A stretch of 64,000 nucleotides of DNA from positions 110,539 through 174,538 of the forward strand of contig NZ_CP051681.1 of assembly GCF_012849095.1 (NCBI RefSeq), written 5' to 3'. The translations under genes were made by a program, and so were the position numbers. The DNA comes from Cohnella herbarum. Lineage in GTDB: Bacteria > Bacillota > Bacilli > Paenibacillales > Paenibacillaceae. This document shows positions 1 to 64,000 of the stretch, piece after piece. The stretch's first letter is position 1. Every line of letters begins with the position of its first letter. The notes beneath the pieces were generated by a model. The model saw only the letters and a list, made by a program, of their open reading frames with translations, did no database searches and was not told where the DNA came from.

Positions 1-2300
1 ACAGTTTCGTGTGCCGCGGGAACTTATCGTTAAACGGTACAAGGGAACTGCCGACCTTCATCAGTCCATTCCCGGCGTCAACATTCGTAATGTAAGACAG
101 TTGCAGATCCGAAATGTTGAGCAACTCGGCAAGCTCCATCCGGTCGGTGCTGGCCTGATTCAGCATGACGATGAATTCACTGTTTGCGAGCATGGTGCGG
201 GCTGTATGGCTTTGCAGTAGATCGTCCACATTTTGCGTAATCCCTGTGCAAAAAGCGCCATACTTTCGGACACGCTTCCAGAGCGTGAACAGGAAGTTGG
301 CGCTGTATTCGTGCTGAAACAAAAGGTAGATTTCATCAATAAAGATAAACGTATTCTTGCCTCTGGCGCGATTTTGCGTAATCCGATTCAAGATGTTGTC
401 GAGTACGACCAGCATGCCGATGGGAAGAAGCTGCTTGCCCAAGTCGAGAATATCGTAGCAAATCAGCCGATTGTGGACGTTGACGTTGGTCGATTGGGCG
501 AACGTATTCAGACTGCCGGAAGTAAATAATTCAATAGCCAGCGCGATGTCCTGAGCCTCCGGTTCTGCTTGCTTGAGCAGCTCCGCGCGAAAATCCTGCA
601 ATGTCGGCGGCTGTCCCTTATAGTTGCTCCGCAAATACTTGCGGTACACAGCGGCGGTACAGCGATCGATGAGCGACTTCTCCTTGGCTCCAAGCTGATG
701 TCCTCCGATCAACTGCTCGCACAACGACAGGACGAATTCCGATTTAAGAATGATCGGATTGGCTCCGTCGCCATAATCCCGGTTCATATCCATCGCATTG
801 ATATGGTTCGACGAAGTAGCAGAAATGTGAATCGTCTCGCCACCCAGCGCATTTACCAGAGCGGAATACTCCCGCTCCGGGTCAATCAGGATAATGTCGT
901 CATCGCTCGCCAATATCTGGTTGACGATTTCCCGTTTTGCGGCAAAGCTTTTACCGGAACCGGATACGCCAAGGATAAAGCTGTTTCCATTCAGCAGTTG
1001 CTTTCGATTGGCGACGACCATATTTTTGCTGATGATGTTTTGCCCGTAATAAATGCCGTCCGGATGCACGATCTCCTGCGCTCGAAACGGGATAAAGACA
1101 GCCGTACTTTCAGTCGTGAGCGTCCGCAAAGCATGAACCTTTCGCAGCCCATACGGTAGCACCGTATTCAAACCGTCCATTTGCTGATAGGAGAGCGTAG
1201 AAAACTGGCACAAATGCTTGCGGGCCGTAGTGAGCAATGTCTCCGTATCGCTATCGAGTTGTTCTTTGCTGTCCGCGACATGCACCATCGTAAGTAGTCC
1301 GAACATCATCCGCTGGTCGCGTGTGGTCAGGTCGCTAAGAAATTCCTTGCTTTCTTTGCGCTGCTGCTCCATGTCGTAAGGGATGACAGCAGAAAAGTTG
1401 TTGTTGCGATTTTGCCGCCGTTGCCAATTCGTAATGTTCGTTTCCACACCGAGCAGTCGATTCTCCACTTCGCGGACAGCTTCGTCGGTCGGAATCGGGA
1501 TCACATCGAGCGATAGAAGCAAGTTGCGGTTCAAGTCGCACAGTTCAGCTACCATGCTGTCCTTGATGTAGCTGGCGTAATCACGCAGAAAGATGACCCG
1601 ACCGTAGTATTCGCCCATCCGAAAATGATCTTTGGCAAACTCGAAGGTGTCCGGGCAAATGTAATCCTTGAAATCGTGACCCTTTCGCATCATCTCCTGC
1701 ATGTCGAAGCGAAAATCGGCTTCCTCGCCAATCCGGAAGAAGTCATGCAGAATGCGCAGGCGGTCAGTCGCATCAAGCTCGGTACATTTCGAGCCGAGAC
1801 GAGAGAAATGCGCCGTCAACTCCGTGCCGACCCGCGCGAAGTAATGGCGAGCTTCATCCACATTCTTTTTAACCACGGAGATGGTGATGTATTTCTCTTG
1901 AATCGTCCCATTTGTGTTGCCATCAGTCGCTTTACCAAGCAACATGTCGTTGTACTCCTGCCGATACACATCCAGCCCGTCGTGCTGGAGCGGAATAAGA
2001 ATGGAACGTTCTACATCTGCCTGATTCAGCCGCCGATTGTGAATCGTAATCTTCGTCGTTGCGCCGCTGTCAAACGAATTAAGCAATTCGGAGTAGGAAA
2101 GGAACATCGTCTCCTTGTCCTCTCTCGATGCGACAGCGTAATTTATGTCCGCGAAACGGAACGACTTCGAGAACTTGTTGCCGACAGCAAAAATCCCGTC
2201 CGGCCAGATGGCGCGGATCGGGATCGCTTGTTGTACGCTTTTGGGAATGACAGACCGCTCCTTGTCCTGCTTCATGGTCCGCCTGAGCGTCTTAATCATT
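1..2300 (-). CDS. VirB4-like conjugation ATPase (3' end outside window)
   Basis: Cytoplasmic ATPase that powers the type IV secretion channel of a conjugative element. The protein starts MIKTLRRTMKQDKERS at 2300, 9 bases inside the end of the PrgI gene, so the two are translationally coupled. A Walker A (GVSGSGKSF) falls near residue 440 and an acidic Walker B segment (DEIYLLFQHEY) near residue 650, the spacing expected for VirB4/TraE. About 766 residues are visible; members of the Tn1549/CD1110 type are about 800, so only the tail is missing beyond position 1. The neighbours (PrgI, VirB6-like, VirD4-like) support the call. Confidence 0.92.
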
Positions 2301-2657
2301 GCGCTTCATCCTTTCTTGCTCACGCTTGTGCAGGCTTCCTTTCAGCGCTTCGTAGTATATGTTGGTCGAGCGGAAGACAAGCCGTCTTGGCATCAGAAAC
2401 TCCGACTTCACATACGCCCACAATAGTTGCTCCGCCGTCATACCGTGATAGCGGATAAACCCGAGCGCGGCGCAGGGAGCTGCCCCCAATATGCACATCC
2501 AACTGAGCGTTTCCAGTCCAAAATGACTGCGCAGCCCGAAATACAGTCCAATCGCCGCAGCGACCGCCAGAACAGAAAAAAAGAACTGCCGCAAGGACAG
2601 TCCGAAGAACAAGCTTTCCGTATAATCCCGGATTTCCCGGTTGATTTTCACTTCCAC
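2292..2657 (-). CDS. PrgI-family membrane protein of the conjugation channel
   Basis: Small (121 aa) inner-membrane component of Gram-positive type IV secretion systems. It has a short charged N-terminus (MEVKINREIRDYTES), then two hydrophobic segments at about residues 22-42 and 50-66, then a basic tail, which is the PrgI layout. The start is GTG at 2657, preceded by GGGAGGGA. It overlaps the VirB4 gene by 9 bases. Confidence 0.88.
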   Translation of the reverse strand: MEVKINREIRDYTESLFFGLSLRQFFFSVLAVAAAIGLYFGLRSHFGLETLSWMCILGAAPCAALGFIRYHGMTAEQLLWAYVKSEFLMPRRLVFRSTNIYYEALKGSLHKREQERMKRND

Positions 2658-2681
2658 TTTTATCCCTCCCGGATGAGCAGT

Positions 2682-3011
2682 CTACGCCTCAGGCTCGTTG
2701 CATTCAGGTTTGAACAGTGTGTCGTCATCAAATGGCACAGGATTGCTCAATAGTTCCACAGCAAGCTGAAAGCCATCCTTCATCCCTTGCAAATATAACC
2801 ACTCATTGATAATCGATTGTTTAAAATGATGTCTGTCCTCCCAAGCTTCAAATTCAGGCATACGACCAATATCCATACCAACAAACAAGACTTGAAAAGC
2901 CTTCTTTTCTTCAGCACGAACACGCTTGAGATCAGGATGATGCTCGAATCGTGCAGAAACGTAGTCCAATCGACCTTGAATAGCTGTTCGAAACCACGGT
3001 GGAATTTCCAT
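2682..3011 (-). CDS. Hypothetical protein in the conjugation operon
   Basis: About 109 residues from the ATG at 3011 (MEIPPWFRTAIQ), rich in charged and aromatic residues and probably all helical. No known domain is recognised. It sits between PrgI and a Spo0E-like gene and has no signal peptide or membrane segment. A longer GTG start at 3029 is possible, but the ATG at 3011 has the closer purine-rich stretch. Confidence 0.6.
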   Translation of the reverse strand: MEIPPWFRTAIQGRLDYVSARFEHHPDLKRVRAEEKKAFQVLFVGMDIGRMPEFEAWEDRHHFKQSIINEWLYLQGMKDGFQLAVELLSNPVPFDDDTLFKPECNEPEA

Positions 3012-3036
3012 TACCTGCTTCCCCCCCACAACTCTT

Positions 3037-3222
3037 TTACCTTACCTGCTGCTTCTGCTTGGCTTTCATGTGATGATAGCAGGCTACTAGCTGATCGACC
3101 TTCTGACTTTGCTCTTGAAATGCTTGATGGCCGGATAAAGAAATGGATTGCTTTATTAACTGTTCACCAAGCGTATTCAGCTTTCGCCGCTCCTCTTCCA
3201 GCTTTCTTAACAATTCGTTCAT
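3037..3222 (-). CDS. Spo0E-like aspartyl-phosphate phosphatase
   Basis: A 61-residue protein with the two-helix pattern of the Spo0E family: an N-terminal charged helix (MNELLRKLEEERRKL) and the signature-like SQKVDQLVACY near residues 39-49, matching the family SxxLDxLIxxY motif. Family members dephosphorylate Spo0A~P and delay sporulation. Carriage on a conjugative element suggests it may adjust host sporulation (inference). The key acidic residue of the motif is present. Confidence 0.72.
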   Translation of the reverse strand: MNELLRKLEEERRKLNTLGEQLIKQSISLSGHQAFQEQSQKVDQLVACYHHMKAKQKQQVR

Positions 3223-3386
3223 TTATCCATCCTCCCGTTTTTATTGTGAGAGCCGACATTTTTGAATGAAATACGGTGTATGTTAGAAGACTACTTCGAT
3301 GGTAAGTTTTAATCTCATTTATGTCAATTGTGTGCTTCTCCATAATGGGAGTTATAAACTCATCCCCTTTAAAGAGGTGACGCTTG

Positions 3387-3722
3387 ATGATTGGTTACGA
3401 TAAAAAGAAGGTGGGGCAACGCATTCGGAAGCAACGAGAGGCTTTGGAAATTTCTCGTGAACAGCTGGCTGAACGAATTGGACGGGTCCCAAGATTTTGC
3501 GCCGATATTGAACGAGGTAAAGCCGGGATGTCCATTGAAACGATGTTCAGCATTTGCAATTTGCTCAAGCTTTCTCCTAATGAATTGCTTCTGGGTCAAG
3601 AGGAGAGCTCCACACCTTACGATGAAACAGCATTGATTATGGCTGCGCTCAATCAATGCACAGAAAAGCAGCGTAAGGATGCTTTGGCGCTATTGAAGCT
3701 TTTTCTGACAGCAATCCGATAA
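3387..3722 (+). CDS. XRE-family helix-turn-helix regulator
   Basis: A 111-residue DNA-binding protein with an N-terminal HTH (VGQRIRKQREALEISREQLAERIG, residues about 9-32, given here only as landmark) and a helical C-terminus. It is the only plus-strand gene within the minus-strand transfer operon and splits it between the Spo0E-like and VirB6-like genes. The start is the ATG at 3387, with AGAGGTG just upstream; a TTG at 3384 is less likely. AATGGGAGTT upstream (about 3344) and AACTCCCATCATT just after the stop form a distant inverted pair, so autoregulation is possible. Confidence 0.85.
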   Translation: MIGYDKKKVGQRIRKQREALEISREQLAERIGRVPRFCADIERGKAGMSIETMFSICNLLKLSPNELLLGQEESSTPYDETALIMAALNQCTEKQRKDALALLKLFLTAIR

Positions 3723-3743
3723 CTCCCATCATTCACAAGGTGG

Positions 3744-4583
3744 TTACAGTCCCATCATTTCGCGCACGATGCGATCTGCCATTTTTACCGTACCGACAAG
3801 AACGAGCATGTTGAAAATGAGTTCCCCAATATACGTCCACACCATCGTAACCGCGCCCGCACTAGCATCGACGGCTGGGGGAGCGGTGGCAAAAGCGGAA
3901 TAGATGATACAAGCCAGTACAATAATCGCGCCTTCCAGACACGCTGCCGCGTACCCTTTCAGGAACGACTTGCCGATATTTTGGCTTGGCTCCCCCGCAA
4001 ATGCGGACAGCGGAACGGGGGCTATTGCCGTATACAAATAGATACGGAAAAAGCGCCCGTACACCGAAAGGATCATCACAAAGGATAGTACCGTAATGAA
4101 CAAACTGCCGAGAATGGTGACGATCCACAGTGGAATGCTTTGCCAGAAGCCAACGTCTTCAATCGCTTGCGCTACCGTATCCGGCAAGGCCATAGCCTCT
4201 GACGTTCCGAACCCGGAGCGTCCCATCATCGTTGAGATGATCCCCTGTACAATAGTAAAGAGAGCCATCATCAACTCCAGCCCATAGGTTACGACCGCCT
4301 TGGCGAGCACAAAGCGGATAAACAGCTTGACGGCCATCTCCGGCCTTTTCACTTCCGCAAAGCTGCCGGTAGTCTTCACAACGCCAATCACAAAAAATAA
4401 GACCAGGAGTGCCAATCCCGTAGCTTGCAACGCACCATGAATATCAATAATCACACGCCATACGCCGCCACCCTTAAAATCCGCTGGCGATTGCGTAACG
4501 AGGCTCCAGATTTCATTCATCTTATCGTTCCAGGTATCCAAGGCATTTTCGAGATTGTCGATGACCCAACTGTTTTTTGCCAT
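3744..4583 (-). CDS. VirB6/TrbL-like conjugation membrane protein
   Basis: A 279-residue polytopic membrane protein with a hydrophilic N-terminus (MAKNSWVIDNLENALDTW) and six or so hydrophobic segments from residue 55 onward. It matches the VirB6/TrbL-like proteins (CD1112 type) of Tn1549-like elements in length and place. It probably forms the channel base. The start at 4583 follows GGAAGGGGTGAG. It lies directly downstream of the Maff2-like gene. Confidence 0.85.
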   Translation of the reverse strand: MAKNSWVIDNLENALDTWNDKMNEIWSLVTQSPADFKGGGVWRVIIDIHGALQATGLALLVLFFVIGVVKTTGSFAEVKRPEMAVKLFIRFVLAKAVVTYGLELMMALFTIVQGIISTMMGRSGFGTSEAMALPDTVAQAIEDVGFWQSIPLWIVTILGSLFITVLSFVMILSVYGRFFRIYLYTAIAPVPLSAFAGEPSQNIGKSFLKGYAAACLEGAIIVLACIIYSAFATAPPAVDASAGAVTMVWTYIGELIFNMLVLVGTVKMADRIVREMMGL

Positions 4584-4651
4584 ATTCTCACCCCTTCCGT
4601 AAACAGGGGACAGACGAATCGTCCGCCCCCCCTTATGCTAAAGCTTCAAGC

Positions 4652-4960
4652 TCATCCGGCAATCAGGGCAAGGATTTCCTTCGTAAACGTAATAATGACT
4701 CCGCCGGCGAGTGTCAAAAATCCGTTTGCGCGCTGAGAAGGGTCATGGGACTTTAGCGACAACCCAATTTGAACAATGCCAAAACCGAGAATAATCATGC
4801 CGATCGCACGGATTAAACCGAATATAAAAGTAGATAGGTTGTTGATTGTCGTCATTGGATCGCCTTCTGCATAAGCGGTAGAGGTGAATACGGTTCCCGC
4901 TAAGATCAGCACGATGTACAGGGCCAGCAGCCGTTTCGTTTTCATTTTCAAGTTCATCAT
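4652..4960 (-). CDS. Maff2/VirB2-like small membrane protein
   Basis: A 102-residue protein with a cleavable-type signal (hydrophobic stretch LLALYIVLILAGTVF, then STAYAEG) followed by two further hydrophobic helices. It matches the Maff2/TrbC family found next to VirD4 in Bacillota conjugative elements. It is probably the pilin-like or pore subunit. Its ATG at 4960 overlaps the TGA of the VirD4 gene (ATGA), indicating coupling. Confidence 0.8.
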   Translation of the reverse strand: MMNLKMKTKRLLALYIVLILAGTVFTSTAYAEGDPMTTINNLSTFIFGLIRAIGMIILGFGIVQIGLSLKSHDPSQRANGFLTLAGGVIITFTKEILALIAG

Positions 4961-6726
4961 TCCCTTCGTATAAATAGCGACTCTACTTCTTCTTCCGAAA
5001 GAAGTTCATAATCCCCGTCTTCATGAAGGAACACGGATTGCCAGTCCAAAGCGTGTTCCGCGCCGCCATGCTGAAAGGGAAGACCGTTACCATCCGTCGT
5101 TAGCGAGACATGAGGATGCTTGAGCAAATCATATTTGTCGTCCTGGACTGGATGTTCGCCACGAATAAAGAGCAGGCAAAAGCGGTTATCCAGCAGCCTC
5201 ACCTCGTCGGGTGTGAGCAATTCGCGGCCTGATTGCTGGTAATTGATCGAGTAGCTGCCGTTTCTCCCCTTGCTCTGGCCGTAGGTATTGGTGTCAATCG
5301 TTTCCTTACCAAGCAGCTCCGAGACGTATTTGTGGGTAGACTGTTCGTTGCCGCCCAAGTACAAAAATTCGTCGCAGTTGCCCACAATCGATTCCCATGC
5401 GTCCTTGTACAGCGCCTTGAGCTGCGCTAAATTTTGCAAAATGATAGAAACGGAAATTTCCCGGCTGCGCATCGTGGAGAGCAGCTTGTCAAATTCGTCG
5501 GGAAGCGCTACATTGGCGAACTCGTCCATCACAAAGTGAACATGAACCGGGAGACGTCCGCCGTGCCGATAGTCCGCTTCGTACATCAAGCATTGAAAAA
5601 GCTGTGTGTAGAGCATGCCGACAATGAAGTTGAAGCTGCTGTCGTTATCGGGAATGACGGCAAACATCGCCGTCTTCTTCTCCCCCATAACGGGCAATTC
5701 CATTTCGTCGACTATGCTCATCCCCGCAATCGTATGCAAGTTGAACTTCTCCAACCGAACGCCGAGGCCAATCAAAATGGACTTGGCCGTCTTGCCCGCC
5801 GCCAGCTTGAAAATGTTGTACTGCTTGACGGCAAGGTGTTCCGGATCGCGCATGGCCAGCCGCTCGAACAGCTCATCAAGTGGACTTTGGTACGTTTCGT
5901 CCTCTTCCCGCACCTCAGCAGCAGCGATCATATCCATCACCATCGGAAAGTTCTGCTCTTCCGGCGGCGCTTCATACAGGAGGTACAGCACGAGCGCTTC
6001 CAGCAAAGCGGTCTCGGAACGCTCCCAAAAGGGATCGTTTGTATTGCTGCCCTTAGGAGTCGTATTGCGAATCAGATTGGTAACCAGCTTGAGAACATCC
6101 TTGTCGTCTTGCAAATAGGCGAATGGATTGTAGCCATGCGAACGGTGCGGATTGATGAGGTCCAGCACCTTGATGTCGTAGTCTTTGGACTTGAGCAAAT
6201 GGCCGGTATCGCGAAGAATCTCGCCCTTTGGATCAAGCACGACAAAGGACGTATGCGCCTGCATAACATTCGGCTTGGCGTAAAACCTTGTTTTGCCGGA
6301 CCCGGAACCGCCGACGACAAGAACATTCAGGTTCCGGAGATGCTTGCGGCCATCCAAGCCGATGCGTACCTGCTGCGTCAGAATCTTGTTTTGTTCCGGT
6401 TGCTTGTCGCGATACTTGGCATTTATCCGTCCGGCCTTGCCCCATCGTGCGCTGCCATGCTCTTCGCGCCGCCGATAGTTGCGCGGGGACGCCAAGTAGA
6501 TGCCGACCGAAATCCCATAAGTCAGCGTGAACAGCAACAAGCTTCGCGGCGTATCCTCGACCCATTGAATCTGGAAGGGATGGTTAATCGCTTCGCTGAG
6601 ATGCAGCAGAAGTGCAGGTAATCCCTTTGACAAAGCAGGGGCGGCAAGCAGCGCCGCCCACACGACCGGAATAAAAAAAACCGCAAAGAGTAAAAGATTA
6701 CTCCTTGCGGTTTCAGCGCGCCGCAT
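4957..6726 (-). CDS. VirD4-like type IV coupling protein
   Basis: A 589-residue coupling ATPase that delivers the relaxase-DNA complex to the channel. Two N-terminal membrane segments (residues about 10-45 and 60-80) are followed by Walker A (VVGGSGSGKTRF, near residue 140) and Walker B (FVMDEFANV, near residue 400). The length is normal for the VirD4/TraG CD1115-type family. The start at 6726 overlaps the upstream small gene by 14 bases; GGAGTC lies 6 bases before it. Intact. Confidence 0.93.
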   Translation of the reverse strand: MRRAETARSNLLLFAVFFIPVVWAALLAAPALSKGLPALLLHLSEAINHPFQIQWVEDTPRSLLLFTLTYGISVGIYLASPRNYRRREEHGSARWGKAGRINAKYRDKQPEQNKILTQQVRIGLDGRKHLRNLNVLVVGGSGSGKTRFYAKPNVMQAHTSFVVLDPKGEILRDTGHLLKSKDYDIKVLDLINPHRSHGYNPFAYLQDDKDVLKLVTNLIRNTTPKGSNTNDPFWERSETALLEALVLYLLYEAPPEEQNFPMVMDMIAAAEVREEDETYQSPLDELFERLAMRDPEHLAVKQYNIFKLAAGKTAKSILIGLGVRLEKFNLHTIAGMSIVDEMELPVMGEKKTAMFAVIPDNDSSFNFIVGMLYTQLFQCLMYEADYRHGGRLPVHVHFVMDEFANVALPDEFDKLLSTMRSREISVSIILQNLAQLKALYKDAWESIVGNCDEFLYLGGNEQSTHKYVSELLGKETIDTNTYGQSKGRNGSYSINYQQSGRELLTPDEVRLLDNRFCLLFIRGEHPVQDDKYDLLKHPHVSLTTDGNGLPFQHGGAEHALDWQSVFLHEDGDYELLSEEEVESLFIRRE

Positions 6727-6904
6727 GATGACTCCGGCGCTTTATTTTTTGATAGGGAGCGTCAATCGCTTTGAGCAGTAAATCGTCAACAGGATCGGTC
6801 GGCCGCTGCTGGCCGATCAAGTCGTTGCGGAGCGCATTTAAGGCGTTGATGACAATGCCATGCTCGTAATGATCCATTCTCAGGATGCGTTCTTCCTCTT
6901 TCAT
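6713..6904 (-). CDS. Small hypothetical protein upstream of virD4
   Basis: A 63-residue charged protein (MKEEERILRMDHYEHG start). The start at 6904 is fixed by GGGAGGAG seven bases upstream. The C-terminus is basic (KIKRRSHHAAR). No known domain is recognised. It overlaps the VirD4 start, so it is in the same operon. Confidence 0.65.
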   Translation of the reverse strand: MKEEERILRMDHYEHGIVINALNALRNDLIGQQRPTDPVDDLLLKAIDAPYQKIKRRSHHAAR

Positions 6905-6950
6905 CGCCACTCCTCCCAACGGAAAAATGAAAAGCAGATTCATGCCACGA

Positions 6951-7865
6951 CTAGCGGGTGGTGGAATCGCTGCGATTCTGTTGCTGCTGTTGCTGCTGTC
7001 GCTGCTGGGCCAGCATACGGTGCATTCGACGGGATATGTCGTGTGCCGCATCCTTCATCACCGTCAGCTCGGCGCGAATATGCTGCGGCTCCAACTCCTT
7101 GAGCCGTTCGTGAACCCGGCCGAAGCGGAAAGTAGCCGTCTCGACGCCGAACTTTTTGCAAAGCATATACGCAGCACAGTAAGCTTGAAAATTGTAATGT
7201 GAACGGCTGTAGTCGTTATGGCCGCGATCAATCTCCGCATGCGCCAGCTCCTGTGCGAGCGCCCGAAAAATGTCACCAGCCCCAAGTCCGCGACGTATCA
7301 CGATGCTTCGCGTATCCGGCTGATAAAGCGCATGAACCTCCGCAGGCAAGCTATCTCCAATCGTAATCGGAATAGGTGACCGGTCCATCAATGCCTTGAT
7401 GCGCGTGCGGTCATCCGGGTAGATCGGCGATTCCTTTTTCGGTGCGGTTGTTTGCGCAACATCGAACATCTTCTTGGGGTTGTAGCTGATTGCGGTACTC
7501 CCATCTTCCCGCTTGTATTCCTCGCCTGGCTCCAAGATGTAGAGGCCGGTTTCCTTGCGACGGATATAGACGCCTTGTTCTTTCCAGCTATCAAAATCAG
7601 CAATGCGAGTGGCATCCGGGCGCTGCGCGAGAATAAGCAGCGCATTCGCGACGCTGTAGAGATCAAAACGGCTTTGTACGTCCAGATAATGCTGAAATTG
7701 TTCGCCGTTTTGCGCAATGTCGGCTGTGGCAGTATCAATCGTCTCATACGTCCACTGCCGCAGTTCTTGCTTTTTTTGCGCCCATGCTTCTTTGTCGAAC
7801 GGCTGCTCACGCTGACCGGAGGCCGTCGTGACTTGGGGCTGGAATAACTCGTCCAGTTCGCTCAT
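6951..7865 (-). CDS. ArdC-like antirestriction/ssDNA-binding protein
   Basis: A 304-residue protein. Residues about 40-110 (FDLYSVANALLILAQRPDAT and following) match the N-terminal domain of ArdC-like proteins, which bind ssDNA and protect incoming plasmid DNA. A metallopeptidase-like helix near residue 210 reads ALAQELAHAEID: the usual HExxH first histidine is Q here, so peptidase activity may be lost. The tail has a glutamine run. The stop overlaps nothing; the start (7865) overlaps the PcfB stop by 4 bases. Confidence 0.75.
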   Translation of the reverse strand: MSELDELFQPQVTTASGQREQPFDKEAWAQKKQELRQWTYETIDTATADIAQNGEQFQHYLDVQSRFDLYSVANALLILAQRPDATRIADFDSWKEQGVYIRRKETGLYILEPGEEYKREDGSTAISYNPKKMFDVAQTTAPKKESPIYPDDRTRIKALMDRSPIPITIGDSLPAEVHALYQPDTRSIVIRRGLGAGDIFRALAQELAHAEIDRGHNDYSRSHYNFQAYCAAYMLCKKFGVETATFRFGRVHERLKELEPQHIRAELTVMKDAAHDISRRMHRMLAQQRQQQQQQQNRSDSTTR

Positions 7866-8830
7866 TTCGATTTCCCTCGCTTTCGACTCCCGGCCATCGG
7901 AACGGATGCTTTACTGCCGGACGCCGACTTCCCGCGATCTCTGCGCTTAGGCAACGACGGTTCCTGCACCTGCTTCCGCCGTCTGCTCTCTGCCGCCCGG
8001 TTTTCCTCCCGAATTTCACGCAGCAATTGGCGGACGGACACTTTTTCCTTCGGCTTTTCAGGGTCAATCGTAACCCTTTCGTATGCCGCGCTGCGCTCGG
8101 AGGTAGGCGCGGACGGAGAGGATGGTTCCGTTGTCCTCTCCTCCTGTGTCGGCGGGAGGGGAAGCGGACGCTCCGGTTCCGTTCGCTCGACCTCCCACGC
8201 CTCGGCCGCCGGTTGATTGGCTCCCTGCTGCGCGTTTACCGGCTGAACCTCCGCCGCCGGCTCGGGCTTTCCCAACAGATCGTCCAAAAAATCCTCACTG
8301 ACTGCCGCGCCCTCGTTTGAAGCTGGAGGCTCGCTGGTTCCTTCTTCGGGTGTTACGGCATGTTGCTCTGGTGGTTGCGCCGCTCCTTTACGCTCGTCCG
8401 ACTGCTTCTCGCTGCGGGACTTCACAATCTCCTGCTTGATGCTGGCCGTATCTACGGTCGCCAGCTTGAAGCGTTCAACGATTCGGTTGATCTTGGACGC
8501 ATCCTCGGCCCGCACCATGACATCGCAAAGCCCGTCCACATTTTTCTTGTCACGCAGCGCGCAATAGAGGACACCGTACCGCTTCGCTTCTTTGCAAAAA
8601 GTCGGCAAGTCTTCATTTCGTACTGCAAACACCTTCAGCTCCTTGCCGCTGCGCAGCAAGCTTTCCAGGCGAATGCGGCCTCTTGTTCGTTTTTGCCCTT
8701 GCAGGGCGGCGAACAAATAAACGGCCAGATGCTTCGCGCCTTCGCCGGAGATTTTCGCCATGACCTCAATGCCACGAAGACTCATGCTGACGACCTGATC
8801 GGCCGCTTCGGTTCCGCTGCTCATGGACAT
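7862..8830 (-). CDS. PcfB-family (DUF3801) conjugation protein
   Basis: A 322-residue protein. Residues 1-130 (AADQVVSMSLRGIEVMAK, then EGAKHLAVYLFAAL) match the PcfB/DUF3801 family, which accompanies relaxases and coupling proteins. The rest is a low-complexity proline/glutamate/arginine region with a very basic end. The start is ATG at 8830 with GGGAGGCCA just upstream; longer reading upstream is probably not translated. It overlaps the relaxase end by 65 bases in another frame. Confidence 0.78.
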   Translation of the reverse strand: MSMSSGTEAADQVVSMSLRGIEVMAKISGEGAKHLAVYLFAALQGQKRTRGRIRLESLLRSGKELKVFAVRNEDLPTFCKEAKRYGVLYCALRDKKNVDGLCDVMVRAEDASKINRIVERFKLATVDTASIKQEIVKSRSEKQSDERKGAAQPPEQHAVTPEEGTSEPPASNEGAAVSEDFLDDLLGKPEPAAEVQPVNAQQGANQPAAEAWEVERTEPERPLPLPPTQEERTTEPSSPSAPTSERSAAYERVTIDPEKPKEKVSVRQLLREIREENRAAESRRRKQVQEPSLPKRRDRGKSASGSKASVPMAGSRKRGKSK

Positions 8831-10157
8831 TGGCCTCCCTTCGTGTCGATTGGTCTTCCTCGTTACGTTGCAGCTTGTTTGCCAGTTCGTTGGATCGGGC
8901 AAGAATGCCCGTACAAAGCCTCACCTCCTTTCGGAGCTTCGCAAGCTGACGGGAAAGTTCGGCAATTTGCGACTTGTACGATTCGATTTGCTCAGGATGC
9001 TGGCAGCGGCGAAGCCGGTTGTACAGCATTTTGCGGGAGCCGTATCCTTGCCGCAATTCTGTTTGCAGCTCAGCGTGGTAAGCCAACAATTGTGCTTTGC
9101 TGGAAATGCCGTGACGACACAGCAGCCTGGTCTGCTCCGTAATGGCCGTCAGATGCCGCAAGTCTTCGCGCAATAAAAAAGACGTCCGTTTGAGGGACGC
9201 GCGGGAATGGGGCAGAATCCCCATCTTGAATAAGTACCGCAGATACAAGGCTTGCAGACCGCTAAATCTACGTCTGATGTGCAGGGTGCTGCGAACGATG
9301 ACGGCTCGCCTGCGCCGCGGCAACGGCATGGGTGGCTGACGCTGCGGTAACTGGTTTTGCAGAATACGCTCTTTTATCGCATGCTCCGTATATTCATCGC
9401 CAAGACTACGCAATCGAACAAACCGCTCTTTGCCCGGCGGACGTACCGCCAAATGCTTGACGTTCGACTTCATTTCATAACCCTGCTTTCTAAGGATCGC
9501 GAAGAATTGCGTCACCGTCATGGCAGCGGCGATAGCGGCGTCGATGTCCTCGCGAATCAACCCGCGCCAAGTCGGCTTGCTCTCCTGTTCCGCTCGCCAC
9601 TCGCCGTAATGCTTGGTCTTACCCGGTTCCGGCTGCTCGATGACCGATAAGGTATGCTCCCGGCAAAGTCGATCGGATGTTTGCCGCATCAGCGCGTAAG
9701 AGGCTTTGTTATCGTAATAGCGTTTACCATCCAGAAACGACACCGAGTTTAAGACGAAGTGATTGTGCAGATGCTCCTTGTCCAAATGGGTCGATACCAC
9801 GACTTCAAAGCGCTCCCCCCATAATTCCTGTGCCAGTTTGACGCCAATGGCATGTGCCACCTCCGGCGTCGTTTCGCCCGGAGCAAACGCCTGATACCCA
9901 TGAAAAGCTACAATGCCATCGGTCTTTTGAAATTGTCGTTTGGTTCGCAGCATTTGCTCGTAAGCGGTGAGCGGATCGCAATTGATCCCGCTCACGTAAA
10001 GCTGTTTTTCAGTTTTCGCATCCGCGCTGGTATAAGCGAGCACCTGATGTAAATCATCATGCGCTGCACGCGCTTGATCGGTTTTATCAGGATTGGTGGC
10101 ATAATCCAGCACACGCTTGAGGCGGTCGGTAACATCCCATATTGCGGTTGTTGCCAT
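8766..10157 (-). CDS. MOBP-type relaxase
   Basis: A 463-residue DNA-nicking relaxase. The histidine triad HLDKEHLHNHFVLNSV lies near residue 125, with the probable catalytic tyrosine near the N-terminus (for example YATNP, residue 19). A helical C-terminal half follows, with arginine-rich stretches. It would nick at oriT and pilot the strand through the VirD4/VirB4 channel. The start at 10157 follows GGGGACAG. The MobC gene is 14 bases upstream. Confidence 0.88.
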   Translation of the reverse strand: MATTAIWDVTDRLKRVLDYATNPDKTDQARAAHDDLHQVLAYTSADAKTEKQLYVSGINCDPLTAYEQMLRTKRQFQKTDGIVAFHGYQAFAPGETTPEVAHAIGVKLAQELWGERFEVVVSTHLDKEHLHNHFVLNSVSFLDGKRYYDNKASYALMRQTSDRLCREHTLSVIEQPEPGKTKHYGEWRAEQESKPTWRGLIREDIDAAIAAAMTVTQFFAILRKQGYEMKSNVKHLAVRPPGKERFVRLRSLGDEYTEHAIKERILQNQLPQRQPPMPLPRRRRAVIVRSTLHIRRRFSGLQALYLRYLFKMGILPHSRASLKRTSFLLREDLRHLTAITEQTRLLCRHGISSKAQLLAYHAELQTELRQGYGSRKMLYNRLRRCQHPEQIESYKSQIAELSRQLAKLRKEVRLCTGILARSNELANKLQRNEEDQSTRREANVHEQRNRSGRSGRQHESSWH

Positions 10158-10171
10158 GTACGCTGTCCCCT

Positions 10172-10537
10172 TTACGGTGGATGTACGTTAGAATTTCCTT
10201 GTAGCTCGATTCTCGGTTCCGGTGCGGTCACGGCCTGTTGAATCTGCTGGACGGCGCGGCGCAAGTGATCTGCTTCCTGCTGAAAAACTGCCCGATCCAA
10301 ATGACCTGTCGCATGGGCCTTCGCTGCGAGTTGATTTAGGTTATTGCCGACGGCATGGAGCTCGCGCATCATCGCGAAATAGTCTTTTGGCGGCATCGCC
10401 TTCGGAACATAGCCATTAATGAGAGATCGAATATAACCCTCCTGTGAAAGTCCCGATTTTTTCGCGCTCGCTTGGAGTCTAGTGTTTTCATCATAGTTCA
10501 CCCATACCTGAATGCGAATCGCTCGTCTTCTCATCAT
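10172..10537 (-). CDS. MobC-like relaxosome accessory protein
   Basis: About 121 residues with a ribbon-helix-helix N-terminus (RRRAIRIQVWVNYDENTRLQ) and the MobC-like NNLNQLAAKAH motif near residue 70. It binds oriT and helps the relaxase. I chose ATG at 10537; a TTG at 10555 would add six residues. It is the first gene of the mobilisation pair and faces away from the presumed oriT directly upstream. Confidence 0.82.
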   Translation of the reverse strand: MMRRRAIRIQVWVNYDENTRLQASAKKSGLSQEGYIRSLINGYVPKAMPPKDYFAMMRELHAVGNNLNQLAAKAHATGHLDRAVFQQEADHLRRAVQQIQQAVTAPEPRIELQGNSNVHPP

Positions 10538-10619
10538 GTTCACTTCTTTCTTCAAAGGAAATGGCCCGCATGAAATAGCTGAATGGTTTCTGCTGTTTCT
10601 GAAAAATACCGATCATTGT

Positions 10620-10780
10620 TGAACCTATATTCTTGACAAAACAGCGTGCTGTTGAGGTAGGGGTATTAGGGGTTTGCCCCTAACAAGCGAATTTGGGAGA
10701 CCAAATTCAGTGCTTGCTACAACACGAGACATTCGTCTCGCGTTGCCCTTCAAGGCACCTGCCGGGAAAAAGGGAGGGGC
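10620..10780. other. Candidate origin of transfer (oriT) region
   Basis: This non-coding stretch directly upstream of mobC and the relaxase has three nested inverted repeats: AGGGGTTTGCCCCT (about 10668-10682), GAATTTGGGAGACCAAATTC (about 10689-10708) and CGAGACATTCGTCTCG (about 10725-10740). Hairpins of this type beside a MOBP relaxase are typical of oriT. The nick site cannot be fixed from sequence alone. Confidence 0.55.
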
Positions 10781-10796
10781 ATCGAAACGACAAAAA

Positions 10797-10816
10797 GACG
10801 CTGATCGCTCAGCGTC
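10797..10816 (-). terminator. Rho-independent terminator
   Basis: A near-perfect stem GACGCTGA/TCAGCGTC followed, on the minus strand, by a run of five T. It would end transcripts arriving from the toxin and toprim genes before the oriT region. Confidence 0.65.
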
Positions 10817-10916
10817 TGTCACTTAAAGTTGTTCACACATCCTTTGCTGCATGGCGCAATATTCCATAATCTGACGGTGGAAAGAGGCGTCTGATTGGCG
10901 CAATGCTTTGCATCAG

Positions 10917-10945
10917 TTGCACGTATAATTGTCCCGTGCTATCAT
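10917..10945 (+). promoter_or_regulatory. Sigma-A promoter for an antisense RNA
   Basis: -35 TTGCAC (10917-10922), a 17-base spacer, and -10 TATCAT (10940-10945). No open reading frame follows; the predicted transcript runs into a strong terminator at 11027-11079, on the strand opposite the small toxin gene. Confidence 0.65.
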
Positions 10946-10951
10946 AAGAAT

Positions 10952-11079
10952 AGAAACAAGGAGTCGGACGCCATCCGACTCCCCTGTACAACATTTGGGT
11001 GGGAAGCCTCCCAGAGAAGACTTATTCGAAAATAACCCGTACCCTCGGCGCTAACCTGGGCGGGTTATTTTCGCTTTTT
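10952..11079 (+). ncRNA. Putative antisense antitoxin RNA (type I system)
   Basis: Predicted from the promoter at 10917-10945 to a terminator with a 13-bp perfect stem (arms 11027-11039 and 11061-11073, CGAAAATAACCCG) and a T tract. It starts with another hairpin (GGAGTCGGA/TCCGACTCC, about 10960-10982). It is complementary to the 3' end of the holin-like toxin gene on the other strand, the arrangement of TxpA/RatA-like type I systems. Exact ends are inferred. Confidence 0.55.
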
Positions 11080-11145
11080 CAGGTATGTGAGCAATGCCAG
11101 CAAGAACATGCCGAGCATAATCACTTCTGTAAGCGAAAATTGCAT
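11065..11145 (-). CDS. Small holin-like toxin peptide (type I toxin)
   Basis: A 26-residue peptide, MQFSLTEVIMLGMFLLALLT then YLKKRK: one membrane helix and a basic tail, as in the putative holin-like toxins of Bacillota type I systems. The ribosome site GCGGAGGTGATG lies 5-12 bases before the ATG at 11145. The stop codon lies in the right arm of the antisense RNA terminator. A -10 TATAAT at 11204-11209 upstream can drive it. Overexpression would be expected to depolarise the membrane (family knowledge). It probably stabilises the element. Confidence 0.68.
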   Translation of the reverse strand: MQFSLTEVIMLGMFLLALLTYLKKRK

Positions 11146-11203
11146 AAGCATCACCTCCGCTCTGGAGGCGATACTTTCCCACCCAAGTCAGTTGTACATC
11201 CGT

Positions 11204-11209
11204 ATTATA
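11204..11209 (-). promoter_or_regulatory. -10 element for the holin-like toxin
   Basis: TATAAT on the minus strand, with a weak -35 (TATTAA, 17 bases upstream). The 5' leader then carries TTGGGTGGGAA, which is complementary to TTCCCACCCA-type sequence; the same TTTGGGTGGGAAG occurs on the plus strand at about 10994, so the toxin region is bounded by a long inverted repeat that could sequester the ribosome site. Confidence 0.45.
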
Positions 11210-11294
11210 ACAAACAAAGAAATAGATTAATAGAACACAGAACCGCTTGTGTTCCCAGCGATTTCACCCGACGCCGAGCAAAATACAGAATACC

Positions 11295-12230
11295 TTATCG
11301 AGTTGGCTCTTCGCGCTGTTTACGATAGACCATCAGGTCGTCGTTTACATCTTTCACGAAGGGCGGCTCGTCAGAAATCTCATAAGTTTGACTGAATAAT
11401 TGCCGAATCATCGCTGCCGCAGAACGGCCCGGTTCGTCGTTGTCCAAATGAAACACCAGACGCTTCACTTCCGGGTAGCTTTGCAAATAGTTAGTGAGTG
11501 CAGCCGGTGCGATGCTTTCCTTAGCGCTGTATATCCCGGCCAGCGACAGTTGATGCGATTGTCGCCAGTCTTTCCCTGCAATTGTCTCAAGGGTGCAGTA
11601 GGATAAGAGATCAATTGCACTTTCAAACAAATGCAGCTCGGTGCCGTTGTCATCGGCCGGTATAGCGAACGAATACCGTTTATCGCTGCCTGGCGCTTCG
11701 CCCAGATATCGAGTGTTGGTTGTCCCGCGAATTGCCGCATAGCGCGGAGTGCCTTGCAAATCAAACCCAACAAAAATCGCATTGTGGTACATTCGGCTTT
11801 CGTACAGTCGTCCCGTTTTGAGACAAAAATCGATTACATCGCGAGAAATGCCACGTTTGGAGAGATAAGCGACGACGCGATTCGAAGTCTCATACGGTTC
11901 GGGAAGCTCCAGCCGCGCATTTGAACCATCTTGCTGGATGGCAGAAGTAGCCGGAGCCATGTGAACTGGCGGATTACCGTCAATTTGCAGCACCGCATCG
12001 GGAAACGACATGCCTCTTACTTTAATGAGGTAGTCCAGCGCAGAACGACCTCCGATCCCCCTAGACCACCAGAACCATTTATCGTTGGAGATTTTAAGGC
12101 TGTCATGGGTTCGGGTCGAATAGGCGTTGCGTGAGCAACGAACCAGTTCGTATGGTTCGAAACATTGTAGATAGGTGAGCAGATCCCATTGCTTGGCACG
12201 TTCGATTTGTTCCTTGTTTACATAGCTCAT
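11295..12230 (-). CDS. DUF3991/toprim-domain protein
   Basis: A 311-residue primase-like protein. The N-terminus (SYVNKEQIERAKQWDLLTYL, then WFWWSRGIGGRSALDYLIKV near residue 55) matches the DUF3991-associated module. The C-terminal half has toprim signatures: acidic FESAIDLLSY near residue 200 and HLDNDEPGR near residue 270 (DxD-type). It probably primes or processes ssDNA of the element after transfer. Intact; the start has GAGAGGAA upstream. Confidence 0.78.
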   Translation of the reverse strand: MSYVNKEQIERAKQWDLLTYLQCFEPYELVRCSRNAYSTRTHDSLKISNDKWFWWSRGIGGRSALDYLIKVRGMSFPDAVLQIDGNPPVHMAPATSAIQQDGSNARLELPEPYETSNRVVAYLSKRGISRDVIDFCLKTGRLYESRMYHNAIFVGFDLQGTPRYAAIRGTTNTRYLGEAPGSDKRYSFAIPADDNGTELHLFESAIDLLSYCTLETIAGKDWRQSHQLSLAGIYSAKESIAPAALTNYLQSYPEVKRLVFHLDNDEPGRSAAAMIRQLFSQTYEISDEPPFVKDVNDDLMVYRKQREEPTR

Positions 12231-12330
12231 TACCGTAGTTCCTCTCTAAAAAAGTAAGTAAGAGACGACGGCTTTATTACTCGTGTCTCTTAATCGTAAG
12301 GCTGATTTTCTTTCATCCTGCCGCACTTGG

Positions 12331-12618
12331 TCATCGTGCCTTACCCTTCTTTTTGGGATACAGATAAGCACTTCTTTCCCTCAACTCTGTAGCGCCTTTC
12401 TGTTTCATGAATGCGTCTAACTCGCTTTCATAGACTTGACTGGTCACCCCGTTCGAATCACGGATGTAATAATACGTGTCGCCAAATCCGTTCTTCCCTT
12501 TGGATATCAATTCTAATGCTGGCACGGTTTCTCCCTCCTCGGTCGGATCGGTTCCGTAACAAATAGGCGGTAGAATTGGGCAAAAGCATCCGCCGCCGCT
12601 TGGGATGGCATACAACAT
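12331..12618 (-). CDS. Small hypothetical protein of the element
   Basis: A 95-residue frame with two possible starts, each with a good ribosome site: ATG at 12618 (GGAGGAACG) and GTG at 12525 (GGAGGGAG). The second gives a 64-residue protein starting MPALELISKGKNGFG, ending in a basic KKKGKAR tail. The extra N-terminus of the longer form is rich in cysteine, glycine and proline (GGGCFCPILPPICYG). No known function. Confidence 0.55.
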   Translation of the reverse strand: MLYAIPSGGGCFCPILPPICYGTDPTEEGETVPALELISKGKNGFGDTYYYIRDSNGVTSQVYESELDAFMKQKGATELRERSAYLYPKKKGKAR

Positions 12619-12696
12619 GTGCGTTCCTCCAGAAATGCGAAAAGGACCCCAAAGCCGGAGTCCATTTCGTCATGTGATTTTACCTTTCCATTGCTG

Positions 12697-13695
12697 CTAT
12701 CGCTCTCGATCCGCAACCCGCCGTTCGGGTGCTTCCGGTTCTTCATCCGACACGCTGTCCACGGCTTCGTTTTCCCGTTTGTCCATGTTCAGCAGCACAT
12801 TTAACTCCGCGAGCCGCGCGGACTTGGTTTGCAGTTCCTGCTCTTGCTTGAACGGTGCCTCGATCTGCTCCTTCGCCGTTACCATCTGTTGCTTGAGTGT
12901 TGCGAGCTGCTCACGGCAATAAGCGAGCTTATTCGGCAAATCCGACAAGGTATTGTTTATTCGACTCATATTGCCACCTGCATCCGGTCCTAACGTAATC
13001 GTATGGCCCAAAGCGCCGCGCAGTGTCACTTTGTATTCCTTTGCAAAGCTATCAAACGATAGCCATAAAGAAAAGCCCATGTAACTGCCTGCTTCCTGCG
13101 GATCGGGAGAGGTCATGCCCTTGCAGGCTTCTAATAGCGCTGCGCCCGCCGAAGCGCGTTCCGTATACGTAAAATCTTTGATGGTCATACCGGGAAAACG
13201 GGAATCGTCGCTGCTAGCCTTATCCGACACTTGGGTGCGCATGAACAAGGCCACGTCCTGCTCATACCCGGCAATACGTTCCTCCGTTGACTTAATTTGT
13301 TGCGGCAGCATTTTGAGCAGCCGATCCTCCAGCGCATATCGCTGGCTTAAATGATTGGCCTTGAGCAGCTTGAGCTTCGACACTTGAATGTCGAGGTCCA
13401 TCTTCTCCTTGATGTACGGATTACCGGTCGCCAGCGCTTTAACCTCGGCATAGGACAACGCCGTCTCATCAATATCCTCGGCAGACCGTACCGGCGATTT
13501 GCTGGTCATAATCTGCGAGATAAACCGCTGCTTGTTCTCCAGCGTTTGATAAAGATAAGCGTCGAACGTGTTCTCTGTAACATAACGGAAGATGTGAACC
13601 TCGCGGTTCTGGTTGCCTTGCCGAATAATCCGCCCGCTGCGCTGCTCCAGGTCGCGTGGTCGCCACGGACAATCGAGGTCATGAAGCGCGATCAA
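12697..13695 (-). pseudogene. 3' part of the methylase/helicase gene, separated by a deletion
   Basis: 332 residues opening at IALHDLDCPWRPRDLEQRSG (helicase motif VI, RSGRIIRQGNQN), which normally follows directly after the motif V region of the same polypeptide as the upstream gene. It continues with the EVHIFRYVTENTFDAYLYQ segment and a coiled C-terminus. The real reading frame enters from the preceding gene: NVQTKLIALHDL can be read across 13690-13710. The segment has no ribosome site, so it is probably not expressed on its own. Confidence 0.78.
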
Positions 13696-16600
13696 CTTGG
13701 TTTGAACGTTCGTTCACAAGCAGCACCCGAACCTGCCCCGTTCGTACTTTCGCAAACAATTCTTTCTTCTTCACTTCTGTGTTGGCGTCGTGAATAAAGG
13801 CGATCTCCTCTGCCGGAACGCCTTTCTCCGTCAGTTTTCGCCGCAGCTCGTCGTACACATTAAAGGTTCCGTCTTGCTTAGGGATAGAAAGGTCGCAAAA
13901 GACCAGTTGCGCGAGCCGCTGCTCACGACTATCGGCCCATTTCTGATAGACGTTATCCGCGCAAGCGCTTACCTTACTGCCTTCGTCATCGGGTAGCATG
14001 GCGTTTGCCAGCCGTTGATCGAGGGCCAGCTTGCGTCCGTCGTTGGTGATCTTGAGCATGTTGTCTTCATGCGGCTCTACTCGCTTCGCTCTCACCTGTT
14101 CGGCGCGGCTGGCGAGATCCGCGACCATCTCACGCTGAAAATCGCTCGGCGGCACAGCGACGTTGTGGAAGTAGGCTTTGGGAACCGGAAGCTGGAGCAT
14201 ATCCGCCGTCTGAATGTCCGCCACTTCCTTAAAAACGTTCATCAGCTCCGGCAAATTATAAAAACGGGCAAACCGCGTTTTCGCGCGATAGCCCGTTCCT
14301 TCTGGTGCCAATTCGATGGCGGTAACTGTTTCGCCAAATGTCGAAGCCCACGAATCAAAGTGCTGCAAGCCTTGCCCGCGTAGCCGCTCGTATTGCAAGT
14401 AGCGCTGCATCGTGTACATCTCGGTGATGGAGTTGGAGATCGGCGTACCCGTGGCAAAAATAATGCCCCGTCCTTCGGTCAATTCATCCAAATAGCGGCA
14501 CTTGGCAAACATGTCCGACGACTTCTGCGCTTCGGTTTGCGACAGCCCGGCGACGTTGCGCATTTTCGTATAAAGGAACAGATTTTTATACGAGTCTGCT
14601 TCGTCGACGAACAATCGATCTATGCCGAGTTCCTCGAAGGTGACCACATCATCCTTACGGCTCGCGTCGCTCAGCTTCTCCAGCTTGACCTGCAGCGTCT
14701 TCTTTGTCCGCTCAAGCTGCTTGATGGCGTACCGCTCGCCCTTGGCTTCCTTTAGCTCGCGGATGCCGCTTGTGATTTCGGATATTTGCTCGTAAAGCTG
14801 CTGCCGCTGGCGCTCCGCCGAGATCGGAATTTTTTCAAATTGCGAGTGGCCGATAATAATCGCGTCGTAATCGCCGGTGGCAATCCGTGCGCAGAACGTC
14901 TTCCGGTTCTTCGTTTCAAAATCCTTCTTGGTGGCGACCAGCACGTTCGCGGACGGATAGAGCATCAAAAATTCCGCTGCCCATTGCTCGGTCAGATGAT
15001 TAGGAACAACCAGCATGCTTTTGTTGCACAGGCCCAAATGCTTGCTTTCCATAGCCGCGGCGGTCATTGCAAAGGTTTTGCCCGCGCCGACGCAATGGGC
15101 GAACAGGGAATTGCCGCCGTAGAGCGTGCGGGCAACCGCATTGACCTGATGCTGCCGCAACCGGATTTCCGGATTCATCCCGGTGAAGCGGATATGACTT
15201 CCATCATATTCGCGCGGACGGATGGAATTGAACCGATCATTGTACAGTCGCGTGAGCTGCTCCCGGCGCTGCGGATCTTGCCATATCCAGTCTCGAAACG
15301 CTTCCTTCATGGCTTCCTGCTTTTGCTGTGCGATAGCCGTTTCCTGCTTGTTCAGCACCCGCTTTTCCACACCGTTCTCAACGGCCGTATCGAAAATTCT
15401 TACATCCCGCAGATTCAGCGTGTCTTCGAGAATTTTGTACGCATTGATGCGATTCGTACCATAGGTGACATTAGCCTTAATATTGTTACTGCGATCATCG
15501 CTTTTGCCTTTGACGTTCCAGGCTGCTGTGTAGCCAGAATACATCACATTGATGGAGGTTTGGTACATATACGGCGTATCCACCAGTTCGAAAATGAATG
15601 CCCGAATGACTTCCGGCGGCAGCCAGGTTGCGCCCAGTCGCACATCAATCTCGGAAGCGTCCAAGTCCTTCGGCTGCACGGCTTCCAGCGCTCTAACATT
15701 TTCAGCGTACCGCTCGGTGTCATAGGCCGCAAACTGTTTGGCAGCGCGCAGCTTTTCACGCACATTGCCCGATAAATACGCATCCGCTGTTTCGTAGGTC
15801 GGTTGTCCTTCTTCGTCCAGATTCTCAGGATTCGGGAAGATCACGCCGCGAAGCTCCTGCACAAGCTGTTCCTGCGCGAGTCCGGTCAACTCTGCCATAT
15901 ACGGCAGATCGACGCGAGCTTTCGTACCGATGGAAACCGCCAGCGCCTCCGAGGCCGTATCCACCTGTTTGATGTTGGCTCGTTGCCGAATGGTACGCTT
16001 CGTGAACATATCCGCCTTACGTAGCAACCGTCCTTCCTCATCTATGACTTCCAACGAACAGAGAAGGAAGTACGAGCTGTCATCCGAAAAGGCAAGGCTA
16101 TTGGCGCGACTGTTAATCAGGCCGTATTGCGCTGTGAACCGTTCATATTGCGTATCCAGCTTGCGCTGCTGCTCCCTTATCGCTTCGTCGCTGTAATCCT
16201 CGGTCTGGTATTCGATCAGTTCGCGCACCGTGTCCCGAAGCTGAATCATGCCCTTGATACGACCCGCCGCAGTTGCTGATGTTTCAACCGGCCGCATCCG
16301 GCTGTTTTCCCGAAAATAGATTCGTCCCTCGACCAGCGCAAAGCTGAAATTACGAACGGACGGGTCGGCAAGCAGGGAGACCTCTTCCTCCTCCGGCTGT
16401 TCCTCCCGTTCCAACTCGACCCACTCCGCATGGATGTTCGTCAGTGCCTCACGCAAAAGCTCGTCCAAAGGAGCGTCCGGGTAGGGCCGGCAGGTCGTTT
16501 CCTGTTGATTGCCGTACATCCGGTCATCGTAGGCCATCGTACCAAGCACCATTTCGGGGCGGGCTGCAAAGTAGCTATTCACCGGCACATCCTCTGCCGT

Positions 16601-19600
16601 AACGCCGAGCGAAAGCCATTCCTCGGTTTGCTCGCTGACAGCCACCATCCGGTCCCGTTTTTGCAAAAACAAAATGTCGGCGGTCACTTCGGTTCCGGCA
16701 TTCGCCAGGAACGCATTGCTAGGCAGACGCACCGCGCCGAGCAGCGCGGCCCGTTCCGCGATGTATTTTCGGACGGTTGGGTTTTGTTTGTCCATCGTCC
16801 CTTTCGACGTAATGAAGGCGACAATCCCGCCTGGACGAACCTTATCCAGCGTCTTCGCAAAAAAGTAGTCGTGAATCAGAAACTTGTGCTTATCGTATTT
16901 TTTGTCGGCCACGCCGTAGCTGCCGAACGGCACGTTGCCAACCGCGAGGTCAAAAAAACTGTCCGGCAAGCTGGTCTGCTCGTAGCCGCTGACAGCAATC
17001 GATACTTGTGGGTAAAGCTGCCGCGCGATGCGCCCGGTGATGCTGTCCAACTCCACGCCAAACAGCCGAGCGTCCTGAAATGACTCCGGCAATAGACCGA
17101 AAAAATTGCCGATGCCGCAAGACGGCTCCAAAATATTACCGCTACGGAAGCCCATCCTCTCCAGGCATTCGTACATCGCCTTGATGACGATTGGAGAGGT
17201 GTAATGCGCATTCAACGTGGAGGCACGGGCAGACTCATATTCCTCCGGGTCCAGTAAATCTCGCAGTTCCGCATACTCCGTTCCCCATTGTGGATTTCCT
17301 TCATCGAATGCCTGTGGAATCCCGCCCCAACCAACATAGCGGGCAAGCACGGTTTGTTCATCCACTGTCGCCTGACGGTTATCCTTCTCCAGTTGCCCGA
17401 GCAGCCGAATGGCTTCCACGTTCCATTTGTACTTGGTTTTCGCTCCGCCGTGTCCCAAATCGTTATTCGTAATCCGGTAGTTGCTGGCTGTAGTCGATTC
17501 AAGTTGGTTCTCGGGCGTGGCAGGAGAAGAAGTGCCGAGAGATATCCTGTCCTCGTCTGCTTGTGTCGCTTGCTCCGGTTCGTCCACCGGTTCCATATCC
17601 CATTCCGCATGTTCCGAATCCAATTCCTGCTGGCCGGAAATTAGATGATCGTTCAGTGGATTCTCGCGCAGCATGCGTTCGAAATCCCGGCGGTTCATTT
17701 CCTGCATGAATAACGGAAATTGAACGTTCTGCAGCACAACCTTTCGCGGCTCCAGTTGCGCAATTTCGAATTCATCCGCACCGATAAAGACTTTGCTGCC
17801 CTCGGCATAGGCATAATGCGCATGAACCCGATTGGGTGTTTGTATTTGCTGTGATTCATTCGATTGCCATTCGGATAGCGGTTGGATGTGTTCCGTTGTT
17901 TCCGATATTCGTTGCCTGCGCTGCTCCTCCTGTTGCTCGGCATAAGCAGGCAATCGCTCTTCTTCCTGACGGTTCAGGTAGCGACCTGCTGCCAGCAACT
18001 CACCGATACGCTTCTGTACCTTGATCCACGGCAACACAACCCGTACATTCGGGTTCATAATGGAACCGCGTGTCAGCGTAATCCCCTTACTATCGTGATT
18101 TTCATGAATATCCGTGCCGATCAAGGCAGAAAGGCGTCCGCCAGTGCCATATTCCCGTTTCAGAAAATCCGCGTTTTCTTGCGCGGATAACGACTGTTGG
18201 AAAAAGAGCGCAACGCGAAGTTTCCCGTTCTCAATGCCGCTGCCGTTTTGCAGAACGGTGTCGATTGCAGCTTGTGGAAGTGAAAAAGCGGAGGCTTTAT
18301 CGCTCTCCGCTTGTTCCACCCATAAGGTCTGTTGCTGAATAGAAGGCATCGACTTTCGAGCAGGATCAAACTCGTTAAGGATGATCATGCTGTCGATATG
18401 CCCGGCAATAACCGACCAATCGTAAAAGCTCTGCGCCGTCTTGCGTTCTGCCGTGCCTGTCCAAAGACGCAACACGTTGAGGTACGGCTCAAATCCGGCT
18501 TGCGTGCCGTCGGCTAGTGTCAACTCGGTGATTCCTGCTGGGAACAAGTTGCGTATATACAGCGTTCGTTCCCGATTGTCCTCATGTATGCCGTAAAATG
18601 CTTCTATAGCTGCCTTGCTCTCTGAAAGCGGTGCAGCGCGGAGCATGTCGTTGATGACCGTCTGGTCATGAAAAAACGGAAGACTTCTGTCCTCCGTTTC
18701 CCGGTCGTACCATTTTAGTGATAAATCAACTCTGCGAGAATCAGTTCCTCGGCCTGTTGCTTCAGGCTGTTCATGTGACCCATCCAGCCCATCGGGTCGG
18801 TCGCCTTCTCCGGTGCTGGATACTGCCGGATCAGTTCCTGCATCGTCAGGTCGATCTGCTCCCGCGCTGTCCGGTCGATGTCCGCCAGATGCTGATTCAA
18901 CTGCTCCGACAGCATCAGATGGGCGTAGGTTCCCCTCCGTTGGTCCTTGAGAAACGTCTTGCGCAACATCCCATATTTCCCGAACCTCATCGGATCGGCC
19001 ATCGTCAGGTCGGGCAGGAGGTAATCCCCGTTCGGCGTGTAGGTCAGTTCCATGTTTCATCATCCTTTCGCGTGCTTTAGCTTCATTTTGCGGCAAGGAT
19101 TCTGGCCTTGCAACGGTACGGCTGGCCTGACGCTCTTTTTTTCGCTGCTCATCGCGGCGCATCGCCCGGACGGTGGATTCAATCTCACGCAGCATGGTTT
19201 CAGCTACGTCGCTGATCGCCGCGCCCAAATGAGAGAGCGCAGGGAGCGTATTGAAATAGCCGACGCCGGACAGATCGTCAACGCTGATGTAATGGGAGGG
19301 TTCCAAACCGCAGCGTGTCAGCGCCATAAAGGCGACCGCGTATTGTGCGGCTTCCCTGAACAGCAGTTCTACATGCGGCTCATCCAGTTCTTCCAGCAGG
19401 CTGCTGTCGCGTTCGGTGAGCAGCATCCGCACGTAATCGGCGCTATGATCCTCCACCGCGTTTCGGGCAGCGGACAACAGCGCGTCAACCAGTTCCATCC
19501 CCGATCCCGATTCACTGCCAAACGCATTTTCCAGCGTTTCAATGACAGCCTCCGTGTCCGGCACCTCCATGCGCCACAGGGGGACGGTTTGTCGGCTTCG

Positions 19601-19912
19601 GCTCTGCGTATCTGACACATCGAAGACATGACGCAACCCCAAATGACTGCCCCGATCCTCGATCAACGCGATGCCTTTTGCGCCGCGCTTTACCCACCGG
19701 TTCAACCGATTGTTCCAGATTTCAATCGCCGCGCAGGCTGTAGCATCTGGACGCTGCGCGTAGATCAACAGTTGATCCTGAAACGGATACTTGTAGTTCC
19801 AGGCTGCCGTCCGTAAAAAATCGGCCCAGCGCTCGGGATGATCTGAAACCGCGTGGGCCGTACTCGCGGCAAGCTCGGCGATTCGCTGTAACTTTGCTGT
19901 CACCGGTCGCAC
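13679..19912 (-). CDS. Giant DNA methylase/SNF2-like helicase protein (C-terminus lost)
   Basis: 2077 residues. An ArdC-like N-terminus (about 30-90, FQDQLLIYAQRPDATA) is followed by an N6-adenine methylase domain with motif I EPSCGIGNFFG near 930 and motif IV GNVPFGSYG near 990, then an SNF2-type helicase with Walker A HCVGAGKTFAMT near 1610 and DEADSYKNL near 1770. Such proteins are typical of Tn1549-like elements and are thought to help establishment or antirestriction. The frame ends early at VRVLLVNERSNQ: about ten residues of motif V (GSTxKMGAGT in relatives) are missing and the frame shifts. The helicase is therefore probably inactive. The rest is intact over 6 kb. Confidence 0.85.
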   Translation of the reverse strand: MRPVTAKLQRIAELAASTAHAVSDHPERWADFLRTAAWNYKYPFQDQLLIYAQRPDATACAAIEIWNNRLNRWVKRGAKGIALIEDRGSHLGLRHVFDVSDTQSRSRQTVPLWRMEVPDTEAVIETLENAFGSESGSGMELVDALLSAARNAVEDHSADYVRMLLTERDSSLLEELDEPHVELLFREAAQYAVAFMALTRCGLEPSHYISVDDLSGVGYFNTLPALSHLGAAISDVAETMLREIESTVRAMRRDEQRKKERQASRTVARPESLPQNEAKARERMMKHGTDLHAERGLPPARPDDGRSDEVREIWDVAQDVSQGPTEGNLRPSDAVGAVESASGGHRPDSAGADRPDDAGTDPAVSSTGEGDRPDGLDGSHEQPEATGRGTDSRRVDLSLKWYDRETEDRSLPFFHDQTVINDMLRAAPLSESKAAIEAFYGIHEDNRERTLYIRNLFPAGITELTLADGTQAGFEPYLNVLRLWTGTAERKTAQSFYDWSVIAGHIDSMIILNEFDPARKSMPSIQQQTLWVEQAESDKASAFSLPQAAIDTVLQNGSGIENGKLRVALFFQQSLSAQENADFLKREYGTGGRLSALIGTDIHENHDSKGITLTRGSIMNPNVRVVLPWIKVQKRIGELLAAGRYLNRQEEERLPAYAEQQEEQRRQRISETTEHIQPLSEWQSNESQQIQTPNRVHAHYAYAEGSKVFIGADEFEIAQLEPRKVVLQNVQFPLFMQEMNRRDFERMLRENPLNDHLISGQQELDSEHAEWDMEPVDEPEQATQADEDRISLGTSSPATPENQLESTTASNYRITNNDLGHGGAKTKYKWNVEAIRLLGQLEKDNRQATVDEQTVLARYVGWGGIPQAFDEGNPQWGTEYAELRDLLDPEEYESARASTLNAHYTSPIVIKAMYECLERMGFRSGNILEPSCGIGNFFGLLPESFQDARLFGVELDSITGRIARQLYPQVSIAVSGYEQTSLPDSFFDLAVGNVPFGSYGVADKKYDKHKFLIHDYFFAKTLDKVRPGGIVAFITSKGTMDKQNPTVRKYIAERAALLGAVRLPSNAFLANAGTEVTADILFLQKRDRMVAVSEQTEEWLSLGVTAEDVPVNSYFAARPEMVLGTMAYDDRMYGNQQETTCRPYPDAPLDELLREALTNIHAEWVELEREEQPEEEEVSLLADPSVRNFSFALVEGRIYFRENSRMRPVETSATAAGRIKGMIQLRDTVRELIEYQTEDYSDEAIREQQRKLDTQYERFTAQYGLINSRANSLAFSDDSSYFLLCSLEVIDEEGRLLRKADMFTKRTIRQRANIKQVDTASEALAVSIGTKARVDLPYMAELTGLAQEQLVQELRGVIFPNPENLDEEGQPTYETADAYLSGNVREKLRAAKQFAAYDTERYAENVRALEAVQPKDLDASEIDVRLGATWLPPEVIRAFIFELVDTPYMYQTSINVMYSGYTAAWNVKGKSDDRSNNIKANVTYGTNRINAYKILEDTLNLRDVRIFDTAVENGVEKRVLNKQETAIAQQKQEAMKEAFRDWIWQDPQRREQLTRLYNDRFNSIRPREYDGSHIRFTGMNPEIRLRQHQVNAVARTLYGGNSLFAHCVGAGKTFAMTAAAMESKHLGLCNKSMLVVPNHLTEQWAAEFLMLYPSANVLVATKKDFETKNRKTFCARIATGDYDAIIIGHSQFEKIPISAERQRQQLYEQISEITSGIRELKEAKGERYAIKQLERTKKTLQVKLEKLSDASRKDDVVTFEELGIDRLFVDEADSYKNLFLYTKMRNVAGLSQTEAQKSSDMFAKCRYLDELTEGRGIIFATGTPISNSITEMYTMQRYLQYERLRGQGLQHFDSWASTFGETVTAIELAPEGTGYRAKTRFARFYNLPELMNVFKEVADIQTADMLQLPVPKAYFHNVAVPPSDFQREMVADLASRAEQVRAKRVEPHEDNMLKITNDGRKLALDQRLANAMLPDDEGSKVSACADNVYQKWADSREQRLAQLVFCDLSIPKQDGTFNVYDELRRKLTEKGVPAEEIAFIHDANTEVKKKELFAKVRTGQVRVLLVNERSNQVDRAS

Positions 19913-19916
19913 CTCC

Positions 19917-20183
19917 TTATACGAAGGTAATTTGGTTCGTCAGACGAATGCCTTCCTCGGAATATCTTGGCGTGAGCCGAATAAGTCCATTTTGCTGAAG
20001 CCGATGTAGGTTGCGACGCACAGCAGAAGTGGAAAGACCCACCTCTGACGCAAGTCGCCTGGACGAAAGCAGTACCGCGCCGTTTCGCCCGCCTGCACGA
20101 TCCAACAAATAGCTGTACAGCAGCTTCGCTGCAGGGGGAATAGATGCTCCGGTCAGCAACCGGTAACGGGCAAGATCATTCAT
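19917..20183 (-). CDS. Winged-helix DNA-binding protein
   Basis: 88 residues with a GntR/replication-initiator-like winged helix: LASEVGLSTSAVRRNLHRLQ (residues 45-64) is the recognition region, then LIRLTPRYSEEGIRL is the wing. The start at 20183 follows AGGAGGATG. It ends 4 bases before the giant helicase gene and may regulate it. Confidence 0.7.
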   Translation of the reverse strand: MNDLARYRLLTGASIPPAAKLLYSYLLDRAGGRNGAVLLSSRRLASEVGLSTSAVRRNLHRLQQNGLIRLTPRYSEEGIRLTNQITFV

Positions 20184-20197
20184 AGAAGTGCATCCTC

Positions 20198-20686
20198 CTA
20201 TCGTTCCAGTTCAGACTTCTGCTTTAGTGGTGCCGATGAAGGGGAATGGAGGGGCGACGAAAATTCATTCATTCGCTCCGGCCGGGCAAAGCAATATAAA
20301 TAGAAGTTATAGTCGCCGGCACGCGGAAAGCATCGCAGATAGTAACGATGCTTTGCCGTCTGTAAACAAAAGCCATAGACATCGCTGTGCCGTGCGCTTG
20401 GTAGACGGGCCTCTGGATGTTTTATACAAAAATCGTGCATGCCACTGCGGTTTTGAAGCAGCCCCTGTTCCGTCAACGCTTGAATGACCGCTCCAAGCTC
20501 CTCCCGAAAATCAGGAGTTTTCAACGAAGAGATATGTTCGAACCAAGTCGCCCAGAATGCCTCCCCATCTTTGCCGAAATCACCGCGCACATGCCCAATA
20601 CAACCGCGTTCTGTATCCTTCTCGATGGAGGCGGAATAAAAATAAGCCTCATCCTCAGATGTGGCAATCTTCAACTTCTCAATCAT
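20198..20686 (-). CDS. Hypothetical ICE protein
   Basis: 162 residues, cytosolic, no signal or membrane segment. It has aromatic-rich segments (FWATWFEHISS, YYLRCFPRAGDYNFYLYCF). The start is supported by GGGAGGAAAAG. No known domain is recognised; conserved placement between surface protein genes and the HTH gene suggests an element housekeeping role (inference). Confidence 0.6.
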   Translation of the reverse strand: MIEKLKIATSEDEAYFYSASIEKDTERGCIGHVRGDFGKDGEAFWATWFEHISSLKTPDFREELGAVIQALTEQGLLQNRSGMHDFCIKHPEARLPSARHSDVYGFCLQTAKHRYYLRCFPRAGDYNFYLYCFARPERMNEFSSPLHSPSSAPLKQKSELER

Positions 20687-20716
20687 GCTCTTTTCCTCCC
20701 AAACGATATGCTGTCT

Positions 20717-23700
20717 TTAATGGGTGCCGCCCGTACCAAAATCGTCGTAGCTAGACAAGTCGGCGTGATAAAACACAACGTCCCCGTCTAGCAAAGAGAA
20801 CATCCCCCCGTAAGGATCGACAAAACTGCGCTGAAAACCTTCCATCTGCCACTGGTTGTCCAGCGGCGCATTTTTATACTGCAAATGCGGGTGAGCAATG
20901 TCCTTATTGCGAATGGTTTCGATGTCAAAATTGACTACAAAATAGCCGTCACGCAGGAAGATCGGCGCATTGTCGTCCAACCGGTGGGTACGTCCGTACT
21001 CGGCCAGATTCATGCCTGCTGGCACTGCATAGGGAGCAGCGGGAAGGCTATACTCGCCAAACCAGCGCTGCACCGAGGCATTAGCTCGTGCAGTATCAAT
21101 GCCGGACGGCACCTGCATACTGCCGATAAACATCCGAAGCTGCGAAGGAAGTAACATTCCGTCGTAGCCGCCGACGTAAATCCGCTTTTGCGCCGCTTCC
21201 TTCAAATACTGCTGTACATACGATGTCTGACTGCCAGAAGAACCATTCACCCTCCAAAGTGAACTGGCAGTATTGGATAACTCCTGCTGCGACACATTGC
21301 GCATACGGGTATCAAGCGTCACCAGCCGCTGCTCGGTGTCTTCCGTGGAGCCGATCCGAATAAACCGCTTGGTTCCCGAATGATAGTACAAGTCCACCTG
21401 TTGTCGGTTTTTGCCCTGCTTGTCAACGAAATAAAAGGTAGGCGTGATTTTAATCCCGTCGCCCGCGCTGAACATGTTGCCGAGCGTTTTGACCTCAAAT
21501 TTGAAGTGATAGCCTGTTTTTACAACAACATTTTTCTTTCCGCTCTCCGGGTGACTGCCGGGCCGAATCGGCAGCACGTAAGGGGCCGTATTGCCGCGCG
21601 TCGCGCCGTCGATACCTTTTGTACCAACCCAATAGCTATTTCCGGTCGGCGTCGCACTGCCTGCCGCCGTTCTGAACACCTTTTCCCACTGGTAGTCGGC
21701 AACATCGGTAATTCGGAAGTCGAACAGACGGCCAATAACCTCAACCGCCACAACTTGCGTCGCCACATGATTAGTTAAGTCCAAATTGGCATTACTTTGT
21801 GATGTGAATGAAGCCGGACTGTTTTCGGCAAACGTTCGGAATAGTACATCATAATTTCCCTCATCTACCCAAACGGGCATGTAAAAAGTGGTTGTAAGCT
21901 GGCCGACAGGAATCGAAGTCCAGGTGTCCTTCGGAATCAACGTTGCGTGGTCAGCCTTGTATACATCGAATGGGAACCTTACCTGCTTGTCTCGCACATA
22001 TTTGGCATAGTCCCGATTGCCGTAGCCGATAATGTCTCGGTGCGGCCCGCTGGTAGGAATCGTCACGGTAAAGGAGCGATCCAGAATAAGCGCCGAACGA
22101 TCGGCTGTCGGCACCGTTTTCTGATTGTGCGCCTGATCGTCGGCTACAGATGCCAGATTGACGACGGGGGTATGCACCGTCACCGGATTGATGCCGTTGA
22201 TCGGGAAGCTTTGGTTCGACCCGCCTCCGATGCCCTTGACCAGCGTATAATAAATCGTCCCCGTGCTTGGCTGGCTCCCCTTGTTCGTTTTAGTCGCATC
22301 GATGACAAATCCCGAACCATATAAAACATCCTGACCGATCATGGGAGATGCGGGAATCGCCCCCGGAGCAGGAGCCGTTTCCTCCACCGTCCGATTGTCC
22401 ATGATCGTTTGTCCATTAAAGACGACCGTGTCGTTCTTGACCTTGATTTTCCCGACCGCATTTTCAGCCTCTGACTTCCAGTTCTCGCTTGGAACCGAAG
22501 GTCTACTGGAGCCGCCGTAAACCGTTTGACCGGAAAGCACAACGTTGCGATACACCGGGTCCGTAATATGGGACGAGACCGCTGCATCATGGGTGGCGGA
22601 AACAGACGGTGCGGTATACCCGTTTGCTTGCAGCGTTACCGAACCGGAGGGCAGGGCATAGTTGGCGACTGTCGCCTTCTGTAAGCCGTACACTTCCAAA
22701 CGGTCTACCAGCCAATAGCTGTACTTTCGTTCCACACTGTAGCTTTGGGTGACCGTTTGCGTGTCGGATCGGGATACCGGAATCGTGGTCGAATGACCTT
22801 CGCTATCCGGCGGGCCGGGAACATATTCCGTCCATCTCAGCGTATAGGTGCGACTGACTGTAATCGGATACGATTTCGAGCCTTTCACTTCTGTGAACGT
22901 GTTGCGATACAAATACGCTTTGGCGCTCGCGTTAACATAAAGGCTTTCAGAGGTCGGTATTCCCTTTAAAACGTCAAATCGTTCAGCGCCGCGAGAATCC
23001 GCCTTTATGATCGCCGATGCCGTGGCATCCATCGCCTCGACTTGCTGGCTCGTGCCAGGTAACGAGGTATCGCCGCCGTCACTGTCGCCTTTGCGTACGG
23101 TGTGATCCGAGGTGGAATCTCCGCTGTTACCATTAGCATCTTTCACGACGACCGTGATTTTGACGGTAATGCTGGAGCCGGATGTGAATGGAATTTTGAT
23201 CGGCAGCGATTTACTTGCCGTCAGCCCGCTGAGTGAGCCGGACTTATCGTTAGGCGTAACGAATGTTGCGTTCTCTATTTTTGTGATCTCATACGTTTTG
23301 AGCGGCACGGGTGACTTCGCTTCAAATACAAAATTCCCATCAACCGTGGTAACTGAAGCCTCGACGTTATCTGGTGCGTCGATACGGGAGGTCACGGTAA
23401 TCGGGGAAGGAATTTTATAGATGCCGACGAAATTGGAGCCGCCAGAGCCAACCAAGATGGAGCGTTCGAGCAGCTTCGCGTCGCCTTTTTCTTGTATGAA
23501 TAGCTTCTCATCCGGCTTCTTGTTGTTTGTGATATATGTGCGAACAATTTCATAGGTCTGGCCGCCAGATGTGAGCTGCGGATCAAACGTATAGTTCACT
23601 TCCTCTCCAGTCTCGTAGACGCCTTTGTCGACTTCCTTGAGCTTCGTACCATCTTCCTTTTGATAGATCGCCTTTACCGGGTTATTTTCAGCGTATTCGG

Positions 23701-24550
23701 CAATCGCGTCCGTTCCGCCAAGCGCCGCCGTGAAGCTTCGCGTTCGCACCTTCGGATTTGTATCCGGATTTTCCTGTAACCAGCTTTTCTGCGTTAGGTC
23801 CTTCTTCGGCGATAGGTAGGAGCGGACAATACTGTACGTTTTCCCGTTATCCTCAATCGTCGCAGGAAACTCGTGGTTGATCGTCTCGCCGACTTTGTAG
23901 TCACCCTTATGGAACGTGACCTCAGGCTGCTTGAGGATCGTTCCTCCCACGGTTTTCGCAACGACATCGACAGGAAAATTCGCGCTGCGATAGGGGACGT
24001 GAATCCCAAAGTAATCATCGAGATCATCCGGGTGCGCCCAAGGTTCAGCGTTCTTGATTCCTTCTAACGTGTAAAATGGGCCTTTGCGCACGTTTCCATT
24101 GCCATCGACGGAAACCATGATTGCGTACAAGTACAGGTCGTCGTTGTCCTTGATGTCTCCCATGCCTGCTTGCCACATGCCGTCCGTTACTAAATCTTCA
24201 CTGACTTCGTAGTAGGTCGTGACCGGCTCTCCGGGAATTGGGGGGTTCGGATTTTGCGCGACTTGACGCACCTGTTGATTGACAAATGATGCGTGACTGC
24301 CGTTACGCGGATCACTGCACTGTTTGGATGATGTATTCGTGCAGAGTTGGTCACGACGCACCGTCCAACCTACCGTTCTGTAGCGGATGGACGAGGTTGC
24401 TGCTGTGCTAGTGATTTCAAATTTGATCTTACCCTCATCTACCCGGACAGCCGGTGTCGCGGCATTCGTAAGAAACGGAAAGCACGACAATAAAAAAGAG
24501 CATGCCAGCAGCATGCTCAACGTGATTCGTATGAATTTAGGTTTGCGCAT
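20717..24550 (-). CDS. Large secreted surface protein (DUF5704/MucBP-like)
   Basis: 1277 residues with a Sec signal (IRITLSMLLACSFLLSCFPF, then NAATP, residues 7-32). Two or three MucBP-like repeats follow at about 195-370 (GETINHEFPATIEDNGKTYS and GEEVNYTFDPQLTSGGQTYE are related), then a long beta-rich region. No sortase LPXTG motif or C-terminal membrane helix is seen, so it is probably secreted or held non-covalently. It directly abuts the upstream stalk-domain gene (stop TAG then ATG). It may aid mating-pair contact. Confidence 0.7.
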   Translation of the reverse strand: MRKPKFIRITLSMLLACSFLLSCFPFLTNAATPAVRVDEGKIKFEITSTAATSSIRYRTVGWTVRRDQLCTNTSSKQCSDPRNGSHASFVNQQVRQVAQNPNPPIPGEPVTTYYEVSEDLVTDGMWQAGMGDIKDNDDLYLYAIMVSVDGNGNVRKGPFYTLEGIKNAEPWAHPDDLDDYFGIHVPYRSANFPVDVVAKTVGGTILKQPEVTFHKGDYKVGETINHEFPATIEDNGKTYSIVRSYLSPKKDLTQKSWLQENPDTNPKVRTRSFTAALGGTDAIAEYAENNPVKAIYQKEDGTKLKEVDKGVYETGEEVNYTFDPQLTSGGQTYEIVRTYITNNKKPDEKLFIQEKGDAKLLERSILVGSGGSNFVGIYKIPSPITVTSRIDAPDNVEASVTTVDGNFVFEAKSPVPLKTYEITKIENATFVTPNDKSGSLSGLTASKSLPIKIPFTSGSSITVKITVVVKDANGNSGDSTSDHTVRKGDSDGGDTSLPGTSQQVEAMDATASAIIKADSRGAERFDVLKGIPTSESLYVNASAKAYLYRNTFTEVKGSKSYPITVSRTYTLRWTEYVPGPPDSEGHSTTIPVSRSDTQTVTQSYSVERKYSYWLVDRLEVYGLQKATVANYALPSGSVTLQANGYTAPSVSATHDAAVSSHITDPVYRNVVLSGQTVYGGSSRPSVPSENWKSEAENAVGKIKVKNDTVVFNGQTIMDNRTVEETAPAPGAIPASPMIGQDVLYGSGFVIDATKTNKGSQPSTGTIYYTLVKGIGGGSNQSFPINGINPVTVHTPVVNLASVADDQAHNQKTVPTADRSALILDRSFTVTIPTSGPHRDIIGYGNRDYAKYVRDKQVRFPFDVYKADHATLIPKDTWTSIPVGQLTTTFYMPVWVDEGNYDVLFRTFAENSPASFTSQSNANLDLTNHVATQVVAVEVIGRLFDFRITDVADYQWEKVFRTAAGSATPTGNSYWVGTKGIDGATRGNTAPYVLPIRPGSHPESGKKNVVVKTGYHFKFEVKTLGNMFSAGDGIKITPTFYFVDKQGKNRQQVDLYYHSGTKRFIRIGSTEDTEQRLVTLDTRMRNVSQQELSNTASSLWRVNGSSGSQTSYVQQYLKEAAQKRIYVGGYDGMLLPSQLRMFIGSMQVPSGIDTARANASVQRWFGEYSLPAAPYAVPAGMNLAEYGRTHRLDDNAPIFLRDGYFVVNFDIETIRNKDIAHPHLQYKNAPLDNQWQMEGFQRSFVDPYGGMFSLLDGDVVFYHADLSSYDDFGTGGTH

Positions 24551-25672
24551 CTAGTTCGAGTCCGCCTTTCTAATGATATGATTGCGGAACAAACTTGCAT
24601 TCGGATCGACCTTCAACGTATTTCCCCAATCGCCGCCTACATTAGTGGATAGAGAAATATCGGCGTAGCCTTCGTACCAAACACCTTTCTCAAACGTTTG
24701 TTTTTTCGGGAACCACTCATCGTAAAGCAAGTCATTGCTTGCCTTGTACGAGACGAATTTAATCCTGAACTTGGATCGCACAAAGTTGTTGCCAAACCCA
24801 TCTTTATAAATCATGGATGGCTCGGGATCAAGATAGCCTTCCATCTGGATTTGGTTCTCTTTGACCCATTCTGCGTAGCGGCGAATATGCTTCAGTTCGG
24901 CATCAGAGTTTTGCATTTTGGTAGCAAAAACCGCCTGCGCCCACGCGTCATCAATCGTGTTGTAATTTACATTCAGCCAAAGCACACCGAATGCTTTCAG
25001 TCTTCCCATCCAAATATCCACGTTCTTCTTGTTGAATTCCGGCTTCGTCGAATAAAGGACGGATGAAACTTTGCTGTCTGTTGGATGCGAAAATGGATAG
25101 CCCATCTCGTACATTTCGTTCGGAACGTCCGCAAGAATGTATGGATAATCGCTCGCATTCTTCGGTAAGTCGGTCGTGCGTATCAAGCGCCCCCATTGGT
25201 CGGTCTGCGCCGTGCTATCTTCGCTGGCCTTGATAAACACGGTGTCTGTCGGATTGTCCCAATCCACCTTCGCACCCAATACCTCGCTGACGAAACGGAG
25301 CGGCACAAACGTTCGACCGCCGCTCAGGATGGCTTTCGTATCCAAAGTGACCGCTTTGCCATCTACCTGCACAACATTTTGGTCAATCGTCAGAACGATA
25401 GATTGATCGTCACTCGTAATCGGAACCGTTTGTGTTTTCGATTCCCAGCCGACTTTCGCTCCGAGCGATTCGGCGACAAAGCGTACCGGGACGAGCGTTC
25501 GCCCGTTCTCATCAATAAACGCCTGCGCGTCTGGAAACCAGATTTTTTGGCCGTCCATGACGACGCTGACAAAGGTTGGCGGTTTACTGGCTGCGCTTGC
25601 CGTCAAACTGAATATACTTCCGAAAAGTGTCACAATGAGGAGGGATACTAACCTTCTTTTCAAATGCCTCAC
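24551..25672 (-). CDS. Secreted protein with two copper-amine-oxidase N-like stalk domains
   Basis: 373 residues. A signal peptide (residues 1-28) precedes two stalk repeats with GRTLVPVRFVAESLGAKVGW (about 55-75) and GRTFVPLRFVSEVLGAKVDW (about 118-137), the typical Paenibacillaceae CuAO_N1 domain. The remaining 200 residues are unassigned. The start is GTG at 25672 or TTG at 25663, both after AGGGAG. It is coupled to the large surface protein downstream. Confidence 0.75.
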   Translation of the reverse strand: MRHLKRRLVSLLIVTLFGSIFSLTASAASKPPTFVSVVMDGQKIWFPDAQAFIDENGRTLVPVRFVAESLGAKVGWESKTQTVPITSDDQSIVLTIDQNVVQVDGKAVTLDTKAILSGGRTFVPLRFVSEVLGAKVDWDNPTDTVFIKASEDSTAQTDQWGRLIRTTDLPKNASDYPYILADVPNEMYEMGYPFSHPTDSKVSSVLYSTKPEFNKKNVDIWMGRLKAFGVLWLNVNYNTIDDAWAQAVFATKMQNSDAELKHIRRYAEWVKENQIQMEGYLDPEPSMIYKDGFGNNFVRSKFRIKFVSYKASNDLLYDEWFPKKQTFEKGVWYEGYADISLSTNVGGDWGNTLKVDPNASLFRNHIIRKADSN

Positions 25673-25789
25673 TCCCTAAAGAAAATGTGCGAAACTGGAA
25701 AAACTTTCTGTTGCCTACATCATAGTGCCGATTCTGTTGCCTGTCCACTGTCCGGTAGCCTCTCCTCAGCAGGAACCAGGAGCCGCTCG

Positions 25790-26761
25790 TTATTCCGTGC
25801 GTGAAGCTCTTCTTCTTATAACAACAACGACGATGACAAGAATCAGCAGCGAGCTCCCGTAGACGCAGGATGGGCGCAGTCCAAATGAACCTTCATGAAG
25901 CGGAGAACCGTCCCCAGTAGCCTGAATCACGGTTCCTGATGGCATAGTCCGACCGTCCGTTACTTCAAAAGGGAATTCCTTCTGTTCTATACGGTTACCC
26001 AGCGTAGTCTTCACTTCCACCGTGTAAGAACCGGGAGAAAGCGGCCTGTTTAGCTCCGCCATGTACTGTGCGACCGTGCCTGCATAAATGGAATCAACCG
26101 TTGATTTCCTTTCAATCAAAAGCTCGCTGACATCGTCCTGCTGTTTGAGCTGCACCTCGATCTCCGGTTCGGACAAGCTTTCGCCTTCATTGACCAGCAA
26201 AATCGTCAAGCTCGCTTTTCCGTTCTCCAGCGTGTATACGGCTGCGTGCGGGACAGCCTCAGGAGGCTTCGCTTCGTCCAACTTGTAGTTGAGGACGACC
26301 CGCAACCCGATTTTACGTGCCGCCGATTCCCTCATACTTTGATCGTAGACGCCGATGACGGACACGTACTGGCCCGGCTCCACACTATCAGGTATCTGCA
26401 TTTCCATTGTAAAGCTTTGCGTCTCGCCAGCCTTGAGGGTTATACTGCGATCCGGCGCCCTGTACCATGCAGCCGAACCGGTATCGGGATCGCTCGGTAA
26501 AGTAAAATCCTTACCGCCGCCCAATGCGGGCATGGCATCGGCCGCATAGAGCAGCGCTGTTATTTCCTCATCTGTGGGATTCGTGACGTGAACCGTGTAC
26601 TCGCGCTTATCGCCGGGTACTATATCCTCGACATATGCGCCCAACTCCGGATTGATCCGGTCGGAATCCCCGCTGATGACCAGTTGCTGCCCATCCATAG
26701 GGTTTGTAAATCCGGCGGCTATACAAAAAACGATTGCCGCCAGCAACAGTCGAATCCACAT
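25790..26761 (-). CDS. DUF916/WxL-interacting-like membrane-anchored protein
   Basis: 323 residues. Signal peptide (WIRLLLAAIVFCIAAGF), an immunoglobulin-like part with NPELGAYVEDIVPGDKREYT near residue 38 as in DUF916/NEW3 proteins, and a C-terminal membrane helix (SSLLILVIVVVVIRRR) at residues about 300-316. It is probably an extracellular, membrane-tethered partner of the other surface proteins. Start supported by AAAGGAG. Confidence 0.65.
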   Translation of the reverse strand: MWIRLLLAAIVFCIAAGFTNPMDGQQLVISGDSDRINPELGAYVEDIVPGDKREYTVHVTNPTDEEITALLYAADAMPALGGGKDFTLPSDPDTGSAAWYRAPDRSITLKAGETQSFTMEMQIPDSVEPGQYVSVIGVYDQSMRESAARKIGLRVVLNYKLDEAKPPEAVPHAAVYTLENGKASLTILLVNEGESLSEPEIEVQLKQQDDVSELLIERKSTVDSIYAGTVAQYMAELNRPLSPGSYTVEVKTTLGNRIEQKEFPFEVTDGRTMPSGTVIQATGDGSPLHEGSFGLRPSCVYGSSLLILVIVVVVIRRRASRTE

Positions 26762-26829
26762 GATTGATGAACTCCTTTACTTCTATTCCGCTTGCCATCG
26801 CTCACATGAGCGAATAGGCTACGTTCCTG

Positions 26830-27813
26830 CTAGAAGGCCGAGCCGAGGCAAGGCAGGGGCATATATCCCTTGCGCGCGGCTGCTTGCCCGCTGGCAAACG
26901 TTTCTTCGGCCGGATAGGTGTAACCGCAGGAACTGCGGTAGTACACCTTCATACTGCCTTTTCTGGCCCCGATGATCGTTGGACGTTTCACGATGCGGCT
27001 CCCGCCAAGCGCATAGTTGTTGTACACCTTTGCTCCCATCGGGATACCTTGTACAAAAGCCAAAACGCCCACATCATCCACCGTATTGTGCCAGTCCTCA
27101 TCAGAGATCAGAGGCAGGGTGAACGTGTAGGACAGGCCATTTCGAGAGACCGTTTCGTTATATCGATTGATCCGGTAGGCCAACTCGTCCTGGATCGCCC
27201 GGACAATCGTGCTTCGTCGTACCTGCTCGAAGAGCGCAGCATCCTGCAAAAGCGGAATCGTCGCTTGCTGCCGAATGTCCTGACGCAAGCCCTCATGCCA
27301 GCTTCGGCTGACCGCATCGTAAGCGAGTACCTGCTGGTCGAGCGTAAAGGAAAGGCTGTTACCCGCCGAATCGGAATACGCATAAGGCTTCTTCGTTCCC
27401 CAAGCCGGTTTCATGACGGTTTTTCCGTCAGTCCCCGTCCATTCTTGCTCGGAATAGACGTAAAAGCCGTCGTACCCGATGATCACGATAGCCGGAATGT
27501 AGCGATGCAGGACACCTTGCGACACCGGATCATCCCCAGCGCCGAAGCCTGCGTCCAGCGTCCGGTAGAACGCCGCTAGTGCTTCTTCCTTGTTCAGCGC
27601 GACATGTTTGGCCGAGGCATATTGCGCTTCCTGCTGCTGGCTTGCGTTAACGACGAGCAACCTCGCGGCGTCGTCCACCGCGGCATCCAGCGCAGCGTCG
27701 TATCTCATCTCTGTCAGCACCGTCCGTCGCAGGGTATCTGTCTCATTCCGGTTGACTATCGCGAGGGGGAGAAACAACAGCGCACCGACGATTGCCCATT
27801 CAATCCATTTCAT
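26830..27813 (-). CDS. Membrane-anchored extracellular protein of the Tad-like block
   Basis: About 327 residues from ATG at 27813 (MKWIEWAIVGALLFLPLAIV), with one N-terminal helix and a large outside part. The pattern matches proteins encoded near Tad-type pilin genes (TadE/F-like anchoring), but the body is not recognised. It overlaps the end of the upstream gene by 14 bases. A longer GTG-independent start at 27831 is less likely. Confidence 0.6.
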   Translation of the reverse strand: MKWIEWAIVGALLFLPLAIVNRNETDTLRRTVLTEMRYDAALDAAVDDAARLLVVNASQQQEAQYASAKHVALNKEEALAAFYRTLDAGFGAGDDPVSQGVLHRYIPAIVIIGYDGFYVYSEQEWTGTDGKTVMKPAWGTKKPYAYSDSAGNSLSFTLDQQVLAYDAVSRSWHEGLRQDIRQQATIPLLQDAALFEQVRRSTIVRAIQDELAYRINRYNETVSRNGLSYTFTLPLISDEDWHNTVDDVGVLAFVQGIPMGAKVYNNYALGGSRIVKRPTIIGARKGSMKVYYRSSCGYTYPAEETFASGQAAARKGYMPLPCLGSAF

Positions 27814-28348
27814 TGCGCACCACCCCGCCATACGGAATCACGATTTTTTCATTTGGGCTGATGGTATTATTCAGAAAATCGAAGAGCAGCGTGCCTGCCG
27901 TTCGGTTCGTATTGCGCACAATCACCGTGAAGCTGTCACCCGCGCGCATCCGATAACGTCGGCTTGGGTCATCCTTTGCTGCCCGATTGTCAGGGAACAG
28001 CACCGGCAGGATCTGCGAATTGAAAAACGCATCGTACTGTACCTCGTAGTTGCCCTTAAAGGTTTCGGGCCGTGTCGGATCGTCGTAAACCGGTACATAC
28101 TTCTTGCTGTCATGCTCCATCTGAACGTCAAAGCTATTGCCGGTCGCCGCAAGTGCGGTCATGAATTCGTTATACATCGTTGGCGTGATGCCGCCTTTGT
28201 CCCGAACCGCATCAACGAAGGCTGTCGTCGCGCGCAAGGCAACCAGTTCCGAAATATCGTCCTGCTGATCAAAGGCGGCAGAGAGCGGGTAGAGGTAGAG
28301 CAGCAGAATAGCGATCAATACGGCGAAAATTTTGATCAAACTGTTCAT
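27800..28348 (-). CDS. Pilin-block protein with N-terminal membrane helix
   Basis: 182 residues. One N-terminal helix (IKIFAVLIAILLLYLYPLSAA) and an exported domain. Its ATG overlaps the upstream stop (ATGA). It is small like the neighbours 28345-29284 and probably belongs to the same pilus or pseudopilus. Function unknown. Confidence 0.6.
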   Translation of the reverse strand: MNSLIKIFAVLIAILLLYLYPLSAAFDQQDDISELVALRATTAFVDAVRDKGGITPTMYNEFMTALAATGNSFDVQMEHDSKKYVPVYDDPTRPETFKGNYEVQYDAFFNSQILPVLFPDNRAAKDDPSRRYRMRAGDSFTVIVRNTNRTAGTLLFDFLNNTISPNEKIVIPYGGVVRNEMD

Positions 28349-28737
28349 GGCAGGCTCCTTAGTGTCAGGCGCTGCAAGTGACCGGAAGCGTCCCGCTCAT
28401 AGGCGGGCTGATATCGCCCCTTCAGACGTATGCCTGCGGACGAAAGCTGCTCCCGTTCCAGCGGCGGCGCGAATCGAATGCCGTCTACCACCATTTCCGC
28501 ATCTCCTTCATCTAGGCGAGCGATAGCTTGCAGCACTTCCGCACCGGATACCGAACCGTCGCCCGAGAGCGGTACAGCGATTTGCTGCAAGTTGCGATCC
28601 TGCGATTGGCCGGTTACATAGGCGAGCGAATTGAGTGAGGCACCGGTCTGAAACAAAATCAGACCGCTTCCTGCGGCCATGAGGAAAACGAGCAATGCTG
28701 CGCTCATCTCCAGCATCGTTCTAGGCACATAGTTCAT
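28345..28737 (-). CDS. Pilin/TadE-like small membrane protein
   Basis: 130 residues with a TadE-like hydrophobic N-terminus (MLEMSAALLVFLMAAGSGLI), a typical position for a pseudopilin helix, and an exported domain. Start after AAGGAGGTG. Located directly before a strong hairpin that separates it from the next pilin-like gene. Confidence 0.6.
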   Translation of the reverse strand: MNYVPRTMLEMSAALLVFLMAAGSGLILFQTGASLNSLAYVTGQSQDRNLQQIAVPLSGDGSVSGAEVLQAIARLDEGDAEMVVDGIRFAPPLEREQLSSAGIRLKGRYQPAYERDASGHLQRLTLRSLP

Positions 28738-28756
28738 GCGTTACACCTCCTTCATG

Positions 28757-28792
28757 ACGAAAGCGTCCAACCTGGGCCGGACGCTTTCGTAA
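28757..28792 (-). terminator. Strong intergenic hairpin
   Basis: ACGAAAGCGTCC/GGACGCTTTCGT stem. There is no clear U tract on either side, so it may act as an RNA-processing or mRNA-stability element between two pilin-like genes rather than a full terminator. Confidence 0.45.
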
Positions 28793-28804
28793 CTTCATCC
28801 GACC

Positions 28805-29284
28805 TTATTGCTGCCGGAAGATGATGCCGCGAATGACATTGCTGCTGTCCAGCACCAGCGTGCTGCGGAACTTGCCGCTTGGATTAACGTAGTTGATGTC
28901 CGCTTCGTCTACGGTCTGGCTAATCTGGCCGGGTGCGGCTCCGACGATTGCGCCGTAGGTGACGCTATCCAGAGGCACACCGGTATTGACAACCTTGCCG
29001 TACCACTGACCGGTCGGGTTTTTGCCGGTAACGATCTGGATGCCAAATTGGTCCTGATCGCGGAACTTGCGAAGCGCGTTGACAACCTGACTGCCCGAAA
29101 GCGTCGTATTGTCATACACCGTAAACGCCGTTTGTGAAAGCTCCGTCTGGATATTGCTGAAATTGCTTTGAGCCGCCTTGGTCGAATCCTGGGCGGAAAT
29201 AAACAGCACGACAGCCAGTGTAATGAGTGCGATGGCAAGGAAAATTCCTGCTGCCATGACAAGTGCCTTCTGCGCATTGGACAT
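28805..29284 (-). CDS. Pilin-like protein
   Basis: 159 residues starting MSNAQKALVMAAGIFLAIAL: an N-terminal hydrophobic helix with a short leader, then an exported domain. I chose ATG at 29284 with AAAGGAG upstream. It is bracketed by a terminator on its 5' side (29313-29348) and a hairpin on its 3' side, as for a separately expressed major subunit. It could be the major pilin, but no standard processing motif is certain. Confidence 0.6.
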   Translation of the reverse strand: MSNAQKALVMAAGIFLAIALITLAVVLFISAQDSTKAAQSNFSNIQTELSQTAFTVYDNTTLSGSQVVNALRKFRDQDQFGIQIVTGKNPTGQWYGKVVNTGVPLDSVTYGAIVGAAPGQISQTVDEADINYVNPSGKFRSTLVLDSSNVIRGIIFRQQ

Positions 29285-29312
29285 GTACAATTCTCTCCTT
29301 TGATTGGGGGGA

Positions 29313-29348
29313 TAAAAAAAACGCCTTCCCGCTGATGAAGGAAAGCGT
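29313..29348 (-). terminator. Rho-independent terminator after tadBC
   Basis: On the minus strand ACGCTTTCCTT/GGAAGGCGT forms a stem, followed by eight T. It lies between the TadB/C gene and the pilin-like gene, so readthrough into the latter is limited. Confidence 0.7.
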
Positions 29349-29357
29349 CTGTATGGG

Positions 29358-31427
29358 TTACTGGATGCGTTGAAGCTGATCGTAGTACACGGTCATCTGA
29401 TGCAGGCTGACGACGACAAGCGGAATGACCAAATACCCGAATATCAGCGTCATCAAGGGGGCAAACCCGATCCAGCGGCCCCAGCCTGCCTTTTGTTCAA
29501 TTAACTGTTCATACTCCTGCTTGCGCTGCTCTCGCGCAAACCCCTGCTCTGCTTCGAGATCGTCGAATGCCTGCCGGATCGTCAAATGCTGCGAAGCCAT
29601 TTCCAGCTTTTCCACGATCCGAACAAAAGGCAGAAACGGTGCATCTTCTTTGAGCTGCGCAAGCGCCTGCTCCTCACCCTGTTCAAAATGAAGAAGGCAG
29701 GATTGCAGTGGCTCCTTGAAGACCTGCGCGAACTGCTCCATCCATAGCAGAAGCTGTTCAACCGACATCCGTTCCATCCCGGCCAGCATGGCAATCACGG
29801 CCTGCAACTGATCCACCTCGTGTTTCATCTCCATCTGCCGCATACGCCGCTGGAACAGTCGAATACCAACTGGCAGCGTGTACCCGCCCCATCCTGCGGC
29901 GAACGCCAAAAACGCTTCCCACCACGCCAGAAAAGGCTGATTCAGCTTCTCCAGCTTGCCCAGGATGCGCCGCGCCGCCTCTCGAAGCTGATCCTCCTTG
30001 ATCTGTGCAGCCGGGTCCTTGCGCAGCAGACTGATGACGCTATTTTCGCTTCGCGGCCTCACCTCCTTTAATTGATCGAGCATCCTGCGATCCAGAGCGG
30101 CGGCTTCCCGCGCCTTCGTTTCCTCCTCCGGAGACAACTGCCCGAAAAGTGTTCCCGGCTTCACTGGTGCATACAGCACCTGATGCCGCTCCGCTGCATG
30201 CAAGGACACGAACAAGCCCAGCACCGTCAAAAAGGCTGCGAACCCGGCCACGATCCGCTGCACGTAAAACCATTCGAGACGTAAGGGAGAGGCTGTATCC
30301 TTGAGCAGCTGGGTTATCCGTTCCGCTTCTCGCGAGCCGGGAACCGGCCCCAGCCTGTGGGCTAGCCAGCGCATCCACGGCCAGCCATAGACCCGTTGCT
30401 CCCATCTTTTTCGGCTGGTGGGCCTTGCGGTCGCACCCAGCTCCGACAGGTTGCGCAGCAGCACGTAGCATAGCCACACGACGACAAGCAGACAGAGTTT
30501 GACGGCCCAACCGAAAGCGCTGGCGTAGAACGTGTCCATTGCCGGAAAAAAGTGGCTGGCCCAGGCTTCAATCGGACGGGTAAATAGCAGCGGCAGCAGC
30601 GCGATAACGGTCAGCCCCTGTAATAAGAAGCTGAGACGCTCGCGACGCAGCAATTCCAGATTCAGTTCGATGGACAGCTTTTCCAGTCCCTTGAGGTAGA
30701 CCGAACCGCTTTCCGTTTGCTGATCGCCATGCTCCTTGATGAGATACGACAATCCCGCAAAGCCCTGCAAATAGCGATTTGGGGCATGCTCCACATATTG
30801 CGCTAGTTTATCTTCGGCGTCGCTGTCCGTCAGCATGTCGTACAGCTCTTGCCCGTGCAGTGCCATTTCATACGGCGCGCTGTCCGCCGATTCATAGACG
30901 GCTTCATCCACCATCCCGTGACGATGGTAATGATGTCTCACATCCCCAAGAAACAGACGAAGTTGTCGCAGCAGCCTCATTTCGAGCCGATAAACACCCA
31001 TATCCGAGAGGATGCCGTGGCCGACCCAAAGACCAATGCCGAGCATCGCCAGCGTGTAAGGGTCGCGCACCGCCAAAACAAGCGGAATCGCGGCCAAAAG
31101 CAGGACAAGCCACATCAAGAGCGCCGATTTCATCACCTCAAGCCGCAGCTTCCATTCGTCCCCGAGCCGCAGGATGACCAATCGCCTGCGAAGGTGCTGC
31201 AAGTACATCCTTAGAACCGGCATCTGCTCGCAAACGCTGTATAGCCGCTGCATGAAACTGTAAACCGCCTGCTTGCGAGGCGCTTGCCCCGGCTTACGCA
31301 GCGCTTCGTAGCGCCGGACTGCCGCCACCTCCGAATCACGCCGGGACAGCCACAGGAAGGCCGCGACAGCGGCAAAAAAGAGCACGGTTGCGATGCCAAG
31401 CAGAGGGGAGAGCCATTCCCGAATCAT
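29358..31427 (-). CDS. TadB/TadC-like pilus platform fusion
   Basis: 689 residues with seven or so membrane helices in two blocks (residues 1-30, 100-135, 270-330; then 395-425, 505-525, 655-685) separated by helical cytosolic parts. Canonical TadB and TadC are about 300 residues each, so this looks like a fused inner-membrane platform. It is coupled to the ATPase gene (ATGA overlap at 31424-31427). It would work with the CpaF-like ATPase to assemble the pilin-like proteins. Confidence 0.72.
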   Translation of the reverse strand: MIREWLSPLLGIATVLFFAAVAAFLWLSRRDSEVAAVRRYEALRKPGQAPRKQAVYSFMQRLYSVCEQMPVLRMYLQHLRRRLVILRLGDEWKLRLEVMKSALLMWLVLLLAAIPLVLAVRDPYTLAMLGIGLWVGHGILSDMGVYRLEMRLLRQLRLFLGDVRHHYHRHGMVDEAVYESADSAPYEMALHGQELYDMLTDSDAEDKLAQYVEHAPNRYLQGFAGLSYLIKEHGDQQTESGSVYLKGLEKLSIELNLELLRRERLSFLLQGLTVIALLPLLFTRPIEAWASHFFPAMDTFYASAFGWAVKLCLLVVVWLCYVLLRNLSELGATARPTSRKRWEQRVYGWPWMRWLAHRLGPVPGSREAERITQLLKDTASPLRLEWFYVQRIVAGFAAFLTVLGLFVSLHAAERHQVLYAPVKPGTLFGQLSPEEETKAREAAALDRRMLDQLKEVRPRSENSVISLLRKDPAAQIKEDQLREAARRILGKLEKLNQPFLAWWEAFLAFAAGWGGYTLPVGIRLFQRRMRQMEMKHEVDQLQAVIAMLAGMERMSVEQLLLWMEQFAQVFKEPLQSCLLHFEQGEEQALAQLKEDAPFLPFVRIVEKLEMASQHLTIRQAFDDLEAEQGFAREQRKQEYEQLIEQKAGWGRWIGFAPLMTLIFGYLVIPLVVVSLHQMTVYYDQLQRIQ

Positions 31428-33286
31428 GTCTCATCCCCCCAATGGGATGCTAGAAACGCATCAAAGACGGCCTGATCGGGGCCGCTCAGGTATTCCGCAA
31501 TCTCGCAGCGACTTTGCTTGGACAGGGGATGAACGGCAACGTAACGACCGTCGCGGTATTCGACGAGATTTTGGGCGGTGTACAGCGGGCGATCCGTCGA
31601 GCGGCGGAAGTATTCGAGCGTCGTTTCCATAAAGGCTGCCATCCGTTCGTCCTTTGTCATTTTCCCGCGAAAGGCTTCCGGGTACGCCGTCTCCTGCGGC
31701 ACTGGGACGCATTCCGTAATGCGCTCGATATACCGTCGTCCGTCCAGGTCGCGGCGAAGGTGAATATCGAAGTTGACGACGCTGACGACCTGCTGCTCTG
31801 CCACACGCTCGTTCGTAAACACCTTTGTTTTCAACAAGGAATTGCGGAGAGATAGCACAAGGTCACGGAAGGTTTTGGCGTGATGCGTGAACAAGGTGAA
31901 TAATGATGCCACCTGTGCCATCTGAACCATCCAAGCGGCGACCGGATCGGTCGCTACCTCTCCCAAAATATTGACGGAGCCGTCCGTCTTCTTCTGGATG
32001 TCCAGCCCCTGTTGACCGGAAATCGTCTCGGTTTCGCGCAGGCTGACGATGTTGCGTTCCGGGTAAATTTTGCGCAACTGAAGCTCGAAGCTCATTTCCT
32101 GTACCCGGATGGGCAGCACTTCTGGAATATGACGCACCATCGCCATGAGCAACGTTGTTTTGCCGCTGCCCTGAGCGCCGGTAATCGCGGTGATCCGCGC
32201 ACCCGATACCAAGTAACGAATGAGGCCAATCGGCAATTCCGCGCCTTCGTCCTGAATCAACTGCTCTAGCGTCGCGCTTTGCACGTCGAATTTGCGCACA
32301 AAAAAAGCCCACGATTCACTGAATCGGGGGCGCAGCACGACGACGCGGGAGCCGTCTGCCATTTCATTGACCTTAAATCCGTTCGCCTCGGACAACTGGC
32401 CGGGAAAATTGTGCTTATAGATGATCTGGCAAACGCGTCGCAGTTCCTGCTCGGAGCCGAAGGACAAGAAGCTCAGGTGGATGGACTTCCCTTTGTAAAA
32501 CAGCCATACGCTATCATGCGAACGGGGCAGCGACTGAAGTTGTGCGTCCTCCTCCAGCGACCATTCGCCCTCCCACATGAGCGGCGGCAGACCAGATACA
32601 CCCCCGGATACGCCGTCCACACGCATGTCGCGCAGCTCGTCCACGACGCTGAATCCTTTGTAATGCTGATAAATCCGCTGGACGACAAGTTGGAGCTTAT
32701 CGTCCGTCGTCAAACACGGCGCTTCACGGGCGAAGACGCTACGAATATCCTCCGCCGTAATCCGGTACGTTTCAAGCTGGCCTTCCTCGTTTCGTCTTTG
32801 CCGATCCCATTCATAGGTTTGAACGAGCCGGTCGAGCGCATGAAGCCCGGCTTCCTTTTTATATGTGTAAAGCAGAATATCAAACTGGTCTTGCGCGGAG
32901 AGGGACTCCGGCTGATGAAAAGGCAGCAGGAGGTTCAAATGCGCATCGTCCAACTCATAGCGCTGCGCGAGCAGGTCGGCAATGATCTCCTTGACGTATT
33001 CCTTGTCCCGCAGATCACCGGAGGTGCAGCCCCGCAGCGCCTTTTTCAGCTCCGCCCGTTTGCTTTTTCGGCGGCGGTATTCTTCCTCCGACAAACCGAA
33101 GTCGGCCAGGTTGCTGCTGGTTAACTCGTGTAGCGTTGCTTTTACGAAAGTGGTCATCGCTTCCAGCGTATATACCGATGTGTCGTCCGTCCGTTCCGGC
33201 AATCGTCGGCTCAGGCGCAAATAAAGAAAGAAGATTGAAAGCAACAAGAGCGCGATCAGGATGAAGGCATTGAGCATAGCCGTCAT
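31424..33286 (-). CDS. TadA/CpaF-like secretion ATPase
   Basis: 620 residues. An N-terminal membrane helix (MLNAFILIALLLLSIFF) is unusual for CpaF. The ATPase core has ITGAQGSGKTTLLMAM near residue 370, an Asp-box-like LRETETISG near 415 and HHAKTFRDLVLSL near 465, with the VirB11/TadA order. It is probably the motor of the pilus. The start has GGAAGGAGGG upstream. It overlaps the TadZ-like gene by 4 bases. Confidence 0.82.
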   Translation of the reverse strand: MTAMLNAFILIALLLLSIFFLYLRLSRRLPERTDDTSVYTLEAMTTFVKATLHELTSSNLADFGLSEEEYRRRKSKRAELKKALRGCTSGDLRDKEYVKEIIADLLAQRYELDDAHLNLLLPFHQPESLSAQDQFDILLYTYKKEAGLHALDRLVQTYEWDRQRRNEEGQLETYRITAEDIRSVFAREAPCLTTDDKLQLVVQRIYQHYKGFSVVDELRDMRVDGVSGGVSGLPPLMWEGEWSLEEDAQLQSLPRSHDSVWLFYKGKSIHLSFLSFGSEQELRRVCQIIYKHNFPGQLSEANGFKVNEMADGSRVVVLRPRFSESWAFFVRKFDVQSATLEQLIQDEGAELPIGLIRYLVSGARITAITGAQGSGKTTLLMAMVRHIPEVLPIRVQEMSFELQLRKIYPERNIVSLRETETISGQQGLDIQKKTDGSVNILGEVATDPVAAWMVQMAQVASLFTLFTHHAKTFRDLVLSLRNSLLKTKVFTNERVAEQQVVSVVNFDIHLRRDLDGRRYIERITECVPVPQETAYPEAFRGKMTKDERMAAFMETTLEYFRRSTDRPLYTAQNLVEYRDGRYVAVHPLSKQSRCEIAEYLSGPDQAVFDAFLASHWGDET

Positions 33287-34122
33287 GGCGTGTCGCCCTC
33301 CTTCCCTCCGAAAAGATGCTGCCTTGCGCCTGCGCTTTCGATCACAGCCTGCGCCAATCGTCGCACCTGCTGCACGAACAGGTGGTTCTCATGACCGCTT
33401 GCTATCTTCCTGTTGCGAAACCAGAAAGGATTCGCTTCGCCATGCTGTGCCGCATCCATCCAGCCTGTATTATGTGCAACAGGGTACACGGTCGGTCCTA
33501 TACGGAATTGACGCATGAGATTTTTAGAAGTAAGCGTCGAATAAGGGTCGTACTGTCCGAACACGAGCAGCGTTCTTCGGCCTTGCAGCATCGCTGCTTC
33601 TGCCGATTGAAAAAATCGCTCTAGAAGGAGACGGTTTTGCGGCAGGCAGACGACCCATACGTCGGCCTGCTGCCGCAGCATTTCGTCCCAAGCCGACCCG
33701 CTGCCGCTCCCCCCATCCAACAGCACTACATCGTAAGCGCGGCGGGCAACCGCAAGCAGCGGTGTGAGCCATTCCTTTGCCGTTTCAATAAAAATATCCT
33801 CTTGCTTGATGGAGCCGGGCAAAATATCCAGGCGATCCCGCAGTAACGGATGGGCATAGTCACGCAGCATGACAGGCTCCAGCTTGCGGTTTTTCAGCAG
33901 ACGCAAGAGCGCATCAATTCCCGTGTCCGGGTTTTGCATGTCCTCTCTTCCGGCAGGTCGAAAATAGGCTCGTTCGACAGCGGCGTAGCTGCTTAGCAAA
34001 TGCCCAAGCAACAGCAATCGCGCCGAATATTCCAAACCCATGCACGTCGCCGCGGCGAGCAGATTAGTCGTTGTCCCGGCCTGACCGGATACAGGACTCC
34101 AAAATACAACGGTAGCTCCCAT
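33283..34122 (-). CDS. TadZ/CpaE-like (MinD/ParA fold) protein
   Basis: About 279 residues from ATG at 34122 (MGATVVFWSPVSGQAGTTTNL, residues 9-19 hold the Walker A). ParA-like fold, used in Tad systems for polar placement of the secretion machine. The deviant Walker A here reads SGQAGTTTN: the usual GKGGxGKT lysine is missing, so ATP use is uncertain. Start chosen from AAAGGAG. Confidence 0.68.
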   Translation of the reverse strand: MGATVVFWSPVSGQAGTTTNLLAAATCMGLEYSARLLLLGHLLSSYAAVERAYFRPAGREDMQNPDTGIDALLRLLKNRKLEPVMLRDYAHPLLRDRLDILPGSIKQEDIFIETAKEWLTPLLAVARRAYDVVLLDGGSGSGSAWDEMLRQQADVWVVCLPQNRLLLERFFQSAEAAMLQGRRTLLVFGQYDPYSTLTSKNLMRQFRIGPTVYPVAHNTGWMDAAQHGEANPFWFRNRKIASGHENHLFVQQVRRLAQAVIESAGARQHLFGGKEGDTP

Positions 34123-34136
34123 AAACGTTCTCCTTT

Positions 34137-34844
34137 CTACCACACCCGCACCCGTTTACGGGCGGTTGCCCAGGCTCGTCGCGCTGTCTTGCGGTCGCAA
34201 TCGCCAAGCTGCTCCAGCATCGTCAGCAGCATCTCGCGAAACGCCCCGGTCAGCCCGCGAAGGTCGATGCGGCCGTGGTGTTGATTGTTCAAATCGACGG
34301 CTGCATCGCGTTCGTCCAAAGGGAAGCGAAACACCGTATCCTCCAACTGGATATGCCGCAACCGCTTTTCGGCTCGCCACGCTGCCAACTTTCCCGGTAT
34401 GTCAGGGGAGAGCAACTCGAAAAAAGAGATAGGCTCTTCCGTGTTCTGTAAGCCGAGACGAAGCATCAGTTCCTCGTTTTTCTCCAGCGATAACCGCCTT
34501 CCATCCCAGCACCACACCCGCTTATCAAACTGGGACAGGTTGTGGTGGAAAACAAATTCCGTATGGTCAGTGTCCACCAGCATGATGTCGTATGCCGGTG
34601 TCGTCCCTGCCTGTGCCAAGCCTCGTTCAAGCTGTTCGGGAGTGAGATAGCCGTAGGCCACATCCATACCTTCATAATCCTGAACGGCGCTATTGGCATA
34701 GGCGTGCGGCAGATAACCCCGAATCGACTGCGTGACGGTGGAATCCACCAACAGCACTTTATTCCCCAATGCCACAAACAAGCGACCAAGCACCAACAAA
34801 GCATGCGTCTTGTCCGCTACGCCGATAAAAACAATTTTTTTCAT
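34137..34844 (-). CDS. Second ParA/TadZ-like protein without P-loop
   Basis: About 235 residues. Starts MKKIVFIGVADKTHALLVLG and keeps the ParA-like order (IVFIG, then VLLVDST, DIMLVDTDHTEFV) but has no Walker A. It may be a regulatory partner of the protein encoded at 33283. ATG at 34844 follows GAGGAGTGC. Confidence 0.6.
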   Translation of the reverse strand: MKKIVFIGVADKTHALLVLGRLFVALGNKVLLVDSTVTQSIRGYLPHAYANSAVQDYEGMDVAYGYLTPEQLERGLAQAGTTPAYDIMLVDTDHTEFVFHHNLSQFDKRVWCWDGRRLSLEKNEELMLRLGLQNTEEPISFFELLSPDIPGKLAAWRAEKRLRHIQLEDTVFRFPLDERDAAVDLNNQHHGRIDLRGLTGAFREMLLTMLEQLGDCDRKTARRAWATARKRVRVW

Positions 34845-34855
34845 ATCCGCACTCC

Positions 34856-35977
34856 TCATTGATTGAAGATGTTTTCCCACTTATCTTCGCTTGCCGGAGG
34901 CGCTTCGGTTGCAGGAGGCATACTCGATGGCAGCGACGGCGAAACGGCAGGAGGGGGCGTCTGTTGATTTTTCGGAGATTGCGTAGCTGCTGCACCAGCA
35001 GCATCACTCACGCTAGGCTGGGGACCATTCGTCGAAACTGCTGATTCTCCAGACTGCGGTGTGCCTACTGGCTGTGTTCCGCTCATGGCATTGCCCTGCC
35101 GCGTCGTCATCCGTTCGTTTTGCAACTGCTGCTGCACGGTTACACTACCGCTGGTGACGCGAAGTTTGTCCGAGTCGCTGACCGCCTTCAAATTGCCATC
35201 CAGCGTTTGACGCAGCGCGCGGGCAAGTTCGATTTTTGCAGTTTCGAGCAGATTGGGATCGAACGCCATCAGGTTCAATACCTTCTGATTGGCCGGATAG
35301 TTGACCACAGCCGCTTCCTGTAAGCCCGGCTCGATGTACGGGAGGGCATACAACCGCGCTCCCTGCAAGTACGCATCAATAATTGCGCTGGACGTTTGGA
35401 GGATGTCCATCTCATTCAGTTCCAGCCACACAACCGTACCGGACAGCTCCTGTACCTTCTTTTTAGATAAGAGAACAAAGTCCTCGCCGGTTGGAAAGCC
35501 GATTCGAACGTCTATATATTGGTTAGGTTTGAGATTAGAGGGAAGCTGAATGACCTGAAACTCCTGTATGCGCAAATCCTTCGGAATGGGCTGCCCTTCG
35601 TACAATAAAGAGGAAAGTAGCGGCGTTCCTGATGCAAGCTCGATCTTGGCGTTTTTGCCGATGATGCTTTCCCGGTCGGTGATGACGCCCGGCGGAACCA
35701 AACTGACGGGCATCGGAACAGCCTTGAGGTCATCCGCTTTGAGCGAGACGCCTGCCGGTATTGTTTTTGCAGTCGTCCAGACATTTCGGCTGTTTTGCTG
35801 CTCCTCCTTTTTCAATTGCTGAATCTGCCGCTCATACTCCTCTTTCATCTGTTGCTGCTTTTGCTGCTGATCGGTGTGCTGCATCAGCATATACAAGGCC
35901 GCTGCTACCAGAAGCGCCACGCTGATCGCGATGGCTCCCATGATGAGCGTCTTGCGGTGTCGATACGTCCATGACAT
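34856..35977 (-). CDS. CpaB/RcpC-like SAF-domain protein
   Basis: 373 residues. One membrane helix (residues 11-33), a coiled segment (KQQQMKEEYERQIQQLKKEE), then a SAF domain (TIPAGVSLKADDLKAVPMP, near 70-90) and a serine/proline-rich tail. CpaB/SAF proteins sit in the pilus assembly complex. It heads the Tad-like block, before the two ParA-like genes. Confidence 0.75.
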   Translation of the reverse strand: MSWTYRHRKTLIMGAIAISVALLVAAALYMLMQHTDQQQKQQQMKEEYERQIQQLKKEEQQNSRNVWTTAKTIPAGVSLKADDLKAVPMPVSLVPPGVITDRESIIGKNAKIELASGTPLLSSLLYEGQPIPKDLRIQEFQVIQLPSNLKPNQYIDVRIGFPTGEDFVLLSKKKVQELSGTVVWLELNEMDILQTSSAIIDAYLQGARLYALPYIEPGLQEAAVVNYPANQKVLNLMAFDPNLLETAKIELARALRQTLDGNLKAVSDSDKLRVTSGSVTVQQQLQNERMTTRQGNAMSGTQPVGTPQSGESAVSTNGPQPSVSDAAGAAATQSPKNQQTPPPAVSPSLPSSMPPATEAPPASEDKWENIFNQ

Positions 35978-36024
35978 CGTTCACGATCTCCTTTCATTTA
36001 TATAGAAGATACCTAGCGCTTCTC

Positions 36025-36636
36025 TTAACGCGCTTCGCCTCGCGGACGCGGCTTTGATGGGACTTGATCCGCTTGTCGTTGTGCCAGCTTCTCGGCCGCC
36101 CATGTGGGCGTATGCTCCGGCTTCAGGAACCCCATCAGGTCTTCCCGGTTATAGCGGTATTCATCGCCGGAATAGAGGGTTTCCGCATAGACCGCCCGCC
36201 CACGTGAGTTCCCGGAGGCACCGAAGCCTCCCGTTACCCAAATCAACTGATGGTCTGCCGTGCGAAATTCCGGTCGCAACCAATCCAAACGGGTCACAAC
36301 AATTCTGCCGCCGAGATCATCGTCACTTTTGATGGGCAGGCATTGGTCGGGTTGAATGGGAGGCATCGGCTCCGTGATCGTAGCGCGCTCGGTCTGGAGT
36401 TTCTCGATTTCCCATTGCAATAGCTTAGTAAATTCCTGCATTGCGACCAGGTAATCCGCATATCCTTCTGCACCGTAATACTGATCGATGCCAAACAAAT
36501 TATTCTGCGAGCAGTAGCAAACCAAATAGGGCTTTTCGGTATTCGTGATGTCGATGCCTAAAACAACCTCCACCCTGCCAATGGGTAGCGCTTGATAGAC
36601 TTCGTAGTCACCGGCCATTCGTTTCTCTTGCTCCAT
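36025..36636 (-). CDS. Hypothetical ICE protein
   Basis: 203 residues, cytosolic. Notable segments are VTRLDWLRPEFRTADHQLIW and GGFGASGNSRGRAVYAE. Conserved-looking but not assigned to a family. The start follows GGGAGGGC. It sits between the partition genes and the Tad-like block. Confidence 0.6.
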   Translation of the reverse strand: MEQEKRMAGDYEVYQALPIGRVEVVLGIDITNTEKPYLVCYCSQNNLFGIDQYYGAEGYADYLVAMQEFTKLLQWEIEKLQTERATITEPMPPIQPDQCLPIKSDDDLGGRIVVTRLDWLRPEFRTADHQLIWVTGGFGASGNSRGRAVYAETLYSGDEYRYNREDLMGFLKPEHTPTWAAEKLAQRQADQVPSKPRPRGEAR

Positions 36637-36638
36637 CG

Positions 36639-36809
36639 TCAGCCCTCCCGGTTCTTTTTGTGGTCACGTTTCTTGTGCCAGCCTTCGGCTTCCTGAGCCT
36701 GCTTGCGCAGTTGTGCTTCTTCCTCCTCGGATGGCCTACTACGCGCAAAACCCGGCTTTTCTTTCATCAGACGTTCATACTGACGCCGTTTTCCTTTCGT
36801 AAAGTCCAT
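36639..36809 (-). CDS. Small charged hypothetical protein
   Basis: 56 residues from ATG at 36809 (GGGGAGGAG upstream), MDFTKGKRRQYERLMKEKPG, ending KKRDHKKNREG. Highly charged, probably nucleic-acid binding or unstructured. Two bases before the following gene. No known family. Confidence 0.55.
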   Translation of the reverse strand: MDFTKGKRRQYERLMKEKPGFARSRPSEEEEAQLRKQAQEAEGWHKKRDHKKNREG

Positions 36810-36837
36810 TGATGATCTCCTCCCCGAAAATGGGCAT

Positions 36838-36864
36838 AAAAAAAGCTCTCCGTCAGGGGAGAGG
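36838..36864 (-). terminator. Rho-independent terminator after parB
   Basis: Stem CTCTCC/GGAGAG followed by seven T on the minus strand, between parB (ends at 36893) and the small gene at 36639-36809. It separates the partition genes from the Tad-like block. Confidence 0.65.
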
Positions 36865-36892
36865 GCGCATGAACAGGACGGCAACGGGGGAA

Positions 36893-37837
36893 TTACCGTT
36901 CGTGCTCCCTCTGCCGCCTTTTGTACCAGCTTTCCAGCAGTTGCACGATTAGGTCTTCCTTTTGTTTTTCCGAGAAATCTCGTGGGAAAAAGCGGTCGAT
37001 TCGTTCTCGCTGAATACTCATTTTTTCTTTCTGATTCGGCTTTTCCTCCGTCAGTATGGTGTAAATGACATCTGTATTCAGCCTCCCTTCTTGACTCATC
37101 TTTTTCATACGCTGAGCCTGAGCAAGTGAAGGCGTGCAGTCCTCGGCCTGCATGGTCTCGAATAGGGCTTGCTGTTCTTTCTCGGCCAAGTAAGATAACT
37201 CAACGGCAGGATTAAAGGCAATCCGTTTGTCGTCTACCATTTCGAGAATGTGAGGAGTGAGTTCGGTTAGGCGAACGTATCTAAATATTTGGTTTTTGCT
37301 TTCACCCATCTGTTCTGCTAATATCTCGCTTGATTTCTTTGCAGCAGACTTGTTCCCAACTTGGGAACGAGTTAAATCTGTTCGTTGTCCTTGTCTGTTC
37401 ATAGCTTCCAATTTCATTTTGTAGGCAAAAGCTTTTTCACTCGGAGAAATATACTCCCGTTGCAGGTTGCTATCCACCATGATGATAGTCGCCTGATCGT
37501 CATCCAACTCGCGAACGAGACATGGAATTGTCTCCATACCAGCCAATTCACTTGCCTTCTTTCGACGATGTCCGGATACCATCTCGTATCCACCGCCTAC
37601 CTTTGGCCGAACTAAGCCGGGAACAAGGACACCATACTGCTTGACACTATCCGCCATTTCTAACATCGCTTCATCCGCCCTTACCTTAAAGGGATGACCG
37701 GGAAATTCACTAATTTCAGCCAATGGAATATCCATCACCTTTTCCCGTTGCGAATCGTTGCGGCTTTCCTCTGTCGAGAATAAATCATCGACTTTGGTCA
37801 GTTTTATGCTGGCGAGCCGATCTTCTTTCGCTGCCAA
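36893..37837 (-). CDS. ParB-like partition protein
   Basis: 314 residues. The ParB N-terminal domain is plain: ISEFPGHPFKVR near 34-45, VLVPGLVRPK, YEMVSGHRRKKASELAGM near 80-97, then REYISPSEKAFAYKMKLEA. A helix-turn-helix lies at about 155-185. The start is probably TTG at 37837 with GGAGGTGCA 7 bases before; the frame is open further but there is no ribosome site. Overlaps parA by 53 bases. It would support stable inheritance of the excised circle. Confidence 0.85.
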   Translation of the reverse strand: MAAKEDRLASIKLTKVDDLFSTEESRNDSQREKVMDIPLAEISEFPGHPFKVRADEAMLEMADSVKQYGVLVPGLVRPKVGGGYEMVSGHRRKKASELAGMETIPCLVRELDDDQATIIMVDSNLQREYISPSEKAFAYKMKLEAMNRQGQRTDLTRSQVGNKSAAKKSSEILAEQMGESKNQIFRYVRLTELTPHILEMVDDKRIAFNPAVELSYLAEKEQQALFETMQAEDCTPSLAQAQRMKKMSQEGRLNTDVIYTILTEEKPNQKEKMSIQRERIDRFFPRDFSEKQKEDLIVQLLESWYKRRQREHER

Positions 37838-38612
37838 TATCCTGCACCTCCTTCGTAAGTGCAGCGTAGGCTTTAGCAACCTGTCCGTTCGGATCGTGGG
37901 CATAAATGCTTTTGCCTTTGGCACTTGTTTCCGCCGCTCTGATGGACAGGGGGATTTCTGTATTGAATACACGCAGCTTATCCCCATAATCTCGGCGCAA
38001 AACTAAAGAAATGTCTTTGGCGAAATTGGTTCGGCTGTCTACCATCGTGAGCAGCACACCGTCCACAGCCAGCTTCGGATTAATTTGACGCCGAACGCGG
38101 GCAACCGTCTGCAAAAGCTGCGTCATGCCTTTGGCGGGCAGATAGTGTGCCTGTACCGGGATGATGACGCTATCCGCCGCTGCCAATGCGTTGATCGTCA
38201 TCATGCCCAAGCTCGGCATACAGTCGATCAGGATAAAATCGTAATCTGCTTTTACGGAATCAATGTACGAACGCATAATCGTTTCCCTGCTCATCGTATT
38301 GACGAGTGCCACTTCGACTGCCGATAATTCGATGTTTCCCGGCATCAGGTCAATACCTTCATGATGATGCAGAATGCCTTCCTTCGGTTCATACGGCTCC
38401 TCCGTCATGCTTTTCACTAGCATTGTGGCGAGTGAAATGGACAGACTATCCGGTTCATGGAAGCCTAACGAATCCGTCAGGTTGCCCTGCGCATCCGCAT
38501 CCAACAGCAGAACCTTGTTGCCCTCGGCAGCCAGCCCGATTCCCAAATTAACTGCAGTTGTCGTCTTGCCCACGCCGCCCTTCTGATTGGCGAGGGCGAT
38601 TACTTTGGACAT
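37785..38612 (-). CDS. ParA-like partition ATPase
   Basis: 275 residues. Walker A deviant KGGVGKTTTA near residue 10, then DADAQGNLTD and LIDCMPSLGM in ParA order. Starts MSKVIALANQ at 38612, after AAAGGAGA. Together with ParB it forms a ParABS-type module; no parS site could be fixed. Confidence 0.9.
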   Translation of the reverse strand: MSKVIALANQKGGVGKTTTAVNLGIGLAAEGNKVLLLDADAQGNLTDSLGFHEPDSLSISLATMLVKSMTEEPYEPKEGILHHHEGIDLMPGNIELSAVEVALVNTMSRETIMRSYIDSVKADYDFILIDCMPSLGMMTINALAAADSVIIPVQAHYLPAKGMTQLLQTVARVRRQINPKLAVDGVLLTMVDSRTNFAKDISLVLRRDYGDKLRVFNTEIPLSIRAAETSAKGKSIYAHDPNGQVAKAYAALTKEVQDIGSERRSARQHKTDQSR

Positions 38613-38635
38613 GTTAGAATCTCCTTTCACGCATA

Positions 38636-38670
38636 AAGCCGGTTGCTCTGGCATTCAGGGCAACCGGCTT
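38636..38670. repeat. Perfect inverted repeat upstream of parA
   Basis: Arms AAGCCGGTTGC (38636-38646) and GCAACCGGCTT (38660-38670), 13-base loop. It lies just downstream of the putative parA start point, so it could be a 5'-UTR hairpin, an operator or a partition site. Confidence 0.5.
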
Positions 38671-38674
38671 ATAA

Positions 38675-38703
38675 AGAATATCTATGTAAAAAGAGAACGC
38701 CAA
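38675..38703 (-). promoter_or_regulatory. Candidate promoter of parAB
   Basis: Minus-strand -35 TTGGCG (38698-38703), 17-base spacer, -10 TATTCT (38675-38680). Correctly placed for parA. Matches are moderate. Confidence 0.4.
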
Positions 38704-39395
38704 AAAAATCGTTCTCTTGGATATTCCTATTTTAATTTGTCGTCGTTTCGCGGAGGTCTTAAACCGTCGTAAAGTGTTGAAATCCAAATCTGCTTCTCAT
38801 CACTTTTCAATGGTCACAATGCCAATGTTTTTAAACAGGGGTTTGCATAACAAAAATAATCTCGTCCGGCGGACAGTGGTTAGCCGTCCTCATAGGCTGT
38901 CGCCTCTCCCAGGATCACTGCAAGCCGCCCCCATTGCGATAACTGTGGCTAGACGGATGTATCATTATCCCCTCCGCACGGATTATCGCCTAAATGATAC
39001 CACCATTTATTTTTGCTTAGGTAATGATCGCTAGCACCCTATAAATAAGGATGGTCGTGGCGTACCTGCAAAATGGCTTTCCCTTTCAGGCATGCGGGGA
39101 ACGTACCGGATGAGAAGTTATGTTATTGTCAAAGAACGGTCGAGGACGTGTCCCTCTACCATCCTTTTCATTTTTGAGGTCAAACCGGACCCTTCTTTCA
39201 AAAAAAAATCGAAAATAAAAAAAAACAGCACCAAACTCGAAATAGAGCTTGGTGCTGCGACAATTTATTAATGGGCAATTTAATTGAATTGAGGTTAGAA
39301 CTAAATTTAGGTTAAGTCTACATTTTCAGCAGCTTTAGCTAAGGGTTAATGAGGGTTCACTTGCCATTGCAAGTGATTGATGATCATAGCCAAGA
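38704..39395. other. Non-coding stretch between parA and the accessory region
   Basis: About 690 bases without a convincing gene on either strand. It holds the AT-rich, homopolymer-rich stretch 39200-39225 and a terminator at 39227-39256. The conjugative element may end here, but no attachment-site repeat could be identified because the other end is outside the window. Confidence 0.4.
39227..39256 (-). terminator. Rho-independent terminator
   Basis: AGCACCAAxCTC/GAGxTTGGTGCT stem with nine T on the minus strand. It would stop leftward transcription from the 1.1 kaa gene before parA's regulatory region. Confidence 0.6.
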
Positions 39396-39399
39396 AAGT

Positions 39400-39428
39400 G
39401 AAAGACCACCTATCAAAGGTGGCCTTTC
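39400..39428 (-). terminator. Terminator just after the 1.1 kaa gene
   Basis: GAAAGxCCACCT/AGGTGGxCTTTC stem 20 bases downstream of the stop at 39448, followed by ACTTTCTTGG on the minus strand (weak U tract). Confidence 0.5.
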
Positions 39429-39447
39429 ATATAACAACTCATATGAC

Positions 39448-42400
39448 TTAATGGGTTCGCTTTAAATTTTCAATATAATCCATAATCCGAGCATGTTTAA
39501 CGAATGGCGGAATAATCGGCTTATCATCAGGAGTAATAGCGTAAGTAAGCCAGTCATCTTCTTCTAATTCCCATGCATTTTTTATTTTAATATGTTTTTT
39601 CAGGATATGATAGTCAAATAACAATTCTGGCCTCTGGTTCTTGGGATTTATATAAGCAGGAAGTATAATGTATTTCCATGTTGACTCTACCTTTTTTAGG
39701 GCACTTTCGAAATTTCTAAGATTAAAATCATTGTCAACATCCATTGTATGAAACCTTGAAAGAACAGTAATCAATCCAGCTTTTTGCGAATCTAATGAGT
39801 TCTCAAGATTTGCGGTTAATATCGCCTTATAAAAGAAGGGATTTTTATTATCAATTCCTTTTATTATTCCAACTCGTATTTTATCATTTTCATCAGCCTT
39901 ACCCACTAAGGTATGCCATTGTTTGAAAATCGAAATAGCTGCTTCTTTATTATTAAATGCTAAAGCTAATAAAGGAGGCCCATTATCATTAGTCCAACCA
40001 AAGAAAATTCCTTTCCACTGTGCCCTGTTCCATAATGGTATATTTATTATTTTTGTAATTTCAATGTCTTTTTGACTTACTGATTCAGTATCAAACTTCT
40101 CCTTATTATCCGACTTTCCACGGTTTATTTTTTTCTTATCTGTCTGGCCTACATCCAACTTATCTAACTGAAATCTAATTGTGCTATCTCGTATTAACGG
40201 ATAATTATTCCCCTCAGGATTTAGCCATTTATTTAAAGAGAGCATATTCTTACCGAATAAATCAGCAATGATAAAAATACTGCTTGTAAAATTCAATGAT
40301 CTTTCGAAAGCTTGATCCTCAATTATCAGTTTTTCAAGCTGCTCTGTATTTCTAAACATTATTATTTGAGCAATAAATGCCGCAAAGAAATTAAGAATAA
40401 ACTGTTTAGTTTGTTGCTGCGCTTCAAAAAATTCTTCCTCACCAAAATCAGAGCAAGTAATAGTGAATATAGGTTCAATATCACTGGGTTCATTTTTGAA
40501 GTCAAGATGGTATTTTACCGACTCAACATATTTAACTTTAATCGTTGCTCGGGGAATCATCCCTACCAATCCATCTAAAATAGCCGTTGCAAGGAAGCTT
40601 TCGATTGCAGCTAATATACTTTCGGCTAATTCGATGCATGGAAATTTGGCATCTGATTCAATATTAATCAGACATCCCATTATTTTTGAAGAAAAATACT
40701 GGGTGCCATCGATAACAAATATCGGTATATCCGGTATTTGCTCTTTTGCTGGTTGGTTATACCATTGCTGCATAAATTCTTCTATAGACTTTTTATCATC
40801 GTTGTAAGATTTCTGAATCTCTTCATCTATATAGCCTAGTGCATATTTCAATCCAATGGCAGCCATATGAAGACCTTCATGATCTAATACATCTGGTAAT
40901 GATGCAAGTGAGTGGAGATCCTCAAAAGATGTTCTTAAAAGAAGCATTCCCAATATTGCATCGTATAAGTTGATATCATCGATTTCGTTTAGTCTCGTTG
41001 CATCGTAACCACTTGATATTAGGAGACCTTTTACCAGTCGATCTAACTTATACCATTCTAGCGAATGAGGAATTCTCCCATGCCGAAGTTCAATCATCTT
41101 TAGTTCGGTAGAACAACCAACTAATAAGGGACTGACATTTCCAAACTTCATGTAATCAATAAAGGCGATAAAGAAAGCATTAAGGTAATAACCACGTCCC
41201 GCCCACAATAAGCCAGCTTTTTCACAAGCGTGAGCCATTAAAGTCATTGCCAACAAGTACTCATTTTTACTCTCATCTTTATATAATTTTTGGAGGGCAC
41301 GACCAATATAACGTATAGCGCTATATGGTTTTGATTCAATTAGTTGCTCTCCTCGTTTTAAGAGTAATTTTGCAGAAACTAATTCTTGTTTTCTGCTGCT
41401 TGAAGCTGAAATTATTGTATCAAATAAGGAATCATATTGGGGACTATCCTTTAAATTTGGGCTAACATTCATAATCAATTCAGAAAGTGTATCAAGGCTA
41501 AAATCAAGAACCCCATCACAATCATTAATGATCTGCGTTAGTTCATCAACTAACTCATCGACATTATCCCCAAGCATTAATTTTACAAAGACAAAGTTAG
41601 CCCTAGCTTCCAAAGCAGCATTAGGGCGTGTCTTATTGTCAATAAATCTTCTGTATTCTTCTATCAACGTTTTAGTGTGTACTTCAAACTTGCTTACTTC
41701 AAACTTGCCTCCAGTTATAGTATATAGATTCATCCATAGATTTGTTAATCGTTCAAGGTCAAAGAAATTATTACCATCAAGAATAATAGTTTCATATATA
41801 CAATACTTTTCATAGAACAGATCGAACTTTTCATACCACCAATACAAAGTCCATGCCCATTGATAAGCACATTCTTTTTGCTGAATGATCGTTCCGTATT
41901 TATCTGAAAGCGCAATAGCTCTCTCAAAACGTCCCTTTGTAATATCAAACGACAGTTCTAGTTCCCTACTTAATATTGCTGCTTGTGTTGCATTCTCTAC
42001 AAGAGCAATACTGTTTATTCCTTCAACGATGTATTGACTTATCTCTTTTTCTATTTTCTCCAACTCTGACTGACGTTTATAATCTAATGGGCCTACTTTC
42101 CGTTCATCAGCAAATGAATCTGAAAGCCCAAAAGACTCAACCGCTATTTGTTCACGATGGTTTGAAAACAGTTTATCCAATATCCATGATCTATCAAGCA
42201 CTCTAGTTTCAATATTATATTGATTGGATAATTCGTCTTCTATAGCTGCTCGTTTCTTATCAGGAATATATTGATTGCTTATAAAAAAGATTTTTTTGTA
42301 TTCTCTGGATGTGGAAACGATATTCTTAACATCTGATTTGATTTTGGATCTCCAGTCCCTTTTTGCACTTATCGCAAAAGCCCATCTTTCGGAAGATGCT

Positions 42401-42708
42401 TCTCTTCCTATACCACTAAACCATGATAAAGATAAATCATCGGATACCGGATATGTTTCCGAATCCACCTTACTATCTCCTCCTCCGGTTGGTCCAGTCT
42501 GAGGTAGAAGGTTTGGACATATTTCATGTTCTGCCATGCGTCTGCAGAATACCTCAAAATTCTTTTCTTGTCCTCTGCTTGTTAAGCTATCAAGATAAAA
42601 GTCAAATATTTCTCTATTTAAATTTGCTTTACGGATAATTGTAGAGTCGGAGTATTTTTCAGGTCTTTTAGCTTTTAAAAGCTCATATGGGGATATGGAT
42701 TTTTTCAT
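39448..42708 (-). CDS. Large protein with possible PD-(D/E)XK nuclease N-terminus
   Basis: About 1086 residues from ATG at 42708 (MKKSISPYELLKAKRPEKYS; GGAGGTGA upstream). Residues 50-120 have a restriction-nuclease-like pattern: NFEVFCRRM, GPTGGGDSKVDSET near 75-88 and RWAFAISAKRDWR near 107-119 (D, E..K order). The remaining 950 residues are mostly helical and have no clear repeats by eye. The context beside a HEPN-like gene and a cassette array suggests defence (inference). The codon use is AT-rich, unlike the element to the left. No exact known system could be named. Confidence 0.6.
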   Translation of the reverse strand: MKKSISPYELLKAKRPEKYSDSTIIRKANLNREIFDFYLDSLTSRGQEKNFEVFCRRMAEHEICPNLLPQTGPTGGGDSKVDSETYPVSDDLSLSWFSGIGREASSERWAFAISAKRDWRSKIKSDVKNIVSTSREYKKIFFISNQYIPDKKRAAIEDELSNQYNIETRVLDRSWILDKLFSNHREQIAVESFGLSDSFADERKVGPLDYKRQSELEKIEKEISQYIVEGINSIALVENATQAAILSRELELSFDITKGRFERAIALSDKYGTIIQQKECAYQWAWTLYWWYEKFDLFYEKYCIYETIILDGNNFFDLERLTNLWMNLYTITGGKFEVSKFEVHTKTLIEEYRRFIDNKTRPNAALEARANFVFVKLMLGDNVDELVDELTQIINDCDGVLDFSLDTLSELIMNVSPNLKDSPQYDSLFDTIISASSSRKQELVSAKLLLKRGEQLIESKPYSAIRYIGRALQKLYKDESKNEYLLAMTLMAHACEKAGLLWAGRGYYLNAFFIAFIDYMKFGNVSPLLVGCSTELKMIELRHGRIPHSLEWYKLDRLVKGLLISSGYDATRLNEIDDINLYDAILGMLLLRTSFEDLHSLASLPDVLDHEGLHMAAIGLKYALGYIDEEIQKSYNDDKKSIEEFMQQWYNQPAKEQIPDIPIFVIDGTQYFSSKIMGCLINIESDAKFPCIELAESILAAIESFLATAILDGLVGMIPRATIKVKYVESVKYHLDFKNEPSDIEPIFTITCSDFGEEEFFEAQQQTKQFILNFFAAFIAQIIMFRNTEQLEKLIIEDQAFERSLNFTSSIFIIADLFGKNMLSLNKWLNPEGNNYPLIRDSTIRFQLDKLDVGQTDKKKINRGKSDNKEKFDTESVSQKDIEITKIINIPLWNRAQWKGIFFGWTNDNGPPLLALAFNNKEAAISIFKQWHTLVGKADENDKIRVGIIKGIDNKNPFFYKAILTANLENSLDSQKAGLITVLSRFHTMDVDNDFNLRNFESALKKVESTWKYIILPAYINPKNQRPELLFDYHILKKHIKIKNAWELEEDDWLTYAITPDDKPIIPPFVKHARIMDYIENLKRTH

Positions 42709-42768
42709 TACATCGCTCACCTCCAAACATTTTCTTTTCTCTTGCACATTATTTCTTTATTTTGGACT

Positions 42769-42890
42769 TCATTGAAATTTAATCTCTGGAAACTTTTCAT
42801 CATAAGGGAAGTCGGGATCAAAAACTTCATCTGCTCTTGCTTTAATAACTTTTTTATTTCAGTAGAGAAGTAACCTAAATACACCATTCC
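42769..42890 (-). pseudogene. Remnant of a small gene
   Basis: Minus-strand frame with KARADEVFDPDFPYDEKF then PEIKFQ and a stop at 42769, out of frame with a possible upstream start (MVYLGYFSTEIKKLLKQEQ at about 42886). A one-base shift would join them. Probably a decayed small accessory protein upstream of the nuclease-like gene. Confidence 0.3.
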
Positions 42891-43018
42891 ATAAATTTTA
42901 ACACGGCGAATCACAATTGGAAATATCAAACAAAAAGGAGGCGCAGAACCAAACCTGATCTGCTACCTCCTTATGCTCAATTTATACCATTTCTCCTACC
43001 TGCGGCAGGTGTCTTACT

Positions 43019-43972
43019 ATGATTTCGCGAATACTTCGGATATGGAATTTTGTGAAGTACTTAACTAAAGCGTATTTGAAATATGAAGATAGCGAGGTAA
43101 ATATGAAAAAATTCAAAGAATCTTACCCAGACCATATGTCGTATGATAACGAGACATACATAATGAATGAAGTACCTAATAAGCTGTTAACAAGCATGCC
43201 CAGTATCTTGATAAAGGGAGCTCGTTTGAAAATTGACTCTTACTCAGGACCGGGAAGACTTGTTAATGATTCAGTAATGGAAGTAATAGTGAATAAAATT
43301 GCAGAATATTCTTACGTTGAAAGAACAAAAAACTGGGGCTGGGATTATCTAATACGCGATCTTGAGAGAAATATTGATTCGCTCGGAGAAGTACCATTTG
43401 CAAGATTTATGGATGCAGTTAGTGATATCACGTTTAATTTTCTTGAAGCCTTTATAGTTGATGATCTTAACGAGATATTCGAATTTGTTAATTTCGGATA
43501 TAGATTAAGTGACAATTTGGAAGAACCTTGGATATGTATCAATCACAATACTACAAAAACTATTGAAATTGAAAGTGTAGCAGAATTAACAAGAAAGCTG
43601 TGTAAGCAAACAGCTGATCATATAGAACAAGCAAAAGAACAATTAAAAAGATCTGAAAATCCAAGGGCAAGAAAAGATGCTATTAGAGACTGTTTATCAG
43701 CAATGGAAGCACTTATGAAGCGGATAACAGATACAAAAGATGTAAGTGGAGCCAATAATCATATGGTAAACAACCGTGAAGTATGGGGACCCAAAGTGAT
43801 AGTGACAGAAGGTCATAAGCTATGGAAGTTATTTCATGAAGACTACACAGATATTAGACATGGTGATTTCGATATAAGTTCTATTACACTGGATGAATCA
43901 AGGTACTTTATTGATAGGATTTTATCTTATGTTATATACATTTCAAAAATTGCTTTGAAAGAACTAAACTAA
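43019..43972 (+). CDS. HEPN/AbiJ-like protein
   Basis: 317 residues (or 289 from ATG at 43103, which has GCGAGGTAA upstream). The C-terminal third is like HEPN domains seen in AbiJ-type abortive infection proteins: RKDAIRDCLSAMEALMKRIT near 220-239, GHKLWKLFHED near 267, DIRHGDFDIS near 283 (R-H motif of the HEPN RNase). Divergent from the nuclease-like gene with 270 bases between. AT-rich. Role in phage defence is an inference. Confidence 0.55.
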   Translation: MISRILRIWNFVKYLTKAYLKYEDSEVNMKKFKESYPDHMSYDNETYIMNEVPNKLLTSMPSILIKGARLKIDSYSGPGRLVNDSVMEVIVNKIAEYSYVERTKNWGWDYLIRDLERNIDSLGEVPFARFMDAVSDITFNFLEAFIVDDLNEIFEFVNFGYRLSDNLEEPWICINHNTTKTIEIESVAELTRKLCKQTADHIEQAKEQLKRSENPRARKDAIRDCLSAMEALMKRITDTKDVSGANNHMVNNREVWGPKVIVTEGHKLWKLFHEDYTDIRHGDFDISSITLDESRYFIDRILSYVIYISKIALKELN

Positions 43973-44122
43973 GTTTTTCGAAGTAGTAGAGTCGGGCAGA
44001 AAATCTTGCAGGGCAAGATGGCGAAGCCATCAGGCAATTAAATTGTCTCAGTCTTTCGGATTCGTGAAGATACAACGTTATCAGGTATACTCGCGGGCAC
44101 AAAAATACTTTGAATTTGAAAT

Positions 44123-44166
44123 TTATTGAACTAACGTTCCGCTAACGAGTAACGTTAGTTCAATAA
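44123..44166. repeat. 16-bp perfect inverted repeat
   Basis: Arms TTATTGAACTAACGTT (44123-44138) and AACGTTAGTTCAATAA (44151-44166), loop of 12. The CTAACGTT core equals the outer end of the array repeats, so it may be a collapsed repeat; it could also be a terminator of the HEPN-like gene. Confidence 0.45.
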
Positions 44167-44167
44167 C

Positions 44168-44226
44168 AACAGCGGCAGTCTAAGATTTTATTTTTCAAGT
44201 CTTGGTCTACCGCTGTTTGATTTTTC
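44168..44226 (+). terminator. Terminator-like hairpin
   Basis: AACAGCGG/CCGCTGTT outer stem with an inner GTCT-rich stem and a T run (tgattttt) on the plus strand. Fits as the terminator of the plus-strand HEPN-like gene. Confidence 0.45.
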
Positions 44227-44372
44227 CAGTCTCAAACTTACAATTTGAAGACTAACGATTTTCAATCTCATCACCCTCAGTTTATAGCTTTATTTTCATA
44301 TGACATTAATATACCGCTTCAATTCCACACCTTTGAAAGACTCATTGATACAAGATATATTGTAATTATCAG

Positions 44373-44450
44373 CTTCGTATATCTCGAAAAAAACAGGTGC
44401 GTATATCTCGTTTTTCGCTTATCTTTTCAGCGCCTGGTTCGTATATCTTA
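44373..44450. repeat. Three direct repeats CGTATATCT
   Basis: Copies near 44376, 44400 and 44440 (TTCGTATATCTCG, TGCGTATATCTCG, TTCGTATATCTTA). Irregular spacing (about 24 and 40). Purpose unknown. Confidence 0.4.
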
Positions 44451-44561
44451 GCTGAGAAAATTCAAGTTATGCGAAGTCAAAGCGACAAAAGCGAAGTGGG
44501 AAAAGTGGAGAACGCCTTGCGGGGAAAGGGATTCGGGCATTTCTGAAGGGGCAAAAAAAGG

Positions 44562-44581
44562 TTCGTATAATATAATGTTAT
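44562..44581 (-). repeat. Degenerate right end of an array repeat (S0)
   Basis: TCGTATAATATAATGTTAT keeps the GTTAT end and a damaged CGTGAATA-like stretch; the left half is missing. Its GTTATCGGATGTTCCCC pairs with the far end of the next cassette (near 45160), which marks this as the true end of the first cassette. Confidence 0.6.
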
Positions 44582-44603
44582 CGGATGTTCCCCTCTTCTC
44601 GAA

Positions 44604-45125
44604 TTACTTACACAGTTCTATTGTCATTTCAATTTCTGATTTTTCATTCTCATCTATTATTTCAACTGTTACTTCAGTTATTCTCTCAGAAAAAGATTCC
44701 ACTAGGCTTTTACAATTTTTATATGCTTCATCTAATTCGTTTAAGTCTTTCGTTCTTCCGAGAGTTAAATGAGGCTTGTAATTTGTTGTCTTCAAGAAAT
44801 CAGGGTAATAATCACTTAAAATTTCTGTATAAAGTTGTTTATGTAGTTCTACCAGACTCTCCGTTCCTTTCGTGATATTTAAGAACAAATAATTTCCTTT
44901 TTCTATCGTTATTCCTTGAAGCGTCAATTTGAATTGCTTTATATGTCTTATCGATTTCCTAATATGTCCCTCTAGTTCACATGTTGCAATTGAACTTTTG
45001 AAAGGAAATACTAGGGTAATATGTGGGTCAACATAACCATATAGGGGATCGTAGATTTTTCGAATCTTCTCGATCATTTCTTGATTAGTAAAATGAGTGA
45101 AGATCATAATGCATCTATGAATCAT
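44604..45125 (-). CDS. 2'-5' RNA ligase-like phosphoesterase
   Basis: 173 residues with the two HxT motifs of the 2H phosphoesterase family: HITLVFPF near residue 35 and HLTLGR near 119. Such enzymes hydrolyse or ligate 2',5' or cyclic phosphates of RNA or nucleotides. Start at 45125 after GAAGGGG. It is the last cassette gene of the array (reading on the minus strand); its stop is 23 bases before the S0 remnant. Confidence 0.82.
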   Translation of the reverse strand: MIHRCIMIFTHFTNQEMIEKIRKIYDPLYGYVDPHITLVFPFKSSIATCELEGHIRKSIRHIKQFKLTLQGITIEKGNYLFLNITKGTESLVELHKQLYTEILSDYYPDFLKTTNYKPHLTLGRTKDLNELDEAYKNCKSLVESFSERITEVTVEIIDENEKSEIEMTIELCK

Positions 45126-45177
45126 TAGATTACCCCTTCTATAAAATATGTTATTAAATGCTTTTGGGGAATTTCGG

Positions 45178-45360
45178 ATAAAGTTCGTGTATTCACGACG
45201 TCCAACTCCCTTAAGCCATAAGGACGGCTGCGACGCGGTTAGGGAGTTGGATGTGACCGGCAGATCCTACTTCCCCGCTGCTGAACATGCCTCCTCTAAT
45301 CAACTTCTAACTCCTGTCCGGACCGAGGCCGAATGGCCCGAAGCGTGAATATTGTGTTAT
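45178..45360 (-). repeat. attC-like repeat S1
   Basis: 183 bp. Inner stem CCAACTCCCTTAAG/TTAGGGAGTTGG, third-stem TGTCC/GGAC, hairpin GGCCGAATGGCC, ends ATAAAG and GTGTTAT. One substitution (A for C) in the left ATAAC box. Confidence 0.85.
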
Positions 45361-45388
45361 GCGAAGCTCTTAACTCCCTTGCAATGAC

Positions 45389-45939
45389 TTACAAATTCTT
45401 CATTATTAGTTGTCCTTTTATTCTTTCAACAATTTCTAATGTTGTAAGTGTTCCATCTATAACAAAATCTGAATCAGGTTTCACTGATCTTACCATCTCT
45501 AAATATGCTGTTCTTGCCTTTATTAAATATTGTTCTAAGTCATTCTGAATGTCATTTGGATTGTCTTTAAAATCTCTGATTAATCTTCTTGCCATTGCAA
45601 TATCAAGCGGTGTATCAACGTATATCGTGAAATCTAAATATTCCCGCATGCTTATATTGAGATAAGAAAAAGGATAATCAAGCAATACATATTTCAAGTC
45701 TTTATTCTCTAAAAGGGATATGACATCTCGAGTGAAAGGACTAAGATTCCATTCATTATAATTTGCTCCGCGATCTACCCAATCACATATATCATTTGGA
45801 CTTTCCTCAAAATCATAATCATCAAAGTAAAGTGCTGTTGCACTTACTAATTTCTCTTTCAACAAATTAGTTATGGTTGTTTTTCCTCCCCAGAAACGGA
45901 GGAAATTGAAATTATCGTAGGTTTCTTAGCAGAACTCAT
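45389..45939 (-). pseudogene. P-loop kinase-like cassette gene, frameshifted in the P-loop
   Basis: Reads MSSAKKPTIISISSVSG from ATG at 45939 (GGAGGA ribosome site), then GGGKTTITNLLKEKLVSA after a one-base loss in a G run (about 45887), then a uridine-kinase-like body with YFDDYDFEE, VLLDYPFSYL and DFTIYVDTPLDIAMARR. The downstream 158 residues are open. A single-base change would restore about 183 residues. Lies between S1 and S2; start of cassette GTTATGCGAAG pairs with CTTCGCATAAC-like end. Confidence 0.75.
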
Positions 45940-45996
45940 AATATACATCCTCCAAAAAGAGTTAAACAATATGTTGTGGCACTTCAAGAGTTTCGC

Positions 45997-46176
45997 ATAA
46001 CGTTCTTGTATTCACGACGTCCTACCACCTTAAAGGAGCGAAGCGACTGGCCGCGATGCGGTTAGGTGGTAGGATGTGTCCGGCTGCTTCCGCTTCCTTG
46101 CTACTGAAAATTGAATCCTCTTCTGACTCCTGCCGGACCGAGGGCCGAATGGCCCGATGCGTGAATATGGTGTTAT
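45997..46176 (-). repeat. attC-like repeat S2
   Basis: 180 bp. Inner stem CCTACCACCTTAA/TTAGGTGGTAGG, hairpin AGGGCCGAATGGCCC, outer ATAACG/GTTAT with TATTCACG/CGTGAATA. Confidence 0.9.
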
Positions 46177-46387
46177 CCGATGCCTCCGACTTCTTCGCTT
46201 TACTCACAAATCATTCTTAAATCTATTAAATCAAGCCCTTAAATCAAGCTCTTAAATCAAGCTCTTATCTGGAATTGTATCCCATTCTCATTCTGTTGGC
46301 ATTCGGTTATTTCTTTATCTGAATTAAATAAAAGAGCGCCGCAGCACCGTATGGTGCCCCCAAATCCACGCATGTGAAGCGAGTAAT

Positions 46388-46585
46388 TTAATATTTCTTT
46401 TTTGATGTTAGAACCGAATGTAAAAGTAATACTGCTCCAACTATCAAGGTGACAAACACTACAGTCATGATAAAGAGCACTTCCTCTTGATCATGAACTC
46501 TATTAATTATTCCGAAAAACCAAAAAAGTTCTATGATCAAAATTACAATCCAAATATAAACGAAACTAGAATGATTATTTTTCAA
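46388..46585 (-). CDS. Small two-helix membrane protein (cassette)
   Basis: 65 residues, two membrane helices (FVYIWIVILIIELFWFF and LFIMTVVFVTLIVGAVLLL) and a basic tail. TTG start at 46585 after AAAGGTGTG. Only gene in the S2-S3 cassette; 200 bases between its stop and S2 hold no gene. Function unknown. Confidence 0.55.
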   Translation of the reverse strand: MKNNHSSFVYIWIVILIIELFWFFGIINRVHDQEEVLFIMTVVFVTLIVGAVLLLHSVLTSKKKY

Positions 46586-46632
46586 ACTTAATCACACCTT
46601 TCAAAATTGGGGTTCGAACTCGGAGGTTTCGG

Positions 46633-46816
46633 ATAACGTTTTGTATTCACGACGTCCAACTCCCTTAAGCCCGAAGGGCGGCCGCGATGCGGTTAGGGAG
46701 TTGGATGTGTCCGGCTGATTCTGCTTCCCTGCCTACTGAAATTTCTTCTAGCGAATCTTCTCCAACTTCGGTCCGGACCGAGGGGTGAATGCCCCGATGT
46801 GTGAATATGGTGTTAG
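46633..46816 (-). repeat. attC-like repeat S3
   Basis: 184 bp. Inner stem CCAACTCCCTTAAG/TTAGGGAGTTGG. Ends ATAACG and GTTAG: the G at the end is matched by C at the far end of the next cassette. Confidence 0.9.
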
Positions 46817-46847
46817 ACGAAGTTCCTGGCTTCTTGATATACACTCA

Positions 46848-47015
46848 CTAGTGTTCTTTGTCCCTTTCCTTGCTATTGAGAATACTTAGTTCTTTAATGA
46901 TTAAATCCAATCGATTTATTATTCTTTCATCATTCTTTACCTGTATCTTTAGCGTGTAATGAATGGTCCCTAATCCTACGATCATTAGAAATAAAAACAA
47001 AATGTAAAGGAACAT
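46848..47015 (-). CDS. Small single-helix membrane protein (cassette)
   Basis: 55 residues from ATG at 47015 (GAAGGTGA upstream), MFLYILFLFLMIVGLGTIHY then a coiled, charged tail with RIINRLDLIIKELS. Resembles small phage-superinfection or holin-like proteins only in layout. A longer in-frame form to 47117 lacks a ribosome site. Confidence 0.5.
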   Translation of the reverse strand: MFLYILFLFLMIVGLGTIHYTLKIQVKNDERIINRLDLIIKELSILNSKERDKEH

Positions 47016-47241
47016 CAAGATCTCACCTTCTCTATTAAGGTTTAATCCACAATATTTATTATCAAGCGCTCCGTCGCTGGAATTCGCGACTTCTTCTAGG
47101 ATATTGTTAATATTCAAACCATAATCTTTACCCCTACGTTTTACAAATTCTGTATATAGAAAAAAAACTCCTTCTCAAACGGAGAAAGAGTCGAAAAATA
47201 ATGTGTTTGATTGAATTCTGTAATGCTCTCAGGAATTTCGT

Positions 47242-47431
47242 CTAACGTTCTTGTATTCACGACGTCCCACCACCTTAAGCCCACCAGGGGAGGCCGCGAT
47301 GCGGTTAGGTGGTGCGGATGTGTCCGGCTGTTTCTGCTTCTCCGAATACTGAAGTGCCTCTTCGAAATACATCAGACTCCTGCCGGACCGAGGGACGACG
47401 GAGTCGTCCCGATGCGTGAATATGGTGTTAT
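47242..47431 (-). repeat. attC-like repeat S4
   Basis: 190 bp. Inner stem CCCACCACCTTAAG/TTAGGTGGTGCGG, hairpin GGGACGACGGAGTCGTCCC, ends CTAACG and GTTAT. Confidence 0.9.
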
Positions 47432-47472
47432 AAGATGTTGGCGCCTTCTCGAGATACCTGCAGATTCCATTA

Positions 47473-47739
47473 TCATATGTATCTTGAAACAGTTTCAGGG
47501 TACTCACCATTTTTGAAACATTTCGCAAGGCAGTATCCGGCTTGCTTTATATAAAATCCATAGGGCCCATTATCACCTGAATAAGGTTTTAATTCTGAAA
47601 TCATCTCGGCTGTTTTATCTAGTCTTATTTTTCCCATGTTTTCTTTCAAGTCATTCTTATTAGGAGAGAAGTAATAGATTACCTCTTCATCATTTTCTAT
47701 TTCCTTAAATAAATAGGTGCTCCAACTCACATGTATCAA
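47473..47739 (-). CDS. Hypothetical cassette protein
   Basis: 88 residues, soluble (MIHVSWSTYLFKEIENDEEV). Starts 5 bases after the stop of the upstream gene of the same two-gene cassette. No known domain. Confidence 0.5.
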   Translation of the reverse strand: MIHVSWSTYLFKEIENDEEVIYYFSPNKNDLKENMGKIRLDKTAEMISELKPYSGDNGPYGFYIKQAGYCLAKCFKNGEYPETVSRYI

Positions 47740-47744
47740 TCCTT

Positions 47745-48032
47745 TTACTTAGAAATTATAGGCTTCCATGTCCCACCACTTCCATGATATGTTTCAACGC
47801 TGAGTTCAAACAATCTTAAACAGTTTGTACATTCAAACTTGTGAACTAGAACATCATCTGGGAGTGATTTTCCTTTTTGTATCTGTTCAAGATCACAATT
47901 TGAATCTACTAAGATAAGTACACTATCTTGAATAAACGTTTTTATTTGCGAAACAATATTAAAATATTCGTATGGATGATTAATTTCAATTGTTGTTGAG
48001 ATATCTTCGCATTTATTACACATATTGAGCAC
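47745..48032 (-). CDS. Hypothetical cassette protein with two CxxC pairs
   Basis: 95 residues. CNKC near residue 5 and CTNC near 73 could bind zinc. First gene of a two-gene cassette (with 47473-47739); such pairs are often toxin-immunity or toxin-antitoxin, but nothing here proves it. Confidence 0.5.
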   Translation of the reverse strand: MLNMCNKCEDISTTIEINHPYEYFNIVSQIKTFIQDSVLILVDSNCDLEQIQKGKSLPDDVLVHKFECTNCLRLFELSVETYHGSGGTWKPIISK

Positions 48033-48063
48033 TCCATGAATTTAATATTTGCGCCAGTTTCTT

Positions 48064-48230
48064 ATAACGTTCGTGTATTCACGACGCCTCACCACCTTAA
48101 AGGAGCAAAGCGACTGGCCGCGATGCGGTTAGGTGGTTCAGGTGTGTCCGGCTGAATTACCCTCGGCTCTTCTTCATCGGTCCAGACCAGGGGGCGGAAA
48201 AGCCGTCCCGAAGCGTGAATATGGTGTTAT
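48064..48230 (-). repeat. attC-like repeat S5
   Basis: 167 bp. Inner stem CCTCACCACCTTAA/TTAGGTGGTTCAGG, so the lower pairs changed together compared with S4. Hairpin GGGGCGGAAAAGCCGTCCC. Confidence 0.88.
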
Positions 48231-48264
48231 AGGATGTCAGCGCCTTCTCTGAAAAACTCACATT

Positions 48265-48461
48265 TCACTTCAAAGTTGTAATCCATTCGTTATAAAATTC
48301 CTCGATAGATTCATTCAATATCTGTTCAAATTCTTCAGGTTTTCTGATAATTTCGTTTAATATTTTCACCCCATATTTGTCATTAATGAAATTTACTATT
48401 AATCCACTATAAAAATATGCTGTTCCTCCAAAATCGTCGAAATATGTTGGACTCTTTAATT
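48265..48461 (-). pseudogene. C-terminal fragment of a cassette gene cut by the IS
   Basis: Open frame KLKSPTYFDDFGGTAYFYSG then NFINDKYGVKILNEII, EEFYNEWITTLK and a stop at 48265. The pattern resembles the C-terminus of gluzincin-type peptidase-like proteins (YGxxxLxEIIxxPEEFE). The N-terminus is gone: the IS3 element abuts it directly. It is not related to the kinase fragment on the other side of the IS. Confidence 0.55.
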
Positions 48462-48498
48462 TGGACCTCTGTCAAGATAGTAGACACAGATTTTCTTC

Positions 48499-49390
48499 CT
48501 ATACAGCTTGACCAGGGTACATACGTTCGTAATCAGAAGGCGTGTGGTACCCTATCGTAGAATGGATACGTTGATTGTTGTAAAAAAACTTCGATGTATT
48601 CAAAGATACTCTTTTTCGCTTCTTCGCGTGTTTGGTATTTATTGAGGTAAATTAGTTCCTTCTTCAATACGCTGTGAAACGACTCGATGCAAGCGTTGTC
48701 GTAACAGTTTCCCTTGCGACTCATGCTACCAGTCATCTCATAAATCTTGAGTTGCTTCTGGTAATCATGGGATGCGTACTGGCTTCCGCGATCCGAGTGA
48801 TGCAGCAATCCTGCGCCTGGCTGTTGACGGCCATGGGCTTGCCTTAGAGCCTGTAGCACAAGCTCTTACGTCATCCGTTCACTCATGTGCCAACCGACAA
48901 TCTTACGCGAGTACAAGTCCATTACGCTCGCCAAATAAAGCCAACCCTCATCGGTGGAGACATACGTGATATCAGTCACCCACTTCGCATTCGGTTTACT
49001 TGCAGCAAACTCCCTGTTCATTACGTTTTCTTGAACCGGTAGGGAATGCTTGGAGTTGGTTGTTGCCTTGTATTTCTTTACGGTCTTGGAACGGATTCCA
49101 TTCTCCTTCATGATACGGGTGAAGGTACGACGAGAGATGTTGACACCTTGTTGATGCAATCGTTCGGTAATTTTAGGGCTTCCGTATAGCTGCCTATTCT
49201 GGTCGTACACTTCCTTGACTTGGTCCGTCCATTCCTTGTGCTGACGCTCACGTTCACTCTCAGGGCGTCCTAACCATTTGTAATAGCCGCTACGAGATAC
49301 TTCCATTATGCGGCACATCTTCTCCAGTCGGTACTCGGAGCGGTGTTCGTGGATGAACGTATATTTTACCGACGGTCTTTCGCGAAGAAG
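48499..49390 (-). pseudogene. IS3-family transposase orfB, frameshifted
   Basis: DDE transposase: WVTDITYVSTDEGWLYLASV (first D), HHSDRGSQYASHDYQ (second D) and GNCYDNACIESFHSVLKKEL (E). Broken after HMSERMT (about 48862) and again in a T run near 48590, where VFYNNQRIHSTIGYH would continue in another frame. Not functional. Confidence 0.85.
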
Positions 49391-49648
49391 TGCATCGCCT
49401 TTTTTAGGATTTCATTCTCCTCTTGGAGATCACGAATATATTTTTGCATCTCTTTTATTCTCTGATCTTCTGGGACTAGCGCTTGTATAGCAACGATTTC
49501 TGGCTCACCGCCATACCTTTTCTCCCAGCCATACAAAGTATTTGCATTAATCTTAAGTTCCCGACCGATCTCTGCTACCGACTTCCCACTCCTTTATATA
49601 TTTAACTGTTTGCTTTTTGTACGCTTCATCATGCTTGATCTGTTTCAT
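49366..49648 (-). pseudogene. IS3-family orfA, frameshifted
   Basis: HTH protein MKQIKHDEAYKKQTVKYIKE then shifted (about 49585) to VAEIGRELKINANTLYGW, and a coiled region ending HFFAKDRR. Normally orfA regulates and fuses with orfB by programmed frameshift. Confidence 0.75.
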
Positions 49649-49716
49649 AGACACAGTGTCCTCCGCTCAGTTATTGAATCTAGTATAATCTGTGTCTACT
49701 ATTCACTCTAACTCCA

Positions 49717-49905
49717 TTCTGCTTCTTCTAGAATAGTAAAAGAATTAAACTGCTAGTCGTAAATTCTCAATGGATGGTTGTCTTCTAGTTCGTGATAAAA
49801 TCTATTAGGGATCTTTGACTCATTCAATCTTTCACTTATAAAGCTTCCGGTCGTTGACTTGCCCGACCCAGGTATGCCATCAATTATTATTAATTTTGTC
49901 TTCAC
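49717..49905 (-). pseudogene. N-terminal fragment of P-loop NTPase cassette gene (copy 1)
   Basis: GTG start at 49905 (GGGAG upstream): MKTKLIIIDGIPGSGKSTT has an intact P-loop, then NRFYHELEDNHPLRIYD and a TAG at 49753 where copy 2 has AAG (lysine). After the stop the frame continues QFNSFTILEEAEW up to the IS. The same gene occurs at 58776-59410, so this one was truncated by the IS. Confidence 0.78.
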
Positions 49906-49950
49906 AGAAACTACTCCCTGTATGATCTATTGGCTTTGCGTTGATTTCCT

Positions 49951-50111
49951 ATAACGTTTCCGTGTTCACGACTTCCCACCACCTTAAGGTCACGAAGTGA
50001 CCGGTCGCGATGGGGTTAGATGGTGCGGATGTGTCCAGCTGATTATGCTCCCATGAAAATGCCTCGGGCGGACCGAGGGCCGAGTGGCCCTAAGCGTGAA
50101 TATGGTGTTAT
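49951..50111 (-). repeat. attC-like repeat S6
   Basis: 161 bp, nearly identical for its first half to S18, so S6 plus the kinase fragment is a duplicated segment. Hairpin AGGGCCGAGTGGCCC. Confidence 0.88.
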
Positions 50112-50145
50112 CTGAAGGAGCTCCTGTTAAACCCACAATTCGCCT

Positions 50146-50439
50146 TTATTCATTAAGACAATTTCTTGCTCCATGTATTATGGTCTTTATGATTATCCGA
50201 TCATTATGTATTTGATAAATCAATCAATACCGATGTATAAAAATTTCCCGCACCTCAGGATCGTCCATTTCTGGAACTACACGTCCTCGATGCGGGAAAT
50301 CATTTAGTGTCTGTGCTTTATCCATTACATCATCATAAAATGCTAAGGCATAATACATGGAATCCTGAGAAATATATTCTACAATGTTTTGTAAATCTTT
50401 ATACGCCGTTACGGTCCATATTATTGTTTGTTCAGCCAT
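50146..50439 (-). pseudogene. ParE/RelE-type toxin with an internal stop
   Basis: MAEQTIIWTVTAYKDLQNIV ... EVREIFIHRY then TGA at 50224-50226, then LIYQIHNDRIIIKTIIHGAR to TAA at 50146. A CGA (Arg) to TGA change explains it; the full frame would be about 97 residues, normal for ParE. Its ATG overlaps the antitoxin end by 19 bases. Confidence 0.78.
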
Positions 50440-50606
50440 TTATCCATCCTCGCTTTAACCTCGTCATGGGATAGTAAATTGCCTTCATCAATGTCCTTCT
50501 GTCCTTTTTCAATTTTGGATCTGACATACAATGTATACTGGATGTCTTCAATTGAACAGTTCTCAGGAAGTTTATCAATCATTTGTTTTACATCATCTTT
50601 TAACAT
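50421..50606 (-). CDS. Antitoxin of the ParE-like pair (cassette)
   Basis: 61 residues (MLKDDVKQMIDKLPENCSIE, then SHDEVKARMDKWLNKQ), the usual acidic C-terminal helix of RelB/ParD-like antitoxins. Start after GAGGTGATG. Intact while the toxin is broken. Confidence 0.75.
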   Translation of the reverse strand: MLKDDVKQMIDKLPENCSIEDIQYTLYVRSKIEKGQKDIDEGNLLSHDEVKARMDKWLNKQ

Positions 50607-50681
50607 GTTAGCATCACCTCAGCTACATTATATCATAAGGGTTTTGGTTTGATGAATTTCAAATAAGCTTCGCTCTTTCAG

Positions 50682-50837
50682 ATAACGTTCTTGTATTCAC
50701 GACGTCCCACCACCCTAAAGGAGCGAAGCGACTGGCCGCGACGCGGTTGGGTGGTGCGGGTGTGTCCGTTGAATAATCTTCCTCGAAATGCCTCTGTGGA
50801 CCGAGGGCCGAATGGCCGATGCGTGAATACGGTGTTA
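50682..50837 (-). repeat. attC-like repeat S7
   Basis: 156 bp. Inner stem CCCACCACCCTAAAG/TTGGGTGGTGCGG: the C-G at the bottom changed to keep pairing. Hairpin AGGGCCGAATGGCC. Confidence 0.88.
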
Positions 50838-50940
50838 TCAGAAGTATCTGCCATCTTGAATAAGCTATTAAAATCTCTCGATTAGTACACTATTTCTGTT
50901 ATATCTATTTCATCTTCTATTGACTGCATGCATGGCTCAC
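50838..50940. other. Cassette remnant without gene
   Basis: About 100 bases between S7 and S8 with no open frame. It starts GTTATCAGAAGTATCTG like a cassette, but its partner end at S8 is damaged, so this is a collapsed cassette. Confidence 0.55.
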
Positions 50941-50945
50941 ATAGT

Positions 50946-51085
50946 TGTTCTTGTATTCACGACGTCCAACTCCCTTAAGCCCGAAGGGCGGCCGCGACGC
51001 GGTTAGGGACATTACATCTCTGAATCCACATCTAACTCCTGCCGGACCGAGGGCCGAATGGCCCAAAGCGTGAATATGGTGTTAT
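50946..51085 (-). repeat. attC-like repeat S8, damaged
   Basis: Left box mutated (CATAGTTGTTCTTG instead of ATAACGTTCTTG) and the middle deleted: GGTTAGGGAC jumps to CATTACATC, losing the third-stem left arm. Right end intact. Confidence 0.78.
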
Positions 51086-51166
51086 AAGATGTTGGCGTCT
51101 TCTCTGAAATACTCCACAACTATAAAAAATGTCCCTAACTATAATGTCAGGGACTTACTCTAGTTG

Positions 51167-51436
51167 TCATTTATATATGTCTCCTCTTGGACCTAGGCGT
51201 ACTACATATATGATTAATTCATTGTTTTTGATTTCATAGATAACTCGGTAACTCCCCACACGAAGTCTATAATAATTGCCTTCCTTACCTTTCATCTTCT
51301 TAGTATGTGGGTTTTCGTATGGCTTCTCACTCAATTGTTGAAGTGCATTAAAAATTCTTCTAATAGTATCTTTCTCTAGATTCTTTAGTGACTTCTCTGC
51401 TTCACCCGAAAAGATTACCCTATATTTCGAGCTCAC
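51167..51436 (-). CDS. RelE/YoeB-like toxin (cassette)
   Basis: 89 residues from GTG at 51436 (GGAGGAC 8 bases upstream). The mRNA-interferase fold is plain: YRVIFSGEAEKSLKNLEK, then PYENPHTKKMKGKEGNYYRL, RVGSYRVIYEIKNNELIIYV. A basic core and C-terminal RGDIYK suit a ribosome-dependent RNase. It overlaps the antitoxin stop. Intact; its stop is 82 bases from S8. Confidence 0.85.
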   Translation of the reverse strand: MSSKYRVIFSGEAEKSLKNLEKDTIRRIFNALQQLSEKPYENPHTKKMKGKEGNYYRLRVGSYRVIYEIKNNELIIYVVRLGPRGDIYK

Positions 51437-51644
51437 GTTGTAAGTCCTCCAATGATTTAGTCCTGCCGCTTTGAAGATCAAGTTGTCCTTGTTCAATAGC
51501 CTGGATATCTTCAGGTGTTAAATAGTCATCTTCTTCATCTATTTGTTTTTCCAGTAACCAGGACAAAAAGCTCTTCGCTACAACTTTATTCTTATCATTC
51601 AAATGATCTAAAATTTGCTCAAGCTCATCATTTGGGACACTCAT
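51420..51644 (-). CDS. Antitoxin of the RelE-like pair (cassette)
   Basis: 74 residues, MSVPNDELEQILDHLNDKNK, with an acidic middle (EKQIDEEDDYLTPEDIQAIE) typical of Phd/RelB-like partners that bind the toxin. Start after AAAGGGG. Translationally coupled to the toxin. Confidence 0.82.
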   Translation of the reverse strand: MSVPNDELEQILDHLNDKNKVVAKSFLSWLLEKQIDEEDDYLTPEDIQAIEQGQLDLQSGRTKSLEDLQRELEI

Positions 51645-51766
51645 GACTTGTACCCCTTTGAATTATCATTCTTATTATACGCCAATATATAAGGATGCTC
51701 CAGATTTTAGTGTTTTTATACTTCATCTCGAGTTACTCGTAGAAATCGATCTTGCACCAATTTCTT

Positions 51767-51943
51767 ATAACGTTTCCGTGTTCACGACGTCCATTCACCT
51801 TAAGCTGCAAGAGTCCTGCGACTAGCACGATCTCGGCCGGCCGCGATGCGGTTGGGTGAATGGATGTGTCCCGGCGATTGCTTCTTCGACTTATCTCCCG
51901 GGATCAAGGCGGCTTGTCCGCCGATGCGTGAACATATTGTTAT
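51767..51943 (-). repeat. attC-like repeat S9
   Basis: 177 bp. Inner stem CCATTCACCTTAAG/TTGGGTGAATGG, third stem TCCCGG/CCGGGA. Right hairpin GGCGGCTTGTCCGCC. Both stems differ from S1-S7 yet still pair. Confidence 0.9.
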
Positions 51944-51970
51944 CGGATGTCCCAGCCTTCATTGATAAAC

Positions 51971-53062
51971 TCAATATTTATTTTCCTTTACATTTAGAAT
52001 ATTTCTAATAAATGGGGTTGCTTCTGAAAATTTCATTTCACGGTATTCAAACCTATCATATATTCCTCTGCCAATTAAGGTTTCATAACGTCCTTTAATT
52101 TCCCCTGTGTTATTCGGATCAAATACCATAAATCGTTTTATTCTCGACTTGCCAGCTGTTCCTAATGCAAATAAATATCTAAAAAAGGCATCGGATTCTG
52201 GAAGAGAGTAACCAATTACAAATATATTTCTAGCAGTACTTAAGTCCTCTGCCGCTTGGGTCCAGACATTTGTAAGAGTGCCTTGATAATCTGTTTTGTT
52301 CCAAGTTGGAGGGACAATTACAGGAATATTTTCTACAGATTCGTTACAATGACTTAAGTCGTGTAAATGTTCACTTGGAGTAAGTAATACATTCTTTACT
52401 TCACCTAATAACCGACTCCAATTGTACTTTCTAAAATAATCATTAAAGTTATAAGGAAGTACTTCTTTACAATGTTTGCATCTACCCCAATTAATTGATC
52501 CATGCAATTTTAAATAATGGAGTCGACTTCTGTCATTAGAGTGAGACAAGCAATAATCTGGACTCTGACTCGTGTAATGTAAAGCAAAATCCAAAGCAAC
52601 ATCATAATTAAATGAAATTATTGAAGAAGTACTGTTATTTGAATTTGAAGCTTGTAGATCGTTTATTAGATTAGCAAATTCTAGATATGATTTTGTCGGT
52701 CTTATATGCTTATCCGATGCTGGTAACTTTATTGTTTTTTCAAGGGTTTTAACAATCAATTTGATAAGTGATTCTCTAGCAACTTCAATTTCATTGCCCG
52801 TCCTCGTGCCAAGTCTATTGATAATTCGAGCCATTTCAATAGCTCCGAAAAGCGTTTCAATATTGTCCAATTTTAAATAAGATTTTGAATGAATAATCTG
52901 CAAATCAGATATGATAGAGAAAACTTCTTGAAATGCTTCTCTTTTTTCATTTAGTACATTTGTCATTAACAATTCCTCGGATATATCAAGGAAATTATTC
53001 ATTAATGGTGCTCCAGATTCAAAAGATGCACCAGCACCTAGAATAAATACATTCTCTACCAT
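51971..53062 (-). CDS. SIR2-like NADase/deacetylase-fold protein (cassette)
   Basis: 363 residues. FILGAGASFESGAPLM (residues 6-21) is the NAD-binding loop; LKLHGSINWGRCKHC near 190 holds the catalytic histidine and a CxxC; VIGYSLPESD near 300 closes the fold. SIR2-like proteins of this shape are often phage-defence effectors that deplete NAD (family knowledge), but some are deacylases. The start follows AGGAGGAAG. The largest intact cassette gene, with its own ribosome site. Confidence 0.85.
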   Translation of the reverse strand: MVENVFILGAGASFESGAPLMNNFLDISEELLMTNVLNEKREAFQEVFSIISDLQIIHSKSYLKLDNIETLFGAIEMARIINRLGTRTGNEIEVARESLIKLIVKTLEKTIKLPASDKHIRPTKSYLEFANLINDLQASNSNNSTSSIISFNYDVALDFALHYTSQSPDYCLSHSNDRSRLHYLKLHGSINWGRCKHCKEVLPYNFNDYFRKYNWSRLLGEVKNVLLTPSEHLHDLSHCNESVENIPVIVPPTWNKTDYQGTLTNVWTQAAEDLSTARNIFVIGYSLPESDAFFRYLFALGTAGKSRIKRFMVFDPNNTGEIKGRYETLIGRGIYDRFEYREMKFSEATPFIRNILNVKENKY

Positions 53063-53094
53063 GAATTGCTTCCTCCTAATTGCTTGGATTTCCG

Positions 53095-53235
53095 ATAACG
53101 TTCATGTATTCGCGACGTCCATTCCCCTTAGATAGCTCCTATCTTAGGGAATGGATGTATCTGCCTGAATTACCTCATCGAAATCACTCCTGGCAGATCA
53201 AGGGCCGCATGGCCGCAGCGTGAATATGGTGTTAT
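53095..53235 (-). repeat. attC-like repeat S10 (short form)
   Basis: 141 bp. Short-form inner stem CCATTCCCCTTAG/CTTAGGGAATGG with an extra AGATAG/CTATCT hairpin, and third stem ATCTGCC/GGCAGAT in place of GTCCGGC/GCCGGAC. Hairpin GGGCCGCATGGCC. Confidence 0.88.
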
Positions 53236-53644
53236 CTGCTGTTGCCCTCATCCTTGAGATTGCCCGACAATATCCCTGCTCTTCTGATAATTTCTATTCT
53301 TTCTTCTCTGCCTTCAATATTCTTTATCATATCTAAAGCGGTTTCAAAATTCATTATTACATATCCAGTCTTTTCATATCCTTTTGGTATTTCACAAATC
53401 CTTTTTACAAGTGTTAAGAAATAAATAGTGTATCCGTTAGATTCCTTCCAAAACCAGCTAGCGAAGGGCACTCTAATTTCAGTTAATTCAATTCCTGCTT
53501 CTTCCATCACTTCTCTATCTAATCCATCTTCTATTGTTTCGTTCTGTTCTAATCTCCCACCAATTGTTGTGAGTACTTTCTCTTCTCGATCCCAGACCAT
53601 CATCAAGTTACCATTATCAAGGAGTGGAATGCAGTGAACTCCGC
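53232..53644 (-). pseudogene. NUDIX hydrolase, 5' end lost with half a repeat
   Basis: NUDIX box GGRLEQNETIEDGLDREV then MEEAGIEL at about residues 15-40 of the visible 124 (GX5EX7REVxEEXGI form). The frame continues upstream without start as IGGVHCIPLLDNGNLMMVWD and enters truncated repeat S11, so a deletion removed the true start and the left half of the repeat. A start at 53606 (ATG ATG) would lack the first beta strand. Confidence 0.72.
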
Positions 53645-53651
53645 CTATTGT

Positions 53652-53754
53652 GTCCGGCTGCTTCGCTTCCTGTATCTGAGTTCACGCCTATCGAGTCCAC
53701 TTCAACTTCTGCCGGACCGAGGGCGAATGCCCCGATGCGTGAATATGGTGTTAT
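53652..53754 (-). repeat. attC-like repeat S11, left half missing
   Basis: Starts directly at TGTCCGGCTGC, keeps GCCGGACC, the GGGCGAATGCCC hairpin and GTGTTAT. The left ATAAC end and the first inner stem are absent. Confidence 0.82.
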
Positions 53755-53770
53755 CCGAAGTTCCTGACCT

Positions 53771-54534
53771 CTATGAGTTACCCCGAAATGAAACCTTTCT
53801 CTTATATGCATCTTCTAATATTTCTTTAATTCCTTCAGCTTTCTTCGTTATGAATGTATTCCAAAAAATCTGTCCTTTACGCGCTAATTCTACCGGCGAA
53901 TAACCATCTGGATCAAAACTCCCCCAACATCCATCTGTTGTAAGCTTATCCCAGCCCATAAAATCAGCATATTTTCTGTTTTCTGTAGGAATTTGAGAAC
54001 CCATTGAAAGTAACTTCACTTTATCTGGACATAACCACATTGCTGTACATACAGACAATAACCCGCCGTGCATTTCATTTAGCCCTTCCAGTCCTGAGGC
54101 TTGAATAGCTGTCTGCCAAGCATCTCCATTATGATTTGGATGAATCAATATAATTTCTGGATATTTATAGTTAATATGTTTGATAAAAGATCCTTCCCAA
54201 TAGGAACCACCATGTCCTGAACATAAAACAAACTTTTTAAATCCTTGTCGTATTAGTCCAGTCACAATCTCTTCTAATAATAATGTTATTTGGTTCGGGC
54301 TAATTGTTACTGTCCCTTTAAAATTCGCATGTTCCTCAGAGGTATTAAACGGTAAAGTGGGTAATACATAAGCATTTAATGCTTGCCATATTCTTCGGCA
54401 TAGAGTTCAGCTATTACAGTATCCAAGTGCATGGGCAAATATGGACCAAATTGTTCGGTTGCACCTACAGAAATAATAGCGGTATCAATACCGCTTTCTG
54501 ATAATTCTTTGGTTGTATTCGTATAGTTCAACAT
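53771..54534 (-). pseudogene. Creatininase-family gene, frameshifted
   Basis: MLNYTNTTKELSESGIDTAI then SVGATEQFGPYLPMHLDT (metal-binding loop of the family) from ATG at 54534, broken at EEYGKH near 54385, then in another frame ALNAYVLPTLPFNTSEEH and FVLCSGHGGSYWEGSF. The last 164 residues are open. About 254 residues if restored. Family members are metal-dependent amidohydrolases (creatininase, FAPy deformylase). Confidence 0.78.
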
Positions 54535-54577
54535 AAAAGAATCTCATCCTTGTCTTTTATGGTCTCAGGAATTTCGG

Positions 54578-54759
54578 ATAACGTTCTTGTATTCACGATG
54601 TCCAACTACCTTAAGCCAGAAGGGCGGCCGGGATGCGGTTAGGGAGTTGGATGTGTCCGGCTGTTCCCACTTCCCTGTTCTGAGTTCACTCCGATCGAAT
54701 CCTCTTCAACTTCTGTCGGACCGAGGGCCGAATGGCCCGATGCGTGAATATGGTGTTAG
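54578..54759 (-). repeat. attC-like repeat S12
   Basis: 182 bp. Inner stem CCAACTACCTTAAG/TTAGGGAGTTGG with one mismatch. Hairpin AGGGCCGAATGGCCC. Ends ATAACG and GTTAG. Confidence 0.88.
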
Positions 54760-55468
54760 CTGATGCCACCCCTTCTTCGAGCTACAAACGTGATCCAATT
54801 GCTTTTGAATTCTATTTCCTTATCATATTTCTTTTCTTTCATAGATTGAGGTAGATAGCTCTTATAAAGGATCTCCCAACCATGATATAGATTCTCTAGT
54901 AGTAATATTGTTCTGTCTGTTTCTAAATTAAGTTCTATTAACCGTCAGCAGTTTCTTGAGTTTCAATATCTATTTCCTTTACTTCAGTACTCATTAATAT
55001 TGCATTTATTCCGTTGTCTTTTGTTCCTGTAATCATCCGATTTACTACCATCTTTAATGCTTCCACTGAAGATACATGTTCTAAACAAGAACAAGCGACT
55101 ATGTAATCAAATTCTCTAGGGGTTATTAAGTACTCTTCTGCATCAGCAACTTCCGCAATGATCTGATCTTGAACATTATACTTCCTAGAATTTTCAATCA
55201 ATAAATCTATTGCAGTTGGGATCAAATCAACACAAGTAATCATTCCATTAAGATTCTTTACTATCTGAGCTATTGGAATGCTATTTCTACCTACTCCACA
55301 ACCAAGATCAAGTATTCGTATATTTGGGTTATTCAGTAAGTCTAGCATTTTCAATACGATCTTGACTGGCCTAGCTAACCAAGTTCCAGGTTCAAAGAGC
55401 GTACTCTCTAGGTAAAAAGATTCGTGGTATTTGATCTCTTCTGTGCGAGCTTGAATAAATTTATTCAT
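54756..55468 (-). pseudogene. SAM-dependent methyltransferase, frameshifted; stop inside repeat
   Basis: MNKFIQARTEEIKYHESFYL start, SAM motif RILDLGCGVGRNSIPIAQ near 55, CVDLIPTAIDLLIEN near 80, YIVACSCLEHV near 125. The frame breaks at ETADG (about 54942); another frame continues RLIELNLETDRTILLLEN to FVARRRGGIS, stopping at TAA inside the GTTAG box of S12. So the original stop codon is part of the repeat. About 236 residues if restored. Confidence 0.8.
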
Positions 55469-55514
55469 AGATCACCTTATCTTATATAGTTTATTCGCAC
55501 TTGGGTGGTTTCAG

Positions 55515-55704
55515 CTAACGTTTGTGTGTTCACGACGTCACACCGACTTAAGGCGACGAAGTCGCCGGCCGCGATGCGGTTAGTCGGTGCGGATGTGTCC
55601 GGCTGATTCTGCTTTACTGCTGCTGAAATTACAACATCGATTCCACTTCTTACTTCAGTCCGGACCGAGGCAGCTTGACTGCCGATGCGTGAATATAATG
55701 TTAT
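55515..55704 (-). repeat. attC-like repeat S13
   Basis: 190 bp. Inner stem CACACCGACTTAAGG/TTAGTCGGTGCGG, unlike all others but still paired. Hairpin GGCAGCTTGACTGCC. Confidence 0.9.
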
Positions 55705-56015
55705 CCGATGCCTCTGTCTTCCTGAATTTGCTTACATATGAGTTCTTAATATAATTCTTTGAACTCTTCATGACTCCCTAAATCATCATGATTATCTTGA
55801 TCTCTTCGAGTTTTTGATCTTCGTGAGTTTTGAGTTTTCATTTAAATAAAAAATAGCCCTTAAATGGAATTGTAATCCATATCAGAGCGTTTATCATCAC
55901 TTATTTACATATACACGGTTTACGATTCTGTCTCTGTCCGATTTGTAGAAATCGTGTCACGAGTAATACACGCTTCAATCAATTAGCTAATTTACAAACC
56001 TATGATTCCATCTAT

Positions 56016-56315
56016 TCATTTTTTACTTTTCTTCGATGCCATCCAGAAGACAAGTATCACAATTGGGATAAAGATGAACCATGGAATGTTGATCGTACTT
56101 TCTGTGATAAAGGCGAGACCCAACAATCCTATGGAACCAAGAATAAGCCAGAGACACCCTCTTCCCAACGTTTCCATTCGCGTAGTTCCTCCCCTCCAAA
56201 ATTGGATTGTAGATTTCTTAATCAAGTATTGTAAGTTTATTTCATTAATGAGTATCACATACCAAGAATACAAGTGCTTGATGAGCTGATTGTAACCGAT
56301 CTTTTCCTCAAGCAT
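56016..56315 (-). CDS. Small membrane protein (cassette)
   Basis: 99 residues; the last 54 (METLGRGCLWLILGSIGLLG to MASKKSKK) form two membrane helices and a basic end, and ATG there (about 56177) is an alternative start. The first 45 residues are of doubtful reality. Function unknown. Stop codon 300 bases from S13; that gap holds a 31-residue open frame (about 55750-55840) without a ribosome site. Confidence 0.5.
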   Translation of the reverse strand: MLEEKIGYNQLIKHLYSWYVILINEINLQYLIKKSTIQFWRGGTTRMETLGRGCLWLILGSIGLLGLAFITESTINIPWFIFIPIVILVFWMASKKSKK

Positions 56316-56347
56316 CTACAATCAGAATAGTCACTCGGAGGTTTCGG

Positions 56348-56539
56348 ATAACGTTTCCGTATTCACGACGTCCCACTGGCTTAAGGTTCCGCAGGAACCG
56401 GCTGCGCTTGCGCAGTTAGACAGTGCGGATGTGTCCGGCTGATTCCGCTTCTCTGCTACTGCCAATTGCATCTTAGAATCCACTTCTAACTTCTACCGGA
56501 CCGAGAGCCGAATGGCTCGATGCGTGAATATGGTGTTAG
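56348..56539 (-). repeat. attC-like repeat S14
   Basis: 192 bp. Inner stem CCCACTGGCTTAAGG/TTAGACAGTGCGG (one G-A). Hairpin AGAGCCGAATGGCTC, in which two pairs changed together compared with AGGGCC/GGCCC. Confidence 0.9.
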
Positions 56540-56572
56540 ACGAAGGATCCTCCTTCTATGAATCTACATTCA

Positions 56573-56874
56573 TCTCCATATATTCATTAGTTTTTGATAG
56601 ATAGTGTATTGATTTTCTTTATTCGTCTTTATTCTTAAATGTATTTCTTCAATGCTTTCCTTTTCTTTTTTACTTAAAAAAGACATATTGGTTAACTTCT
56701 AATACTAATTTATTGCTATACCACCTTTCAATCAGTGGTAATATTTCTAATCTTTCTTTTTCATTTTCAATGCTCTCTTTAAATCATTAAATGTTATTTC
56801 ATATCCCGAGTTTTGACTGTACTTATGAACAGTCACTTCGGTTTCTATGCTACATAAGGGACAGCTTATAAACA
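56573..56874 (-). pseudogene. Decayed small gene(s) of the S14-S15 cassette
   Basis: MFISCPLCSIETEVTVHKYS (CxxC) reads from about 56874, then a one-base shift near 56790 leads to FKESIENEKERLEILPLIER and a stop near 56686. A second short frame MSFLSKKEKESIEEIHLRI follows to about 56573. Both probably degenerate. Function unknown. Confidence 0.4.
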
Positions 56875-56950
56875 TACCGATCCTGTAGTGTTCAGCCTCA
56901 AATAATGATTTTCATTTTATGCACCTGGATTTGATTAAATTTTTCGCTCA

Positions 56951-57046
56951 TCTTAGGGGAATGGATGTATCTGCCTGAATTCACTTCCTCGAAAACTCTC
57001 CTGGCAGATCAAGGCCGAATGGCCCGCAGCGCGAATATTGTGTTAT
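56951..57046 (-). repeat. attC-like repeat S15, left half missing (short form)
   Basis: Begins at TCTTAGGGGAATGG, keeps TATCTGCC/GGCAGATC and the GGCCGAATGGCC hairpin; ends GTGTTAT. The left outer end is lost. Confidence 0.8.
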
Positions 57047-57076
57047 ACGCTGTTACTGCCTACTTGAAATACTTAA

Positions 57077-57688
57077 CTATTTATTTGAAATAAGACGATT
57101 TTGTACTTTTCTAGATAATTTCCAATAGTCTCTTAAATTATTATCTTCTGACTTAAATAATGAACCTATTTCAGTAAATTTGTTAGGATTTGTCATCAGT
57201 TCAGATTGATTTAGTAGGCTATATTGATACCTTAAAAAAGTAAAGAAATCACTTGTAATTGCTCGTCCGTCTTCATAAATAATATTTGATTCAATCCATT
57301 TATCATCAACTTCTTCTGGATTATATTCTTCTTGTAAACTCAATAATGCCTGATTATACTTTTCCCATTCCTCAAGTAATTGCCTATTATGTTTTGAGTA
57401 GTTACATTGAACAATCATTGAATTTGATGTATAAAAAAGAATCCAAACAAAATCTGCTCTTACTAATTTATTTGATAACAGATCATTCTTATATCTTGAA
57501 AATAATGAATACAAATTTTCGAATTTGTTAGAATCAATAATAGAGCTTGGTCGTAGATCTAAACATATTTTTTTTACAAATATCAGCAATTTCAAAAAAA
57601 ATAATTGCAGATAAGAATCACTTCTTTCATATTGATCTTTAAGCTCTGCAGTAATTGCGCATAACGTTCGTGTATTCACGACGTCCAT
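57077..57688 (-). CDS. Hypothetical cassette protein, start codon lies in the repeat
   Basis: About 203 residues; SYLQLFFLKLLIFVKKIC near 26-43 is hydrophobic, the rest is soluble and charged. The only ATG at the front (57688) is inside repeat S16 and its first residues (MDVVNTRTL) are repeat sequence. Within the cassette itself there is no ATG in frame until about residue 112. Either translation begins in the neighbouring repeat, or the true 5' end is lost. No known domain. Confidence 0.45.
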   Translation of the reverse strand: MDVVNTRTLCAITAELKDQYERSDSYLQLFFLKLLIFVKKICLDLRPSSIIDSNKFENLYSLFSRYKNDLLSNKLVRADFVWILFYTSNSMIVQCNYSKHNRQLLEEWEKYNQALLSLQEEYNPEEVDDKWIESNIIYEDGRAITSDFFTFLRYQYSLLNQSELMTNPNKFTEIGSLFKSEDNNLRDYWKLSRKVQNRLISNK

Positions 57689-57804
57689 TTCCCTTAGATA
57701 GCTCTTATCTTAGGGGAATGGATGTATCTGACTGACTCGGCTTCCTCGAAATCTCTCCGGGCAGATCAAGGGCCAAATGGCCCGCAGCGCGAATATGCTG
57801 TTAG
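57661..57804 (-). repeat. attC-like repeat S16 (short form)
   Basis: 144 bp. Stem CCATTTCCCTTAG/CTTAGGGGAATGG, extra GATAG/CTTATC hairpin. Third-stem arms TATCTG/CAGATC. Ends ATAACG and GTTAG. Confidence 0.88.
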
Positions 57805-57886
57805 ATGATGTGGCTGACTTCACTGACTACACATTAATGAAAAAATTAAAACCGCAATTTGCGGTTTTATCAAATAAACTTTGTAG

Positions 57887-58467
57887 TTATATTAGTCCCA
57901 TTGATTCAAGTAATTCGTATTTATTTTTTGGTATACTGCGAGTCAAATCACCATTGATTACATCAATAGCTTCCCAGGACGAATAAATTACAAAATCATC
58001 TGAAGTAGGTATTATTCCACTCCAGTCATAGTTATTTAATTCATATGCTATTTCGAATCGAAGATTTTGTGATACTTCCCACCACTCTTCATATTCTTCT
58101 TGTCCACCAAATATTTCAATAAGTGTATTCTGCTTTTCTGGGAAATTTGGATCTTCCGACTCTAGACCGATTTGATAATTAACTGGCATTTCTCCAAAAT
58201 TCCATAAAAGCCACTTGTCATCAGTACCTTCTTCTTCAATCATCTGCTTTCGGTAGGATTCTACCCTAATTGTATCAATCCAATGACGGGTTCGTCATCA
58301 GAACCATATAGTGCGATATAACAAACTTTATCTCCCTCATCAAGTTTAATACGCTTTACGGCATTCGGAATACTAATCAAAAGATCTTGTTTAAGTTGAA
58401 CAAGAAACTGTCCCTTAATCATAAAAATATAACCCTCCATATTGCAAGATAGAAATAATTTCGACAT
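57887..58467 (-). pseudogene. Hypothetical cassette gene split by a frameshift
   Basis: First part MEGYIFMIKGQFLVQLKQDL to EPVIGLIQLG (58261-58467), then a one-base shift and VESYRKQMIEEEGTDDKWL on to the end at 57887 (YIVYSSWEAIDV-like section). Joined length about 180 residues. DUF4303-like layout is possible (W..FG..P and late SDDFVIYSSWE) but not secure. Confidence 0.6.
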
Positions 58468-58567
58468 AAAATTCCATTTACCTTCTAAATAATGTAATTG
58501 GAATTTGATGAAAGTATTATTGATACGCTCATTATTAATGTATTTTAAGAACTTTCAGCCATTTCAT

Positions 58568-58751
58568 CTAACGTTCTTGTATTCACGACGTCCAACTCCC
58601 TTAAGCCCCAACGGGGCGGCCGCGATGCGGTTAGGGAGTTGGATGTGTCCGGCTGCTTCTGCTTCCCTGTGTTTGAGTTCACTTCCATCGAATCCTCTCC
58701 AACTTCTGCCGGACCGAGGGGCGAATGCCCGATGCGTGAATATGGTGTTAT
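58568..58751 (-). repeat. attC-like repeat S17
   Basis: 184 bp. Inner stem CCAACTCCCTTAAG/TTAGGGAGTTGG, hairpin GGGGCGAATGCCC. Ends CTAACG and GTTAT. Confidence 0.9.
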
Positions 58752-58775
58752 AGGATGTCAGCGCCTTCTTCGAGT

Positions 58776-59410
58776 TCACCCCAGAAAATCAATTATTCTG
58801 TCTTTATATTCATCCCATTTGTAATTCTCATTTCTTATTATTAGCTTTGAAATATCCCATTCCTGAACGATTTTGAATACAAAATCCTGATTTATAGTCC
58901 AGAACTTCCCGGCTTCTACAAAATCGTTATCTGTATGAATTCCACATACACCTTGAGTGAATTCAGGTCCACGAATCTCACAAATCCATCTCCAATTTTG
59001 TTCTACATTCACTTGGTAAAAATAGATTAGAACGGGATCAAGCCGACTTAAAATAGATTGTATTTTCTTTGTCAGATCCAACAATCTTTGTTCTTCCATT
59101 TGCATGTTAAAAGCAAATCCAATTGTGTCTTGAAATACATAGCTCTCCATAATTGTGATTTCTTCTCGATCTAATTTATCATTAATAAATCACTAAAGAG
59201 TTGCTCGACCTTTGCAGCGAACCATTCTGCTTTTCTAGAATAGTAAAAGAATAAACTGCTTGTCGTAAATTCTCAATGGATGGTTGTCTTCTAGTTCGTG
59301 ATAAAATCTATTAGGGATCTTTGACTCATTCAATCTTTCACTTATAAAGCTTCCGGTCGTTGACTTGCCCGACCAGGTATGCCATCAATTATTATTAATT
59401 TTGTCTTCAC
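58776..59410 (-). pseudogene. P-loop NTPase cassette gene (copy 2), three frameshifts
   Basis: GTG at 59410: MKTKLIIIDGIPG then a lost base in the P-loop (about 59375), further losses near 59265 and 59240 compared with copy 1 and another near 59180, then ESYVFQDTIGFAFNMQMEEQ to the stop at 58776 (VVIDFLG end). Restored length about 211 residues. Likely a nucleotide kinase-like ATPase. Copy 1 (49717-49905) has the opposite pattern of damage. Confidence 0.78.
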
Positions 59411-59453
59411 AGAAACTACTCCCTGTATGATTATTGCTTTGCGTTGATTTCCT

Positions 59454-59603
59454 ATAACGTTTCCGTGTTCACGACTTCCCACCACCTTAAGGTCACGAAG
59501 TGACTGGTCGCGATGCGGCTAGGTGGTGCGGATATGTCCGACTGGCTCTGCTTCTTTGCTGCTGAAATGCCTCGCCCCGCTTCAGACCGAGGGCGGCTCC
59601 CGA
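59454..59603 (-). repeat. attC-like repeat S18, right end missing
   Basis: Left ATAACG end, first inner stem CCCACCACCTTAAGG/CTAGGTGGTGCGG and third stem are present; after AGACCGAGGGCGGCTCCCGA the sequence changes to unrelated DNA (about 59604). The array stops here. Confidence 0.8.
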
Positions 59604-59969
59604 TTTTTTAAACGCAGGCACAGGAATATTATACAGATTATAGGTTTATTTTTGGCTAAATTTGTCGGATAATTACAAACGGTTGCTCATAGAAATTTCC
59701 AATAAGTCCATTTTAGAATTTATCATTCTGCAATCTTTTCTTCCACATATCGCCAAAATAAGAGCTTCTCATGTATAATATTGTCGTCTGGTAACTCTAG
59801 CAAATCCCTCAACCGATGAGGATCGTTTCCGGTGATTTTGTGGATAAACTCTTAAAAGGTTTGGCGTACGTCACTGCCTAGCAGCCATAATTATGGGCAT
59901 TATTCAAGCGAATCAAGCTGACGAGGTAATGCGTGAATTGGTGGGTAGATATTACGAATCGGGATTCAG
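59604..59969. other. Junction region right of the array
   Basis: About 365 bases. A minus-strand remnant (59723-59851) and a short plus-strand frame starting MGIIQANQADEVMREL (about 59898) are the only coding hints. No integrase, attI-like sequence or promoter could be identified. Confidence 0.5.
59723..59851 (-). pseudogene. C-terminal remnant of an unknown gene
   Basis: Frame EFIHKITGNDPHRLRDLLEL then NIIHEKLLFWRYVEEKIAE and a stop at 59723; a stop cuts it off upstream. Family unknown; I cannot show that it is an integrase. Confidence 0.35.
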
Positions 59970-60152
59970 GTGGGGCTTAGCAATTTCGTGGTGGTAAGTG
60001 GAATTGTAACAGCTATCGTATTGTATGCATTAGGTATGATGGTCGAGTATTTGATGGATATTTCAAGTCGGCTTCGCAACCTTGAACATGAAGCAAAGAA
60101 AAATGGTGAACCTGCATCTAGAATGGGAAACTCAAAAGCTAACATGAGTTAA
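59970..60152 (+). CDS. Small single-helix membrane protein
   Basis: 60 residues with one membrane helix (VVVSGIVTAIVLYALGMMV) and a charged tail. Start GTG at 59970 is uncertain and has no good ribosome site; a frameshift may connect it to the short frame upstream. A terminator follows at 60190-60219. Confidence 0.5.
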   Translation: MGLSNFVVVSGIVTAIVLYALGMMVEYLMDISSRLRNLEHEAKKNGEPASRMGNSKANMS

Positions 60153-60189
60153 ACTTGAAGGATTTAAGTTATAAGTTTTTATCATATCT

Positions 60190-60219
60190 AACCCCGCCAG
60201 CCACATGGCAAGCGGGGTT
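60190..60219 (+). terminator. Rho-independent terminator
   Basis: Stem AACCCCGC/GCGGGGTT with GTTCATTT after it, 38 bases past the small membrane protein gene. Confidence 0.65.
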
Positions 60220-60279
60220 GTTCATTTGCGTTGAACGAAATAGTCCGAAAACCGAAGTAACCGAGCTATTACCGATTCA

Positions 60280-60316
60280 ACTAAAAGAGCCCACGCGATT
60301 ACGTGAGCTCTTTTAG
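60280..60316. terminator. Bidirectional hairpin
   Basis: ACTAAAAGAGC/GCTCTTTTAGT with inner ACG/CGT. T-rich on the plus side, A-rich on the minus side; could serve both strands. Confidence 0.5.
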
Positions 60317-60319
60317 TTT

Positions 60320-60690
60320 ACTACGTATTATCGTCCTTCACTAAGTCGAAAGCTTAAAGCTGTACTATTCGTACATTTTCACTCCTTCGGGCTATCCAAT
60401 CTACACGAAAGCATCATCCAACGATAATACAGTCTAGTGATCATCCGGCATAACCTTTGTTACTTTTAACCTTCTCCAAGTTCTGTTAATCATATGATTT
60501 TAATACTTTGTGATTTCCATCACATCCAATCTCCGTCTACCGTTTAATATAGAAATCAGAAAGAACATCATTCACTGTTGTTGAAAGCAACCGAATAATA
60601 GCGGAGTTGCAGGTCATAAATCTATTGCGATTCTATCTCTATCCGGCGACTCCGATTCCCAACAAATCAACCCAAATTGGAGGAAACATC
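60320..60690. other. Intergenic region upstream of small membrane gene
   Basis: About 370 bases. No open frame of note and no clear promoter beyond AT-rich stretches near 60490-60530. Nothing else is seen. Confidence 0.4.
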
Positions 60691-60691
60691 A

Positions 60692-60940
60692 ATGAAGATC
60701 GAAATGATGTCTAACCTGCCCCCTACCGGCGAAAGTGTTGCCAAATTGGCCTCGGAAGGCAATCAGCTGATTATCGACATATCAAGCATTTCTGGGTTCT
60801 TCGCCTTCTGCTTAGTATTCGTGGGTTTATGTTTGATCGTCCCGGTTATCATCTACGAAAAATACTATAAAATCGCGGACGACGAACCTGCTAGCGAGAT
60901 AAATCAGGAAAATCGGGAAGCAACCGATCAAGCCGCGTGA
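60692..60940 (+). CDS. Small single-helix membrane protein
   Basis: 82 residues from ATG at 60692 (GGAGGAAAC upstream): one membrane helix (GFFAFCLVFVGLCLIVPVII, about 40-60) and an acidic cytosolic tail. A terminator follows at 61000-61025. No known family. Confidence 0.6.
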   Translation: MKIEMMSNLPPTGESVAKLASEGNQLIIDISSISGFFAFCLVFVGLCLIVPVIIYEKYYKIADDEPASEINQENREATDQAA

Positions 60941-60999
60941 ACCCATACATTCGACGGACATTTGACCATAAGTTAGCATGAACAATAGTTCGGGATTGA

Positions 61000-61025
61000 C
61001 CGCTCAATACAATGGGCGGTTTTTC
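61000..61025 (+). terminator. Rho-independent terminator
   Basis: CCGCTCA/TGGGCGG stem and five T on the plus strand, after the gene at 60692-60940. Confidence 0.65.
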
Positions 61026-61246
61026 TTTTGTCCTAGAACTAATTTTCTCCCGCACTATTTCCCCTCTTCACTATTTTCTCCTCCATCATTCATTCCTATT
61101 TTCACTCTCATACATTGCCTTAAACTTCTTATTTTCCTCCTTCAATTTTTCCACAGATTGCTTATAAAATTTGCTTTGGCCAATAACCGCAAGAACCCCA
61201 ATTACAAATGGAACAATACCGAATGTTAAGGTCGAAGTTGTTACAT

Positions 61247-61866
61247 TCAATTTATTAACCTCATCCCGCCTTCAAGCATTGCCATCAATTCATGTTTCGC
61301 ATCGCTGCTCACAAACAATATAAAATACTCTTTTTTCTCCACATCGCTATATCCAATATTATCTTCGCAAGAGCTCAGGTAATATTCCGTGCCCGTCATG
61401 TCTCCTCGAGGTCCGATTCTCTGCCCATTTCTTTGCAACTGGTTTTCCTTACTCCTTTATCTTGTCGCCGAATCCATCCAGGAATTATCGTAAGTGTACT
61501 CGATGTTTTCCCCGTCGAAGTCCAAATCCACGTAGATGGGGTCCCCCTCATCGGTATATCGAACGATCATAACGCTACTTTTCTCTTACTCCTATAGTCC
61601 TCGAAGAACGCCTCTAATTTAGCCACATCGCTAATCCCGCCGGCCCCGCAACGACATAACCTTGATTCGTCGCTTCGCCGTAAGACAAGTCAGAGTGAGA
61701 GGATTCAAGTTTCGTCGGTTCAGATTTAGATGAGAATTGCATGACGACAATATTAATGAAACGATCATCCATCCAATTAACCTTTTCGCATTCGCTTTTT
61801 CAATTCGGTCCACTTCCTCATTCCCGATTAAGCCGTGCCTTCCCGCTCCCCTTCGCACCCTCCCAT
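61247..61866 (-). pseudogene. DUF4362-like lipoprotein gene, several frameshifts
   Basis: Fragments in different frames: RLIGWMIVSLILSSCNSH (lipoprotein signal-like) near 61760, DVAKLEAFFEDYRSKRKV near 61610, YTDEGDPIYVDLDFDGENIEYTYDNS near 61540 given here in part, TEYYLSSCEDNIGY near 61350. The order fits DUF4362 lipoproteins. At least three shifts; non-functional. Confidence 0.6.
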
Positions 61867-62037
61867 TTTACCAAAACATTCTAACTTCTGGAAAATAAAA
61901 TAAACCCCGCCCTGCCTGCTCCACGATCTATCTTCCCAATCCCCTCCCGATCCGTTACAGTATAGTAGAAACTTCTCATCACCTGACTACTCACACAACG
62001 TGAAAATAACGGCTTATCCAGGAGGACTTCTACGACG

Positions 62038-63283
62038 ATGCACCATCCGACACCCGAGTTGCGACATGCCCATGCGCGGCGACAAACCGAACCGTCCGTC
62101 CGAACACGGCACTTGATCTTCGCCGCGGCGACGATCTTGTATTGGACGACGTTATATATTTACGTACCAATCCTGAGCCTTATCTGCAGGACCGCGGACT
62201 CTCGATGGGCTGGATCGGATTTATACTTGGCAGCTACGGCCACTCAGGTCATTACCCGGTTGCCTCTAGGCATGTATTCGGACGTCATGTCCAAACGCAA
62301 GCCGTTCCTCATCGCGGGAATGCTGGCGGGACTGATCAGCTGCGTCTTCTTCATGCTGCCTGGAACGTGGGGCGGACCGCTTGCCGGGCGTTTAATGGCG
62401 GGGATATGCGCCGCGGCCTGGGTGCCATTTTCGGTATTGTATGCCTCTTATTACCCAACGAACCAAACTCATCAAGCGATGGGAACGCTGAGTTTCCTCA
62501 CCGTGTCCGGCCAATTGATCGGCATGAGCGCGAGCGGCTGGCTGGCTTCGGTCGGCGGCTGGAACTACGCTTTTACTTGCGGCATATTCGTTGCCGCGCT
62601 CGGAACGCTCGTCGCTTTTTTTGTGTTCGAGCCGGATCAGCGGCCGAAACCGACGACAGACCAAGCGACCACTCCTCCGGAGCAGAAACACATACGACGA
62701 GTCGATCGGGCCATCGTCTCCCGCGTTCTTCGCTCACCCTTGCTCTGGACGGTATCCGTCCTCTCCGTCCTAGCGCACGGAATCCTGTTCATCACGATGT
62801 TCGGATTCACGCCGCTTCAAGCGGTCGAGCTTGGCGCCAGCGAAGCCCAGCACCGGCATCGTCGTCGCCTTCATGGTCCCGCACGCGCTCGTCTCGCTAT
62901 GGACGGGGCGATATCTCGCTCCCCGCTTCGGCACGCGCCGGGTCGTCATCGTCGGCTTCTTGCTGGCCGCAATCTTCACCGCGGCGATTCCGTTCAGCCC
63001 CAACCTCGGCTGGCTGGCAGCGACTCAAGCGCTGAACGGCATTGCCCAAGCGATGTACTTCCCGCTTCTGCTCAGCTTGGCCATTCGGCATTTCGTGCCG
63101 GAAGAACGGGCGACGGCGATGGGATTGTATCAATCGGTTTACTCGCTGGGCATGTTCCTCGGACCCTACATCGCTGGAGGATTAAACGCGTTCGGCGGCC
63201 TAAAAGCCGGCTTTCTCTTCGGGTCCTCCCTCGGTCTGATCGCTATTGCCATCGTCTTATCGAACAAAAGACTTGAAACTTAA
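62038..63283 (+). pseudogene. MFS transporter broken by frameshifts
   Basis: ATG at 62038 with CAGGAGGA upstream. Twelve-helix MFS with LPLGMYSDVMSKRKPF near residue 80 (loop 2-3 motif). Between about 62170 and 62245 the true sequence lies in another frame (SPYLQDRGLSMGWIGFILGS), then it returns; another shift near 62840 leads to KPSTGIVVAFMVPHALVSLW and on to 63283. Restored length about 414 residues. High GC, as the chromosome. Confidence 0.75.
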
Positions 63284-63297
63284 CTTGTTTATCGTAA

Positions 63298-63325
63298 AGA
63301 GACCATCAGGCCCCTGACGGTCTCT
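63298..63325. terminator. Bidirectional terminator between MFS and TerD genes
   Basis: AGAGACCxTCAGG/CCTGAxGGTCTCT stem with T-rich 3' side on the plus strand. Confidence 0.65.
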
Positions 63326-63406
63326 TCTATTTCATCTGAATACCCGTACTTCGAATCAACTGAACTTCTATTTCATCTGAATACCCGTACTTCGAATCAA
63401 CTGAAC
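63325..63406. repeat. Tandem 41-bp duplication
   Basis: Two identical 41-base units (63325-63365 and 63366-63406), each containing TCTGAATACCCGTACTTCG. The second unit holds the stop codon region of the TerD-like gene. Confidence 0.8.
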
Positions 63407-64000
63407 CCCTTAAACTCTGCCTTGCCAACATTCATTTTGAAAGATCCGTCTGCGTAGAGAAGAGGGCTTTTCTCGGTGAATCGCTTGGAATATTGCTCAA
63501 CATGGCTGACCTTCATTTCCGATGCAGAGGTGAAATCGATATGCGCAATGGCCACCCAATACGCGTAGTTATTTTTCTCGTATAAGGACGACACGACTTG
63601 CTGACCCTGATGATTATCGACTACCGCGCGCGCCTTCATGGAATAGAAACTCCCGATCCCATTGCTAATAGCGCTGTAAGCCGCAAATAAAACATACTTC
63701 AGTTCTTCAGTACGATGGATCGTAATCGTTTCCTGTCCCTTGCCTTTAGAATCCCCGTCTAGCTGAATGAACGGAGATTTTTGAGGCGATCCCAGATTAC
63801 GATAGTAGATTTTCCCTAATTCATTGTTCTTAGTCACGTAGAAACAATAGAGATCTAAATCCTTCGAGGATTCCCATTCCAGTCTCGCCGTCACTTTCCC
63901 CGACTTCTTAATATTCACGCTTCCTTTTTTCTCTAAATTCACCTTGCTCAACTGCACGGAGGGAATTTTCTCCACTGGTGTTTGGGACAGAGTCTCCGCA
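63397..64000 (-). CDS. TerD-family stress protein (5' end outside window)
   Basis: At least 200 residues. The frame is open to the right edge (AETLSQTPVEKIPSVQLSKV), so the start lies outside; GTG at 63975 is a minor alternative. TerD/TerA-like signatures: RLEWESSKDLDLYCFYV, YYRNLGSPQKSPFIQLDGDS, ADGSFKMNVGKAEF. Family proteins bind calcium and link to tellurite and envelope stress. Intact as far as seen. Confidence 0.78.
   Translation of the reverse strand, partial: AETLSQTPVEKIPSVQLSKVNLEKKGSVNIKKSGKVTARLEWESSKDLDLYCFYVTKNNELGKIYYRNLGSPQKSPFIQLDGDSKGKGQETITIHRTEELKYVLFAAYSAISNGIGSFYSMKARAVVDNHQGQQVVSSLYEKNNYAYWVAIAHIDFTSASEMKVSHVEQYSKRFTEKSPLLYADGSFKMNVGKAEFKGFS

Follow-up and report, generated by a model that had tools for sequence, protein, structure and literature searches.

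A probable integron-type cassette array in Cohnella herbarum, with related arrays adjoined by a tyrosine recombinase lacking the IntI insertion

In the 64-kb stretch of Cohnella herbarum DNA analyzed here (the window), a series of attC-like sites and the genes between them very probably constitutes the cassette array of an integron-type system with recombinase-driven capture. The system functions like an integron yet does not pass the test of the IntI-specific domain: to judge from sequence, the recombinase that adjoins such arrays in relatives does not qualify as an IntI, whose defining domain it lacks. The initial annotation had read the region as integron cassettes with attC sites, and this reading is supported as to mechanism; the complementarity of each cassette's own ends and the sharing of cassettes between genomes extend it.

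We built a covariance model, R1, from 14 full sites of the window and ran it with cmsearch. Between 45179 and 59631 of the 64-kb window it matched 18 sites, every one on the minus strand; 14 of them are expected by construction, being members of the model. The full sites, about 139-190 nt long, lie at 58569..58750 (175.8 bits), 57662..57803 (123.9 bits), 56349..56538 (170.8 bits), 55516..55703 (162.6 bits), 54579..54758 (165.3 bits), 53096..53234 (114.2 bits), 51768..51942 (117.8 bits), 50683..50837 (153.2 bits), 49952..50110 (159.6 bits), 48065..48229 (145.6 bits), 47243..47430 (169.5 bits), 46634..46815 (166.3 bits), 45998..46175 (197.4 bits) and 45179..45359 (161.9 bits). The other four are damaged or incomplete. 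The first, upstream site, which is the start of the array as it stands (59455..59631; 96.2 bits), has R' and a cassette border at 59458, and its outer half is degenerate or cut off near 59604; the sites at 56936..57045 (52.0 bits) and 53574..53753 (55.9 bits) are without the R' half; and that at 50942..51084 (97.8 bits) has a degenerate R' end. These matches bear out the initial annotation's count of about 18 related repeats of 140-190 bp, as well as the elements that it described as common to them, namely outer ATAAC/GTTAT, inner TATTCACG/CGTGAATA and a G|TT core. Integron attC boxes have the consensus GTTRRRY, from which this system departs, the base after GTTA being T in 19, G in 11 and A in 4 of 34.

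A hairpin structure predicted for the sites, with a closing 8-bp stem and inner hairpins, is supported by covariation. Both sides change in 13 of 28 pairs, amounting to 33 such cells compared to a shuffled mean of 10.6 (0/500 shuffles), and 94.6% of cells are paired in the hairpin versus 31.5-48.4% with the partners slid. Further pair types were not above shuffles (205/500). Either strand of the site folds better than shuffled sequence does (z -3.8 and -3.7), which does not distinguish one strand from the other. The sole match in an Rfam gathering search of the window was the pemK RNA.

Right behind its initial GTTA, a cassette carries the reverse complement of the bases that lead up to its own terminal TAAC. 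This complementarity spans about 18 nt and is absent against the neighboring flank across the shared site. For the 15 testable cassettes of the window, which leave out segments starting at three sites without a usable R', 193 of 330 own-end positions match, while the maximum in 100,000 permutations was 164 (none as good); means over 22 positions are 12.9 for own ends, 7.8 for other ends and 7.5 for the same site. We then compiled 309 cassettes from 49 locus-strands, using alignments A2 and A3 (the best 150 of 277 and the best 150 of 161 matches) and sites with both TAAC and GTTA near their ends. At least 8/10 was scored by 247 of the 309 own ends, compared to 12/297 same-site controls and 81/2442 other pairings, and in those 247 of 309 the complementarity reveals the cassette-specific outer boxes and exchange in GTT that are looked for in an attC. 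The mean at 10 variable positions was 8.45 for own ends and 3.61 for both same-site and other pairings, and none of 5000 within-locus permutations reached the observed sum.

Because the 5' end of a cassette is complementary to its own 3' end rather than to the neighbor, this comparison shows that the units were exchanged inside GTTA, at a position that fits G|TT; such a pattern would arise because circular cassettes are exchanged at G|TT. Own ends agree well at bases 5-7 and 12-17 (0.81-0.92), but hardly at all at base 11 (0.02) and base 19 (0.10). In the cassette circle, the arms would pair over 9 bases, meet a conserved mismatch and then form about 7 more pairs. The R box of a textbook attC has 7 bases, whereas the complementary arms here extend past such a box, to about 18 nt beyond the exchange point.

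All reading frames of the array that match a known family lie on the minus strand, as the initial annotation had noted for nearly all genes between the repeats. They encode a protein of the 2'-5' RNA ligase superfamily (44604..45125; Pfam PF13563, E 4e-21), part of a uridine-kinase-like protein (45389..45865; PF00485, E 6e-8), the ParE-type toxin of a toxin-antitoxin pair (51167..51433; PF05016, E 4.8e-15), a defense-type SIR2-like protein (51971..53062; PADLOC SIR2 models, best E 6.3e-8, with Pfam below cut-off), a NUDIX protein (53232..53606; PF00293, E 8.6e-7), a creatininase-like protein in an incomplete frame (53771..54265; PF02633, E 4e-8) and a methyltransferase (54938..55468; PF13649, E 5.8e-13).

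Related cassettes occur in different species, some aligning nearly border to border, with the borders at G|TT. Shared cassettes align at 98.3% over 711 nt (G138 and G110, cassette 682), 92% over 743 nt (G115 and G096), 93.5% over 727 nt (G083 and G115) and 90.6% over 807 nt (G010 and G022). A cross-family cassette (G041 and G089) aligns at 85% over 684 nt, ending short of the site end, and in other pairs, such as G089 and G022, homology continues into the upstream site. The window cassette at 45182-44580 is also found in G022, at 91-94%. The initial annotation would have been given up for repeats that never border mobile cassettes or for a strictly conserved gene order; what we found are single cassettes common to different species. 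Within one array, there are three identical 422-nt cassettes.

Arrays in relatives are adjoined by one tyrosine recombinase gene of about 380 codons (broken in several genomes), and they begin just downstream of it, in the same orientation. Alignment A5 shows its catalytic K, H, R, H and Y unchanged throughout, with a single substitution at the first R. The family occurs in 59/197 relatives (E<=1e-50) and in 29/299 sampled Bacillota (E<=1e-60), where some matches cover the catalytic part alone. R1 sites lie downstream in 33 of 40 integrase loci, with 274/277 matches on the integrase strand; five of the seven loci without sites have less than 0.8 kb of downstream DNA, and sites are absent at L105 and L136 despite 9 and 12 kb of it. 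Sites are present in 44 of 60 relatives, and at least 10 were found in 19/23 relatives with the integrase versus 8/37 without it (p 4e-6; best 45 per genome at most). A recombinase gene next to the array, as an integron has, is thus present in relatives and not in the window or its genome.

The first cassette border could be located through the cassette's own 3' end in 34 of 39 arrays, 71-942 nt past the recombinase gene. Ahead of this border stands the consensus GAAGTTCGTAAATAAGAM|GTTA, which does not resemble attC and recurs in similar form upstream. This conserved attI-like sequence precedes most first borders, one of the 34 having an attC half instead, and it provides the relatives with a candidate for the attI at which the cassettes of an integron join. 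Paenibacillus sp. NFR01 (L137) has the same pattern (14/16), and its integrase falls among those of same-family genomes in a quick tree of proteins of at least 270 residues, a placement that makes Paenibacillaceae the probable family of the window's genome. LexA-like boxes were found within 400 bp upstream of the integrase in 0/26 cases.

An IntI-type recombinase beside similar repeats in relatives was what the initial annotation proposed to look for. A tyrosine recombinase does adjoin the arrays, but the roughly 41-residue IntI insertion is absent from it: L052 has 23 residues where IntI4 has 65, and the motif spacing is 59-61 in 23 of the 26 recombinases in which it is measurable, compared to 100-101 in four IntIs. 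Against the integron integrase model TIGR02249, whose cut-off is 265, these recombinases score 200-204 bits. A 41-row tree included four IntIs (100/100) and, of the 26 Paenibacillales integrases, 12, which group together (95/91) apart from the IntIs; holding them together with L138 was not rejected, and the tree allows sisterhood with IntI (AU p 0.23). Foldseek ranked IntI4 (PDB 2a3v) first for the recombinase model, and by Z the archaeal XerA came first (22.2 and 20.9 for PDB 4a8e and 5hxy; 19.1 for IntI4). An XerA-type recombinase is also nearest by sequence (134.6 bits).

The recombinase often bears an N-terminal module that appears HARP-like, HARP being the domain of Pfam PF07443. In a profile search against PDB sequences, the SMARCAL1 HARP matched weakly (E 0.57); it was not among the matches listed for the full-length model, which mainly test residues 98-356, and Foldseek with the module alone gave no match at E<=0.001. 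The window's own genome yielded no match to HARP. The fusion to this module and the tie to cassette arrays distinguish the relatives' recombinase from the archaeal XerA type, to which it is closest. With IntI integrons, the system shares cassettes of one or few genes, attC-like hairpin sites, exchange in GTT, an attI-like start and a related tyrosine recombinase; it differs in the missing insertion, the frequent HARP-like module and the orientation of the recombinase gene, which is that of the cassettes.

The final 64 kb of contig C2 (174,538 bp), one of two contigs in an 8.5-Mb genome, make up the window. No member of the recombinase family was found in this genome at E<=1e-50 or 1e-60, nor did it contain a TIGR02249 match over the cut-off. 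No recombinase remnant was seen near the array: tblastn with the relatives' integrase gave chance-level hits in the window, and a Phage_integrase search of the genome had no match inside it, in agreement with the initial annotation, which saw no integrase there. Since no recombinase copy was found in its own genome, the array resembles a CALIN, an attC cluster lacking an integrase. Like a CALIN, it consists of sites and cassettes with no integrase found; unlike one, it has relatives that carry a non-IntI recombinase.

An island of about 134 kb, inserted into one site, splits the array, and its insertion forms the left end of the array in the window. Contig C1 holds the same array without the island, and alignment to this empty site identifies an R'' remnant, the half-site of the next site as cut by the island, at 44569..44581 on the minus strand; it is one of two imperfect 13-nt repeats at the junctions. 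Three tyrosine recombinases lie at one end of the island, as in GInt islands, which are also reported to have short imperfect direct repeats and to range from 2.5 to at least 70 kb (PMC5385486). The array's island differs in its length, its attC-like target site and its mixed strands, with two recombinase genes on the plus strand and one on the minus, so that they do not form one operon in the manner of ginABCD.

This trio directly adjoins sites both in the window's genome (G000) and in G031, and we initially took it for the array's integrase. We dropped this candidate once the empty site was found: in G000 the trio belongs to the inserted island, and the other arrays among the loci fetched have the single recombinase instead, making it very improbable that the trio serves the array. 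Equally hard to credit is the explanation that the units resemble transposons, each bounded by terminal inverted repeats of its own, the sites being joined ends only. Every unit does have inverted ends, but these vary by cassette whereas the site between them is conserved, and the cassettes are without a transposase, one IS3-like insertion excepted. If the host were merely unusual and the element an ordinary IntI integron or CALIN, with a true IntI elsewhere and the single recombinase a bystander, this would account for the integron-like borders of the sites and for the TIGR02249 scores, and one complete integron, in Limnochorda pilosa, is reported for Firmicutes. We consider this improbable too, given the search of the window's own genome with TIGR02249 and the linkage of the single recombinase, without the IntI insertion, to arrays and attI in many genomes.

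We therefore return to an integron-type system with a recombinase other than IntI. A cassette unit would begin with the TT of one GTTA and end with the G of the following one. In relatives, the recombinase would excise cassettes as circles and insert them at attI, with the site acting as a folded single strand, perhaps read partly by the HARP-like module, which would then stand in for the missing IntI-specific domain. The window array is probably now either a relic or dependent on help in trans, because no recombinase was found in the genome and the upstream end looks cut off. On balance, we lean toward a second integron lineage without IntI, in which cassettes are captured by a XerA/IntI-like recombinase that has an attI of its own and often carries a HARP-like branched-DNA module; the lineage would span Bacillota, Bacteroidota and Peregrinibacteria. 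Either cassette capture would have arisen independently in this lineage, or the lineage would be the stock that gave rise to IntI through gain of the extra domain. If the recombinase works in this way, the IntI-specific domain would be dispensable for cassette capture, the origin of integrons could be tested by comparing the two enzymes, and a cassette-capture tool for Gram-positive laboratory hosts might be obtained.

Screens that demand the IntI-specific domain, as an archaeal integron survey reportedly did, would not list these recombinases as IntI. The paper on IntegronFinder 2.0 (PMC9024848) gives Firmicutes one complete integron and a few CALINs and calls integrons very rare there, whereas sites occur here in most of the relatives examined; Firmicutes are listed among integron-bearing phyla in PMC8618304. 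In open PMC text, as distinct from subscription papers and preprints, we found no description of such arrays.

Cassettes with linked own ends were detected in 11 of 20 loci of other Bacillota, with near-zero counts in shuffles. Outside this phylum, Flavobacterium enshiense, a Rufibacter and one Peregrinibacteria genome had them as well; further loci were negative. In a motif-based test that asked for agreement at 6 or more of 7 bases, and in which some of the listed positions are not inside arrays, own ends passed in 9/12 cases for the Flavobacterium (L146; other pairings 6/144), 6/10 for the Rufibacter (L145; 1/100) and 4/9 for the Peregrinibacteria locus (L194; 1/81). Two loci that also show repeats gave 1/15 (L143; other pairings 0/225) and 0/4 (L162; 0/16), and a Rufibacter tibetensis plasmid (L253) gave 1/11 with a borrowed motif. 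The reach of R1 is short: it found sites in 15/299 Bacillota genomes at E<=1e-5. A set of 80 named loci was the top-scoring part of at least 588 stretches, so that absence from it means little; R1 had 2 matches up to E 1 there, and linked cassettes turned up in 10 of these loci when they were scanned for linked pairs. A generic attC scan proved insensitive. A search with the site DNA gave no match in plasmids and one in phages. In FN538973, filed as Paenibacillus phage phiBP, two sites surround ORF3.2, and their ends are complementary by eye.

Within one attC-like site of the array lies an island of ~134 kb with three tyrosine recombinases of its own (window 1-44568; C2:~21354-155107; L047:9574-12592), and an empty version of its target site is present on contig C1 of the same genome; the repeats at the junctions are ATAACACCATATT and ATAACATTATATT. 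The island may be an integrative conjugative element, since its genes include those for a conjugation coupling protein (window 4957-6726), a DUF5704 protein (20717-24550) and ParB (36893-37987). The three-recombinase module was also found in a relative, G031 (L054:13384-16564, contig C9), where its end coincides exactly with the R″ of the first site of another array. This exact stop at R″ suggests that islands with the three-recombinase module preferentially target attC-like sites.

The flanks of the island on C2 are 99.4-99.99% identical to C1. C2 may therefore represent a second version of this chromosomal region, in which case some of the cells would carry the island, or it may result from misassembly. 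The last 636 bases of the window (63365-64000) match C1 perfectly (L049:7014-7649); on C1, this match overlaps the preceding alignment by ~40 bases, so C1 and C2 differ slightly at this point.

Two further features were annotated in the window. An IS3-like transposase (48533-49318; Pfam rve and HTH_21) has inserted into the cassette bounded by 49955 and 48229, and a pemK RNA motif lies on the minus strand at 38890-38968 (47.3 bits).

At L105 (G045:C112), in another genome, the integrase frame contains four in-frame TAG codons and no further stops over its match, and is either a decayed gene or one in which TAG is recoded. By eye, the N-terminal module seems to occur in three copies within the recombinase of Arundinibacter roseus (L143). 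Finally, in FN538973.1 (L252), which was deposited under the name Paenibacillus phage phiBP, from P. polymyxa CCM 7400, ORF3.2 is flanked by two attC-like sites.
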